A DNA stretch of 64,000 nt from Sipunculus nudus. Its lineage: Eukaryota > Annelida > Sipuncula > Golfingiida > Sipunculidae. The notes below the pieces were generated by a model. That model did not search any database and was not told where the DNA came from. It was given only the letters and a program-made list of their open reading frames with translations. The stretch is taken from NCBI GenBank assembly GCA_026874595.1, contig CM049311.1, positions 5,121,676 to 5,185,675 of the forward strand, read 5' to 3'. Position numbers and translations under genes: made by a program. Below, in pieces: positions 1 to 64,000 of this stretch. Positions within the stretch are counted from its first letter, which is position 1, and each line of letters starts with the position of its first letter.

Positions 1-1313
1 TATTTAACTCTACTAATTCATTTCAATCTTTAAATTTATGCATATTATCTCATTTAATATGGACTTAACAACATTTTGTATATCAGAAATCGATTCTACA
101 GGAAAAATTACCCCACAAGTAGCCAAGAAAAGATTTCTATTGAGGATTATCGTTATGTTCTTGGGTCAACTCTGTCTTTCATCGCGGTTTTCGAGTGATA
201 TATTTTTACAAAGTGACTATTCTGTTAGTGACCTGGCATTTGACCTAATTATGCATGCTGTCATTTTACGTATGAATATATTGACCTGATACACATTAAG
301 TAATAGATTGACCGGAAGTCTTATTTCCAGACACATATAAACATGCATGACCTGATGATCTCATTATATGGAGCAATTTAATCAACATTTATGAGGGTCT
401 AATAAGGCTGTATATACATGTGAGTTATCATTATACACCGATGAGCTCATCAATCTTTCCGGTTCTTTATCCATTAACTAATCCACTTGAGTTCACCGAG
501 TCAAACGTTGTTCTTCATTTGCTACTGAAGTAATTTTATAGATTCAAATTACTGAATGTCAAAGCATTCCCATTAAATATTTCTTAAGTCACAAATATGT
601 CATCTCCTACCGCATAACAATATAACCCTGGTCTTCATATAGTCGCAATTTATCCAAGATGGTGGAAGAAAAAAAAGCAATCATAGTTATTTTGGTTACA
701 ATATAGATAGATAGATGCTTTATTTTAGACTCACGTTCAATAATCCTACATGAATAGATGATTATACACATAATATACATGTCGTCCATTGGTAATACCA
801 ACACTGAAGGTAGGTAGCAATAACAGAAGCCGATCCCAAACAAAGATACACGACACTGTACAGCTGACCCTGACCCCAGTCAACTAACAAAGACCCCACA
901 AAGACCCAACAACCGGGATTTACAGCAACGACACTATTAGCCTATATCAACTGAAGAGTGACACAGGCTCTGTGCATGTGGTACGACACTAATAAATATT
1001 TAATTTGTCTGTACAAACTTATAGTATTTAAGGTTGTGTTATTCTGTCTAATTTTCATATAGCTTTTGCAAACATACAGTGCTCTGGTCAACCTTCGAGC
1101 CAACGAGTTTTTGCAAAAACAATTATGACTAAGTACAACTGAATATTATATATATAAATTTTGTCTGATAACGTTGTGATTCAAATGATACAAATGTAAA
1201 TCCTGTCAATCATTACTCTGATGTTGAAAGTCAAACATTGGAAGGCCCTATCTACCTGTAACCTGCAAGTCATGACGCCATCACATGAACGACTGTAAGT
1301 AAATATCTTAAAT

Positions 1314-1315
<2 letters not shown>
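1..1315. other. Gene-free AT-rich sequence
   Basis: I see no convincing exon, RNA gene or repeat structure here. The longest open frames are under 85 codons, have no splice signals at sensible places and have AT-driven composition. It is most likely intergenic or intronic. Confidence 0.5.

Positions 1316-1379
<64 letters not shown>
1316..1379. repeat. (TA)n microsatellite
   Basis: About 32 uninterrupted TA dinucleotides. This is a simple tandem repeat, likely polymorphic and prone to cruciform formation; no coding role is visible. Confidence 0.97.
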
Positions 1380-1384
<5 letters not shown>

Positions 1385-2654
1385 TTCGATCTATATATGG
1401 AAATCTCTTCAGGATAATGAAGCTATAGCTTATCTTTTTAAAAATATACCCACATTGTACAGAATAATTAACATCCATTAAATTATCATAACATCCTGGA
1501 ACTGGTTCTTTCGACTCGCCCGAAAAGGGTCTGTTGCCGGGTGAGTTGAACTGCTAGATATACACAATAGTATCTGCAAGTAGGGCTCCGACACCCCTTT
1601 GCGAAATAATGCCTAATTTCTCAAGTACTTTGTAATTTGGGAAGTACGGGAAAAGGCTTAGACAGACTTTGCATCATTACAAAACGTCAAGGCGAGAAAC
1701 TGAAATTCCGAGGCGGGGCCACACATGCAGGTATTTACAAAACTTATAATGTCACCACTTTAAAACATTAAAATATATCCCAGAGAAATACAGTAGCCTA
1801 TATTTAGTAATCTCTCACAATATAAAATGTTGTCACACCATGTGACAAATAGCCTACTGTAAGCTATTTAGACAGCATAGTTTTTAATTATTGTTGATTT
1901 TTAATTTAACAATTTATTATACAGTTTCGAAATAAATTTCATATGATCAGATTGCAATATGAAAAAAACAAAAAAACAAAACAGAATTGTTCTGTTGAAC
2001 AGATATAAGCATACAATAAAAAAAAATAAAATGTTATCCAATTTCGGTGGCTTATTTTCTTGAAAGGAATGTTCGAGCAGCTGGATTCAATATCAGTATT
2101 TTTTTTCGATTATTAAATAAACATTTTCTTAAATGTACGATAAGTCTTTGAACAATATCTTACTACACTGATATAGGTATATTCATCAAAGACGTATGAC
2201 CATCATATAACAGTCATGTTCAGCCGGACAGTGTGATGTCCCGCTAAGGCATGGTGCTTTCTGGTGGTCATTTTTAAATGAAACTATGACTGAAATTTGT
2301 TAGTTCCAAGAAGCTTGGTAGATGGCGCTTCATACTTACTTTAACTGTTAACCTGCCACCCCTATTTGCTCGCCAATAAACAAGATTGGTATCACCCAGC
2401 TGTGATTGCCCTCGATGAACCTTCGTTTACACAAGACGCATCGCACTGACTGTCAACATTTGACCACGTGCGAGGTAAGTGCCCATGCGTTACTGCTCTG
2501 CGTGGTTCATTTTTCCTCGATGAACCTGTCAGCTATACCTATATTCAGGTGATTTTCAGGTGACAGGTTCCTTTATTTTCGCAAACTGCCCTAAGAGATT
2601 TATAGCAGCTGCCGATGTTAAGACCACAGCCATCGTCTGCACATATATCTCAGA
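1380..2654. other. No gene seen; one orphan splice donor
   Basis: No open frame looks coding. A textbook donor lies at 2474/2475 (CGAG followed by GTAAGT), just downstream of a CACGTG E-box at 2465-2470. It could end a non-coding first exon of the plus-strand gene whose main exon begins near 6291, but nothing in the sequence proves that link. Confidence 0.35.
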
Positions 2655-3313
2655 TCACAGGCGCTTGAATCGCTACTTGTGTTGATCTTGGTTTAAATAG
2701 TGTTCAATTTACCTTAACAACAATCCCCTACCGTTTAATGAGCTTTAAACCATGTTATATCGTTGGCCGGTACTTGTTTATATAATAGATACACAAGGCC
2801 GGCATCCAAGTCTGCGGACGAGTCTGTATCCATTAAGCGACGAACAGACAGATTTATCCCAGATTACTATTTCCATCATTATCAACCAATCAGGTGTTAG
2901 ATTCCAGGGGGAATTCTTACTGCTGACCAAGATACATGGGGATTTCCTTGTTTGGGGTAACAGCTGCTTAATGGATGCAGACTAGTTACAAATAAGAGCT
3001 CATTACACGTGGTACACTGTGTGTATTGGAATTGTTGATGCTTTTATAGAAAGAAGAACTGGCCATTTAACCACTGTAAGTTTCTTCCCTTGAAAATCTT
3101 TGAAATATTTGGGAATTTCCATTGATTTCTTGTATCATCGCCTAACCGTCCGCAGACTTGGATGCCGGCCTTGTGTATCTATTATATAAACAAGTACCGG
3201 CAAACGATATAACATGGTTTAAAGCTCATTAAACGGTAGTGGATTGTTGTTAAGGTATATTGAACACTATTTAAACCAAGATCAACACAAATAGCGATTC
3301 AAGCGCCTGTACT
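2655..3313. mobile_element. Fold-back element with ~165-bp inverted arms
   Basis: The sequence at about 2655-2820 reappears as its reverse complement at about 3147-3313, with only scattered substitutions and small indels. The arms enclose a ~326-bp unrelated spacer. Arms this long and this similar are typical of fold-back transposons or long-TIR MITEs. No transposase is encoded. The short open frame over the left arm is a by-product. I could not identify a target-site duplication by eye, so the outer limits are approximate. Confidence 0.7.
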
Positions 3314-3699
3314 CAGATCCTCTGACAGCGGGACAGGTAAATGAACGTCTGCAGCTAGTGACACATACCAGCGCTTATCGCATACGATAAATGCATCCGG
3401 TAATCGCATCCGTCTAATCAATAAATAGTACTATAATTTTACTTGAACGTGACATATGTATACCTCCGGCAACGATTATCAGCTGCATTCAACGGATCCC
3501 CTGTTCACAGTTATTTACCTAAACATTGTTCGGTTTTTGCGATGACCGCATCCGGTAAACATGAAATTGAGAAGGGACTCAATTCCACAATGCCACGTGC
3601 ATTTACAAATCTCACAAAAGAACGGTCGGGGTGTGTGTGTGTGGGGGGGGGTAAATTAAAAGAGGCACCCCTACCTCTACAACCCTCGCCATCCGTCAC

Positions 3700-4030
3700 T
3701 GGTCACGCCACGACAAAGGGAAATAACAAAGCCTGGAGGCAATCAAGCGTGATTGGAGCGGAACGTGGCGTTTGCGGGAAAATCAGTTAATTGGGAGGGT
3801 GGGTGGGGGGAGGGGTTTTAATCCCAAAATAATATATATATATTTTACCAACGGACGCGATAAACTCGATGCGATAAACGCTGACATATGTCACCAGTTT
3901 TATAACTGTCCTATGATTTTTGGCGGGTACAATCGCGTACGCCCAGATTAGTGGTGAGTTTGCGTATGCGGTATGGGTGCGGGCATTGCGCAATCCGCGG
4001 ATGCCTAGTTTGTCATCGTAACCAAACAGA
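3700..4030 (+). promoter_or_regulatory. CpG-rich putative promoter / 5' UTR region
   Basis: This stretch is much richer in CpG and GC than its surroundings. It contains an inverted CCAAT box (GATTGG near 3750), a TTTTGGCGGG element resembling an E2F site (about 3917-3927) and a splice donor at 3953/3954 (GTG followed by GTGAGT). It lies 2.3 kb upstream of the acceptor that opens the large plus-strand exon. It is therefore a reasonable promoter and first non-coding exon for that gene. This assignment is inference from position and composition. Confidence 0.35.
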
Positions 4031-4513
4031 AACTGATTTATTGACGTTTCATGTCACATTTGTTCAAAACTATTATGTCCACTAGCATTTTGTTATCGAC
4101 TGTAGACAAATTTTATGGTATACTAATATACTTTTCATTGTCCTCATAAAACCGCGCCTGTTTTCAACAGGGTCATATATCAGAATCTAACTTTGATAAA
4201 CCGCATGCCTCGCGGAGACCTATCCCTAAACAAGGCTTGTTTATTGTTGTGCAGCCATAACGGTCATACTCGCGCAGCTGCAATCAGACCTCGTATGAAA
4301 CACACTCCTGTAATATATCTTAGTGCACATTCAAGCAGGTGTTGTGTTGTTGCAGTGGCGTCAATTTATCTTCAAGAGCGGGGGGGGGGGGTGAATTTCT
4401 ATAATTGGACAACCTTTTTTTTTATAAAGAAACACACATATATATTTATATATTATATATATCTTTTATTGTATTGAGATATATATAATATTTTATTGAT
4501 TACATTGAACAAG

Positions 4514-4548
4514 TGGGGGGGGGGGGGTTATATATACCCCCCCCCCCC
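4514..4548. repeat. G13 / C12 inverted homopolymer pair
   Basis: A run of 13 G (4515-4527), a 9-base TA spacer (TTATATATA) and a run of 12 C (4537-4548). The two runs are perfect complements and can form a hairpin; each alone could also form G-quadruplex or i-motif structures. A separate G run lies near 4380-4390. Confidence 0.9.
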
Positions 4549-5006
4549 ATATTGAAGCCCCAGTGTTGTTGTCTAGGAGATGGTTGTCCTATAGCTATAT
4601 ATATATAAAAGAACTAGCAATCAAAAGCTCAAAACAAATGAGCCTATTGAACAAACGTTCGGACATTGTTCCCACCTGTCGCCATGTATAATGCACTAAG
4701 GGCTAGTCCATTATTCCAATTCTCACTTTCTGTATCTTTCGTCATGATTACATAATATGTAAGGTTAAGGTGTTAAAGTTAATTGGGACTTTGTGTATTC
4801 AAGTGTCAGAGCTTAGTTGCTGGGTAATTACATAATGACTGTAATCGCTTAGCCTTGATTAGCCCTACATGGCAACACTATTCAGTCTAATTGCACTTTC
4901 ATTCAGCTCCTGTGCACATCATTCTTCTGTTGCATCTGTTCTGAAAGGTCAAGAAAATCTCTGATTGGCTAGTTAATTGTGTATGAATCTTGCTTGAAGA
5001 CATGCT

Positions 5007-5007
5007 G

Positions 5008-5048
<41 letters not shown>
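5007..5048. repeat. Compound (AT)n(GT)n microsatellite
   Basis: About 11 AT dinucleotides followed directly by about 10 GT dinucleotides. Simple sequence repeat with no coding content. Confidence 0.95.
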
Positions 5049-6290
5049 TATGAAACCAACTTGGCTATGTTATCATTCGATCACAGAGGTACATCTACAA
5101 ATAAGCGTTTATCCACGCGTTGCCTCATGGGAATTTCGCCTGAATGACGTATCATGTAGGGTTTCCCAGTATCTGCTCTGTCCTGATGTCTTTGAGTAAA
5201 ATAAATGCTACCCAGTCAATAAATAAATAGTTTTTATCTTGTTAATTTCAAAGATGGCGATCAAGCATATTTTTGGGCAAAACGGTTGTTAAAGTTTCAT
5301 ATTAAGCAATGGGATCAAAATCACATTATTCAATCGTGGGAAACATCAGTACCGCCTCTTTCGAAGTACTGCCCCTCCGAATACTAAGCCCTCTGCCTGA
5401 TTTGCAATGAATGGAGTAACCCAGCTTTCGTGTTGGCAAAGTAGGGTCAAGTTTCATGTGCACAATGTACAACTACTTGTATGAGACAGAATGATTGACG
5501 AGGCATTCCTTAGGTCAGTCCAAAGAGGAACAAATAAAGTAAACTAATGAGGACAGGGAAGGATTCATTAGACATTGGGATATGTACCCCATCTTTAAAT
5601 CGTCAGTGGCCAGGGCTGTACGTCAAATATATTATTATCAAAACATATTGCATATTAAACACATTCTTTTTGTCTCCTCACTCGATTAGTTTTAGATATA
5701 TTTATTAGACACATGCCTCAAATTCTAGCTCGGCGGGACTTTCTCCTGTGAACAACAATTTCTATTTTATACGATACAAGGTTATATTTATTGCATGTAG
5801 TTCAAGCCACGGAATCCTTCTGGTACAACCTATACCAGTAGGTCATGTTACAGTTCTAAATGTGTTCTGTATTTCTCTGTTTTTTTCTCTCTCATTCCGG
5901 TTACTTTATTTTTACATAGTGCTTGCCTTGACGTGATGCCGAGGCTATATTCAAGATAGGTTTTAGGTGATACGTCATTGAAAATGACATTTTCCTTTAG
6001 AATAATGTTAACATAACTTGCATGGTATAGTTAAGATATATTGTTATGAAAAAAACTATGTTTGTGAATCAGCTCCATGGAAATGTTTAGATATGTACCT
6101 GATAAGTATATGATAGATCATCATGTAAGATGTATGTGTAACAACTGTAGACACTATGGTGTTAGCTCAGGAGCTTATAAAAACGCTTGCACATTCAGGA
6201 TGGGCTTCCTAGGACGATATGCAGTTCAGACTTTGGAAACTGATGCATTTAGTCAGAATCCCATAATGTGTTTGTATGTAATCATTTCAG
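5049..6290 (+). other. Probable 5' intron of the large-exon gene
   Basis: No coding exon is visible. The tract ends in a plausible acceptor (ATCATTTCAG, AG at 6289-6290). A TAA (6300-6302) in the frame of the long reading frame sits just before its ATG, so whatever is spliced here is 5' UTR rather than upstream coding sequence. Confidence 0.45.
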
Positions 6291-6305
6291 GTTGTAACAT
6301 AAGCG

Positions 6306-9300
6306 ATGGAATGCCGTTTACCTGACCAGCATCTTCACACTCCTACACCAGCCCAGAATTGTGGAAAAACTGATCAGTGGCCGGAGCTGAAAAACCAACA
6401 GAGACAAGGCCATGTCGGTAGTACATTACCAGCATACAGCCAGAGTCATGGACCTAATACATTACTATTGCCTAACCAAAACAATGTCCGTAATGCTGTA
6501 CCGTTGTATACACAGCATAATATGCGTTACACAGCACCTGTGAATACGCATAAGCATGGACGCAACACATTCCCGTTACAGAGGAAAACTAACGCACAAA
6601 ATGCTTTATCAGTTGGTACACATGTTAACAGACACAACGCATTACCGTTACGGAGAAAAACTAATGGCCAAAATGCGTTATCAATGGACACACATATTAA
6701 TGGACACAATGCATCATCTTTTCAGAGACAAAATAATGGACATAATTTATTACCTTTGCAAAATCATAGTAACAGACAAAATGCATTACCCTCACATTTT
6801 CAGGAAAATTTTCATTATGCATTGCCATTAACTGCGCAGAATAATTCACAGACTACGTCACACTTATCCCATTATCTACATAACGCTGGGTCAGAAGTCG
6901 TCACTCGAGAATCATGTGATGTCCAAGGAAGTACCTTTTTTAACGTTAACAGACAACATCAGGCCCAGCAGGCATTCAGTTTATCGCAGGACAGTCTTTC
7001 TGTGTCAATTGAGTGTTCACCAAATCGTGTTCCTGCTTTACTGAGCTATATGTCTGAAAATAATATGACATTTGATCAAATAATTCAACATGTAAAATCT
7101 AGAAGGTCTACAGAAGGGGCAGTTCAGAATGTTTCCGCTTGTGTGCAGAAAAGCACCGTGAATACATTTCAAACTGCAACACCCTTCGATCAAGCTGCAT
7201 CCACATATGCCCGGTCCCGTCCTCCTGTCATCAACAAATTACGGTCAAGAATACAATCACGACAACACGGGGCAGCCACTGGAACGCAGATGAGCATGAT
7301 TCAAATGCCACCGTCTTCCATGCAGAACGTACAAAACCAGAACGTTTCTTTATCACATCCACAACTGCTTCCCGGAGAGAATCCACATGGACTAAATCAA
7401 GATTTCCCGTTGAATCAAACTGCTCAACCCATGCTTAATGATGGACCAAATCCTAACAAGTTATGGCGAGCTTTAAATAATCTGCATACTAACAGTCAGC
7501 CTTCTTTCTCCCAGGATCCACGAATACGAAGTTGCAGTTCAAGCACGCACAAAGTCCCTCAGACAGTCAAAACGACGACATGCTTAAATCCTTCCAAGGG
7601 ATTTCCCCGGCACAACCAAGCAAGTAACAACATTTCTAATACTCCTGTGACCACCTCGCTTCGGCCAAAATCTCATGTTCCTGCGCCCTCATCAATCATA
7701 AACGAACCTACATACCTTGGTGTATGGGATAAAGATGATCACGCTATAACCGAAGCGCTTTCTCAGAAAAACTCAAGGCAAAATGTTCAGCGAAACGAAA
7801 TGGCTCATCAGAGGAGCGAGTCTGGACCCACCAACATTGTAACTAAACATCCTGTGACAACCGATACTCCGACAAACATGTATCCAGAGATACCAGTATC
7901 AAACACTGTCAGCATATCAGCAAGGTCGACGACACAAACAACGGGACTTGATTTGACTAGGAATGTTCCCACAGGTCCCCAAACAGCTGCAGTTCTGAGT
8001 CATAATCCCTACGCTGTGTGTACAGCTAGATCAAGGAGAGTGTCAGTGTCAAGCGTTCCGGACTCGAGGCACGAGAGTGTAAATGTCAGTACAACAACTT
8101 CAAGGACAACACCAGTGACAATTTTAAGCGTTTCGGAAACGCAAAACATACGATTTGGGTTTCAGGATAAGGAAGGACCGAGGACTGTGACCGTTGATAT
8201 CAACGGGGTAAGACATGTTTTAGAACTCCCTGCTAGTGAAACCGTTTATCGCGTAAACAGCAGGAGCCAGTATGAACCCCCTCAGGACGAGGCTTCCTTA
8301 GCTCCTTCCAGGGAACTTGAGCCAGAATGCACGACTTATGCAGCATGCTCCCCGACAAATTTGTGTGGAAATGGTGTTAGTGTTCCTGACAATGACAATA
8401 CTCCCCAGCAAGAGGCAGTTTTACCACTTCTCAAGAAAGAGGATGTTCATTCAAGTATAGCCAGCACTTTGCAGTTTCCAGCCCCCACGGGCAGAGAAGA
8501 AATTGGTGTAGAATATAATAAAGAGAGTTATGCTGATATTCCTGTTAATATAGATGAAAACATTCACAATTCAGTTGCACAGTCAAATGCCAATGACCAG
8601 CATGGTTCTGTTAAATCAAATAGTTCTACTCCTGTCCAGGGTATTACGCGTGATAGCTTGCTTTTTAATGGAGAACATAAGTCGAGTGCCATGGACGCAG
8701 TTGTCGGGTGCATAGATCAAAACAGAATCACAGGTTTGAGTGAAAACCAAGATGGTACCGATCCGCATGATGGGAAAAAGGTCAATAAAAGTAATGAATC
8801 TGAAAATCTGTCAAAGCATACACTTGATTACGTTGTTACACCGGAAATCGTGCCATGCAGTACACAGCCAAATCCGGGTGAATTCACTTTGAAGTGTTCA
8901 GATGAAGACAACTGTAGTAACATTTTGCGTTCATCGTATAGTGATGTCCAAAAAACGAAAAGAAACGTGACAAAACCAGAAGCGGTAGCGCCTGCAAATC
9001 CAAACCACGGGCCACCGGCAGTTTCAGTTTCAGAAAGATCTGTTGAATTATCATTCAGTCCTGAATCAAGTGTTCTGTCGGCCCTTTCACCATCACCATC
9101 ATCCATCAGCAGGGAGGCTAAGTCAGTGATATTCCACCATTTGATGAATGATGGCGTAGTAGTCTCTGTTAATGATGACAATGAAACTACTCGAAGTGCT
9201 GGCGAAATTTTATCGGAAAATCTATCTGAAAATAAACGGAAAACTAATCTATCTCCCACAAAGGTGCCTAGACGTTCATCTTGTGCATTAAGTGTTCGAA

Positions 9301-10451
9301 AACCACAAGAGTCAAATGTTGAAAAAAAGAATCGTGGTCAAATGGACGAAGTGACAAATCCAGCCATGGATAGTTCTTCTTCCAAAGATACGTGTGAAAG
9401 TAGCCCTACACACCGTGGTGATTCAGCAGACATTTTGGTTCGGGCGGACAGTGATCCAGAAGAAGCAGCAGAGTGGAATGTTGCAAAACCACCTTTACAG
9501 ACACTAACAAACAAAAGTCCTTCCAGAGAAACCTCCCAGTCAAACGAATATTCTTCTCGTCCAATTCTGAAAGTTTCGCCATTTTTGATCAAAGAAAATG
9601 AAACTGGCACTTCTGCTGTGAATGCATTTAAATCGAAATGTGATGAAAAAATAGTAGCTGGATATGAATCTCAAAGAACTGAACCGTCCGATGCCTCAAC
9701 TGATACTATTGATGATTGTTCAACCGAGGGATATTCTTCTTCAGAATGCGAAGCAACTTCCAGTGATGAAGACAACACAAAATTGACAAGCAGGAAAAAC
9801 AGAAGTGCACAGTATTCTTTCAAGAGTAGCTATGAAAATACTAAAGAAATTTTACCAAAGCTTAGAAGAGTAAGGGTCAGTCGGGATCGGGCCACTTTGA
9901 AAAGGCCACAAGGTGAAAGTAGAGATGACGGAAGAACCCCTGTAGCCAAGCTTAAACAAAGAGGGATGGGGAGTGCTAGACATAATGGCAAAAGAAAGTT
10001 ATGTGACAGTGAAACAGAAGAAGGAAGGAAACGGGTAATCAAATTTAGACGAATCAGAGTTATAACTGACAGTGATAGTGACAGTGCCAGCGATGAAGAA
10101 CATATCAGACATGTAGCTAAGTTAAGGCGAGTCAGGTTAGGTCGTCGTCCATATGGTTTGAAAGAACTATCCAGTGACAGTGATGATGAAAATTTAACAG
10201 AGATGCCAAAGCGTAGAAAAGTTAGATGTAATCCGAAACGTAATCGAAATGTGTTTGGTATTGCCACAAATGATATCGGAACAAACGAACATTACAGTGA
10301 TGGAGATGATTCATCAGATAATGGTAAACGTGAAGTCTTCAGCACTCATCAGAAAATGTACCTTACGCCAGATATAAATTCTCTCAGACCGTTAACAGTT
10401 GTTTTAGATCGTGTGGATACAAAGGGAAGGATGAGTGTCAGTCTTACTTAG
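6306..10451 (+). CDS. Large single-exon gene: 1381-aa low-complexity, probably nuclear protein, unknown family
   Basis: I do not recognise this protein. It starts at the first ATG after an in-frame TAA (6300-6302), in a strong context (GCGATGG), 16 bases after a plausible acceptor. The sequence is rich in Ser, Asn, Thr, His and Gln and looks largely disordered. Visible parts are: residues 39-182, twelve tandem 12-residue repeats of the type NALPLxxxxNxx; about 236-268, a possible short helical segment; about 617-655, the most hydrophobic, strand-like stretch (starts FGFQDKEGPRTV); and 1185-1308, four basic motifs KLRRVRV, KFRRIRV, KLRRVRL and KRRKVRC separated by acidic Ser/Asp/Glu clusters that resemble casein kinase 2 sites. 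The basic and acidic C-terminus suggests nuclear localisation and nucleic-acid or chromatin contact (inference). No membrane segment or signal peptide is seen. The frame continues past the TAG, so the true C-terminus is uncertain. Opposite-strand open frames inside are shadows. Confidence 0.85.
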   Translation: MECRLPDQHLHTPTPAQNCGKTDQWPELKNQQRQGHVGSTLPAYSQSHGPNTLLLPNQNNVRNAVPLYTQHNMRYTAPVNTHKHGRNTFPLQRKTNAQNALSVGTHVNRHNALPLRRKTNGQNALSMDTHINGHNASSFQRQNNGHNLLPLQNHSNRQNALPSHFQENFHYALPLTAQNNSQTTSHLSHYLHNAGSEVVTRESCDVQGSTFFNVNRQHQAQQAFSLSQDSLSVSIECSPNRVPALLSYMSENNMTFDQIIQHVKSRRSTEGAVQNVSACVQKSTVNTFQTATPFDQAASTYARSRPPVINKLRSRIQSRQHGAATGTQMSMIQMPPSSMQNVQNQNVSLSHPQLLPGENPHGLNQDFPLNQTAQPMLNDGPNPNKLWRALNNLHTNSQPSFSQDPRIRSCSSSTHKVPQTVKTTTCLNPSKGFPRHNQASNNISNTPVTTSLRPKSHVPAPSSIINEPTYLGVWDKDDHAITEALSQKNSRQNVQRNEMAHQRSESGPTNIVTKHPVTTDTPTNMYPEIPVSNTVSISARSTTQTTGLDLTRNVPTGPQTAAVLSHNPYAVCTARSRRVSVSSVPDSRHESVNVSTTTSRTTPVTILSVSETQNIRFGFQDKEGPRTVTVDINGVRHVLELPASETVYRVNSRSQYEPPQDEASLAPSRELEPECTTYAACSPTNLCGNGVSVPDNDNTPQQEAVLPLLKKEDVHSSIASTLQFPAPTGREEIGVEYNKESYADIPVNIDENIHNSVAQSNANDQHGSVKSNSSTPVQGITRDSLLFNGEHKSSAMDAVVGCIDQNRITGLSENQDGTDPHDGKKVNKSNESENLSKHTLDYVVTPEIVPCSTQPNPGEFTLKCSDEDNCSNILRSSYSDVQKTKRNVTKPEAVAPANPNHGPPAVSVSERSVELSFSPESSVLSALSPSPSSISREAKSVIFHHLMNDGVVVSVNDDNETTRSAGEILSENLSENKRKTNLSPTKVPRRSSCALSVRKPQESNVEKKNRGQMDEVTNPAMDSSSSKDTCESSPTHRGDSADILVRADSDPEEAAEWNVAKPPLQTLTNKSPSRETSQSNEYSSRPILKVSPFLIKENETGTSAVNAFKSKCDEKIVAGYESQRTEPSDASTDTIDDCSTEGYSSSECEATSSDEDNTKLTSRKNRSAQYSFKSSYENTKEILPKLRRVRVSRDRATLKRPQGESRDDGRTPVAKLKQRGMGSARHNGKRKLCDSETEEGRKRVIKFRRIRVITDSDSDSASDEEHIRHVAKLRRVRLGRRPYGLKELSSDSDDENLTEMPKRRKVRCNPKRNRNVFGIATNDIGTNEHYSDGDDSSDNGKREVFSTHQKMYLTPDINSLRPLTVVLDRVDTKGRMSVSLT
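6420..6851 (+). repeat. Coding 36-bp tandem repeat (12 x 12 residues)
   Basis: Residues 39-182 divide exactly into twelve 12-residue units with no indel. Examples are NALPLRRKTNGQ, NALSMDTHINGH, NLLPLQNHSNRQ and NALPSHFQENFH. The consensus is N-A-L-P-L, five variable residues centred on Thr, Gln or His, then N and two variable residues. Units differ at many positions while the spacing is constant, so the array is old rather than a fresh DNA slippage product. Confidence 0.85.
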
Positions 10452-10904
10452 AAGAAACAGAAAACCGAATCAAGTGAAAATTGCTCACCGCTTTCAGCTG
10501 TTGGTCAGAGTAAAGATCAGGTCATGAACTCTCATAATAAAAACTCGCTTATGGCATCGTCATCTGAACCATGCCATCCACTGAAGGAGATAAAGAACCA
10601 GATTCAAATTACATCTTCAGTGCCACTTGTTACCAATGTAATACCTGTGTCCACTGAGGAACTCAAGGGTAGTGTTGTTGCACCGCCATCTAAATCTTAC
10701 CAGGCACTCGGGGCCAAATAACATCTGCAGTCCTATGCTAGAAATGCATTAGGCAAGTCCACTGAGAGATCTCAGGTTGGCAGTGCGGTGTGCTCAGGTG
10801 CACATGCGGCCACAACAATAAACATCAAGTGGAACAGAAGAAGTGCAGTCTTGTTGATTCTTTTTTCCATGGACTTGAAGAGAAGAAGGAACAGTTTCGC
10901 TTGA
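10452..10904 (+). other. In-frame open extension downstream of the TAG (decayed or readthrough C-terminus; 3' UTR)
   Basis: The frame of the 1381-codon exon remains open for 89 codons after its TAG (10449-10451), up to a TAA at 10719-10721, and then for 60 more codons to a TGA at 10902-10904. The first extension has the same Ser/Lys/Pro-rich, disordered character as the upstream protein (for example SSEPCHPLKEIKNQIQ). Possible explanations are a recent nonsense mutation or assembly error at the TAG, stop-codon readthrough, or an older longer protein that has lost its end. By sequence alone it should be treated as 3' UTR with coding ancestry. Confidence 0.55.
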
Positions 10905-12835
10905 TAATGTGATTTTATTTGGCGACTCAAAGGTTTAGATTTAGCCTTATAAGTGATATGACAAAACAGAATTAAAACAGAAGGGTTAAGATGTATCCTT
11001 TAAAATACTAAGCTCGAAAAATACAGATCGACTGTAGTATATATTCTAAAAAGAGGAAGAATTTTCCGTTTTTACACGCTTTGATGGGAGATATTTGTTC
11101 AACGATTTGTTTTGGGTTTGTTCCTTGAACCGGCTATGTCAGTTTCCAGTATTTTGTAATATAATGTATTCAGATGGAATGGCCATATGTAATGGACCCT
11201 GTGGTTATATGATGAAAGATCCATAATTCAGCCGACTTACTGTGAGCTATGTCTGAGCACAAAATCGTTATCCTTAGACGTCGAAAATTCACATATAGTA
11301 TTCGAACAGCTCTTACTTGCGGAATCCCAAAATAATGTCACGTTACGGAAACCTAATTACTGCAAACGGTGATAAAACTGAGACTATACATTTTGGAAAA
11401 TCAGGTTCTTGGGAGTATGTCAGGCTGTTCAACTGATAGTTTACTATGGATCATAAAATGCATTTAGAGGAAGCAGCTTTCAGAAATTACGCTTTTCAAT
11501 CATGTTTGCATGAGAATATAAAATTTATCTTGTTCATGGCTGCATTACCTGAAGCGCGGTCTATAATTCCTTGAATCACTTAAGACTTTGTGATTGAATT
11601 ATTTTGGCAGTCATATATTTTCCATTGGTCAGAAAACGGAAATACTTTGCAGTACACATTTATCCCAGTCATCCGTCAACGTTTAAACAACATGTTAGCT
11701 AGTAATTCAGACATATGTCATGGAAGGACTGATTTTGGGACCCGTGAAAATTGCAGTGCATTTTTCCGTCAAGTTGAAGCAAATGATCTAAATCCAACTT
11801 TAAGGTTGGCCGTCAAAATGCGAGATGTGCTCCATTGGTTGGTTATGCTGCAATTTACTAATGTAATCGATCAGTGGAAGAAGGGCGTTCTCTAAAAAGT
11901 CAAGTTGTATTCATAAATTACGTGTCCAGGGAAGGTCTTAACCTGGCCGAGATCATATATAAATTACGCTTCTTTTAATAATTAACGTTTGGAGTATTAA
12001 ATATATTTTACAGACAACAAGGATATTATTGAAAGTATCGTCTGAAAAGATTCTCTCGAATAATGAAGTTGACGCAGCTGAGGTATTCACTATATCGATA
12101 CATCTAACTAAAACAAACCTAGTGAGGATCTGGACAAATAATAGTTGCCGAATCCAGACGTTGATTCGAAAGTACTTATGTTTTTTAAACCAAAACGAAG
12201 AAGGTAACTCTTCTCTCTTTGGGACGAGAGAGAAGTGAACGTTTCTCCTGGCCCAGGACGAAGGGAATGATTCTACAGACGAAGAGGCTAAGCGATGGCT
12301 CTCCTGACTCGAGCAAAGGGAAAACAATTTTGAAACAGAGACTCAACCACAGGAGTTTAATATAATTAAAAATAATTGTTTACGAGGCAGACTGTTTCTA
12401 TAACCTACCCTACCCTTTACCCATCGAGTTTTGAGCGAGGTCAGTTTCAATTTTATTTGGCTCTCGGCTAGACGTGAGTGTTCTGCACATGAATACCGGA
12501 ATACACATCCTGAATGTAAACTTCAGCTTTGCCCTTACGTTTTAATAGCTCCGTACCTAAACGATTTCTGTGAACTTTTTGCAAATTTTCTTTTGAAGAC
12601 TCCTGTGTCCTTTGTATACTCTGGTTGTACCGTTATTCATTAAAGTATGTGTTTGTATATAATCCAATAAAAGAAATATATTGACGTAATGGATATAATC
12701 AGTGTCTTCTCATATCTGAATTATATATATATATATATATCTTTATCTTTCAAGTTTATAAGATTTCACTTTTTTTTTATTCTCTCTATAAAATTGGAAG
12801 TTTTGCAACGTATATGCGAGTTCTGTGACTGTCAG
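10905..12835. other. 3' flank of the large-exon gene; no further gene seen
   Basis: This presumably holds the 3' UTR end. I see no obvious AATAAA near the stop; the first clear one is far away, at about 12666-12671. A 101-codon frame at 11590-11895 has no splice or codon-bias support. A small hairpin (CTTCTCTC paired with GAGAGAAG) sits near 12211-12236. A 10-copy AT repeat lies at about 12721-12740. Confidence 0.45.
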
Positions 12836-13024
12836 GAGGTGACTGCGCGCGTGGAGATCTCCGACCTTGGCGATAGTAGCCACATGGGGAGTAGCGGACA
12901 CCTGCCTCTAAAACCGACGAAGATCATTATCTTCCACCTGGCCACTAGATATGGTTATGTCAACACTGGGACCCTCCAAGATACAGTGCAAGATAAGTTC
13001 GGCGAGCACGAGTGGGCCCTGGCT
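12836..13024 (+). CDS. Candidate internal exon, 63 codons, unrecognised
   Basis: A GC-rich island in AT-rich surroundings. An acceptor (GACTGTCAG, ending 12835) is followed by 63 codons without a stop, then a strong donor (GCT followed by GTGAGT at 13025). The length is exactly 189 bases, phase 0 at both ends. Third codon positions are strongly G/C, unlike the neighbouring sequence, which is the best evidence for coding. The peptide runs from EVTARVEISDLGDSSHM to DKFGEHEWALA. I do not recognise a family and cannot find partner exons, so the parent gene is unknown. An opposite-strand open frame over the same region is less consistent with splice signals. Confidence 0.4.
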
Positions 13025-13424
13025 GTGAGTGTTAGCGTGACGTGACGCGGTATGATAACATATTACGGTAGTTTGAATGTCCGTGGTCAGTTGCTGTTTG
13101 TCTTTTGACGGCCAGGTCAAAGGGCCAGTGGGACATTCAGAAGCACGTGAACCACGTCGAGTGTGTGTGTGTGAGGGTGTTTGTGTGTCAAATATTACCT
13201 TTTATTAATTTAAATTTATGCTTAAAATATAGTTTTCCTTTAACCTGAATGTCAACCACAAGTGCAACAGTAGAATGTGCAGGCTGTCAAGAAGGCGCAT
13301 TTTGTGCAAAACTAGATACGTATTCGTTAATTAATAGGGCGGTGGAATGGACAGTCCGACGACTTTGTTCACATACATAACGTAAAGCTCATTACCATTG
13401 CAGGAGAAATCGGCAATAATAAAA
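13025..13424. other. No gene seen
   Basis: Short GT-rich stretch (about 13160-13190) and AT-rich sequence following the candidate exon. Nothing further is supported. Confidence 0.4.
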
Positions 13425-13680
13425 ATTAATAATAAATTTATAATAGTAAATGAAAATAATAATAATTATTATTATGATTATTATTATTATTATTATTATT
13501 ATTATAACATTTATAATAGTAACAATAAAATTATTATATAATGAATTTATAATAATAAAAATAATAATAATAATAACAACAACAACAATAATAATAATAA
13601 TAACAGTAGCAGTAGTAGAAATAATAATAATAATGATAATAATAATAAAAATATAATTATAATAATAATAATAATATTTA
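13425..13680. repeat. Imperfect (ATT)n / (AAT)n microsatellite
   Basis: About 250 bases dominated by ATT and then AAT trinucleotides with minor AAC and AGT interruptions. Long poly-Ile, poly-Asn or poly-Leu open frames on both strands here are products of the simple repeat, not genes. Confidence 0.95.
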
Positions 13681-14191
13681 TATTGTAAGAAATTTGCGTT
13701 AAGCAGACTCTGTGCCCTAACACACACGCTCCCGTCCACATTCAGAACAAACATTTCCCTTTCAGGACCATACGCTGATTTTGAAACGTCACTAATGACA
13801 AAATGATACTGGTTGATATATTTAATCGGTTAGGTACGTACAGACCGATAGGTATCCAAATGTTTGCCGACAACAATGGGTCATCATTGAAGGGAAGTTT
13901 GAATAGTTACGTGAGAAACTTCTACGAAGTTCCAGCTGGCATTCCCACGATGTTATAACTCAACTCTACGCGAAGACTGCTTTAATCACAGGCGCCTACC
14001 GTGCAAATCTAAGAGACATACACAACCCTATAAGTAACCCATATAAACGCTGCTTGTATAGGTTACTCGGATGATGCATGTGTCGTTTATGTGTTGGAAA
14101 ACAACTGACAGTTTTGTCATAAACTACTATTGGCAGGTGCGTGTGGCTATAACCATCACTGCGGTTTGCCATGAACTCTTGAACACCGTGA

Positions 14192-14576
14192 GTGAGAGCA
14201 TGCAGACCAGTGACGGGTACGAAAAACCTGTCGTACATTTCACCTATACCCCAGGAGCTTCACCGGCTTCCTGTATCACCTATCACAGAGTTCAAGGTTG
14301 TTCTGTACATACTCAGATACATGCATAAGGCGCTGCACTATACAGCACCACCAAAACTGCCTGAACTCCTCAAACATACACGCCTTCCAGAACTCTCAGG
14401 AACTGGCGGTAGAAATCTATTAGTATACCGTCTTTAAAATTTGAAGATTTTAGGGAGACGTGTTACTCGCATGACACACCTGTTATCTGGTACAACTTAC
14501 AACATGACTTGCGTAATAGCGCTTCTAGAGTTGAATAGTTTAACACAGAGACGCCTATGAGCTGTAAACTTTAAAT
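14192..14576 (+). mobile_element. Decayed LINE (non-LTR retrotransposon) reverse-transcriptase C-terminal remnant
   Basis: The translation PVTGTKNLSYISPIPQELHR followed by LPVSPITEFKVV, MHKALHYTAPPKLPELL and GGRNLLVYR matches the familiar tail of metazoan LINE ORF2 proteins: the ‘VTGT..–HITP.L–ELHWLPV–RI.FK–L–..KALHG.AP.YL.ELL’ pattern. After about 14437 the homology continues in another frame (LKFEDFRETCYSHDTPVIWY, then NLQHDLRNSASRVE and a stop), matching the usual ‘W–N–LP..IR’ end. At least one frameshift and one in-frame stop make this a dead fragment. The rest of the element is not visible upstream. Confidence 0.75.
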
Positions 14577-15820
14577 ACTAGCGTTATACACATAATCTCG
14601 TCATGGTCGCATGACATCCAGGTTTTAGTGTGTACCCAAAATGGCAACCAGCTTTATCGGTTTCGAGAAACTAGGTGAAATAAATCTGTAAGGGATCGAT
14701 GACGGACCAAGGGCATATTTATATAGGGCATAATCTATCAACAGAAAGAGTTCAGTGGCAAGGGGGCGTATTTCGGCAAAGTTTAAAGCATAATCGAAAT
14801 GTTTGGACCACTCGCACATCCTTAAATGATAATAGGATAAGTCTATAAAGATCCAACTGGTGTATGTCTGTTAATGCGTGTTTCTTAGCCTACCTGACTG
14901 GTATTTTTTCTCATCCTTCAATTATGTTTTAATTGTTCTTGTCTCAGACTCGCAAAAATTATTTTTAAGGGTTTAATTTGATTATATCAATTTTACTTTG
15001 ATAAAAATGTACAAGAAAATGCCGATCCCGAGGCACGTAGTTTTTTTCGTTGTATTTATATAATCACTTGTTTATAATGTGAGTGCCCATAAAAATAATC
15101 CAAGCACATCCTACAAAAACATATGGTCACGTCAGAGTTTTGCAACGGGCGTTTTGCAACTCGTGACCCTCCACACATATACAATTAACAAACCTCCTTA
15201 GTTTACATGTGGTTTTTTTTTAACCTTGGCGCATGTTTTGTGTTTCCTAAAATCTTGTTGGTAACCACGCTGATACATCCGTCACGGAGGCTTTATAACA
15301 CGAATTAAAATTCATTTCATTAATATGTGGGCAGAGCTAGCCGAAAATCACATGGATTCTACAGAAAAGGTACGTGAATAGCTGTCTTTAAGAAGGGACT
15401 ATCAAATTATATCTAACTTTTTTTTTTGTAAATTTATATTAGATGACCTTTAAACGGGCCCTTGCCTTCATAATTAATCATCAAATTAGATTTTCATTTC
15501 AATATTTTAGCTAGACATTTAATGATTTTATACATGGTTATTTTATTTTTAAGTACCATAATTTTGTTTTTGTTTTATATTTTATGTATTATATTTATAT
15601 TTCCATGTTGATCTACCTTAGGGTTCGGAGGCCTTCAAGAACAAGTGACCCTTTTACATGCATATATTAAACGGCCCTGGTAATAAATTTACAGAGTGTG
15701 GCGAGATCGTCCTAAAGACGAGGTTGATTTATTGGGAAACTTTAAGGGGCGATGTCTATCAGTAGAGAAGCGAGTTGGCTTGAAGGACGAGGTGGGGAGA
15801 ACGTTGTTTTGTAGAGAAGC

Positions 15821-15998
15821 ACAGGGGCGGATCCAGGATTTAAGAAAGAGGGGGGATCGTCCAACCCAATAGGACTATTAAAATCCTAGACAAATGTCCC
15901 CAGGTCCAGTAAAGGGGGTTCAAGCCGTAAAATTTGGTCGGAAAGCCTTAAAAAGGTTGCGGCGGCAGAAAAGAGGGGGGGGGGGATCCGGACCCTTG
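15821..15998. mobile_element. Short MITE-like fragment beginning GGGGCGGATCCAGG
   Basis: The start (CAGGGGCGGATCCAGG near 15825) and a G-rich interior ending in GGGGGATCCGGACCC resemble small non-autonomous DNA elements that begin with CAGGGGCGGATCCAG in many animal genomes. The expected inverted right end is not clean here, so this is a fragment or a diverged copy. The assignment comes from general familiarity only. Confidence 0.3.
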
Positions 15999-17424
15999 GG
16001 TCACACAGCTGTAGACAGCCCAGTATATGTGGAGCCCAGACCTCCCCATTAAGAAATAGAAAATGGGGACCCCAGGTCATTCTATAAGGGATAGCTTTGT
16101 ATGTCTTTCGTTAATAACTTTAAAAAAAAATAGGCTGAGTTGTTTCCTTTTGTCTGGTTGCTAAGAGTTACGCCTGACTGTGTGTAATTATCGCAAAATC
16201 CCCCGCCCTTAATTAGTGACAACGGACCCGTCAATCGTGCGGAGCCGGATTAACCGGCCCATGGTTCGCTACACTAGTTTCTAATTATCTCAACCTAAAT
16301 ACTAATATTAATGCAATGGCAATATTATTGGTGTCAAAGCTAGTGTCAATTATTGATTGAATTTAACATGTTACCATTCGTCGTCTACATTTGTTGAAAA
16401 TGTTAGAACTTCTGACAGCAGGATTTGGGATTGTTCAAGAGCGGAAGACGAGGAGGAGGCCAGTCAAACAGATGAAGCGTTCTTTTACCTTTAGATAACT
16501 CTTAAAAGTCCGATAATTACAGCTTTCAAAAATAAACACTGCCATTTTAATGGGGATGAACCGTAGATTGTATTCCCAATATGTTTCAAAGTATTGATAA
16601 AGTTTTCAGAGATTTTACAGGGGTCTTGTCTGTTCACAGGACATGCATATCATGTCATGTGACCCACTCCCCTTCAATAACCCAAGGGTTTTATAAACAG
16701 TGATGCTTTTGTAACATTGTATACACTGACCGACGAAATGAGGGGATAACTAGAGATGTCTTGTATTGGTCAAAGTGATTTCATTTTAAAGCTCACGACC
16801 AGAACAAGCAGGCAATCAGGCATTGTCGGTGTGTTTACCGTGTCTGTTTACCTGGCCTGATTAAACCGGACTCTACAAACATGAGAGCGCCCAATATAGA
16901 TTCCAATGTCGGGGGCCCGGCATATGCACCCCTTATCATGCATAGTCCCTGACAGGGTCCCAGCCTGGTCACTGTGCAATAATACCTCTTCCACTGAGAC
17001 AAAATTAAGCCACAATATAGTGACTGCTCAGAGTCCTGCTGTCATAACATTATACACTATACTTAACTCTCCATCATGGTCGACAATGAGTAAGTAAAAA
17101 TGCATACCATTACGATGAAAAATTAATAAAAATGTTTACATTGAAAATAATTAAAATGAATTCAGTTCAATACAAACAAGGATGGCACTGACCAGAGCTC
17201 ATATCTTTACCATAGCGAACAGACTGACTGTATATCGCCCTCTTTATCCAGAAACGCAACACTCTTATGGCTTTTCTCGGCACCATGCATGCTGCACGGT
17301 AAACTCCCACATATATCCACAAAGGTTCTGCTCAGAAGATTTTGCGCAACCAAGCTTAAAACTAGAAATTGTCATTCTATATAGCACTGCAAGCCTCCGT
17401 TATTTTGGGGCCCCTTTTGTGAAT

Positions 17425-17570
17425 GACGAGTTTGCCTTTTCTTATTCGGCCCATATTCAAAGTTTGAATCGTGCATAAGTCACCATACATTTGTGAATAT
17501 TCCTTGATGACGCTCCTAAATCCGGATCATGTGCCTGATCAGTAAATAAAAATCGAATCATATATATACT
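17425..17570 (+). repeat. Dispersed repeat, copy 1 (partner at 29950-30090)
   Basis: The stretch around CTTATTCGGCCCATATTCAA, TTTGTGAATATTCCTTGA and TCCGGATC recurs at about 29950-30090 in the same order and spacing. It is a diverged interspersed repeat of unknown class. Confidence 0.65.
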
Positions 17571-19401
17571 TGTTAAATGGAACAAGTAAACATATATCTC
17601 TTTTCTTCTCTTTTTGTATTAGGCATGTTTATTTTTTAAGCCTGAAATTATTTGTGGTCAGAACGTGTAACATTTTACATGCTTTCAGAACTCTGCTCTC
17701 TCAGAACTCTTATTTTAAAAATAATGTTGACAATTTAGATATTAATTTTTTTTTAATAAATGTCAAATTATTTATAAATACATGTAAATTGTATGTATAA
17801 TATTATAGGGGCCTAAAATTCAACTTGCCTGCTTGCGGCACTTTATCTTAATTATAATATAAATTTAGATAATTTTATTGATAGAGTAGAACATAATTCA
17901 ACATGTAGAGTGATTGAAAGAGGATTTCAATATTTCATCATTTTCTAAATCGGTAATGTTTTGTCAATTTTTTTTTTGTCTAACAATGACCGTTCTGTAA
18001 CACAGTTATAATCAAAGGAGCATTCATTCTCTAGTTGCATATAAATCAGCTGTACCCATCACGTGCTTGTTTTTTCCCCTCTTATCTGGTTCATATCCTC
18101 TAGTAAATATCTGAAATATTAGTCCTGAAAGTTCAACCTGCACGCTATTTTCATAACCTGATGTGGCAACAGGATAAGTGGCATCGGTATCATACGTCGT
18201 CATTTTCAACAGCTATTTTGTCGTTTTCTAGTGCGGTTTATATGAGCCATGACATAGCTGATCCCGAGGTGCTGCTGTGTGTGAATAAACAACAGATTAC
18301 TTGCGTCCAACGCACAGACATAACACTCGTGCATTATTTGGCCAGTTGAGCACCTAGGGCCAAAAGAGGTTGGGTGAAGGGATTAGTTTTTAGATCTCAA
18401 GCGTTTCGTGACACCTTCGTATGTCAGTAAATCTTTACCCAGCTAGATTTATCTTCTTTAAATAAACTAGGCATACGGCTTATTTAATAATAATTCAGGT
18501 TTTGCTATCACCATTTGGTGGTTTTATTGCCTGTTTAGTCAATTTAATGATCGTAGAAGTTATCTTGATGTGTTCACATTTGTATACTGTCTATGCAATT
18601 ACTTCTAATATTGAGAAATTCCTAAAAATAAGTTTAGATAACTTTTGTAATTTTCAGGATTTAACATTTATAAACAGTTTCATTTCCATTTTATTCATGT
18701 ATAGCTGTTTAGCGGTTTGGTTCTGAAACTTTATTAAAATATAAGATTAGGCCAGTAAAAATATCAGACCCGTAAAAACGTACATATTGTGGATATAATT
18801 TTTTCTTCTTTATACAAGTGTTCCGTAGCCCGGTGTTCCATAAACAAGTGTTCCTCTAAATTGGTCCCTAAACTATGCATGCAGTGTTCCTCTAGACCAG
18901 TGTTCCATGTACAAGTATTTACTTTCCAGACGTGTCATGTGGCAAGGTAATTGGTGTTATTAGAAGGTATGTGTGCTATTATCGGGCATAGCCCTGGTGA
19001 GGGCTCCACCGTGATATGTTAAGGATACGCAGGAACACACGGGGCCAGATGTTGGGCTATACTTGGAACTGTCAATAGGTGAAACTTGGGCCAGAACCGG
19101 CTGATTAAGCATGGGTCCTATATGGGCCAACCTATTCCAGTTTGGTAGTCCAAGTTATAAAACCTTGATAGCCTACCTAACTGGTATCTATATATATGAT
19201 CAGTTTTATTATAGTCTATAAACATTTAATTACATAAAAATTACCTGTGAAACTTCTGTGTTCAGGTAAAGGCGTTTAATGACATGCATGTTTGAATATT
19301 ACTTGGACGGCATTGAGCTAAAAAATATGGTGGAGCATATAGAACTATAGTTGGAGTGACCAGTTTGAGCAATGGCCTTGCTTAAATCAAATCCAATCAA
19401 G

Positions 19402-19905
19402 AACAAGTGACCCATGGGTCATGACGCTCAGCTGACAAGCATGACCTGTATTTTAAGCCTGATGGTATACCATATGGTATCTGACCATACTTGGAAGATG
19501 GAAGGTTTGGGATGAAAAGTCTGACTTGAAATGCATCCACAACTTTTTTCATGAAGCTGGTCCTGTGACATTGACCTTTGACCCTAAGACCTAAATATCA
19601 AAAGGTTTGTTCCTCTATTGACATGTAAGGTTTGGGATGATTATTTTGGCTATAAGAATTAATTCTGGGAGGTGCAAACACACCCCGTAACTCAGAGAAT
19701 ATAGGTCACAGTGACTTACTTTCAGATCTGCAAGGAGATTTTTTAAAACCTCTAAGACTGCATAGGGTTCATGTATCTAGCCCTTACAGTTACAATTTGT
19801 GCCCTGCTAACGGCCGGACGGCTGGCTGGACGGACAGACGGGAGGACGACGGACAAAGACCCATCGCTATAGCACAGCATGACTAAAAGTCAGCTGAGAT
19901 AAAAA
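19402..19905 (+). mobile_element. Family-2 element, short complete copy (~0.5 kb)
   Basis: It begins AACAAGTGACCCATGGGTCA and contains GCTCAGCTGAC at 19426-19436. It ends with a GACGGACAGACGG-rich tail and GTCAGCTGAG at 19889-19898, the inverted copy of the start, followed by ATAAAAAT. The same start and end recur at 36835 and 40857. No protein is encoded; this is a non-autonomous interspersed element. Confidence 0.6.
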
Positions 19906-20640
19906 TCACTGAAACTGCACTGACAAAAGGATTTCTAAGGTGGCTAACTGGCAGACATAATGGATTTCTGACAAGTCTGACATTTGATATCACACATCCT
20001 CCAATAAGAGACCAAACTTGTAGCAAATTCTCCTAAGGATGTTACAGTAATGAATGTCCAAAACAATTCAAAAGGCATTTTCAGGCCCTCATATTAGATT
20101 TATAGATATGCAAATGTAAAAAGTGTAAGTCCAATATTTTTTATTATCACTCTGCTTTTCAATGGGATCAGCAGGGTAGGTAAACTGCAAAACATGAAAG
20201 AAAAGAAATGCAGAAAGCATGACTAAAGGTCTTGTAATAAAAAAAAAGCCATCCTAAATCCAGGTACACATCCACATATTATGAGAACAAACATTTGCTT
20301 TTATATCTGGTGATTTATATAAAAATATTCAGATATCTAGGAAACTAAGTTTATAGCTATGATTCCATAAAATAAACTGCAAAATGTTCCCATCATCTTA
20401 TAAATCAGTAGCTAAACCTTAATACTAGACTCTCACAGTCTTAATGCCTGGCTGAAGCATTCCGGCAACAGTGTTTTTGTTATGCAGTAACGAGGTATTA
20501 TATCACTCAGCCTTATCACTTAACAGGCTGATACAAAAGAGAGTCATATGTCACCAGCATCACTCACAATTACAGCCAAACAGTGAGATGTACCATAACC
20601 AATGGTTATATGTACAAGAAAAATTGAGATGGTCTACAAA
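19906..20640. other. Spacer between family-2 copies
   Basis: No gene. AT-rich sequence with no internal repeat that I can define. Confidence 0.4.
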
Positions 20641-21608
20641 ATAAGTTATTGTGAACATCCCTGACCTATGACCTTGGCCTTTTGCCCACATATTAACTGG
20701 ATTCTTTCTAAATGATGGGTAACTACTAACCACTTACATCTGTCCGGGTGTAATTACTTGGCAACCAATGAGTGAATAACTTAGACCTGCAACCTTTAAC
20801 CTCCTGACCATCTGACCTCAAAATCAATTAGTTATTTCTTCATGCAAAAAGACCCATAAATATGAAGTTTGAATCACATTCAGTGATGCATAGATGTGGC
20901 ATATGTGAAAGACTGAAGGTTTGGGTTGAACAGTTTCACTTGAAATATGTTCACAAGCATTTAGAACAATATTGTGATCTTGACCTTTGACCTTTTGATC
21001 TCAACTTCAATAGGCTTCTTCCCCTATTGGTAGGTAAGCCATATATGACAGATGGAAAGTATAGATTGAAAAGTTTGCCTGAAAATGACTCCACGCAAGA
21101 AGAGGGTGCTGTGAACTTGACCTTTGACCTCAAAATCAACAGGTCTTTTCCCCTGTTGGCAGAGAAGCGATATCAGTGCTAAAAGGTTTGGAATGAAAGG
21201 TCTAGCTTGAAATGTGTCCACAACCTTTTCAAAGAAGTGGATCCTGTAACCCTGACCTTTGACCATGTGACCTCAACATCTATAGGATTCTTCTCCCACT
21301 TAGTAGGTGAGCTGTATGTGAAAGATGGAAGGTTTAGGATGAAAATCTTGGCTAAAAGAATTATTTCTGGGGGTGCAAACACACCCCATAACTTCGAGAA
21401 TATAGGTCGCAGTGACCTAATTTCAGGTTTGCACGGAGATCTTTTTAGAACCTCTAAGACAGCATAGGCTTCATGGCCCTAGCCCCTACGGTTACGATTT
21501 GTGCCCTGCTAACGGACGGACGGCCGGCCGACCGGACGGACAGACGGAAGGGCGACGGAGAAAGACCCATCGCTATAGCCAAGCATGACTGAAAGTCAGC
21601 TGAGCTAA
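20640..21608 (+). mobile_element. Family-2 element, second copy with duplicated interior and no clear 5' end
   Basis: The interior repeats a ~100-bp module (the run of ‘CTTGACCTTTGACC’, ‘CAACA..TAT AGG’ and ‘CCCCTATTGG’ phrases at about 20650, 20970, 21115 and 21250). From about 21250 to 21608 it matches 19570-19905 closely, including the GACGGACGG-rich tail and the terminal GTCAGCTGAGC. The AACAAG...CATGGG start is not visible, so the copy is truncated or rearranged. Short open frames on both strands here are not genes. Confidence 0.55.
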
Positions 21609-21654
21609 AAATTGTTGAAAATTGTAAGAAAAATATTTACATCAATAATCAAGG

Positions 21655-21695
21655 AAAAAAAAAAACCCTTGGGTCACAGCGCTCAGCTGAATTTT
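21655..21695 (+). mobile_element. Family-2 5' end only
   Basis: An A-run followed by CCCTTGGGTCACAGCGCTCA then GCTGA matches the start of the family-2 elements at 19402 and 36835. No matching right end follows before the family-1 element begins at 22131, so this is a partial copy. Confidence 0.45.
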
Positions 21696-22130
21696 GTCAA
21701 TGTTTGGCTAAAGCAAAATATACTTATTATATTGATATTTTTTTTAATGGGCATTTGAAAGGTCATGAGGCAATGGTCCTATTATTTGGTGATAATCAAG
21801 TACTAAATACTTTTTTAAGACACTGCATATGAAATATTAAACCCTATTCTTATCAGCATATCCATTTTTGGCAGGAGAATAATGATTTATTTAATGAATA
21901 ATTTGTATCATATACAATTTCTTTAATTTCATAAATGTTATAAATTTGCAACATAAAAAAGTCTGAAAGTACATGTATAAGTCGATTCATATCTATAATT
22001 TGCATCACTATTTATCCTTACTTTGGCTCATATCATGTCAAATTATGCATACTAATATATTTTATTTTTTTTTAATAATAAAATGTGAGAACGAAATTTA
22101 AAAAGAATTTTTTTTTAATAAATCATTAGA
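21696..22130. other. AT-rich filler, no gene
   Basis: Homopolymer-rich AT sequence between two mobile elements. Nothing else is supported. Confidence 0.45.
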
Positions 22131-22310
22131 AACAAGGCCTACAGGCCTAATGCGAACCTGTATAAAGCTTAGGAGTATGAATGGAGGTTTCTTTTTAAAA
22201 TTTAATATTGATCCTTTTAAGTCCTGCACATCTACCTTAGTCATTATGATTTAAGCATAATGGACATTTCAGACCTGCAAGTTTCAGACTAGGACATTTT
22301 AAAACTAGAA

Positions 22311-23660
22311 TATGGGTAGTCGACAATCGACTATGTGTATCCGCAGAAATCAGAGTGGGATGGGTGAAGTGAGGCATGGATTAAGTGGCAAGGGGAATTG
22401 AGGTGTGTTGCACATTAGCATGGATGTCTGCAGCGTAAACGTGAATGTAGGTGGTGCCACCTGACATAAAATCGAGAAAATTGTCCAGGATGTATAAACC
22501 TGCAAAATTTCAGGTGGATAAGTCAAACCACTGCTGAGATATGAGTGATATTATCCCAAGTCAGATGAACAGATGGACGCTGTGCAAGAATAGTTGCAGG
22601 TGGCGCCACCAGTTTTGCCTATGATGAAGAGCTATGTAAGATCTATACACATGCAAAATTTTGACCAAATTGGTCAAACGGTTCCCGAGATATGAGCTAG
22701 GATGTCTGCAGAGTAAACATGAATGTAGGTGGCGCCACCTGTCATAAAATCGAGAAAGCTGTCCAGGATGTATAAACCTGCAACATTTCAGGTGGATAAG
22801 TCAAACCACTGCTGAATTATGGGTGGTTTTACGCCGAGGCAGATGAACAGATGGATGCTGTGCATAAATGGTTGCAGGTGGCGTCACCAGTTTTTCCTAT
22901 GATGAAGAGCTATGTGAGATTTATACACATGCAAAATTTTGGCCAAATCGGTCAATCACTTCCCGAGGTATGAGTTTGGATGTCTGCAGAGTAAACGTGA
23001 ATGTAGGTGGCACCACCTGTCATAAAATCAAGAAAGCTGTCCAGGATGTATAAACCTGCAAAATTTCAGGTAGATAAGTCAAACCCCTGCTGAGATATGA
23101 GTGATTTTATCCCAAGGCAGATGAACAGATGGACGCTGTGCAAAAATGGTTGGAGGTGCCGCCATCAGTTTTGCCTATGATGAAAAGCTATGTAAGATCT
23201 GTACACATGCAAAATTTTGGCCCAATAAGTTAACCAGTTCCGAAGATATGAGCTTGGATGTCTGCAGAGTAAACGTGAATGAAGGTGGGGCCACCTGTCA
23301 AAAAATCGAGAAAGCTGTCCAGGATGTATCAACCTGCAAAATTTCAGGTGGATAAGTCACACCACTGCTGAGATATGAGTGATATTATCCCAAGGCAGAT
23401 GAACAGATGGACGCTGTGCAAAAATGGTTGCAGGTGGCGCTACCATTTTTAGTGTATGTTATAAAGCTATTTTATAAGCTGTTATAAAGCTATTATACAT
23501 TTGTGCAAAATATTTTGCCTGATCGGTCAAACGGTTCCCAAGATATGCGGGTTTATGTGTGGAAACAGACGCACAAATGGACGCTGGGCAGTGAGGAGAG
23601 GTCAACCAAAAATGAGGGCGCAGCAGTTCACATGTGACCTGATAATAAACCCAATATTGC
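22311..23660 (+). repeat. Family-3 array: ~280-bp units carrying GGTGGCGCCACC
   Basis: After a lead-in shared with 38365 (GAATATGGGTAGTCGACAAT, ...GTGTATCCGC), a unit of about 270-290 bp recurs at 22422, 22708, 22978 and 23256 (marker GGATGTCTGCAG). Each unit consists of two diverged halves of about 140 bp, each starting with AGGTGG(C/T)GCCACC and containing ‘CATGCAAAATTT’, ‘GTCAAAC’ and ‘GAGATATGAG’. The tail has GCAGCAGTTCACATGTGACC, as in the copy at 38-39.8 kb. Fragments of a ~127-bp version also occur at about 26935-27230. Confidence 0.7.
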
Positions 23661-23740
23661 TTAAAATGCAAACCAAGTTTTTTTCAAACAGTTGAAAGAT
23701 ATAGTTCCAATAATCTGGGAATTCTGCATCTAAACATTGT

Positions 23741-23811
23741 GTCTAGACGTCTAGACGCTGTGTCTAGACGTCTAGACACATTGTCTAGACACCCCCCCCC
23801 CCCCCCCCCCC
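23741..23811. repeat. GTCTAGAC palindrome cluster followed by C20
   Basis: The 16-base perfect palindrome GTCTAGACGTCTAGAC occurs at 23741-23756 and 23762-23777, with a half copy at 23783-23790, followed by about 20 consecutive C (23792-23811). A single GTCTAGAC occurs at the same place in the related module at 44486, without expansion, so the cluster and C run are local additions. Confidence 0.85.
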
Positions 23812-24618
23812 GAAGCCAGGTCAGTTGCCATGGTGATGTCTGGACCCCACCTGTTTGTACTGAGTGACCTCTTGACTTGGCTGCTGAAAGTCAGCATGTT
23901 GTCAAATCTGTTTTCAAATACAGAAAGCCTTTTTCAATTGGCTACAATGTTTTTTTTAAACTGTATTTACCAAATCTATTCTTATAAAACTGGCAGAACC
24001 CTACCATAGAATAATTCTTGTAAAGTTTAAACCAATCAGCTTAACAGTTTCATCATAAATCAGTGTATAAGCTAGAAGAGTTTAAAATTACATTTTCGCT
24101 TGTAAAAAACACATCAATGTAGGTGGCGCCACCAATACCTCAAAATCAGATATGACACATGTGATATACGTTGGTATAAAATTTGGTGATTAAAGCTCTA
24201 GCCGTTCCTGAGATTTTAATTTTAGAGAATTTTTGGACAGATGACTAAGTTCAACCTCCTGTTACTCAGCCAAAAATCTCCGAACTGGAACCATTCGAAC
24301 AAACTTGAGACAGATTGTTCCAGGGATCATTTCTGTGAAATATTGGACAATTTGGCTGGAAAGTTTCAGAGAAGAAGATTTTTAAAGGTTTTTAAGCTTT
24401 TTCTCTATAAAATCTAAATTAATGCAGATACCCAACAATAAGCTCCAGGGCACCAAGCTTCACATGTGACTAATTCTTACATGTAATTTGGAGCTGCTAG
24501 CTCCGATGGTTTCTGACTTACAGCCATGGACGGCGGAAAGCAAGCCCTGGACGGCGGACGGCTGACGATGGACGGACGACGCTGCGCCATCGCATAAGCT
24601 CACAGGTTCGCTAAAAAA

Positions 24619-26755
24619 CACATAATGCCACAACATGATATCTTCTATAGATTATCCCTTTGGTCACTATTCTAAAAAAATGATTTGTACAGTGGAGTTT
24701 TCAGTTTATTATATGTAAGCTTAAGTTATTCGCGTAAATAAAAGATTCAGTAAAATTGATTCAGAATTCCCTTTACAAATCCGGTTTACACACTGTTGGT
24801 TGGATAAGGCAGAAACAATATCACTATGCCAATTATAGTAGTTCAACAATAATCAAATGTAAACGTATGAGTTTCAGTTAGCTTACCTAAAAAAAACGTG
24901 ATGCCCGAGGCAAACGGAGACATACCGTGTCTGTTTGTACACAACCTGTCAATTAACAGAATGATTTTTCAGGGGGGAGGTCTAGCCGTGACAAACACGA
25001 CTCAGGACCCCCTACTGAGCCGTGACACAAGCCAAATTTAGAACCGCCCTGCAAGTCCACGCCATGCTATATAACCGTATCTCCGCATACAGTCAGCAGG
25101 CAGAAATATCCCATACATGCAGGACGATATACAAATATATTGGGTTATAACGGAATATTTCACACACATGGTAGGTGTCGTTAGAGAGATAAGAAACTTA
25201 TTAAAAGGTCTAGTGGGATTATTTGAAGTGACACGATACTTGAAGCAATGAGGCGTTGTCAAAAATGACGAAAATATTTGCATTCTCATGGGACCAGACC
25301 ACATGATTATATACAGTGTGTTATACATGTCATTTTACATTGAATTTGATATGTCCAGGACTCAGGATTCGGTCCGGAGCAGTGGTTGATTATCAATCCG
25401 TGCCGCTATATGCCGCAAACAGAGCGGACCGGACTGGATTCAAGTTCGTGCCACTCCGTCGGGATATATAGGTTGGAAATGGATAGTTTACGTTGCAGGT
25501 CGCCGGGGGTCCTCCTTCAGTCGTTTTCTTACCATAAGTCTTCATATTACTATGTGTAGTACAAGGCTATATAGGGGCCATTAGACGTGTAAATGATGAT
25601 TTCAAGGGTCTGTGCTCTCGCCAACAAAAAAAAACCAACGACAGTAACTCTGCTTCATAATATAACGCAAGCCCAGCGCAGTGTCAGCAAGAGAGGACCA
25701 CGATTAACTGAAGCTATTTGTCCCATTAACACGTAATGGTCCAGCGACCGATATACGCACGAAGCCTGAATGTTTGTGAAAGTGCATACACGTGACATTG
25801 CATGCTTACTCCATGAAATGTAATGTGATGTTAGCAGAAAATATACCTGTAAAGAAATAAAGGATGAGGCATGATCGGTCGATAAATTCCTTCATTGGAC
25901 AAAAAAGGCCAACCAACTTCAGATGTGAAGTGCGTGTCTATCGGGGTTTGTTTTGAGAACTGGAGCAGACACTCTTTAATTTTTGAAGATGAAGCCAGAC
26001 AGACCAGTTCTTCTGTTCACAGCCGTCAGGATGTCACAGTCAGCTGTACCATGATATTGGGATTCTATAAATAACTTACTTCTTTTATAGCTAGGTTTGC
26101 TTCTCACTTGTGAAAGACGGTATATTGTGCCGTGGCGACTGCATAAAGCCGTGAGACCCAGGAGAGATTCATTAGCCCCTGGGCAGTTTGTTGTCTTGGA
26201 CCATTACGGTTGACTGTGTCTTTTCTATTTTAGGAGTTCAAGCTTGACAGCACCATCGTTAGGGCTGTTTGTTTTGTTTCCTAGACTTGCGGTGTACTGG
26301 TATTTGGTAACTGTGTCTAGTTGTGAACTGCCAGATCCAGCGGCACCCAGATTAAGGGGCTGATGAAGATCCAACTGGGGCTCGATTAACATCGATTCGA
26401 GCTCCAGCTGGATCTTGGGCTGATTGAAGAACGCCTGCGGGACATGATTCCATCAGGGGTCATATTCCCACGCCCTGGTCTGTCATGTCTACTCCTTGTT
26501 GCGGAATACACAACTGTGATGGTAATACAGTTGTGGGAATGACGTGGTCCATTAGGCCTTGTAATGGTGAAATGGTGTAAGGCACAAAAACAATAAGTTC
26601 TTCATATACGCATCAACATTAATACTTCGGTTCGTGTCTTTGGTAGTAAATGGGTCTTTCTGGCAACATTACCTCGTTTGTTCCTTAATATTTTAATTAA
26701 ATATTAGACCTATCCCCTAAAGATCCTTGTAAGCCCGCCAAGATTCAGATATGAA
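24619..26755. other. Moderately GC-rich intergenic region, no confirmed gene
   Basis: Base composition rises between about 25340 and 26560. A good acceptor occurs near 26230 (TTTTCTATTTTAG), but the frames after it look non-coding. A 96-codon minus-strand frame at 25038-25328 has no supporting signals. The region contains the hairpin at 26366-26416 and could include a promoter or non-coding RNA. I cannot assign it to a gene. Confidence 0.35.
26366..26416 (+). other. 20-bp stem-loop of unknown role
   Basis: AAGATCCAACTGGGGCTCGA pairs with TCGAGCTCCAGCTGGATCTT across an 11-base loop. Eighteen positions are Watson-Crick, one is a G-U wobble in RNA and one is a mismatch. The stem is short for a typical pre-miRNA and does not extend. 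It could be a structured RNA element, a cruciform or a small inverted-repeat remnant. Confidence 0.55.
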
Positions 26756-29298
26756 AACAAGGCCTACAGGCCTAATGCGAACCTGTGCATTGGGAAATAC
26801 ACCAGGTATAATGCTTCAATGCTGGACCATTACTTTTCATGTATATGAACAATGCAAGTACTAAACATTTTGAATAAGAAGCAATTACACAAAAATCACT
26901 GCTGTAATTCTCGCATGGGTGCACTCAACACAAAAACGATTGTAGCTGGCACCACCAGTCTTTTATACTTCGAAGCTATCAGAGATATACACATATGCCA
27001 ATTTTCAGACTGATATATATAAAACCCCTCCTGAGAAATAAGCAGGGACACACATTGTGCGAAAATTGTTGTAGGTGGCACCACCAGTCTTGTATACGAC
27101 AAAGCTATTCGATATGTGTAAATATGCCCAATTTCAGGCTGATATATCTAATTCCTCTGTAAAAAAATAAGCAGGCACATACACTGTGCAAAAGTCAATA
27201 TACGTGGCACCTCCTGTCTTGTAAATGAGAATACCACCAAAGACGCATAGACAGGTCAAAATATCAGTCCAATACATCAAACTTCCCCAGAGTTTGATGC
27301 ACTGGGCTGACAAGGCTTAGGCGAGTAAGGCAGTTGCCCCCAAGTGACCTATGACAAATTGCTGCCTCAAGCTACTGCACTGAGTGAACTCTTGACCCGC
27401 ACTTGGCTAGACTGAGTGAACTTTTGACCTGTACCTGGCTGCACTGAGTGAACTCTTGACCTGTTGCATAATCTGACACAGTTGGCAGTCTGCCAAAGCT
27501 ATAAATAGATTCAGGCTGAACTTTGGTGCCAAATATGATACAGTGAGCAGTCTGCCAAAGGTATAATAGAATGCAGCTACTACACTGAGTGAACTCTTGA
27601 CCTATACCTGGCTGCACTTCTTCTTATCCTGGCACTGTGCCATAACTATTTATAGAGCTGACATCTTCGCAAATGGCCAACATCAAGGCACTGGCAATCT
27701 GCCAATGGTAAACCAAGTGCTGCCATCTGAACACAAAAGTGGTCCCTACTTGAAATAACTTGAATTTTATTTTCCCAATACAAAATGCTTTTCAGCTGAC
27801 TTTTTATAAAAAAGAAATCAGGAATATATGTAAAATTATTACGGATGCATACTGAATGCAAAATTAAAATATAGATATATCTCACTGATGGCAAATTCTT
27901 GAATTAAGTTGAGTAGGGATACCAATAATTTACAATCCATGTACAGTTGGCTTTATACAGCCACAGAGAGCTGAATATCCATGATTGTAACATTGCCTGG
28001 TATGATGAATAACTTAAATCATAAATCTCTTTTTTTTTTAAACTTTATAAAGCTATATAAAGCTTTATATAAAAGATTATTATAAGAATTATTGTAGGAA
28101 TTATTCTTGTAAAATATTTAACAAACTGGCTTCAGTGGCATCAGTCGAAAAACGCTTCGCGGGTTTATAACTCATATAGGACGATACAGCAAACTGGCCA
28201 AGTTCAGCTTCCCGTAACTTAGCCAAAAAGCACTGAACCAAAACCATTTGAACAAACTTGAATTATCAACATCTGAGGTAAATTAATGTGTGAGATTTAA
28301 GAATTTGGCTCAGTGGTTTTTGAGAAGAAGATCTTTGTAGCCACCGAGCTAAAATGGGCTGTTATGGCATATGACTAAATTCAGCTTCCCATAACTAAGC
28401 CAAAAGTCACTGAAAAGAGACCATTTGAACAAACTTCAGAAAGCACTACCCTAGGATCATTTCTGTGCGATATTAAACATTTTGGCCATATGGTTTCAGA
28501 GAAGAAGTTTTTTGTAGCCCTCAGTGAGATACAGGCACTGATGACCCTGTTCAAAAAAGGCCGATGCAGGTGGCGCCACCAATACCTCGATTTCAGATAT
28601 GACCTATGTGACCAACATTGGCATAAAATTTGGTGATGATAGCTACAGCCAAGTCACTGAAAAGAGACCATTTGAACAAACTTCAGAAAGCACTACCCTT
28701 GGATCATTTCTGTGTGATATTAAACATTTTGGCCATATGGTTTCAGAGAAGAAGTTTTTTGTAGCCCTCAGTGAGATACAGGCACTGATGACCCTGTTCA
28801 GAAAAGGCCGATGCAGGTGGCGCCACCAATACCTCGATTTCAGATATGACCTATGTGACCAACATTGGCATAAAATTTGGTGATGATAGCTACAGCCGTT
28901 TCTGAGATTTAAATTTTAATATTTTTTTGCACATTTAACAAAGTTCACCCTCCTGTAACTCGGCCAAAAATCTCCGAACTGGAACCATTCGAACAAACTT
29001 GAAAAAGCTTGTTTCAGGGATCATTTCTGTTAAATATCAACAATTTGGCTGGACAGTTTCAGAGAAGAAGATTTTTAAAGCTTTTTTAGCTTTTTAGCTT
29101 TTTTTTTATAAAATCTAAGAAAATGCAGTTAGAAAAAAATAAACAAAATCCAATACAGTTTTTTGGATGACTGATTATTTGCAAAAAAAATTGGTGATGC
29201 TAGCTGTCGTTTTTGAGATAGCTATGGTTAACGTACAGAGGAGCACGACGGACGACAGACGACGCACCATCGCAAAAGCTCACAGGTTTGCTAAAAAA
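26756..29298 (+). mobile_element. Family-1 element, copy 2 (~2.5 kb)
   Basis: The same start (AACAAGGCCTACAGGCCTAA, with GCGAACCTGT at 26777-26786) and the same end (GACGACGCACCATCGC, then GCTCACAGGTTTGCTAAAAA) as copy 1. The interior differs: three ~127-bp GGTGGCACCACC units at about 26935-27230, a stretch of ‘CACTGAGTGAACTCTTGACC’ repeats at 27376-27610, and the GGTGGCGCCACC module shared with copy 1 and with 44484-45300. One family thus carries variable interiors between conserved ends. No protein is encoded. Confidence 0.65.
28400..28900 (+). repeat. Direct duplication of a ~248-bp module inside family-1 copy 2
   Basis: The segment from ‘GTCACTGAAAAGAGACCATT’ through ‘GGTGGCGCCACC’ to ‘TTGGTGATGATAGCTACAGC’ occurs twice in tandem with very few differences. 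This indicates a recent local duplication. Confidence 0.85.
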
Positions 29299-29949
29299 CT
29301 TTATAAACTTGTTGTGAGCGGACGTTAATCGACTGGTGCCACGGACCTTGCCCGATTTAATCGGATTCAAAATTATTATTAGGTCCTGCCAAATATAGAG
29401 TCAGATAGCAATACAGTAAGAGTTTCTACAATATAAGCCACAGTATATACAACAGATCCGTTGCATCATCTTTGACTGCCCGTTTACTGCCTATAACAAC
29501 ATGGTACAGGATTACACCATTTTAACACTAATAATTATGTGTTTCATGGTTTCCATTTCGCTCTTTACACAGCGCTTTACCTATATGCCTACTACCTATA
29601 TCGAAAGCGCTGTTTGTTTTGACTTGGTATCCTGAATCGCTATACCAAAGGGGGGCACTATATTTTGGTCCAATCAGATGAGAACCTGTGCTGGAGGACA
29701 AAACGGTTTACCAGCCAAGGGAGGAATATACGGAGCCAATGTTGTTCATTTCGTTTTAAGTGATAAATTATGATAAATATGTTGTATCAGGTCTTACAAA
29801 GTGCTACAAGGCCAACATGGCTGAATTTCCCATGTTTCTTTTCCCGTTACAAAGTCAGTCATTTCAAAGCATATACAACTAGATATATACAATCTCAGGA
29901 GTGCAGGGTTCTGCCATGTTGGAGGTCCTTATAGTAGGATGCTCCTAAT

Positions 29950-30090
29950 ATGTGTCTGCATCCTCTTATTCGGCCCATATCCAAGGTTCATTATATCACT
30001 TATGCATAAATATCTGGATATTTGTGAATATTCCTTGAAGTCTGGATCCTGAGGCAGATCGACCCAAACCAAAATATAATCAGGAGTTTC
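29950..30090 (+). repeat. Dispersed repeat, copy 2 (partner at 17425-17570)
   Basis: It shares CTTATTCGGCCCATATCCAA, TTTGTGAATATTCCTTGA and TCTGGATCCTGA with copy 1 in the same order. It is diverged, and its class is unknown. Confidence 0.65.
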
Positions 30091-32377
30091 ATGATATTAC
30101 ATTCATGATAGCTTGAGTTATATTGTGAAAAAAAAACACACACACAAACACACATGAACGGGGATGAAGACATATCCTCCTGGAGGAGGCAATAAAAAAA
30201 TAAACACCCTAATGCCTGGTCATGACTTACATTTCTTTATTGTTATATGTTTCTTTATCAAGAAATAGCGGTAAATATGAAAATATATAATATTCCATAC
30301 ATAGGCTGCAGGATGCATTGCACTAAAGATTTATTATGCTCACAGGTAAAGCAGAACACAACTAAATATATATTTATATTTATACATATATAAATATATA
30401 TATATATATATATATGTATATTCTATTTTCAAGTCACAACAAATATGCTCAGTTTAATGTCAAAAGCCAGCCATACCGTCAAAACACAAAAATGTCGATC
30501 ACAATCAGGATACACATTGTGTATTCATAAGACTTTCACATACAATGATACCATGCTCAGATTAATGTACCATGTATAATTTAAAACATGATTTTAACAC
30601 AACCTTGCTCTTAAAATATACTGTCCCACTTTAAAATAAATGATAAAAAATAATTTGAAATACTACAGGTATGTCATTTTCACATTATTTCAACGATATA
30701 ATTTTTTAAATATAATTAATAAAAATTATGGCAGTGAAGTTTTACGTTTACATTAAACTCTGCAAGAATAATGCATGCAAATAAACACATGAATCTGTAT
30801 TGGTCAATCTGAAACAAATAACCATCAAGTCACAAAATTATCTTGTCTGTATATACCTATACATACTCCTTATAAACATGCATCGTACACTGTATATCCA
30901 TCCATAAAATGTATAAATCTGAAAATTTGTTCATACATATATCAAACACATAACCAAACATGTATTCATTTAACTGTAATATTAGTATTAGGAGCATGTC
31001 TTTAGCTAGCATGTTTATATAAAGCATATTTATTTTCTTGATTTCAAAGAGTGACAAATTTGTTAACAGAAACTGAAGCATTGACCTATAATTAACCTAT
31101 AACTCTTAATATGAATTATCAGTAAATATTTTCTTTTAAAACAAACATAATATAATATTATATATATATAAGTTCTGAGGTCCTGTATGTTCATACTATG
31201 TTCAGATTTAATTGCATCACCTATTTGATGACTGTATATGATCACTTGTTTATTTGAACACACATGTCCCAAAATATATTTAAATAAAGAAGGCTTTACT
31301 GTATGTTTAATATTAAATGTTCACTGAAAATATAGACAAGGTCTTCAGTCAACCATTATGCATACTCCGGTGCCTCTGTAACAATAAGCCCTGATCTGTA
31401 CATCTAGCTAGTACTCAATATGATGCTAATAGTACACAAAATTTGTTATTGCAACAGCAAACATGCCCATATAAAATTTAAACAATAACAGTTATTGATG
31501 AGTAAAATTTCAAATGTAAGTGACTTTTCAATACACAATACATATATAAAGTGTGCAGGGTATATATCCTCTCAAGCTGTGTTAAGGACAAAATGCCATC
31601 AATATAAAACACCATCAGACACAACACAGTGCCCTGTTCTACCATTGTAGTAGTAATTATGTTCACCAATCAGCTGCCTTTAAGGGTAAAACACACCTTT
31701 CAGAAAACATCTTCAATTAACCATGGAATATATATTATGTATGGCAATGTTTGATTACCAGTCTCCCCCAGTCACTGTTTAGTGTACTGTAGGTTCATGA
31801 ATGTGGTTTGTAAGTCAGTGACTTAATCACTTTCTTGTGATGCACTGGCTGGTTTCACTGTATGTAAGTTCATGAAAGTTAAGTCAGTTTGTATAAAATC
31901 ATTATAAAAAGATTGTAAATGTAATGCCATTATATATGTGTATTATGTGCAGGTTTACATATACCTTATAAAAAAATTAGCTGATGTGTATTCCTATAAT
32001 TCACCCAAAAGGCACTGAACAGAAAACCCATTATTTACCTGAAATATTGTAATCAAGAAATAACCATGGAATTCAATTAGGCTTACCTATGTGTGCGAGG
32101 GTTCACAGTAATATATTGACACAAGTGTCTGTAAAGCTTTTAATACAATGACTTAAAAAACAGAAACCTCATTGTTTTAAGTTTGTAATGTCCCACTCAA
32201 TCCGTCTCTTGTCATTTTAAATGATATTATTCCTGTCACAGCAACAGTCACTGGTGACAGATTCGTATCTATTATTTATTTATTTTTTGTCATTCAGTCG
32301 CTGGTGTCAAGAGGAGGCTTTGTGCAATCACTCAACAAATGTAGACCTCTCGTTAAGTTTTTAACCTTTTTTATTTG

Positions 32378-32378
<1 letters not shown>

Positions 32379-32456
<78 letters not shown>
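32379..32456. repeat. (AT)n microsatellite
   Basis: About 78 bases of AT dinucleotides with a single CT interruption. Open frames of alternating Ile/Tyr across it are artefacts. Confidence 0.97.
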
Positions 32457-32459
<3 letters not shown>

Positions 32460-33980
32460 ACAAGCATATACATCTATACCATTTATTCAACATTTAACTT
32501 TGGAAACTGTACAAATCTCACAGGACGGGAAACAACATTTAAAAGCTGAGTTTGTGGATACAGTGATTCAAGATAAAGCATAGACCTTACACACAATACA
32601 AAAACACCACAATGTTATCAAGTATCAGTGAGGGGTGGAATCTACACCAGCTGATACGGTGACATTATGATAGATATGGTACACTGTCTGCCTACGAGTC
32701 CACGTGACATCACAATCACATCACACTAAGAGTACGAGGTGCTGCAGACTATACACTATAGTATTGTTGCATGTGATTTCAGTCCAGAACTTGGTTCAAG
32801 AGAAATCAGAGGCTTTGAAAGTGTTTGAACTGTCATTCCGCCAGAACTGGACTTAACATGTAAACAGGGGGGTTGGGAAGGAGTTTCCTCAAGTTCCACA
32901 TCATTTTATATACTAGCCCTTAGAATATACAATATAGTTTCATACTTACACACTTGATCAGAAGGATTAACTTCTCCACAAGATTTTTCAGTGTGACATT
33001 TATTAAATGTGTCTAAATATGTAAAGGAGTCACTTGTTGTTCATAACAAAGCAAATCTTGCAGTTCATATTCACAAAGCATTGGTGTAACACCGGTAGTT
33101 TGATCTGCTAATTACTCATTACTTTGATTGCTAATTAGTTTGATTGATAATTACTAAGTATTTTCAGTATACATTACAGAGTAGAGGATATATAAGTAAC
33201 AAAGTTAAATATTTGTAAACAATATGTCAAGATAGAAAAAAATATACAAAAACTCAAGCATTATTAAAATACCATTAACATTAAAATATACTACAGGTAT
33301 ATTATATTATGGAAGGCTCTCTTGTCTTATAATACTCTAGGTATTATTTGTCATGTCAAATAAATTTACCCAAAACCCTTTTTTAATGTTAATGTAAAAA
33401 CAAAAATGTAAAATCTGAAGTTGTATAAAGTACATATATGTGGAGACAAAAGGGAAGTAATAGATAATGTGTCGTTCTGTTCACATAACCATTCTGGCCT
33501 TTTATACATGGCTGATAATAGCGTAAGTAAAAGAGTTGCTGGAAGATACTCATCTGCTGATATGGAAGATTTAATCAGCTGAATCCTATTTCAGCCAATG
33601 ATGTCAAAAGATAAAACTAATTTAAAGACTGGTACAGTAAATGTCACTTTTGCTCTAATTCTGAGAAAATGTCAAACTGTTCAGCTACAGGAAATTTTTA
33701 GCACAGCAATATTTAAATCTATATTTCTGACAGTTATAAGGAACTCTATAATAAGTTACAATCAAAAATGTTGCCAAATGGATACTACTTGCTCACCATG
33801 GAAAAATTAAGTCAAATAGCAATGCTGCACCACAAGTCATTAAGACTAATTTAGAAAGTGAAAAACATTTGTAACATTATGTTTGAAATGTTAAAAGGGT
33901 AAATTTTGTTTGTCAGACCTGATGGCAGTTTATGTTTAATGAATCAAGTTTGTTTCCACAGAGATAGTATAGGGTCCTCT

Positions 33981-34166
33981 CTACACTTCATCGAATTTGA
34001 CGACCTCATGAGACGGGTGTTCCACACTGTACCGCAGAACAAGCTCCCTGGTCTCGTTACCGGACAACGTCAGGTCCCACTGTATCAGGTGCTTCTTCGT
34101 CAGACGAGCCGTCCTGTTCTTGTCATGTTTGTCACCTGTTTTTACCTGTGGTTCCAGTAGGGTTAC
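33981..34166 (-). CDS. DUF4139 gene, last coding exon
   Basis: The minus-strand acceptor TTTGTCTCTCAG precedes 34166. The exon has 61 codons plus TAG, reading from VTLLEPQVKTGDKHDKNRTA to ELVLRYSVEHPSHEVVKFDE and a final Val. Phase 0 joins it to the preceding exon, giving ...EEKLK-VTLLEP, as expected for the family. The ‘W-D-L-T ... R-E-L-V-L-R-Y-S-V-E-H-P’ ending is the typical DUF4139 C-terminal strand pair. A plus-strand open frame at 33906-34160 is its shadow. Confidence 0.88.
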   Translation of the reverse strand, partial: VTLLEPQVKTGDKHDKNRTARLTKKHLIQWDLTLSGNETRELVLRYSVEHPSHEVVKFDEV

Positions 34167-37100
34167 CTGAGAGACAAATATAGATATTGTTACGGAAACA
34201 TTTTGCTCATGGTTTATACATTGTGTACAGTGTCTGTGATGTGATGTGATATGTCAAGATTACTCACCTGGCCTTTACCAGCTGCCATTTTTCAAGTCAC
34301 AATTCATTTGGAAGGAATTCATTCACAAGGAATATGCAAGAAAATCCCCTACATAACCACTTCAAATTTAAATGTTGCACAGGCTGTGACAGTACTGTAG
34401 TACTCCAGGTACCCCCTTGGATTTGACAGGGCTGCCTCTTGGCCAATACTTTAGGATAAAATTTCTCACCTTATACAGCACAAATATGGTATTCCCACCA
34501 AGGGGCACCTGTTGGTTTTTGACAATTATTATGAAATGCTGATATATATGTCAAACTTATAAAAGGTTTACTTAGCAACTTTCTAGACATATTTGTGTCA
34601 TGCGACACCACAGGGAATCGTCTTTCAGCTGATAATGTATTTTATCATATTTATGGTCCCAATAATATCATCATCCATTCAATGTCTGTCAAATAATGTC
34701 CCTGAACCGGTCACTTCCGTCAAAATGTTGTGACAAAAACAGACCGTTTTCTCTGTAATTGAATTAATTTTTTTCACTCTAATTCTTTTGGTATGGTGTT
34801 GGTTGCATTATAAATAATTAGCAGTGTATCTGGTTTACTTACTGACAAGTAAACTTTCAAAATAAATTTGACTTTGTAAATAAATATCACAAAAATTGAT
34901 GGATGTCCCTTAGTGGGAAACACTATAAATTAACTATTATTAATTGGTTTATTTGTTAATTTCTTTACATATATTGTATATTTATGGTGAATAAATTGGG
35001 TGAAGGGTCTTGATAGCTGAGTGCCATGTAACTTCTGAGTAAATGTCTCAATGGGCATACCTTGTATATCAGATAAAAGAAACAAAATCAGAAAAGGGCA
35101 AGAAATGGAGAAGCATTTTTTATGATTTGAAAAAAGATTCCATAATGTATATATTTGCATAATTAATAAATTTCAAAATTCTATGGTGATAATGCAAAGG
35201 CAACACAAAGCCCTGTCAGATAAAAAAAAACAACATTAAAATCAGTCAAGAAATAAAGGAGCAGATGCATACTGAAATTATAGATGGACAATAGCATCCT
35301 CATTGACTCTGCATAAGCCTGAGGCTGGATATACAAAAAAGAACCAAGATACTCGTGTATCTAACTTGGTATATGGTGCAACTTATGGTGGTGAAAGTGA
35401 ACTAGCTTCAAAAACCACCATTAATGTACATCAAAATGTTACAACACAGTATTATACTGACCTTCAACTTTTCTTCCGTGGTCTTCGGCAGCTGATCAGA
35501 AATCTGGATTTTGATTGATTCGAGCCTGGTGTTTTTTACCTGGATCACCTGTTTGTAGGTGGTGCTGGTGGTTTTGGAGATGAGACCAGACTGTTCTCGA
35601 TACTTGTGAACTGGTCGATAGTCAATACGAATAGAGGGATCCACGCCCAGTGAGCATGTGAACTCTTCTTGTGGACTGACCGCTGACAAGGAGGACTGTG
35701 GGTAAAATGCAAATTAAATATATGCAAATTAAAAGAGAATGAAGGAGGAGATAAACTACATTAAAAAACATTGATACCTTTAACAGAATTGTGTCACGTC
35801 TTTTCATGAATGTATATATATATATATATATATATATACGCCTTGTTTTCCAATCTTAATTTATATATATTCAATAAAATACTGTTTATACCAACCTTGT
35901 TGACTAGCCAATATTTGTATTTATATTTAACGTGAGACACATACATAAACGCATATATGAATGGTTAACTAAGATATATCACAAAGTATGATATGTCTTC
36001 ACTTCTGGAGAGAAAAAAATAAAAATAATTAAACAGATAACCAGATACACTTAACAATACACATTACACCTCACTTTTCAATTAATCCATGCCTTAAATA
36101 CCTTTGAAATGAAATTGTTGTCCAGGAACACATTGGTAGGACCTGCTAACAGGGCATATGGAGACGTATTGCGGACTTTCGCTTTCAGGAATGCGTGACT
36201 GGATCTCCTAGGAACACTCTCATATTCAAACTCTGGTTTTAGATCCATGATGGCCACGGACACTTTGTGTCCAGCGTTGTCACTGGGAATAGTTGAGCGA
36301 CGGACAATCTCGTACATCGTACTTGTAACTCCTTCTCTTACCTGAAATATTTTTTCAATAACAATATATGTTAAGGGCAAGTAATTATTAAATTTTGTAA
36401 ACATAAAATTAAAATGTGCATGTCAAGGATACATATTTTATAAATTCTCTATCTGAAGCTGCAAACTTATGCAAATTTTCACGATACTTATTATTTCTTT
36501 ATTTTCTGTTTCAGAAGAAAAATGATCTTTCTAAGATGGATGATCGTATAAAATTTGTTAAAGAAAATTTAAGTACTTCCATACTTGTACTTATTTATAA
36601 CATATTAGATATATCAAAATATATATATATAACAATAACAAATTATAACCTAGATTAAAAAATTACAAGTTACACCAGAAGTATTTTAATATGTTAAATA
36701 TCAATTTAAGCAAATTAATCAATTTTATCAATAGCTTGTATGCACATATGGTGGAGAAAAAATATTTGGCATTTCTGGTCAAATAACATAGGGTTACTTG
36801 GTTCTAATGTTAAAAAGCATTTTAAATTTTTAAAACAAGGGACCCATGGGTCACAGCACTCAGCTATTATATATGATAAAAAATATGATTTGGAAATGAG
36901 GCACACGCTGGTTTTGTGTGGTAATAAATATAAGCTGTATTATAAGTTGTTGGTATTTAGCTTATGTATGATTTCATTATTTTATTAACAAATGGAGTGC
37001 TATTGTCACACAGATTTTGACTTAGCCATATAACTTATAAGCAGCACATATAATATAAGAGTTTAACTATTTATTAAAATTTAATAACAAATATTGTGCC

Positions 37101-40100
37101 AAATATAATTTTTTATTAAAAATTATAAGAGTATCATATGCTTTTTTAAATAAAATATAACTGAAATGATTATTAAAATAATATTATAGAATATATTAAT
37201 GAATGCATTCATGAATACATTTTGAAAGTATTTGCACTGGTATTCAAATACTTTCATTTTTACCCGAATTCCCATTCTTATGCAAGAAATTTTATAATGA
37301 TTCATATTTGTATTCATATAAATTTGCAAAGTATTCGCACCATGTCTTGTATTTATTCAGTTTTAGCCAAACAATGATGTTGAGAATCCAGAATATACAA
37401 AATTCACAATGATCATAAGTACCTGGTTTTATGGCTTTTATTTATATTTAAAAAAAATAAATGTTATATATTCACATTGGACTACCTTCACATCAATCTT
37501 CACACTAGACAGTAGGAATCTAGATTAATATTATCAACTGCATTTTTGTCTATCATTAATTTCCTTCATATGATCCCTAATGATTAGTAATGAATAATAT
37601 GATTTATTTTTGTTATCATTAAAATTGAACTGAAAAATACCATAGGTGACTGCATGGTGTTATTTGGAATATGTGACATTCTATTCATCCATACAAGATT
37701 CTTACATCATCAGTAACTGTAAGTTAATTTCCTGTTACTCATCAACTAACAAATTCCTTTTCTATTAATTTTTCTTTAATTTGTTATTAAAAACCAATAA
37801 AAATTTATTAATTTATTGTTTATTGTTATGTTGTTGGTCAAAACAACTACTAGATGAGTTGGTTGGACACCTGGATCAACTGTGGCTGGCCATAAGCTGC
37901 CTGGCTGCCCCAGTGTATGCCTTACCTCAAGCTTGCATAATTTGCTGAAGGTCAACATACAGGTGACTGAAGAGGGGCTGGGGAGAGCCTGGGTCTGACA
38001 TGGTCTCAAAAAAACTTTAACAAAAGCTACAATTTTTGGCCCATTTCTTTCAGCTTTCTATACTAAAAAGCTGAAATCTTCATGTGTGCATGATATGAAA
38101 ATTATATCAACTGTGCTCACAGGTAACAAACATGCCATGGTCAAAGTTGGGCAAAATTTAAGGTACTAATTTTATATTTACACTAATAACTTATAAAATT
38201 TGAAAAATTCAGAACTAATTTTGGGTATTCAATTGAATATTGATTAAATAATGTTACATCCCTGACAAAAAATCTCTAGCTTCAGCAATCCTCTTGTTAA
38301 GGGAGTAAATATATTTCTTGATTTTTAACAAAGTGCATTATGTTTGGGCCCATAACTTAAAACAACTAGAATACGGGTAGTCGACAAGCGACTACGTGTA
38401 TCCGCCTAAATCAGAGTGGAACGGCTGAAGTGAGGCATGGATTAAGTGGCAAGGGGAAATAAAGTGAAGTGTTGCATATTAGCATGGATGTCTGCAGCCA
38501 AATTGTGTATGAAGGTTGCCCCCCCTACCACAAAATCCAGAAAGCCATCCCAGTTGTATACATATGCAAAATTTAAGGCAGATAAGTCAAACCACTACAT
38601 GTATATGAGTGATTTTAGCCCGTGGCAGACAATCAGATGGACGCTGAGCAAAAATGGTTGCAGGTGACGGCACCAGTTTTGCGTATGATAAAGAGCTATG
38701 TGAGAACTATACACATGCAAAACTTTGGCCCAATCGGTCAAACGGTTCCCAAGATATGAGCTTGGATGTCTGCTGCATAAACTAGAATGCAGGTGGCTCC
38801 ACCTGTCATAAAATCAAGAGAGCTGTCGGGGATGTATAAACCTGCAAAATTTTAGCCAGATATGTCAAACCACTGCCGAGATATGAGTGATTTTATCCCA
38901 TGGCAGACAAACAGACAGGAGCTGTGCAAAAATGGCTGTAGGTGGCGCCACCAGTTTTGCGTATGTTATAAAGCTCTCCAAGGGCTACATTTGTGCAAAA
39001 AAATGTTCCTGATCGGTCAAACGGTTCCCGAGATATGAGCTTGGATGTCTGCAGCATAAACGTGAATGTAGGTGGCGCCCTCTGTCACAAAATCAGAAAA
39101 GCTATCCAGGATGTTTACGCATGCCAAATTTCAGGTGAATTAGTCAAGTCACTGCAGAGATATGAGTGATTTTAACCCAAGGCAGACGAACAGATGGACA
39201 CTGTGCAAACATGGTTGCAGGTGGCGCCACCATTTTTTGTGTATGTTATAAAGCTCTCCAAGGGCTACATTTGTGCAAAAAAATTTTCCTGATCGGTCAA
39301 ATGGTTCCCGAGATACGAGCTTGGATGTCTGCAGCGTAAACGTGAATGTAGGTGGCGCCACCTGTCACAAAATCAGAAAAGCTATCCAGGATGTATACGC
39401 ATGCCAAATTTCAGGTGAATTAGTCAAGTCACTGCAGAGATATGAGTGATTTTAACCCAAGGCAGACGAACAGATGGACACTGTGCAAACATGGTTGCAG
39501 GTGGCGCCACCATTTTTTGTGTATGTTATATAGCTCCAAGGGGTACATTTGTGCAAAAAAATTTTCCTGATCCGTCAAACGGTTCCCGAGATATGTGGGT
39601 TTATGTGTGGAAACAGACGCACAAACGGACGCAGAGCGCAGAGGAAAGGTCAGAGGTCAAAACAAAATCGGGGCGCAGCAGTTCACATGTGACCCAAACA
39701 TAATCCCGGGTTTCGTAAAATTCCGCCCAGCGGTTACGGAGGAGTTCCGGAAACCTATGCGGCGGCGGCGGCGGCGTGCAGCTGAAAACATAGTATCCGC
39801 AAAACTCTGTTTTGGCGGATACAATTACGCAAAACTGACATCATTTCTGGCATGTGCATAGCGAATGTATAGAAAAATATGTATATTATATATGATCAAA
39901 GTCAGATCAGTGGTTTTGATATAAGGCAGTCTTGTGTAACAATGGGTTTTTAACGGAAAAATGAAGTTTTCATTGATATCTAGAAGGAATTAAGTCCTAG
40001 TGACCAAATTCTTGGCATGGTAGGGGATTTTGGAGACCTCTAACTGTATGCCAAACTGAGAGCTGAAGCTGGGGAGCTGAGGTCTAGCAAACTGCATAAT

Positions 40101-43100
40101 ACTAACTTGATGTAAACAATATGTGACATGAAAACCTGAAAACTTGAATAAAATCTACAGATTTTGATAAACTGGTTTTAAATTGTTTGTGTTGACAGAT
40201 GAAATGCTAACAAAAACATGCTGTGAAAATTAAATAGACAGCAGTTAGAGGAAAAAAATGTACCATGGTCAAAGTTGGGCAAAATTTAAGGTACCAATTT
40301 TTTATTTTTGCTAATATTTTAAAAAATTTAAAAGATTGTGATCTAATTTTGGGTATACAATTTAATTTTGATTAATTAAAGTTATATTACTGGAAAAAAA
40401 GTCCTTAGCTCTAACATGTTTTGTGTTAAGTGATCAAATATCATTCCTGAATTTTTACAAAATGCATTATGTTTGGGCCCATTACTTTTAAAATTATATA
40501 ATTATTACCTAATTTCTGGCATGTATATAGGAACTATATAGAGGAATATTTATGGTAAATATGAGGAAAAACAGATGAGTGGTTTTGATATTAGGCAGTC
40601 CTGAAGTGTGAAAATAGGTTTTTAATTAAAAATTGAGGTTTTTCCTTAATTTCTCAAAGGAACAAAGTCGCGAAGACCTGGTTTTTCAATTTGTTGTTAG
40701 ATCTTGGGGATATCTAACATAATGCTGAATTTTGGATTGCTAGGTCTTACGGTTTCAAAACGTGGCAGTTTAATGGATGGACAGACAGACAGACAGCCGA
40801 CGGACAAAGGACCACGACTATAGCTCAGATGACTTAAAGTCAGCTGAGCTAAAAATTATTGACAGGTTTTGGAAAGGAAAATTTCCAGCAACCACATTTA
40901 ATAAAGCTTGAGGTAAGACATGCATACAGCTGTTACATATCAATGACATGCTGGTTATAAAAATGTACCATGCTGAATCCATTTTGTTACTCTCCAGTAC
41001 AATTCAATACATGATCATGCAAAATTCATGCTGGCCCACCAGAAAGGTTTCAGGAGAGAATATATTTGTAAATATTGAATCTACTAGCTAGTATATTATG
41101 GTTTCATATGAGCTAAAGCCCACAAAGCTGCATAGGCAATGGACTATCCGAATCTTTCACACTATTAAGTATGTCCTATAAATTTTTAGTTATCAAAATT
41201 AAGAACATATATGATAAGTAGATCCAATTACAATTTCCTAGTCACTGAACCAAATATTCTGCCAATAAAATTATACTGTTTTATACCTGTGGTTGGCACT
41301 TAAATGTCAGGGATTAAGGAAAAAATTGAAAAAAAAATCCAAGCTTTCTTGTAAAGACACATCTTTGGTGAATGGGTAAAAGTGATGATTAAGACACTGT
41401 CCAACATGTGGCACTGCCTGCTAATGATAAATGAAGATGATAAGTCCTTGTGATCCCTCTGAATGGAAGTGACATACACATGTTATCATATCATCAGGGC
41501 TGATGATCAAGTCAGGATTTTAGACCTGACGCAGGTGGTTCTGCAAGTTAGTGGGGCGGAGCTGACAATGTCAAGAAAAAGAGAAAGAATAATAATTAAT
41601 CCAGTGCTGTACAGTCACTGTTTATAGAACTATAATGGCAGAAACTCTCTATAGAACTATAATGACAATAATAATAGTCACAAAGATTCAGGTACAGGTT
41701 GACAACCCCATCTTTCTTTTTTAAATAAATACTCCTTCATTCCTGATAATATCATTTCGATGCACACAAACAGCTACAGCGTTTACAGTTTACATGCACT
41801 AGCATGTTACTTGTTTTTATGTAGATCATGTTGTGCCTGAAAGTTTGAACTGTAAAAGTCCCTTCACAAAAAAATGTGAACATTCTCAGGATTTATTGGG
41901 AAATATAGGAAAAGATCCCTTTACCTAGGTCAAAATTAATATATATTTATAATTATATAAATATTCATGCTTATGGGCACCTGTTTTGTATGGAGTCTTC
42001 TCACCCAAAGCTGCCACAGATATGCCCCAGAAATGTGCACAGAGACCTTTAAACTGACTCTTAGACATAGGTAGTAGTACAAAACCAACTATCGCCAGAT
42101 TATATTACTTGGCTCAAATAAAAGCCTGGTGCTCATAAAGCTGCACATACAAATAACCCTCATATATTATTCCAGGAAATTAGGTCGGTTGGAATAATCA
42201 AAAACTGTGACCTGCTCACATCTGCCTGCAGGCATTGTCCAGTTTAGGGCACTTAGGGTTCCCTCTGTACATAACTGCTTCTGCTATGTGGGGCATTGAC
42301 ATTGTGAATGTGACACTAAGTGTGATACATTGGTCATCTGAAGTGTTATTTAATTAAACCTGCATAACTGAATTATGAATTACAATTATTATAATAATAA
42401 TTATGTGTATAAATATAATACTGGCCTAACTAGAATATAATAAGATTCATATCACTGCAGTACAATGAATCTGTCCTGGATGCAATTGTTATTTATTTGA
42501 AGTAATTTGGGATGAATAGTTTTCCATTGTGTGTGGAAGTTGATTTGGAGGTCCCATTACTATTAGTAAATGGTCACGCTGGTTCCAGTGATTGCTTGGT
42601 CACAGCAAACATCTAATTTAATTAGAACCAGTTTTGACTATGAGTAATATATTATTCTGTTATCTGGTTATTACTGTGACCTATGACATGTTTTTGGCCA
42701 GACAATCATAGAGACACTGTGTCCTAATGTAGTTTATCATTGAATGGTTGAAGCAATCCGGCTGAACTGTTATCATTATATACCAAGATATCACAATCAC
42801 TTTCCTACTGCACACATGTAATGTACTTATTCATGGAATGTAAACTTCAAGGAATACTCATTTGACATTTACCATATACCTTAACAAAATGTAGGCTAAA
42901 GCCAGTCTCCTGAAATGCTGATATTTTTTATTAAGTCCTTTAAAATACTAGAGCTGTTTGTCTGTCTTGGATATTAACTGAAGTACCCCCCCCCCCCCCC
43001 AGAGTCTGACCACAAAACTGGAGGGTACAAGTCTACATGTGTCACCCTGAATTGGCATTTTGGAGATTCATTCCTAAAATGACTTGTGCTGTCACCTGGG

Positions 43101-46100
43101 GAGAGAGATTGGAACCATGGTTGAAAATTTTGTTACCCAGTGAATTTTTTAATCAATTTCTGCATCTGGATCATTTTGGAGGAGGATTCTGGTATTGTTT
43201 AGACCTACTGGTATTGTTAAGACCTACTTGTATTGTTAAGACTAACTGGTATTGATAAGACTAACTGGTATTGATAAGACTTGTAACATTCTGAAGTGGA
43301 AATTCGAGATTATTTCTGAGTTTAACATGTCTGCACATACACACATACAAACAGACCTGACTGCAATACCCCACCCTTCCTATCTGTGACGAGGGTACAG
43401 CCAGCATGGCACATTTAGGGTCTAAGCTGCTGACCCCTGGTGGGAAGAAGCAAACAAGCCACCAATTCCAGTTAACCTCCATTGATTACAGCAGAAACAT
43501 TCCATAAGCTGCGGAACTAGGAGGGGCAGGTCACATCCTCTCCTAATTTTTGATGCAGAGGTAGGCCGCATCAGTAGCTTTGTCACCGACATTGATATCA
43601 GCGAACATGCACTTTATATATATATATTCTTTATACAAGTTCATTAGTATTACACAATTGTTTGCATTATTTACCATTGAATTACCAATCAAAAGTAAAA
43701 TTGCTCATGTTTGACTACTTGAAACCACTGGACAGAGCACAACTTAAGTAGCCTCCACTTTTTGACATGTTCAAAACCTATGGTTGTAAGGGTTTCCTGG
43801 TAAATTTTTATATATCTGACTCTTTCAGGTATCTACAAGAGAAGATCATCATTAATAACACACCTCTGCAACTGGAATTTCCATGAGAGTCGCCTGTGAA
43901 TAAGACTCAGAATCTTCTTCAAGATTATCGATCCCAGCTGATGCCATCATATAAACCTCCTTCTCTGCCGTTAACTTTCTACGGAAGCTTCCTCGTGACC
44001 TTTTTAAAGCATAAGCTCCGCAGCTTGGGTATCTAGGAAAAACAGCCTTAATAGAAAGCTGCAATTCTTGATTTTGTGAAACAAGTATAGAATTTTACAT
44101 GAAAAAGTATCAAAATGTCTGGAAAAGAAATAAAGTGTAAATCAATGCCTAACTGTATAAATTTCATTATACTTCATTGTCTAACATCCTTTTAACCAGC
44201 TATAGGGAAGAAACTCACAGTTATATGTAGCACATAATGGCACAAAATCCTCGGTATTTCTTATTTCAAGTCTTTTCTAATCAAACGCCAGCATGAACAC
44301 AGCACAGATTTGCTCAATAAAATGCTGATAAATTACAAGTATATATTGACTCTGTTTATCTATTTCTCCAGGATTCAGAAATACATGTGTAAATGTGTGT
44401 TATTATGTGTAAATATATGTTTTGAGAAAAAAAGTATGACAAGATATAACAGCTGAAATAAATTTTTGAAAAGTATCACACAATGTCTAGACACCAGACA
44501 GAGCCAGGTCAGTTGCCATAGTGATGTCTGGACCCCACCTGGTTGTACTGAGTGACCTCTTGATTTGGATGCTGAAACTCAGCATGTTATCAGTCTGTTT
44601 TCAAACACAGAAAGCCTTTTTAATTGGCTACACTGCTTTTATAAAGCTGCATTTACCCAAACTATTCTTATAAAACTGGCAGAACCCTACCATAGGATAA
44701 TTCTTGTAAAGTTTAAACCAATCAGCTTAACAGTTTCATCATAAAACAGTGTATAAGCTAGAAGAGTCTAAAATTACATTTTCACTTGTAAAAAAAACAG
44801 ATCAATGTAGGCGGCGCCACCAATACCTCAATTTAAGATATGACATATGTGACAAACATTGGCATAAAATTTGGTGATGATACCTCTAGATGTTTCTGAG
44901 ATTTTAATTTTAGTACACTTTTTTGGACAGATGACTAAGTTCCACCTCCTGTAACTCGGGTAAAAATCTCTGAACTGGAACCATTCTAACAAACTTGAGA
45001 AAGATTGTTCCAGGGATCATTTCTGTGAAATACTGGAAAATTTGGCTGGACAGTTTCGTATATGAAGATTTTTTAAGCTTTTTAAGCTTTTTCCCTATAA
45101 AATCTCAGAAAATGCCGTTAGAAAAAAATTAACAAAATCTGATAGTTTTTCAGATGACTATTTATTTGGAAAAAATTTGGTGATGCTAGCTCCTGCCATT
45201 TTTGAGATAGCTATGGTTCACCCATATGATAGTATATGGGCTAAGGTATGGACACCAGGTGGCGCCACACCATTGCATCAGCTCACAGGTTCACTAAAAA
45301 GTATAAGTAAGAAAGACCAGCAGTATTAATTAATTCTCTTCTTATTTTTATTTTTTTACAGCCAGATGAAAATCATTCACCTGTTGTGCAGGTAAAGTGC
45401 ATGAACTGGAGAAATGGATGAGATTTCAGCTGCAGACATCATAGCCATTAACACAAACAGTGTGGTCATTAACACTCCAGCAAAGCTTTACAGGACCATG
45501 ATAAAATAAACTTGCTCTGTCTTATAATAACAATGACTGATTCAAACCAAGCTATCTCATCAGTAAAATAGATTAATTACAACAGTGATGTTGTTCCATC
45601 TAAAAATAGCTGTCTTTATGGCTGTTACTGGTGATCATACTGAAACCATGGTGACCAAATCTGTTCCCTGAACAGGTCAAGTGTAAAAAAATCAGGCAAG
45701 TCCCTAATCTCTAGTACCTCTGTCACAACCTTAGTGTACTTGAAATGGATGGAGTTTACAGTGCATTGTCCCACATCTATGCAAATGTAATTTCAAAACA
45801 TTCTGTCCACTTAGCATATAACACTTTCATGCTAAATAAAAATATCAAGATACATGATGCCAAACTTAAAGTCTTTGGTGTTTTCAGTGTAAGGTTTTGT
45901 ACTTTGAAGATTTAAATGAGACGTTTACTGACAGAACTCGGCAAATGATACTTGATGAAGACTATAATCTTGTTCAGGAAGAGGAGAAACTGAAAGTGGG
46001 TTGCCTATTGCAGAAACAGTGAGAGTAAACCATAGTACTTAATTGAACAGTCAGGCACACTAAGGTGGCATAGTTAATTACTAACCAGCAAAATACTTAA

Positions 46101-49100
46101 GGTAACAAATAGGTGAGTCAACAAACAGTTAAATAATCCTTTATTCATTCTCCAAATTCTTGAAGTCTGCCCTGACATCCAAATTATAAGCTTTAAATGA
46201 AAATCAATTACAAAACACGGACATTAGTCAAAATATGATGTACTTCTATGGACTTTGAACTAGTATTTACATTTAGTTATCTTCCTGATGCTACTGATAA
46301 TGGTAATGTGATGATAGGATGTTATTACAATAAACAATTTAAAGCTGCTGTTATATTTTGAAGTTAAGCCACGATATGTTCTTGTTTTTAAAGAAAGTGG
46401 GATATTATGAAATGTGCTTCATGGCAAGTGGGCATTGTTTGTTATGTGTCACACTTTATCAATATGTGACATGAGCACGTGAAGTAAGCATGTGTTGTCC
46501 ATGATTAGGGATTTTTTTTAAAATACATGTAAAGTGATTAATGCTTGCATGTCAGTCAAGCTTGTGTCTATGGCAGCTTTGCTCTTTATACAGCCTTGTA
46601 TAACAAGGGGTCAGTTATTTACATGAGAAGACCATCATTACAACACGCCTCCACAACAGGAACTGCCATGACAGTCCCCTACATCTAGACTGACTCCGCA
46701 TCCTCTTCACACCATCACTCACAGCAGTGGCCTCATGAGAGCTGTCCTCCCTATTTGCCTCGAACAAGTCTGGATCTATCAAGGACAGCCTTCATATCAT
46801 GTATTCCCTTCTCTAACACTATTTTCACATCCTTTGGTAAATAAATCCTGTTTTGTAAATGTGTGTACTGGATTAGTGAACAATATTTAAGCTGTAGATG
46901 TTTTTAGCACGGACTACCAAGACAGCACGATGAGCAAACCATGTTGCAATCACATATCCTAAATTTAAGAAAATGATAGGATGCATGTTATATTTGGATG
47001 TTACATCAAATTACAAAATTGCCTTAAACATTAGATTATATGGCATGTGTCTATAAGGTATCTAAACTGGGAGCATGTCCAGAATGTCCTGGACAATGCT
47101 AAGGATTTGAAAAATTCCTCTTATATGTCCCAGACCAATCACAAGACTGGATAAGTCCCAGTGATTCCTCTAGTCAGCCCTAGCCAAAATAAAACCATTT
47201 ATTCTTCCAGAATGTGTAAGACCAAGGACCAGGGTCATTGGTCTAGATTGACCTAAAGCATTAAACATACTGGAGACAAGACATACAAGACAATCCACAC
47301 CATTTGAGAAAATCCTCCAGAATGGCTCAGGCCATCCACTTCACCATTCTCAATCAGATCAGCCATCATAATTTGAGCTTCTCAGCTCAGGCCATTCACT
47401 GCACCACTCTCAATCAGATCAGCCATCATAAGGTGAGCTTCTCAGCTCAGGCCATCCACTTCACCACTCTCAATCAGATCAGCCATCATAAGGTGAGCTT
47501 CTCAGCTCAGGCCATCCACTGCACCACTCTCAATCAGATCAGCCATCATAAGGTGAGCTTCTCAGCTCAGGCCATCCACTTCCCCACTCTCAATCAGATC
47601 AGCCATCATAATTTGAGCTTCTCAGCTCAGGCCATTCACTGCACCACTCTCAATCAGATCAGCCATCATAAGGTGAGCTTCTCAGCTCAGGCCATCCACT
47701 TCACCACTCTCAATCAGATCAGCCATCATAAGGTGAGCTTCTCAGCTGAGGCCATCCACTGCACCACTCTCAATCAGATCAGCCATCATAAGGTGAGCTT
47801 CTCAGCTCAGGCCATCCACTTCATCATTCTCAATCAGATCAGCCATCATAAGGTGAGCTTCTCAGCTCAGGCCATCCACTGCACCACTCTCAATCAGATC
47901 AGCCATCATAAGGTGAGCTTCTCAGCTCAGGCCATCCACTTCACCATTCTCAATCAGATCAGCCATCATAATTTGAGCTTCTCAGCTCAGGCCATTCACT
48001 GCACCACTCTCAATCAGATCAGCCATCATAAGGTGAGCTTCTCAGCTCAGGCCATCCACTTCACCACTCTCAATCAGATCAGCCATCATAAGGTGAGCTT
48101 CTCAGCTCAGGCCATCCACTGCACCACTCTCAATCAGATCAGCCATCATTAGGTGAACTTCTCAGCTCAGGCCATCCACTTCACCACTCTCAATCAGATC
48201 AGCCATCATAAGGTGAGCTTCTCAGCTCAGGCCATCCACTTCACCACTCTCAATCAGATCAGCCATCATAAGGTGAGCTTCTCAGCTCAGGCCATCCACT
48301 TCACCACTCTCAATCAGATCAGCCATCATAAGGTGAACTTCTCAGCTCAGGCCATCCACTTCACCACTCTCAATCAGATCAGCCATCATAAGGTGAGCTT
48401 CTCAGCTCAGGCCATCCACTTCACCACTCTCAATCAGATCAGCCATCATAAGGTGAGCTTCTCAGCTCAGGCCATCCACTTCACCACTCTCAATCAGATC
48501 AGCCATCATAAGGTGAGCTTCTCAGCTCAGGCCATCCACTTCACCACTCTCAATCAGATCAGCCATCATAAGGTGAGCTTCTCAGCTCAGGCCATCCACT
48601 TCACCACTCTCAATCAGATCAGCCATCATAAGGTGAGCTTCTCAGCACAGGCCATCCACTTCACCACTCTAAATCAGATCAGCAATCATAAGGTGAGCTT
48701 CTCAGCTCAGGCCATCCACTTCACCACTCTCAATCAGATCAGCCATCATAAGGTGAGCTTCTCAGCTCAGGCCATTCACTGCACCACTCTCAATCAGATC
48801 AGCCATCATAAGGTGAGCTTCTCAGCTCAGGCCATCCACTTCACCACTCTAAATCAGATCAGCAATCATAAGGTGAGCTTCTCAGCTCAGGCCATCCACT
48901 TCACCACTCTCAATCAGATCAGCCATCATAAGGTGAGCTTCTCAGCTCAGGCCATTCACTGCACCACTCTCAATCAGATCAGCCATCATAAGGTTAGCTT
49001 CTCAGCTCAGGCCATCCACTTCACCACTCTCAATCAGATCAGCCATCATAAGGTGAGCTTCTCAGCTCAGGCCATCCACTTCACCACTCTCAATCAGATC

Positions 49101-52100
49101 AGCCATCATAAGGTGAGCTTCTTAGCTCAGGCCATTCACTGCACCACTCTCAATCAGATCAGCCATAATAAGGTGAGCTTCTCAGCTCAGGCCATCCACT
49201 GCACCACTCTCAATCAGATCAGCCATCATAAGGTGAGCTTCTCAGCTCAGGCCATCCACTTCACCACTCTCAATCAGATCAGCCATCATAATGTGAGCTT
49301 CTCAGCTCAGGCCATCCACTTCACCACTCTCAATCAGATCAGCCATCATAATGTGAGCTTCTCAGCTAAGGCCATCCACTGCACCACTCTCAATCAGATC
49401 AGCCATCATAAGGTGAGCTTCTCAGCTCAGGCCATCCACTGCACCACTCTCAATCAGATCAGCCATCATAAGGTGAGCTTCTCAGCACAGGCCATCCACT
49501 TCACCACTCTCAATCAGATCGTCCATCATAAGGTGAGCTTCTCAGCACAGGCCATCCACTTCACCACTCTCAATCAGATCGTCCATCATAAGGTGAGCTT
49601 CTCAGCTCAGACCATCCACTGCACCACTCTCAATCAGATCAGCAATCATAAGGTGAGCTTCTCAGCTCAGGCCATCCACTTCACCACTCTCAATCAGATC
49701 AGCAATCATAAGGTGAGCTTCTCAGCTAAGGCCATCCACTTCACCACCCTCAATCAGATCAGCCATCATAAGGTGAGCTTCTCAGCTCAGGCCATCCGCT
49801 TCACCACTCTCAATCAGATCAGCCATCATAAGGTGAGCTTCTCAGCTCAGGCCATCCACTTCACCACTCTCAATCAGATCAGCCATCATAAGGTGAGCTT
49901 CTCAGCTCAGGCCATCCACTGCACCACTCTCAATCAGATCAGCAATCATAAGGTGAGCTTCTCAGCTAAGGCCATCCACTGCACCACTCTCAATCAGATC
50001 AGCCATCATAAGGTGAGCTTTTCAGCTTAGGCCATCCACTTCACCACTCTCAATCAGATCAGCCATCATAAGGTGAGCTTCTCAGCTCAGGCCATCCACT
50101 GCACCACTCTCAATCAGATCAGCCATCATAAGGTGAGCTTCTCAGCTCAGGCCATCCACTTCACCACTCTCAATCAGATCAGCTATCATAAGGTGAGCTT
50201 CTTAGCTCAGGCCATCCACTGCACCACTCTCAATCAGATCAGCCATCATACGGCAAGCTTCTCTCTCTGCTGTTAATGTTCCTCAGAGTATTTTATCTTT
50301 TTATAATTCTAATGGCATATAAATCTTTTTTTTTTAATTGTGCATACTGGGTTAGGGAAAGACCTCTGAGCCTCAGAGGTTTTAAGTATGGTTGCACTGT
50401 CACAAACATCCTGCACCATAACTTATTTACTAACAATAGTGATATGAATGCTGAATACCATATTTTATTGTAAAAGTTATCCTCTAGAATGTCTTAGACC
50501 ATCTGCTGGACTGGAGTATTCATCTATAGAATGTCCTAGACCATCTGCTGGACTGGAGTATTCCTCTATAGAATGTCCTAGACCATCTGCTGGACTGGAG
50601 TATTCCTCTATAGAATGTCCTAGACCATCTGCTGGACTGGATTATTCCTCTAGAATGTCCTAGACTATCTGCTGGACTAGAGTATTCCTCTATAGAATGT
50701 CCTAGACCATCTGCTTGACTGGCGTATTCCTCTATAGAATGTCCTAGACCATCTGCTGGTATTCCTCTGGAATGTCCTAGACCATCTGCTGGACTGGAGT
50801 ATTCCTCTATAGAATGTCCTAAACCATCTGCTGGACTGGAGTATTCCTCTAGAATGTCCTAGACTATCTGCTGGACTGGAGTATTCCTCTAGAATGTCCT
50901 AGACTATCTGCTGGTATTCCTCTAGAATGTCCTAGACCATCTGCTGGACTGGAGTATTCCTCTATAGAATGTCCTAGACCATCTACTGGACTGGAGAATT
51001 CCTCTAGAGTGTTCTAGACCATCTATTAGACTGAATCAATTCATCTATAATGTCCAAGACCACCCACACGACAGGAGTAATAACTCTAGAATGTCTTAGA
51101 CCACCCATAGGGATGGAGTAATCTGTCTAGAATGTCTTACACTATCAACAGAACCAGAATAAATCCTCAAGAATGTCCTAAACTATTAAGAGGATTAGAA
51201 TAATTCATCTGGAATATCACAGACCATCCAGATGAATTCTTTATTTAGAGGAAGTGAAAAATACCAATCAAATATACCAAACAGGGTAATACAAAAAGAC
51301 TGAACCCTTCTCTGACTTTGTAGGAATATGATGTTTCGCTTAGTGGTTGTGTCCAGTGTGACACTGTGTCCTGGGTTCATGTTTTATGGGCATAATATGG
51401 ACAGAATATGGTTGTATCAAACATTTGCCAATATGTGCCACATGATAGATTTCTGCTGTATGTGTGTTTGAGTCCTTGTGGGTGACTATATTCTTTTGTA
51501 TGGTGGTTTATATCTGTTATGTAACTATAGTCCAATGCATTTCTTACTCCTGGATACTTGGTGTTTCTTTTTTTAAGTTTGGTGTGTCCTGTGTGTGGTT
51601 ATGCAGTGTGCAGATGAGGCATGAATTGTAACTCAGATCAAGATAAATGCTGTAACTCACAGATTACAGAATACTACTGTCTTAGCCATACACAGAGATC
51701 ATGATAAACTCTGTAACTCACAGATTACAGAACACCACCATCCCAGCCATAGAGAGTGATCATGATAAACTCTGTAACTCACAGATTACAGAACACCACA
51801 ATCCCAGCCATAGAGAGTGATCATGATAAACTCTGTAACTCACAGATTACAGAACACTACTGTCTCAGCCATAGACAGAGATCATGATAAACTCTGTAAC
51901 TCACAGATTACAGAACACTACTGTCTCAGCCATAGACAGAGATCATGATAAACTCTGTAACTCACAGATTACAGAACACTACTGTCTCAGCCATAGACAG
52001 AGATCATGATAAACTCTGTAACTCACAGATTACAGAACACTACTGTCTCAGCCATTGACAGAGATCATGATAAACTCTGTAACTCACAGATTACAGAACA

Positions 52101-55100
52101 CCACCATCCCAGCCATAGAGAGTGATCATGATAAACTCTGTAACTCACAGATTACAGAACACCACCATCCCAGCCATAGAGAGAGTGATCATGATAAACT
52201 CTGTAACTCACAGATTACAGAACACTACTGTCTCAGCCATAGACAGAGATCATGATAAACTCTGTAACTCACAGATTACAGAACACTACTGTCTCAGCCA
52301 TAGACAGAGATCATGATAAACTCTGTAACTCACAGATTACAGAACACTACTGTCTCAGCCATAGACAGAGATCATGATAAACTCTGTAACTCACAGATTA
52401 CAGAACACTACTGTCTCAGCCATAGACAGAGATCATGATAAACTCTGTAACTCACAGATTACAGAACACTACTGTCTCAGCCATAGACAGAGATCATGAT
52501 AAACTCTGTAACTCACAGATTACAGAACACCACCATCCCAGCCATAGAGAGTGATCATGATAAACTCTGTAACTAACAGATTACAGAACACTACTGTCTC
52601 AGCCATAGACAGAGATCATGATAAACTCTGTAACTCACAGATTACAGAACACCACCATCCCAGCCATAGAGAGTGATCATGATAAACTCTGTAACTCACA
52701 GATTACAGAACACTACTGTCTCAGCCATAGACAGAGATCATGATAAACTCTGTAACTCACAGATTACAAATCACCACCATCCCAACCATAGAGAGTGATC
52801 ATGATAAACTCTGTAACTAACAGATTACAGAACACTACTGTCTCAGCCATAGACAGAGATCATGATAAACTCTGTAACTCACAGATTACAGAACACCACC
52901 ATCCCAGCCATAGAGAGTGATCATGATAAACTCTGTAACTAACAGATTACAGAACACTACTGTCTCAGCCATAGACAGAGATCATGATAAACTCTGTAAC
53001 TCACAGATTACATAACACCACCATCCCAGCCATAGAGAGTGATCATGATAAACTCTGTAACTAACAGATTACAGAACACTACTGTCTCAGACATAGACAG
53101 AGATCATGATAAACTCTGTAACTCACAGATTACATAACACCACCATCCCAGCCATAGAGAGTGATCATGATAAACTCTGTAACTCACAGATTACAGAACA
53201 CTACTGTCTCAGCCATAGACAGAGATCATGATAAACTCTGTAACTCACAGATTACATAACACCACCATCCCAGCCATAGAGAGTGATCATGATAAACTCT
53301 GTAACTAACAGATTACAGAACACCACCATCCCAGCCATAGAGAGTGATCATGATATACTCTGTTACACACAGATTACAGAACACCACCAACCCAGCCATA
53401 GAGAGTGATCATGATATACTCTGTAACTCACAGATTACAGAACACTACTGTCTCAGCCATAGAGAGAGATCATGATATACTCTGTAAATCACAGATTACA
53501 GAACACCACCATCCCAGCCATAGAGAGAGATCATGATATACTCTGTAAATCACAGATTACAGAAAACCACCATCCCAGCCATAGAGAGTACTCTGCACAA
53601 TTCACCATAACTAGCTGTACAATACATGTACAATAAATAACAATGCATGTACAATAAATAAAGTTTAAACTTGCCATACTCTCGTGTGTGTGTGCTGTGT
53701 CAAGTGTTTGGTCATGCAAACATTTTGTTTGCTCTGTGTTTTGGTTAAGCTGGTGTGTCAAGAGTCTTGTGGCCCCAAGAGTGGTTATAGTAAATATATC
53801 AAATATTTGGTTGTTATATCCTTATTTGTGTGTATATATGAGTGAAGAAGAAGACTTATGGAAATGCCCTACAAAAACAGTGAATACTGGATATCTGATT
53901 TCCCTAGCAAAATAGATACTCATTTTCATCCTGAAATTCTAAACTTTATCTTGATACCTAATATGCAAATTATTTTTTAAATGTATTTGCAAAATAGGGC
54001 TTTATAATCCATTTTCACTGGACTGCATAGGAAAGAAACATAAATAACAAGGATTTTATCCTTTAAATTCTTCTCTTTCTACAAAAACAATGGAACTTGC
54101 TAATGATATCAAGCAAGATTTGTGTAAGAAAGCCCATGTGTGTCCACATAAAGGCAATTATAAATTTGTGTTCACTTGATTGGCATTCAAACCCTCTTTC
54201 AAAAGTAAATGGCATGAACATCATCTGGATGTTGAAAGTTGCTTTAGACAAAGACTCAATGTCAGCAACTCAGTATCAGAATTATTATTCATGTCATGAT
54301 TGAAATATTTCAAGATTGAAGAAAATGTATATATTTTAAAAAGTCAGATAAAGTTTGAAAAAAAAATTGCTTTTCAGCATTGACAATATTCCAGAGTAAG
54401 TCCTACAACTGAGCTAAAGTACCAACATTCCATAGCACAGGCATTTTTCATAAGCTTTGAAACAGCAAGTGTAGGTGCATGGCACTGTCTGTTGAATGAG
54501 GATGAAAATAAAACTGATGATAAATGGGGAGTTTGTCACCTTTTGATTCCAGATTCCTGTGCATAATGAAGGGAAATCTAAATGTTCTGGAAGCATTTAG
54601 GCAAATAAGAGAAGCTAAAATAAATATTCAAAAGAGATTGTTAAATTCCTTTTAGAATTGAAGTCCGGTAACAATGTCACTTGTGATTATATTATTCCAC
54701 TACTGCAGCATTAATACTATACATGTGTACTACACTCAATATCCCCTCCCAGATTGTGTAAATGTTGCATCACAATATCAATAGTACTATCAGGTGTCCC
54801 AGTATCAGCACAATGACAATCCGTCATCACCAATACTAAAGTGATGTACAACCTCTTGATATAGCCTCTCATCTCCATATAATATAGGTACATAGAGTAA
54901 AAGTAGCCACACTGGTTCAAATTAAAATGCTTAGTAGCCTTTCCTACTACTGAGTTTAAATACTAAGCCAAGTGATCCTGGCTGATCAATGGAGTATTGC
55001 AACACAAATACAATAATGATGTAAAATCTGTCCATTAACCCAAACTGTATTTCTAGTATACTAATCTATACAAATGCAGCAACCTGGAAACCAACACAAA

Positions 55101-57677
55101 CCTAGGACTCACTGTAGAATGTACTATCCAAGCAAAACCATAATGATCTATTTTGCACCAAAAAAAAACAAATAATGATACTACATAAATGTAACAATCG
55201 CATGCAGCAAGACGTGCTGAAACAGAGTAAAACAGTCGAGACTAAAGCAAACGGACTCAAAAGCAATGAATAAAGTAGTACTGCAGATAGTTATATTTAT
55301 TTATCACAATAAAAAAAGCATTCTCAGGTCCAACAATCTGTAGCTGTCTATATATTCAGTATAATATCTGTTATATGTACTGTATAAAACCGGTGTCAGT
55401 CCTGTATACAGTATGACACATCAAATGTTTTTGTAGTATTGACTGACATGTTTTTTAGTTCATGCAACCCTCAGCTTTCCAAGGTAGATAATTTTCACAG
55501 AACAATTTAATTAAGAAATACTTTTTATACCTTTATATGGATTTATTATAATTTTGTGTTTTTTACATGCTGGTGGTATTTTTTTAAGATACCTGGTTTG
55601 TCCACAAAGCTGGTGCAAGTCAGAAGGTTATGGGGTTTGCAATTTTAAAAGATAATTTTAATACAACTTAAATCTTATATTTTATATGAATTATGAAGGC
55701 TACCTGAACGTGTTTTCTTTGGTAAATGATATAGGTAATCATAAATTATCAGGAATGATAAATAAAAAGCACATCAGAATGTCCTATACTATGATTACTA
55801 TACATTTATCTGGCTGATATGTTATTTAATAGTAATAATACACTTGTAAATTTATATTATATAATGACATAGTAGTGTACCTCATAGCATTATTTTCTAA
55901 TATTGTGCCTCATCCTACATCAATCTTTCTCATTTATTGGACAATAAAATACTGAGGTTCTGAGCACTGAGAACTTGTTAAGCTGAAATTGTCAAAATAA
56001 TGCTGAAAATCTAAAATTAATGTAATCTGATTGAGAAGAACAAACCATAATATTAGGATATACACTCCTGACCAAGACATAGGCAAAAAAGTTGCTGCAG
56101 GTTTAAATGACCAGTGTTGTACAAGCGAGATGACAATTAATCCAACTATAATTTGAGGGATCAGGGCATGGTCCAAAAAAGCGTTATTCTACTCTTAACT
56201 TTTCAAATAGATGTCCCCTTAGCACAACACTCTCCCCACAGATATATTCTCAGGTCCTGTGAGTACTTTCTTGTGGTATCCCCAAGGCCTTTTCAAACCC
56301 TGACAGGTTAACTTCTCCCAGTTTCTTGAAACTGCTCATGAGAGATGCATTTTTATGTACACACTGAAATCCAGGTGTCACTGATCATGTACCTAAATAA
56401 TGGGTACACCAAAAGTCTTAATTAAATAAATAATAATTATTATTAATGAGCTAATGGCAGTTCTTTATTACAGTTTAGTCCATGCTCATTGGTTTTTTAT
56501 CTGTGCCCTTTGACAATTCATTGTGACAATCAATTTCGCTTTACAAGGTTAATGATACTGATGCCATGGTTTTCTACATAATGATATTTCTGAATTTTTA
56601 TTTATCTAAACAGAAATCTTTCAGATAAAAGGTACTGTAAGTCTGTTTGTCTCTTTCAGGATTAAGCGTCCTGATATAGCACTCTGATGTGTGTCATGAG
56701 GTACAATGTATTTTAGAAAAAAATACTTAAGCACTGCTGATGCTTTAAACCAAGGAAAGTAGAAAACAGTGACATAATTCAAGAATAAACAAACACTATT
56801 ACAGTTTTATACCAAAAAAAAAAACTTTAAAATTATTTTAGACTGTTTATGCATAATTAATGCTTTACGCACAGATATTAATCTTTGTATGAACTAACAG
56901 ATCTGCAGAAAGCTTTTCACCTGAGAACTGTTTGACTTCAGACACCTTACAATATTACAAATTTTATTTGCAGACAACCCATCGGTTGGTTACCACCTGC
57001 TTTTGGTAATATTTTAGAAAGGTTTCATTTAAGAACATTCTATGTTCTACACCATCAGGAAAAATGTTATAGTGGGAGGAACACTTTAATTTATATGTTT
57101 GTACATGCTACACCCTCATGGATTATCATACATCATAATGCAAACAATTGTTAACCTTTGTTTCTTTTAAGTTTCACCTACAATTTTTTAGAGGGAGAGG
57201 CAGGACTCTTTATGTTTAATGCTTGAAAAAAAAAAAAGTTAAGCTGCATAAATAATGACGTTTCTTGATACAACATTGATACAAATAATACTTAACTCCA
57301 CAAAATATGTCTGGATGAAAGTTTTCTGTATGGGTATACAGTCCATGTTAATATTCTATTTGAAACAAATGAGATTATATCCTTCAATTCAATTTAATAA
57401 TCAATTATTTAATTAAGTCCTATATATTTATGCTGTAATTAATTTATTTATTATCACCAAATACAAGGGGTACCACATGCCAGAAATGACACACAAGGGC
57501 ACCTGGACAACAGATGTATCCATTAAAGGTGTCTCTTCAAACAACTCATCACTGAGCTCGTCAAACGTCAACTGTTCACTAGTCCTTTCAAGCATCATGG
57601 CACGCTTGTTTGGAGTCATGGTTAGCGCTCTCAGACTGCCAGAGCGCCGATCTTTGCGTTCCCTCCCATTGAACTGC
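33981..57677 (-). CDS. DUF4139-family (F37C4.5-like) protein gene, 3' part; exons A/B, then three constitutive exons
   Basis: Proposed minus-strand exons in transcription order are: alternative exon A (57677-57503) or B (44032-43864), then 36341-36102, 35695-35462 and 34166-33981 (stop TAG at 33983-33981). The joined C-terminal region is about 275-280 residues and matches the DUF4139 domain of animal ‘F37C4.5-like’ proteins, whose bacterial relatives are called mucoidy inhibitor A. Diagnostic stretches are EIVRRSTIPSDNAGHKVSVA, LLAGPTNVFLDNNFISK, EEFTCSLGVDPSIRIDY, VIQVKNTR and ELVLRYSVEHP. The molecular function of the family is not established. The N-terminal half (a conserved domain and coiled coil in relatives) was not found and may lie beyond 64000. 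Introns hold transposable elements, exon relics and satellites. Splice joins are inferred from homology, phase and GT/AG signals. Confidence 0.8.
34167..35461 (-). other. Intron of the DUF4139 gene
   Basis: Bounded by donor GTCAGT (35461-35456, minus) and acceptor CTCTCAG before 34166. No exon or repeat of note is visible inside. Confidence 0.75.
35462..35695 (-). CDS. DUF4139 gene, penultimate exon
   Basis: Acceptor CCCACAG before 35695; 78 codons, phase 0 at both ends; donor AAG followed by GTCAGT. It reads SSLSAVSPQEEFTCSLGVDP, then SIRIDYRPVHKYREQSGLIS and KTTSTTYKQVIQVKNTR, ending QISDQLPKTTEEKLK. The ‘SPQEEF-CSLGVDPSI–Y’ and ‘YKQ–VKNT’ patterns are hallmarks of the animal DUF4139 proteins. 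Confidence 0.9.
35696..36101 (-). other. Intron of the DUF4139 gene with a (TA)n tract
   Basis: Donor AAAG followed by GTATTT (minus, at 36101). Contains about 13 TA dinucleotides at 35812-35837. No exon is visible. Confidence 0.75.
36102..36341 (-). CDS. DUF4139 gene, exon following the alternative exon pair
   Basis: Acceptor TTTCAG before 36341; 80 codons, phase 0 both ends. It starts VREGVTSTMYEIVRRSTIPS, continues DNAGHKVSVAIMDLKPEFEY, and ends LLAGPTNVFLDNNFISK. This is the most conserved part of the DUF4139 domain (STIPSDN–HKV–VA and GP–VFLDN–F). Its phase-0 start accepts either exon A (ending SVVQ) or exon B (ending PVAE). Confidence 0.92.
36342..36834 (-). other. Start of the ~7.5-kb intron between exon B and the 36.3-kb exon
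   Basis: AT-rich, no exon visible. Open frames are short and have no splice support. Confidence 0.6.
36835..40857 (+). mobile_element. Family-2 element, long composite copy (~4 kb) with nested family-3 insertion
   Basis: It starts at about 36835 with CAAGGGACCCATGGGTCACA then GCACTCAGCT, and ends near 40857 with GACAGACAGACAGCCGACGG, a short tail and GTCAGCTGAGCTAAAAATTA. Two stretches flanking the nested insert (38132-38364 and 40262-40495, both ending ‘GCATTATGTTTGGGCCCAT’) are direct copies, and 39866-40020 resembles 40540-40700. The element was therefore internally duplicated as well as invaded. It sits in the DUF4139 intron. No protein is encoded. Confidence 0.5.
38365..39835 (+). mobile_element. 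Family-3 element: GGTGGCGCCACC array with GTATCCGC/GCGGATAC ends
   Basis: It begins CTAGAATACGGGTAGTCGAC and GTGTATCCGCC, and ends near GGCGGATACAATTACGC, so the inner ends are inverted copies. Between them about four ~280-bp units occur (marker GGATGTCTGC at 38486, 38765, 39044 and 39324), each with AGGTGGCGCCACC-type palindromes. The right end carries a (GGC)n run at about 39760. It is related to the array at 22311-23660. Small open frames inside are repeat artefacts. Confidence 0.6.
40858..43863 (-). other. Intron of the DUF4139 gene, no exon seen
   Basis: Mostly unique AT-rich sequence. A C14 run lies at about 42987-43000. Four short near-repeats of ‘ACTGGTATTGTTAAGAC’ occur at 43190-43280. 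No splice-supported open frame was found. Confidence 0.5.
43864..44032 (-). CDS. DUF4139 gene, alternative exon B (169 bp)
   Basis: Acceptor TGTTTTTCCTAG before 44032; donor GCAGAG followed by GTGTGT. It is 169 bases long: one leftover base, then 56 codons. It reads YPSCGAYALKRSRGSFRRKL, TAEKEVYMMASAGIDNLEED and SESYSQATLMEIPVAE. It joins in phase to VREGVTSTMYE, as relatives do (‘–VAEV–EGATST–’). It is homologous to exon A: RRSGSLRALTM...KRAMM versus KRSRGSFRRKLTAEKEVYMM, and PLMDTSVVQ versus TLMEIPVAE. It encodes the variable, Met-rich linker before the conserved domain. Confidence 0.75.
44033..44483 (-). other. Intronic sequence upstream of exon B
   Basis: AT-rich; no exon or repeat recognised. 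Confidence 0.5.
44484..45300 (+). mobile_element. Family-1 element, 5'-truncated copy (~0.8 kb)
   Basis: It matches the right third of family-1 copy 1 (23780-24618) from ‘GTCTAGACACC’ and ‘AGCCAGGTCAGTTGCCATAG’ through GGCGGCGCCACC to GCTCACAGGTTCACTAAAAA. The left ~1.6 kb, including the GCGAACCTGT end, is missing. Confidence 0.7.
45362..45391 (+). CDS. Candidate 30-bp micro-exon (plus strand)
   Basis: A very good acceptor (T-rich tract then ACAG at 45358-45361), ten codons (PDENHSPVVQ) and a donor CAG followed by GTAAAG. It is phase 0 at both ends, like the candidate exon at 45888. It lies on the strand opposite to the DUF4139 gene, inside its intron. No family is recognised, and it could be a chance arrangement. 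Confidence 0.25.
45888..45995 (+). CDS. Candidate 36-codon exon (plus strand)
   Basis: Acceptor GGTGTTTTCAG (ending 45887), 108 bases without a stop, donor AAA followed by GTGGGT. It reads CKVLYFEDLNETFTDRTRQM then ILDEDYNLVQEEEKLK, a charged, protein-like composition unusual for the AT-rich intron around it. The frame stops soon after the donor. It would join the micro-exon at 45362 in phase. The parent gene is unknown, and it is nested antisense to the DUF4139 gene. Confidence 0.35.
45996..46648. other. Intronic sequence, no feature
   Basis: AT-rich with no splice-supported frame; nothing else is recognised. Confidence 0.45.
46649..46815 (-). pseudogene. Decayed duplicate of the alternative exon (relic C)
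   Basis: The minus strand shows a degenerate copy of exon A/B. The 3' end reads GTCATGGCAGTTCCTGTTGT then GGAG (MAVPVVE), parallel to exon B's LMEIPVAE. The middle has AGAGAAGGGAATACATGATA, parallel to exon B's GCAGAGAAGGAGGTTTATAT. The flank downstream (GAAGACCATCATTA...ACACGCC on the plus strand) also matches exon B's flank. In-frame stops (TAG twice, before MAVPVVE) and a donor changed from GT to GC (46648-46647) make it non-functional as an exon. Confidence 0.65.
46816..47049. other. Intronic flank of relic C
   Basis: The stretch around 46855-46880 (‘GTGTGTACTGGATTAG’) resembles 50337-50355 (‘GTGCATACTGGGTTAG’). Relics C and D therefore appear to share intron flank as well as exon sequence. 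No other feature. Confidence 0.4.
47050..47318. repeat. Degenerate copies of the ~42-bp repeat
   Basis: Phrases such as CCAGAATGTCCTGGACAA, ATGTCCCAGACCAATCACAA and CCAGAATGTGTAAGACC are diverged forms of the 42-bp unit that is well preserved at 50478-51010. They abut the first unit of the 60-bp satellite, which itself begins with the related CCTCCAGAATGGCTCAGGCC. Confidence 0.5.
47319..50255. repeat. 60-bp satellite array, ~49 copies
   Basis: The monomer has a constant length of 60 bases and few substitutions. Key phrases are CAATCAGATCAGCCATCATA, AGGTGAGCTTCTCAGCTCAG and GCCATCCACT(T/G)CACCACTCT. The first ~14 units alternate T/G at the CACT(T/G)CACC position and carry an AATTTGAGC variant at 47341, 47581 and 47941, forming 120- and 240-bp higher-order blocks. 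Later units are more homogeneous. On the plus strand one frame is open in nearly every unit (20-residue period, AQAIHFTTLNQISHHKVSFS), broken by single-base stops at 48150-48152 and 50028-50030. The monomer matches part of the duplicated DUF4139 exon in antisense. Confidence 0.97.
50221..50300 (-). pseudogene. Decayed duplicate of the alternative exon (relic D), source of the 60-bp satellite
   Basis: Reading the minus strand across the right edge of the satellite gives LTAEREACRMMADLIESGAV followed by DGLS and a stop. Exon B reads LTAEKEVYMMASAGIDNLEE at the same place. The conserved core at DNA level is TTAACAGCAGAGAGAGAAGC against TTAACGGCAGAGAAGGAGGT, then ATGATGGC. The next satellite units repeat EAHLMMADLIESGEVDGLS with a TGA each time. 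The copy is therefore an exon duplicate whose centre was amplified. The 3' half of the exon is not recognisable. Confidence 0.6.
50256..50477. other. Spacer between satellite arrays
   Basis: Contains the 5' part of relic D and its presumed intron flank. No gene. An open frame at 50276-50473 is not supported. Confidence 0.4.
50478..51240. repeat. ~42-bp minisatellite, decaying to the right
   Basis: About 12-13 clear units (TAGAATGTCCTAGACCATCT then GCTGGACTGGAGTATTCCTC), with length variants lacking the GACTGGA part or the TATA step. After about 51010 the units become strongly diverged (AATGTCCAAGACCACCCACA, AATGTCTTAGACCACCCATA) and fade by 51240. Degenerate copies also lie left of the 60-bp array. 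Confidence 0.9.
51241..51629. other. Spacer, no gene seen
   Basis: TG-rich sequence with no splice-supported reading frame. Confidence 0.4.
51630..53590. repeat. 61-bp satellite array, ~32 copies, two alternating variants
   Basis: The monomer contains GATCATGATAAACTCTGTAA, CTCACAGATTACAGAACA and GCCATAGA. Two variants differ in the middle: type 1 has CTACTGTCTCAGCCATAGAC and type 2 has CCACCATCCCAGCCATAGAG. Early units come in runs of one type. From about 52520 to 53260 they alternate strictly as a 122-bp dimer, and units after a type 2 unit often have TAACTAACAG instead of TAACTCACAG. The right-hand units are more diverged. No coding content. Confidence 0.95.
53591..56249. other. Intronic/intergenic sequence, no gene seen
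   Basis: AT-rich sequence with no splice-supported exon on either strand. A polymorphic-looking A-run occurs near 55160. Open frames up to 76 codons are unsupported. Confidence 0.45.
56250..56363 (-). CDS. Candidate terminal exon, 37 codons plus stop
   Basis: Minus strand: acceptor ACCTGGATTTCAG before 56363, then 37 codons and TGA (56252-56250). It reads CVHKNASLMSSFKKLGEVNL then SGFEKALGIPQESTHRT. The phase-0 start would accept exon A, so it could be an alternative last exon giving a short DUF4139-less product, or belong to another gene. The composition is protein-like, but I recognise no family. Confidence 0.22.
   Translation of the reverse strand, partial: CVHKNASLMSSFKKLGEVNLSGFEKALGIPQESTHRT
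56364..57502 (-). other. Intronic sequence downstream of exon A
   Basis: AT-rich with homopolymer runs; no exon recognised. Confidence 0.45.
57503..57677 (-). CDS. DUF4139 gene, alternative exon A (175 bp)
   Basis: Acceptor CAATTACAG before 57677; donor GTCCAG followed by GTGCCC (weak). It is 175 bases long: one leftover base, then 58 codons. It reads QFNGRERKDRRSGSLRALTM, TPNKRAMMLERTSEQLTFDE and LSDELFEETPLMDTSVVQ. It is homologous to exon B in layout: a basic start, a central Met-Met, an acidic stretch and a final ‘LM–V(V/A)(Q/E)’. It ends in phase 0 for the 36.3-kb exon. A tandem acceptor four bases downstream (GCAG) would give phase 0 instead. A plus-strand open frame here is a shadow. 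Confidence 0.65.
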
Positions 57678-59386
57678 CTGTAATTGCATTGGCTGTTATT
57701 GCAATTTTGCTTTGTATATATAATAAAGACAGATGAAAAAACTGTAGTCAGTTTAAACAGACAAGAAGTCACACCATTGAGCTTTTGAATAATTGTAATT
57801 AATGCAATTAAAACACCATGTTAAATGAGCAAACAGAGGAAAACCCACTTCTTAATGAAGTAATACAAGAGCAACACATTTCTTAAAACACCACTTAAGG
57901 CACAAATGTTCATCATCAAACACTGAAACTGCTGAGACTCAAACATAGGCGACTGATGAGATATCACAATGGATGGGGTAACATGGTATGGAAGTGAATG
58001 ACCTCATAACCCTGAATGTATAGGAAAGTTAATTATATACAGACATGATGAACATGATCCCCTAATATTACCATCAAATGACACATCTAATGCCCAAGAT
58101 CTGTCTCAGTCACATTTTTTAATGTATATTTTAAGCCAACAAATCCTATTTTGAACTGGAGATAGGTATAAACATCTTAAAGTAGTTTACCATTGCAGTA
58201 ATATGCAAAAAATAAAGGGATCAGTCAATTTTCAAGAACTATTGCATCTTTAAAAGTTTATTAGGTGTCATTTTTCTAGAGGTGTCCATAACCACAGGTT
58301 CCACTGAATCATTTAACAATACGCCAAACATATTCCAATTCTATACCACCACATGTCAATCATTTACTCCACCAGTGACTGCATATAAACTCAAAAGAGG
58401 ACCATGCATTTGACTCCTATGGTTGTAAATCAACAATATGACTGTTTTTAACTAAACACTTATTATCAATTAATTTAGAGATTACTTTCATGGGTTTACT
58501 TTTGGTTACACCTGTTTAGGACTTTTCTTTGAATGTATTTAAGATTGTAACCTGCCCCAGCCAACCCTGTATTTATCAAAGGAGATTAAATAACATGGAG
58601 TAAGCACCAAGATCAACGTCCAGCATCAGAGGGACATGTTAGCAACCCCAAAGGTTTCATTGCTGCTGCCTATTGTACGCACGGGGGATGCCCATTGTAC
58701 TTACTGTCTACCATTATCACAAAACCTAATAAAAGTCAAACAGTGCAATTGCTGCATATGATACAGTTTGTGTCAGCTTAGCCTAAGCATTGGTGTGCTG
58801 AATGATTCGCAGGAATTTTCATGAAATTTATGCAAGAGGAAGTTAGAAATAAGAATTTAATGCATGCGCATTAGATGATTAAAAGACATATGCATGTGCA
58901 GTCACTGGAAATCCAAATCCTTATATACTGGTTGTAACACTGAATGATTTTGGAGTCATGCTGCTTTCAATCTCTGCTTGTCCAGTGTCAAGCAGGGCAG
59001 GCTGTATATGTAATATTGGAGAGTACTGTTATTTTTTATTGTACCTGACTATACAACACAGAAACAATGTTATCAGTGAACAAAGCAACTGTTCCTAAAG
59101 ACTGGCCTGTCCTGGCTGAGAAATGAGTGGGTATTCCTATACAGTAACATTATTTTCGCAGATTTTTTTCATGTGAGCAAATCCCTTGTGAAATATAGTT
59201 CAAAAATAAATAACCCACATGCAATGTTACGGTGCTAACTAAAACTTAAATCTTAAAATTTCATCACACCTGAAAGAATATTTATCAAGCATGGGACTAA
59301 TATGACAGCTTCCTCGCCAAGCCATTCTGTGGTATCCTTGGAGATGTATCATGCTAGGTAAGCGCCAGATCAAAGAGCTTTTACAC
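57678..59386. other. No exon recognised
   Basis: The region immediately upstream of exon A. I looked for the conserved N-terminal part of DUF4139 proteins here and found none. Confidence 0.4.
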
Positions 59387-59458
59387 CTTGGTGTTAGGTT
59401 TCTTATCAAGATCACAAGCAACATCGGACATAATCAGCGATCCAGGTGCTGACTCCAT
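59387..59458 (-). CDS. Candidate first coding exon (24 codons)
   Basis: Minus-strand ATG at 59458, then MESAPGSLIMSDVACDLDKK and PNTK, ending at AAG followed by GTGTAA. The shape ‘DLDKKPNTK|V’ resembles the opening of DUF4139 proteins, where a short leader is followed by ‘D–LPTK-VTVY–DRAEV’. No following exon of that kind is visible before exon A, so this stays tentative. Confidence 0.25.
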
Positions 59459-61504
59459 CTTATTAAATCTCCTTGACTGAACACACAAGTTTGCCACTGG
59501 CTCATCCCTGAGAGACAAGCTCTGCTTATCACACAACATATCATCACCAGTCAATTAATGACATTGCAGCCAACTTATCTGTTCCTGTTGGGGCAAAACT
59601 GGTACCACAAGCTTGATCCACTAAACAATAACTTTAACAAAACATTTTGGGATTCTGGATAACAGCAAATTTTGGGCCAAACCTGTAGTGGTACTTGACA
59701 TATATATAAACCTTGTGTACTGGTTAAATAGACAGACACCCTCAACATCAGAACTGTTAAATAATAATTAATCATCAAACTGACTGGCATGTTAGACTCA
59801 CTGTAAGACTATGCTTATATAAATATTCTTAAAACTGGGGGCATTTCCACCTACAGATGTGCCTATGAGGTGTTTTGCCCCTCTATCAACAGAAAGTGCC
59901 AAGTCCTGTGATCTTAGCATGGTGTCAGGCTGGATGGAAAATAATGATTAAATAACAAATCTTTTTATATGCATTCAAGTTTCACCTTTTACAAGTATCA
60001 TTACATTCCAAATAAACCTGGCCAATGTTAAGAGGTTTTATCCCACAGAATTAAATCTTATCTTGTACTAATTCCTATTTCGCTATCTTAAAGTGAACTA
60101 AGAATTATGTGCATAATTTTTTCTTTTGGTCATCATAAAACATTTGTCACAGCAAGAAGCAGTACATAAACCGCTGTCAGTGGCAAACTATATTAGCAGG
60201 ATTAATGACCAATTTATTTAATAAAAAAATTATTAAATAATTCATGAACAATACAGATCTGCTGTTGCAAGTGAATGATTTGGCTCTGTAATGTTAATAA
60301 TATCTTCAAAATTACAATTCTGATGACCACATTTTAAAAGGAATGTTTTTGTAAACCTGCAAGTTTATTGTATGAAATGGTAAATTTTCTAATACATATT
60401 ATAGCATACTTAACCTCTTATATGGTTAGTCACTGTGCAAAGAGGGCTTTCCTTTACTGCAAAAGGGTAGAATTGTTATTGTTTGCTAGGGGGGAGGGGT
60501 AGTGGGCAGTTGTTGTGGAGGTGAATTGTGGGATAGAATACCCAAACTATCCGCTGAGGAAGATGCATCATCCGGAAAGTTTGTAAGGGTTAGGTACAAC
60601 ATGGAGTCAACAAACGGGAAAGGGGAAAAGTTGCCAATTAATAGATAAATACATTGATGTTATGACAATAAACATATTTACACAACTGATTTACATAATG
60701 TGCCAGCATGCAAACAACACAAGGTGCTGAATGTGCAAACACTGTACATCTGTCCCTCAAATTAAAAGTATATGTTATTATCTTTCAACCTTTTATAAGT
60801 GGACATGTATCTGATAACAGCCTTTAATCTAATGTTATACAATGTGATGGAGAACTGGTCAAATGATTGTAAATTGTACACAGGTAACTACATACTGACT
60901 TGGATTAACCTGGATTTTTTTTTTAATTTCTAAAAAAATTAACATTATTAAAAATATTTAAAAATAATAAAAATGACAGTCTGATATTTAACATATACCC
61001 CGAAGGTGTTTTGACAAGATTAAATATACAAACGATGCTGTTCCTGCTGCCACCTGTCTGTAAATGTATAAACTACTCTTTGAGACTCAACATGAACTCT
61101 GACAGATGAAACCCCAAAATGGCAATACAGAACATATCTAAATATAAACATAACACATGTAACAACCACAAAAATTAACCAAATGTAGTAGTTAATCTAC
61201 CTGGGTTAAAATTATGATGTTTATTCAAGTTAAACTGCCCCAAAATGTACAAATTAGGAATGTTGATCTACTGTTATTATTTTTTCTTTTGGTGGAATGT
61301 TCTGCAGTGTGTCACATTTATACAAATATCTCACCTACTCTATTGGCTTATGAATCAGTCACAGAGACATAAATGTATATGTGATCAATAGAAAACATAA
61401 ACTGACAGTGACATATTTTGGAAAGAATAATAGTAGACACTACTGGACTTGACAATGAAAGAAAGCAGAATGTCACGTTATAACTAGAGAAAGACAGTAT
61501 CAGG
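59459..61504. other. Mostly featureless; one two-way open segment at 60490-60582
   Basis: AT-rich. At 60490-60582 an acceptor-like TTTGCTAG precedes 31 plus-strand codons (ELWDRIPKLSAEEDASSGKF at the end) and a donor GTAAGG. The minus strand over the same bases also reads as a possible exon end (NFPDDASSSADSLGILSHNS, then PPQQLPTTPPP and a stop). I cannot decide the strand or confirm either. Confidence 0.3.
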
Positions 61505-63225
61505 TTTGTGAATTAGAGAGAGCAGACAGAGCCTGCTTTGTGAATAACAAGAATTACAAGATATAGACAGTGCCAGATTTGTGAAAGATGGAACAGACAG
61601 TGCCAGATTTGTGAATAACAAGAATTACATGATATAGACAGTGCCAGATTTGCAAAAGATGGAACAGACAGTGCCAGATTTGTGAATAACAATGCAAGAT
61701 ATAAGCAGAGCCAGATGTGTAGAGAAGGAGCAGACAGTGCCAGCTGTGTGAATAACAAGAATTACAAGATATAGACAGTGTCAGTTTTGTGAAAGATGGA
61801 ACAAACAGTGCCAGATTTGTGAATAACAAAGCAAGATAGATATAAGCAGTGCCAGCTTTGTGAAAGACAGAGCAGACAGTGCCAGATTTGTGAATAAACA
61901 AGAATTACAAGATGTAGACAGTGTCAGTTTTGTGAAAGATGGAACAAACAGTGCCAGATTTGTGAATAACAAGAATTACATGATATAGACAGTGCCAGAT
62001 TTGTGAAAGATGGAACAGACAGTGCCAGATTTGTGAATAACAATGCAAGATATAAGCAGTGCCAGCTTTGTAAAAGACAGAGCAGACAGTGCCAGATTTG
62101 TGAATAAACAAGAATAACAAGATATAGACAGTGTCAGTTTTGTGAATGATGGAACAAACAGTGCCAGATTTGTGAATAACAAAGCAAGATATAAGCAGTG
62201 CCAGCTTTGTGAAAGACAGAGCAGACAATGCCAGATTTGTGAATAAACAAGAATTACAAGATATAGACAGTGCCAGCTTTGTGAAAGACAGAGTACAGTG
62301 CCAGATTTGTGAATAAACAAGAATTACAAGATATAGACAGTGCCAGCTTTGTGAAAGACAGAGCAGACAGTGCCAGATTTGTGAATAACAATGCAAGATA
62401 TAAGCAGAGCCAGATGTGTGAAAGATGGAGCAGACAGTGCCAGATTTTTTAATTGATGAGAATAACAAGATTTAAACAGTGTAAGATATGTTAAAGACGG
62501 AGCATACAGTGCCAGATTCGTGCATTAACAAGAATAACAAGATATAGACAGTGCCAGATTTGTGAATTAACAAGAATTTCAAGATATAGACAGTGCTTGC
62601 TTTTTGAAAGACAGAGCAGACAGTGCCAGATTTGTGAATAACAAGATATAGACAGTGCCAGATTTGTTAAAGACAGAACATACAGTGTCAGATTTGTGAA
62701 AGACAGAGAGCAGGCAGTACCAGCTTTGTGAATAACAAGATAAAGACAGTGCCAGCTTCATAAAAGACGGAGCAGACAGTGCCAAATTGTGAACGATGGA
62801 GCAGACAGTGCCAGTTTTGTGAATAAATAGAATTACAAGATGAAGAGAATGCCAGATTTGTGAAAGAATGAGCAGGCAGTGCTGGATTTGTGAATAACAA
62901 GAATAACAAGATATAGACAATGCCAGATTTGTGAAAAATGGAGCAGACAGTGCCAGATTTGTGAATAACAAGAATATCATGATATAGACAGTGCCAGATT
63001 TGTTAAAGACGGAGCAGACAGTGCCAGATTTGTGCATTAACAATAATTACAAACTATTGACAGTGTCAGAGATGTGAAAGACAGAGAGCAGACAGTGCCA
63101 GATTTGTGAATAACAAAATAAAGACAGTGCCAGATTTCTTATATAAACAGTGCATGAAGGATTAATGCCAGATTGAGAAAAAGAAGGACGTGAATGACAG
63201 GATATAGACACTGCCAGATATGCAA
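61505..63225. repeat. Composite tandem array of GACAGTGCCAGATTTGTGAA units
   Basis: About 1.7 kb built from the 20-base core GACAGTGCCAGATTTGTGAA with two kinds of spacer: TAACAAGAATTACAAGATAT-AG and AGA(T/C)(G/A)GAGCA. They usually alternate to give a ~70-bp heterodimer. Core variants (GCCAGCTTTG, GTCAGTTTTG) recur in patterns. Many overlapping minus-strand frames rich in ‘LALS’, ‘WHC’ and ‘FTKLALS’ are products of the repeat, not genes. Confidence 0.92.
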
Positions 63226-63570
63226 ATGAAAGGAAACAGACAGTGCCCGATCTGTAACTGAAAGGAAGTAGAAAGTGCCAGATTTGTGAATGAAAGGAAG
63301 TTGACAGTGCCAGATTTGTGAATGAAAGGAAGTTGACAGTGCCAGATTTGTGAATGAAAGGAAGTTGACAGTGCCAGATTTGTGAATAAAAGGAAGTTGA
63401 CAGTGCCAGTTTTGTGAATGAAAGGAAGTTGACAGTGCCCGATCTGTAACTGAAAGGAAGTAGAAAGTGCCAGATTTGTGAATGAAAGGAAGTTGACAGT
63501 GCCAGATTTGTGAATGAAAGGAAGTTGACAGTGCCAGTTTTGTGAATGAAAGGAAATTGACAGTGCCAAC
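63226..63570. repeat. 32-bp minisatellite sharing the same core
   Basis: About 10 units of GAATGAAAGGAAGTTGACAG then TGCCAGATTTGT. A variant unit with CCCGATCTGTAACTGAAAGG occurs twice, about 190 bp apart, marking an internal block duplication. It shares the GACAGTGCCAGATTTGTGAA core with the adjoining array. Confidence 0.93.
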
Positions 63571-64000
63571 TCACACCAGCTATATATAAGGGGAAAGTAT
63601 AGGCAGATTTTTTGTGTGGAATTTGTCTCATGATTAATACGTACAGGTCCATATACAGTATAATAGTTTAGAACCATGTAAATACATCAGCCTGTAAGAA
63701 AGTGTGTTTTAAAGAAATGTCAGAATTGCAAGTTTGCAAGATATTAACAAACAATGGTATACAAGAAGTTATGTGTGTGCACTCTCACTGAAAATAATAA
63801 AGAGATTGAAAACATTGCTGCTATTTCTGTTCACACTTATGTTTTGCAGCTTTTGGCAAAACCATTAAGTCAGTTCAAATTGAGGAGATCCACTCATAAC
63901 ATTAAACATCTCTCAGTGCTCAGACTTGCTGTTATACAATATTGATAATGATGTCACAATTAAGTCACGAAAAAAAGTTGGTTCAGTATTAGTGGACCTG
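63571..64000. other. No feature seen
   Basis: AT-rich sequence to the window end. A 63-codon plus frame at 63754-63945 has no support. Confidence 0.4.

Follow-up and report, generated by a model that had tools for sequence, protein, structure and literature searches.

A private 60-bp minisatellite in an intron of a Sipunculus nudus DUF4139 gene, with a unit that may join part of a dead exon copy to an older repeat

Introduction

Minisatellites are known to arise by local duplication with slippage or unequal exchange, and a 2019 review (PMC6947457) describes how a motif between short direct repeats becomes amplified; its Figure 6 legend marks the direction from coding sequence to tandem repeat as not proved. 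For satellite DNA, the rDNA spacer and transposable elements are named as seeds in PMC5615363. A family found near alternative exons is CeRep25B of C. elegans, a 24-base repeat that, according to PMC4039745, forms clusters on two chromosomes and is over-represented in genes with several splicing choices. No exon-derived satellite or minisatellite stood among the titles and abstract openings of the open-access literature that we searched, which does not establish that none has been published.

Here we describe a 60-bp array in a 64,000-nucleotide stretch of Sipunculus nudus DNA (the window; contig CM049311.1, positions 5,121,676 to 5,185,675), to which all coordinates refer. The array resembles locally born minisatellites in its short unit, single locus, length of a few kb, homogenised units and most diverged unit at the edge, but differs in having a seed that is readable as the point where an older minisatellite meets a dead exon copy. 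No clear short flanking direct repeat, of the kind in the model described in PMC6947457, was apparent by eye. With the satellites that PMC5615363 traces to the rDNA spacer or transposable elements it shares a recognisable source of the repeat; the source here, however, would be partly a protein-coding exon, and there is one locus and no genome-wide family. Like CeRep25B as described in PMC4039745, it is a minisatellite within introns flanking alternative exons, although here we have one private array of local origin. The locus also recalls mutually exclusive exon clusters with decayed copies, in that its two alternative exons share their phases and that the intron with the array also holds a decayed exon duplicate; in contrast to such clusters, the two exons have no significant similarity and their exclusivity is predicted from phases.

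Most seeds of tandem repeats have been erased. At this locus a stretch of about 8 kb still preserves, in readable form, a likely seed, the exon it came from, an unamplified dead copy and the point of fusion, so that the order of events can be tested in a few related genomes. If the reading given below is true, part of a repeat unit can come from an exon copy that has died, duplication junctions and not intact elements may be starting points of new minisatellites, and the locus is an example of the direction marked as not proved in the legend of PMC6947457.

Results

The host gene and its alternative exons

The host gene of the array is a minus-strand DUF4139 gene, and the array lies between two alternative exons. 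The DUF4139 exon is placed by a profile match spanning 35453..35704 (minus strand; profile positions 100-165, E 1.9e-11, over the family cut-off). The exon downstream of the alternative pair, 36120..36341 (minus strand; low end approximate), has the open frame VREGVTSTMYEIVRR...NNFISK, starts in phase 0 behind the acceptor TTTCAG/GTAAGAGAAGGA, and alone gives no Pfam match. Exon B, the putative source exon (43864..44032, minus strand, 169 bp), has an open frame with acceptor CTAG/A and donor GAG/GTGTGT, and a single protein-level place across the genome. Its alternative, exon A (57503..57677, minus strand, 175 bp), likewise has an open frame and splice sites. As the upstream exon ends in phase 2, both A and B run from phase 2 to phase 0 and the downstream exon begins in phase 0, the phases are those of a mutually exclusive cluster: including both exons or neither breaks the frame, and with both skipped the junction reads AGG TAA. 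The original prediction took exon A for a paralogue of exon B, which the sequences do not support, their similarity being reached by 457 and 216 of 2000 shuffles for DNA and by 98/2000 for protein.

The 60-bp array

As predicted, about 49 copies of a 60-bp repeat lie in the gene's own intron. The array occupies 47325..50264 (2.94 kb; the unit-by-unit listing ends at 50264, the repeat call of 49.0 copies at 50263) and consists of 49 units, the first 48 having a mean pairwise divergence of 4.1%. Unit 49 is farthest from the consensus, with 5/60 bases different, and a four-unit pattern is seen by eye at the left end. The MMA-coding core that had been reported within the monomer (GCCATCATA, unit columns 38-46) is indeed there, intact in 38/48 of units 1-48 and altered in 10. 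A search of the 1.43-Gb genome, in which very common words were skipped and counts are lower bounds, matched the monomer at this locus only. The older, genome-wide satellite that had been considered as a counter-case was thus not found. A tandem unit within roughly 10-100 bp, an array within 0.5 to several kb and one matched locus describe a minisatellite; the high copy number and the many or heterochromatic sites of a satellite DNA family do not apply to one matched locus, and the label satellite was too strong. Other arrays near this one have units of 42, 61 and 71 bp, and those of 42 and 61 bp were likewise matched at this locus only in the genome search.

An unamplified dead copy of exon B

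The original prediction also held that an unamplified relic lies at the same locus as exon B. This relic, here denoted D (46611..46801, minus strand), is certainly a dead copy of exon B, comprising its 3' part, the donor region and ~40 bp of intron. Over 46611-46765 it is 72.3% identical to exon B (107/148 gap-free columns), with alignment gaps and two in-frame stops; its extent to 46801 comes from an HMM built partly from relic D itself.

The right edge of the array resembles exon B

Continuous with the array on the minus strand, the right edge reads LTAEREACRMMADLIESGAVDGLS. Here a stretch of 62 bp, denoted copy C (50242..50303, minus strand), is 72.9% identical to exon B, with 43 matches, 11 transitions and 5 transversions. 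It has a 3-bp insertion, a 5-bp deletion and, upstream in the gene's sense, a TGA. With HOXD70 scoring, exon B matches relic D best in the 89-kb locus (2551), then the array edge (2088, 0/2000 shuffles), then an unrelated place (1539). HOXD55 also gave 0/2000 shuffles, or 1/2000 with more of the array included. None of 4262 overlapping control segments reached the HOXD70 score of the edge (50242-50312; control maximum 1560), whereas the part outside the array only (50265-50312) is modest, reached by 11/4262. Both matrices are lastz defaults, and transition-aware scoring was chosen after the mismatches had been seen to be mostly transitions.

The likeness expected of an exon-derived repeat was thus found with HOXD70 and HOXD55 and was weak under plain match/mismatch scoring, where the edge scored 27 (2/300 shuffles). 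When the 89-kb locus was scanned under plain scoring for exon B alone, the edge came 3rd-4th of 513-536 places, exon B and the relic counted, and in one setting its score of 27 was tied with an unrelated place; with 50 bp of flank it came 4th to 11th. In a BLOSUM62 peptide scan it was 13th, tied. Plain 2/-3 local alignment and BLOSUM62 peptide scans were set aside, as they do not separate the edge from chance.

An HMM of B and D had the edge as its best non-member match (E 0.023). Among the 26 matches listed at E up to 20, two are B and D themselves, and 22 of the 24 non-members fall within the array or at its edges; of those 22, 21 begin at model position 90-91. Because the units are near-identical, the 22 count as about one observation. 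As to further exon copies, this profile gave only weak matches elsewhere at E up to 20 (E 9.7 and 19). Relic D and the C edge, the supposed sister copies, have no significant match to each other (431 and 218, 418 and 196 of 2000 shuffles), and their matches to exon B have only about 33 bp of that exon in common. The predicted antisense exon copy at the right edge is upheld by the transition-aware shuffles and is weak under plain and peptide scoring; on these alignments, a dead exon-B copy most likely lies at the edge, within an intron of the gene itself.

The surroundings of D and C are homologous

A spacer beside D (46835..46912) is homologous to one beside C (50313..50391), at 70.5% identity and a score of 3158 against a maximum of 1605 in 200 shuffles and 1991 for the next place in the locus. 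Beyond each spacer lies a block of ~42-bp minisatellite. The block of the D unit, denoted 42L (47078..47340), is decayed and was recognised by BLAST and by nhmmer with a 42-bp profile (E 1.9e-7 and 3.6e-5, 89-kb locus); its end overlaps the first 60-bp monomer. The block of the C unit, 42R (50480..51240), was found at this place only in the genome search. A joint alignment of 46835-47340 with 50313-50790 is 64.1% identical. Since D and C adjoin homologous spacers and then 42-bp blocks, the edge sits where a duplication predicts an exon copy. Among the locus-scan matches listed, divergence has left the D and C units without a mutual match from spacer to 42-bp block, and likewise from exon D to its spacer. 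No homology to the D spacer was seen upstream of exon B (33/200 shuffles). An origin of the 42-bp unit in exon B was rejected, the score being reached by 1918/2000 shuffles with HOXD70 and 1477/2000 with HOXD55.

The composition of the monomer

The left boundary of the array resembles the 42-bp repeat. Outside the array, the 89-kb locus has 11 places that match the boundary 21-mer (47320..47340, including monomer bases 1-16) at >=15/21, every one of them in the 42-bp repeat; they are few independent observations, the 42-bp units being near-identical. A longer boundary piece matched the 42-bp array with 0/2000 shuffles. The boundary also leans to exon D (30/2000) and exon B (60/2000). The case for a 42-bp-like left end depends on the boundary piece with its flank: bases 1-36 without flank gave 81/2000 against the whole 42-bp array, and the monomer gave 305 and 543 of 2000 against the 42-bp unit alone, neither being significant. 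Nor is the monomer alone significantly similar to relic D or to exon B (224/2000 with HOXD70, p 0.11; 266/2000 with HOXD55).

The original prediction held that a 60-bp segment of the exon was amplified and that monomer and edge would exceed shuffled controls. The edge does so and part of the unit is exon-like, but the monomer alone is not significantly better than shuffles and its left end matches the ~42-bp minisatellite. The unit is thus probably not simply a piece of exon. As the best reading of these matches, the monomer would be a junction chimera of about 16 bp of 42-bp repeat and 23 bp of exon, 21 bp (bases 17-37) being assigned to neither.

Discussion

The best explanation, and in our judgement a likely one, combines duplication of exon B, tandem duplication of the D and C units, fusion, and late amplification across the fusion. 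Exon B would have been duplicated within its intron, and the exon copy, its intronic spacer and a ~42-bp minisatellite block would then have been duplicated in tandem, giving units D and C. A breakpoint may have removed the 3' half of copy C, joining the remainder to where the first 42-bp block ends; with its stop and frame-breaking deletion, copy C would already have been dead before amplification. Much later, about 60 bp across the fusion would have been amplified into 49 near-identical units, presumably by replication slippage or unequal exchange. That amplification came later is suggested by the identities of 70-73% between B and D, B and C, and the D and C spacers, against units differing by 4%. 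The sequence itself shows the array, matched at this locus only in our searches, relic D, a C edge that is like exon B, homologous spacers and 42-bp blocks beside D and C, and a left boundary of 42-bp character; how the events were ordered, that one step made the fusion and how amplification took place are inferred. On balance, we lean towards seeing in this locus a record leading from a live exon to an unamplified dead copy, then to another dead copy, joined to an older minisatellite, and finally to an array with a unit spanning the fusion.

It is unlikely that the 60-bp unit is exon throughout, with an array grown inside copy C and a left end that resembles the 42-bp repeat by chance. The B and D profile does align monomers (E about 1 to 17) and left boundary in register and strand, the boundary leans to relic D, a longer piece of it giving 40 and 49 of 2000 shuffles, and one unit reached 50/2000 against exon B with HOXD55, but 366/2000 with HOXD70. 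All 11 close places of the boundary 21-mer, however, fall in the 42-bp array, the alignment of the 42-bp block extends to 47338-47340, and left of the array neither an exon 3' end or donor (989/2000 shuffles) nor a further profile match was found.

An ordinary local minisatellite without exon ancestry, in an intron full of private minisatellites, is a quite improbable account, in which the edge would resemble exon B by chance. The weak plain and peptide scores, the modest part outside the array, the missing match between D and the C edge and the neighbouring arrays, two of them matched only here, all agree with it, yet no shuffle or control segment reached the HOXD70 score of the edge with the last partial unit, and the position of the edge is predicted independently, by the homologous spacers and 42-bp blocks of D and C. 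Recruitment of exon B from repeat-rich intronic sequence would follow the repeat-to-coding direction discussed in PMC6947457. It is nevertheless very hard to credit, as exon B is single, relic D copies exon, donor region and intron, the array has stops in the exon frame, and its units differ from one another far less than exon B does from copy C.

The array is most likely without function. A coding role was set aside, as its exon frame contains 50 stops. On the plus strand the array has a long frame (2 stops), such as a repeat length divisible by three allows.

Predicted alternative exons of the DUF4139 gene

A profile search placed a DUF4139 (PF13598) gene on the minus strand, running through the window (C6:5121676-5185675). 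Animal members of the family are named F37C4.5-like. Matches above the family cut-off lie on the minus strand at 35453-35704 (C6:5157128-5157379) and, upstream of the window in this minus-strand gene, at C6:5195032-5195220, a span with three stops inside that probably represent intron sequence; two further matches fell under the cut-off (E 0.153 and E 2.59). The upstream exon ends in ...TTC CAA GAA AG, in phase 2, and the downstream exon, which gave no match when searched alone against Pfam, starts in phase 0 with its acceptor at 36341. The minus-strand exons A (57503-57677) and B (43864-44032) are each entered in phase 2 and left in phase 0. Because their phases and lengths make skipping of both read AGG TAA and inclusion of both shift the frame, the two would be mutually exclusive, provided both are exons. 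The similarity between exon A and exon B is not significant and does not support the original reading of them as paralogous.

A 3.6-kb segment holding exon A and its flanks (57366-60972) has a copy on another contig at C1:10467620-10471305 (L027 4821-8506), ~95% identical in gap-free columns, with the exon matching at 174/177 and its frame open. Flanked on both sides by a repeat also present at 26747-28143, this copy has the look of an exon captured by a mobile element. Among the matches listed for the segment (40 of 293 candidates scored), 65/68 fall within 58579-59476, a dispersed intronic repeat of ~0.9 kb found on many contigs at 64-89% identity.

A relic and a probable second copy of exon B beside the array

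An unamplified relic of the exon had been described and was recovered at 46611-46801 (relic D), where 107/148 columns are identical to exon B and the donor region and intron start are included; relic D is beyond doubt a dead copy of exon B. The spacer adjoining it (46835-46912) is homologous to 50313-50391, which adjoins the right edge of the 60-bp array (the pair scores 3158, and 200 shuffles reached at most 1605), and for each spacer the next-best place in the 89-kb locus scored below 2000. Beyond the spacers stand, on both sides, blocks of a ~42-bp repeat, decayed to the left of the array (47078-47340) and forming a minisatellite to its right (50480-51240). A single alignment joins 46835-47340 to 50313-50790 at 64.1% identity with a weak middle, and in the locus scan the sequences separating the spacers from the 42-bp blocks did not hit one another. 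Given the homologous spacers and the 42-bp blocks, relic D and the array edge (copy C, 50242-50303) appear to belong to two tandemly duplicated units, each made up of a dead exon, a spacer and a 42-bp block, so that the edge is the expected place for a C exon copy. Against this reading, the direct match of relic D to the C edge is not significant; the two align to stretches of exon B that share only ~33 bp.

That the array runs into an antisense exon copy was supported under transition-aware scoring and weakly under others. With match 2/mismatch -3 the edge scored 27 against exon B, a score reached by 2/300 shuffles, and as peptide it ranked 13th, tied. In two-strand scans of the locus it ranked 3rd or 4th of 513-536 places with exon B alone, exon B and the relic counted, and 4th to 11th with 50-bp flanks on exon B. 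The mismatches comprise 11 transitions and 5 transversions, and transition-aware scoring was chosen after the fact, once this excess had been seen. Under three such ad hoc settings the edge came third, behind exon B and relic D. Under HOXD70 it scored 2088, where the next place had 1539, and 0/2000 shuffles reached the edge's score (extreme-value estimate for the pair, 6e-6); HOXD55 gave 0/2000, or 1/2000 with more of the array taken in. The score of 50242-50312 against exon B was reached by 0/4262 overlapping control segments and that of the portion outside the array alone by 11/4262, and an HMM of exon B and relic D returned the edge as top non-member (E 0.023).

Composition of the 60-bp unit

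The unit had been taken for a 60-bp piece of the exon. Bases 38-60, together with the edge, do form the block aligned to exon B, but the left end resembles the 42-bp repeat, and the monomer alone is not significantly similar to exon B (224/2000 shuffles) or to relic D (413/2000). The decayed 42-bp repeat extends to 47338-47340, inside the first monomer (E 1.9e-7 and 3.6e-5, both in the locus). The 21-mer 47320-47340 has 11 other places of at least 15/21 identity in the locus, 11/11 of them lying within the 42-bp array and in the same orientation, and a longer boundary piece gave 0/2000 shuffles against that array, compared with 30/2000 against relic D and 60/2000 against exon B. An exon C 3' end or donor was sought to the left of the array and was not found. 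On the simplest reading of these alignments the unit would span a fusion of the 42-bp unit (bases 1-16) with exon copy C (bases 38-60), bases 17-37 being assigned to neither; the lack of significant likeness for the monomer alone fits such a chimera.

Age and distribution of the array

The predicted ~49 copies were confirmed as forty-nine 60-bp units at 47325-50264. Mean divergence among units 1-48 is 4.1% (identity ~96%), a four-unit pattern recurs by eye in units 1-14, and the unit furthest from the consensus is number 49, located at the exon-like edge. Array and two-unit queries against the whole genome (1.43 Gb, 153 contigs) matched the array locus only, which speaks against an older, genome-wide satellite; the array is thus a minisatellite private to this place. 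For the adjoining 42-bp and 61-bp arrays, too, this locus gave the sole match, and such arrays are therefore common in this intron. Read in the exon frame the array holds 50 stops, and its sequence gave no sign of function.

The B/D and B/C pairs and the D/C spacers are each ~70-73% identical, compared with ~96% for the units, and copy C differs from exon B by a TGA, 3 inserted bases and a deletion of 5 bp. Exon duplication and death would thus have come first, and amplification of the unit probably followed long afterwards.

According to the review PMC5615363, any sequence may in theory give rise to satellite repeats, and the seeds it names are rDNA spacer and transposable elements; the Figure 6 legend of the review PMC6947457 marks conversion of coding sequence to repeat as not proved. 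The study PMC4039745 links an intronic minisatellite of C. elegans to genes with multiple splicing decisions. No exon-derived satellite or minisatellite was among the literature matches listed.

Other arrays lie in the window. A 61-bp minisatellite of 32 units (51635-53585) adjoins the 42-bp array and has its genome match at the same locus only. Dense 71-bp and 32-bp arrays at 61492-63568 have the common motif GACAGTGCCAGATTTGTGAA. Two arrays with units of ~278-280 bp, at 22417-23450 and 38476-39595, carry the palindromic motif GGTGGCGCCACC, and their consensus units look alike.
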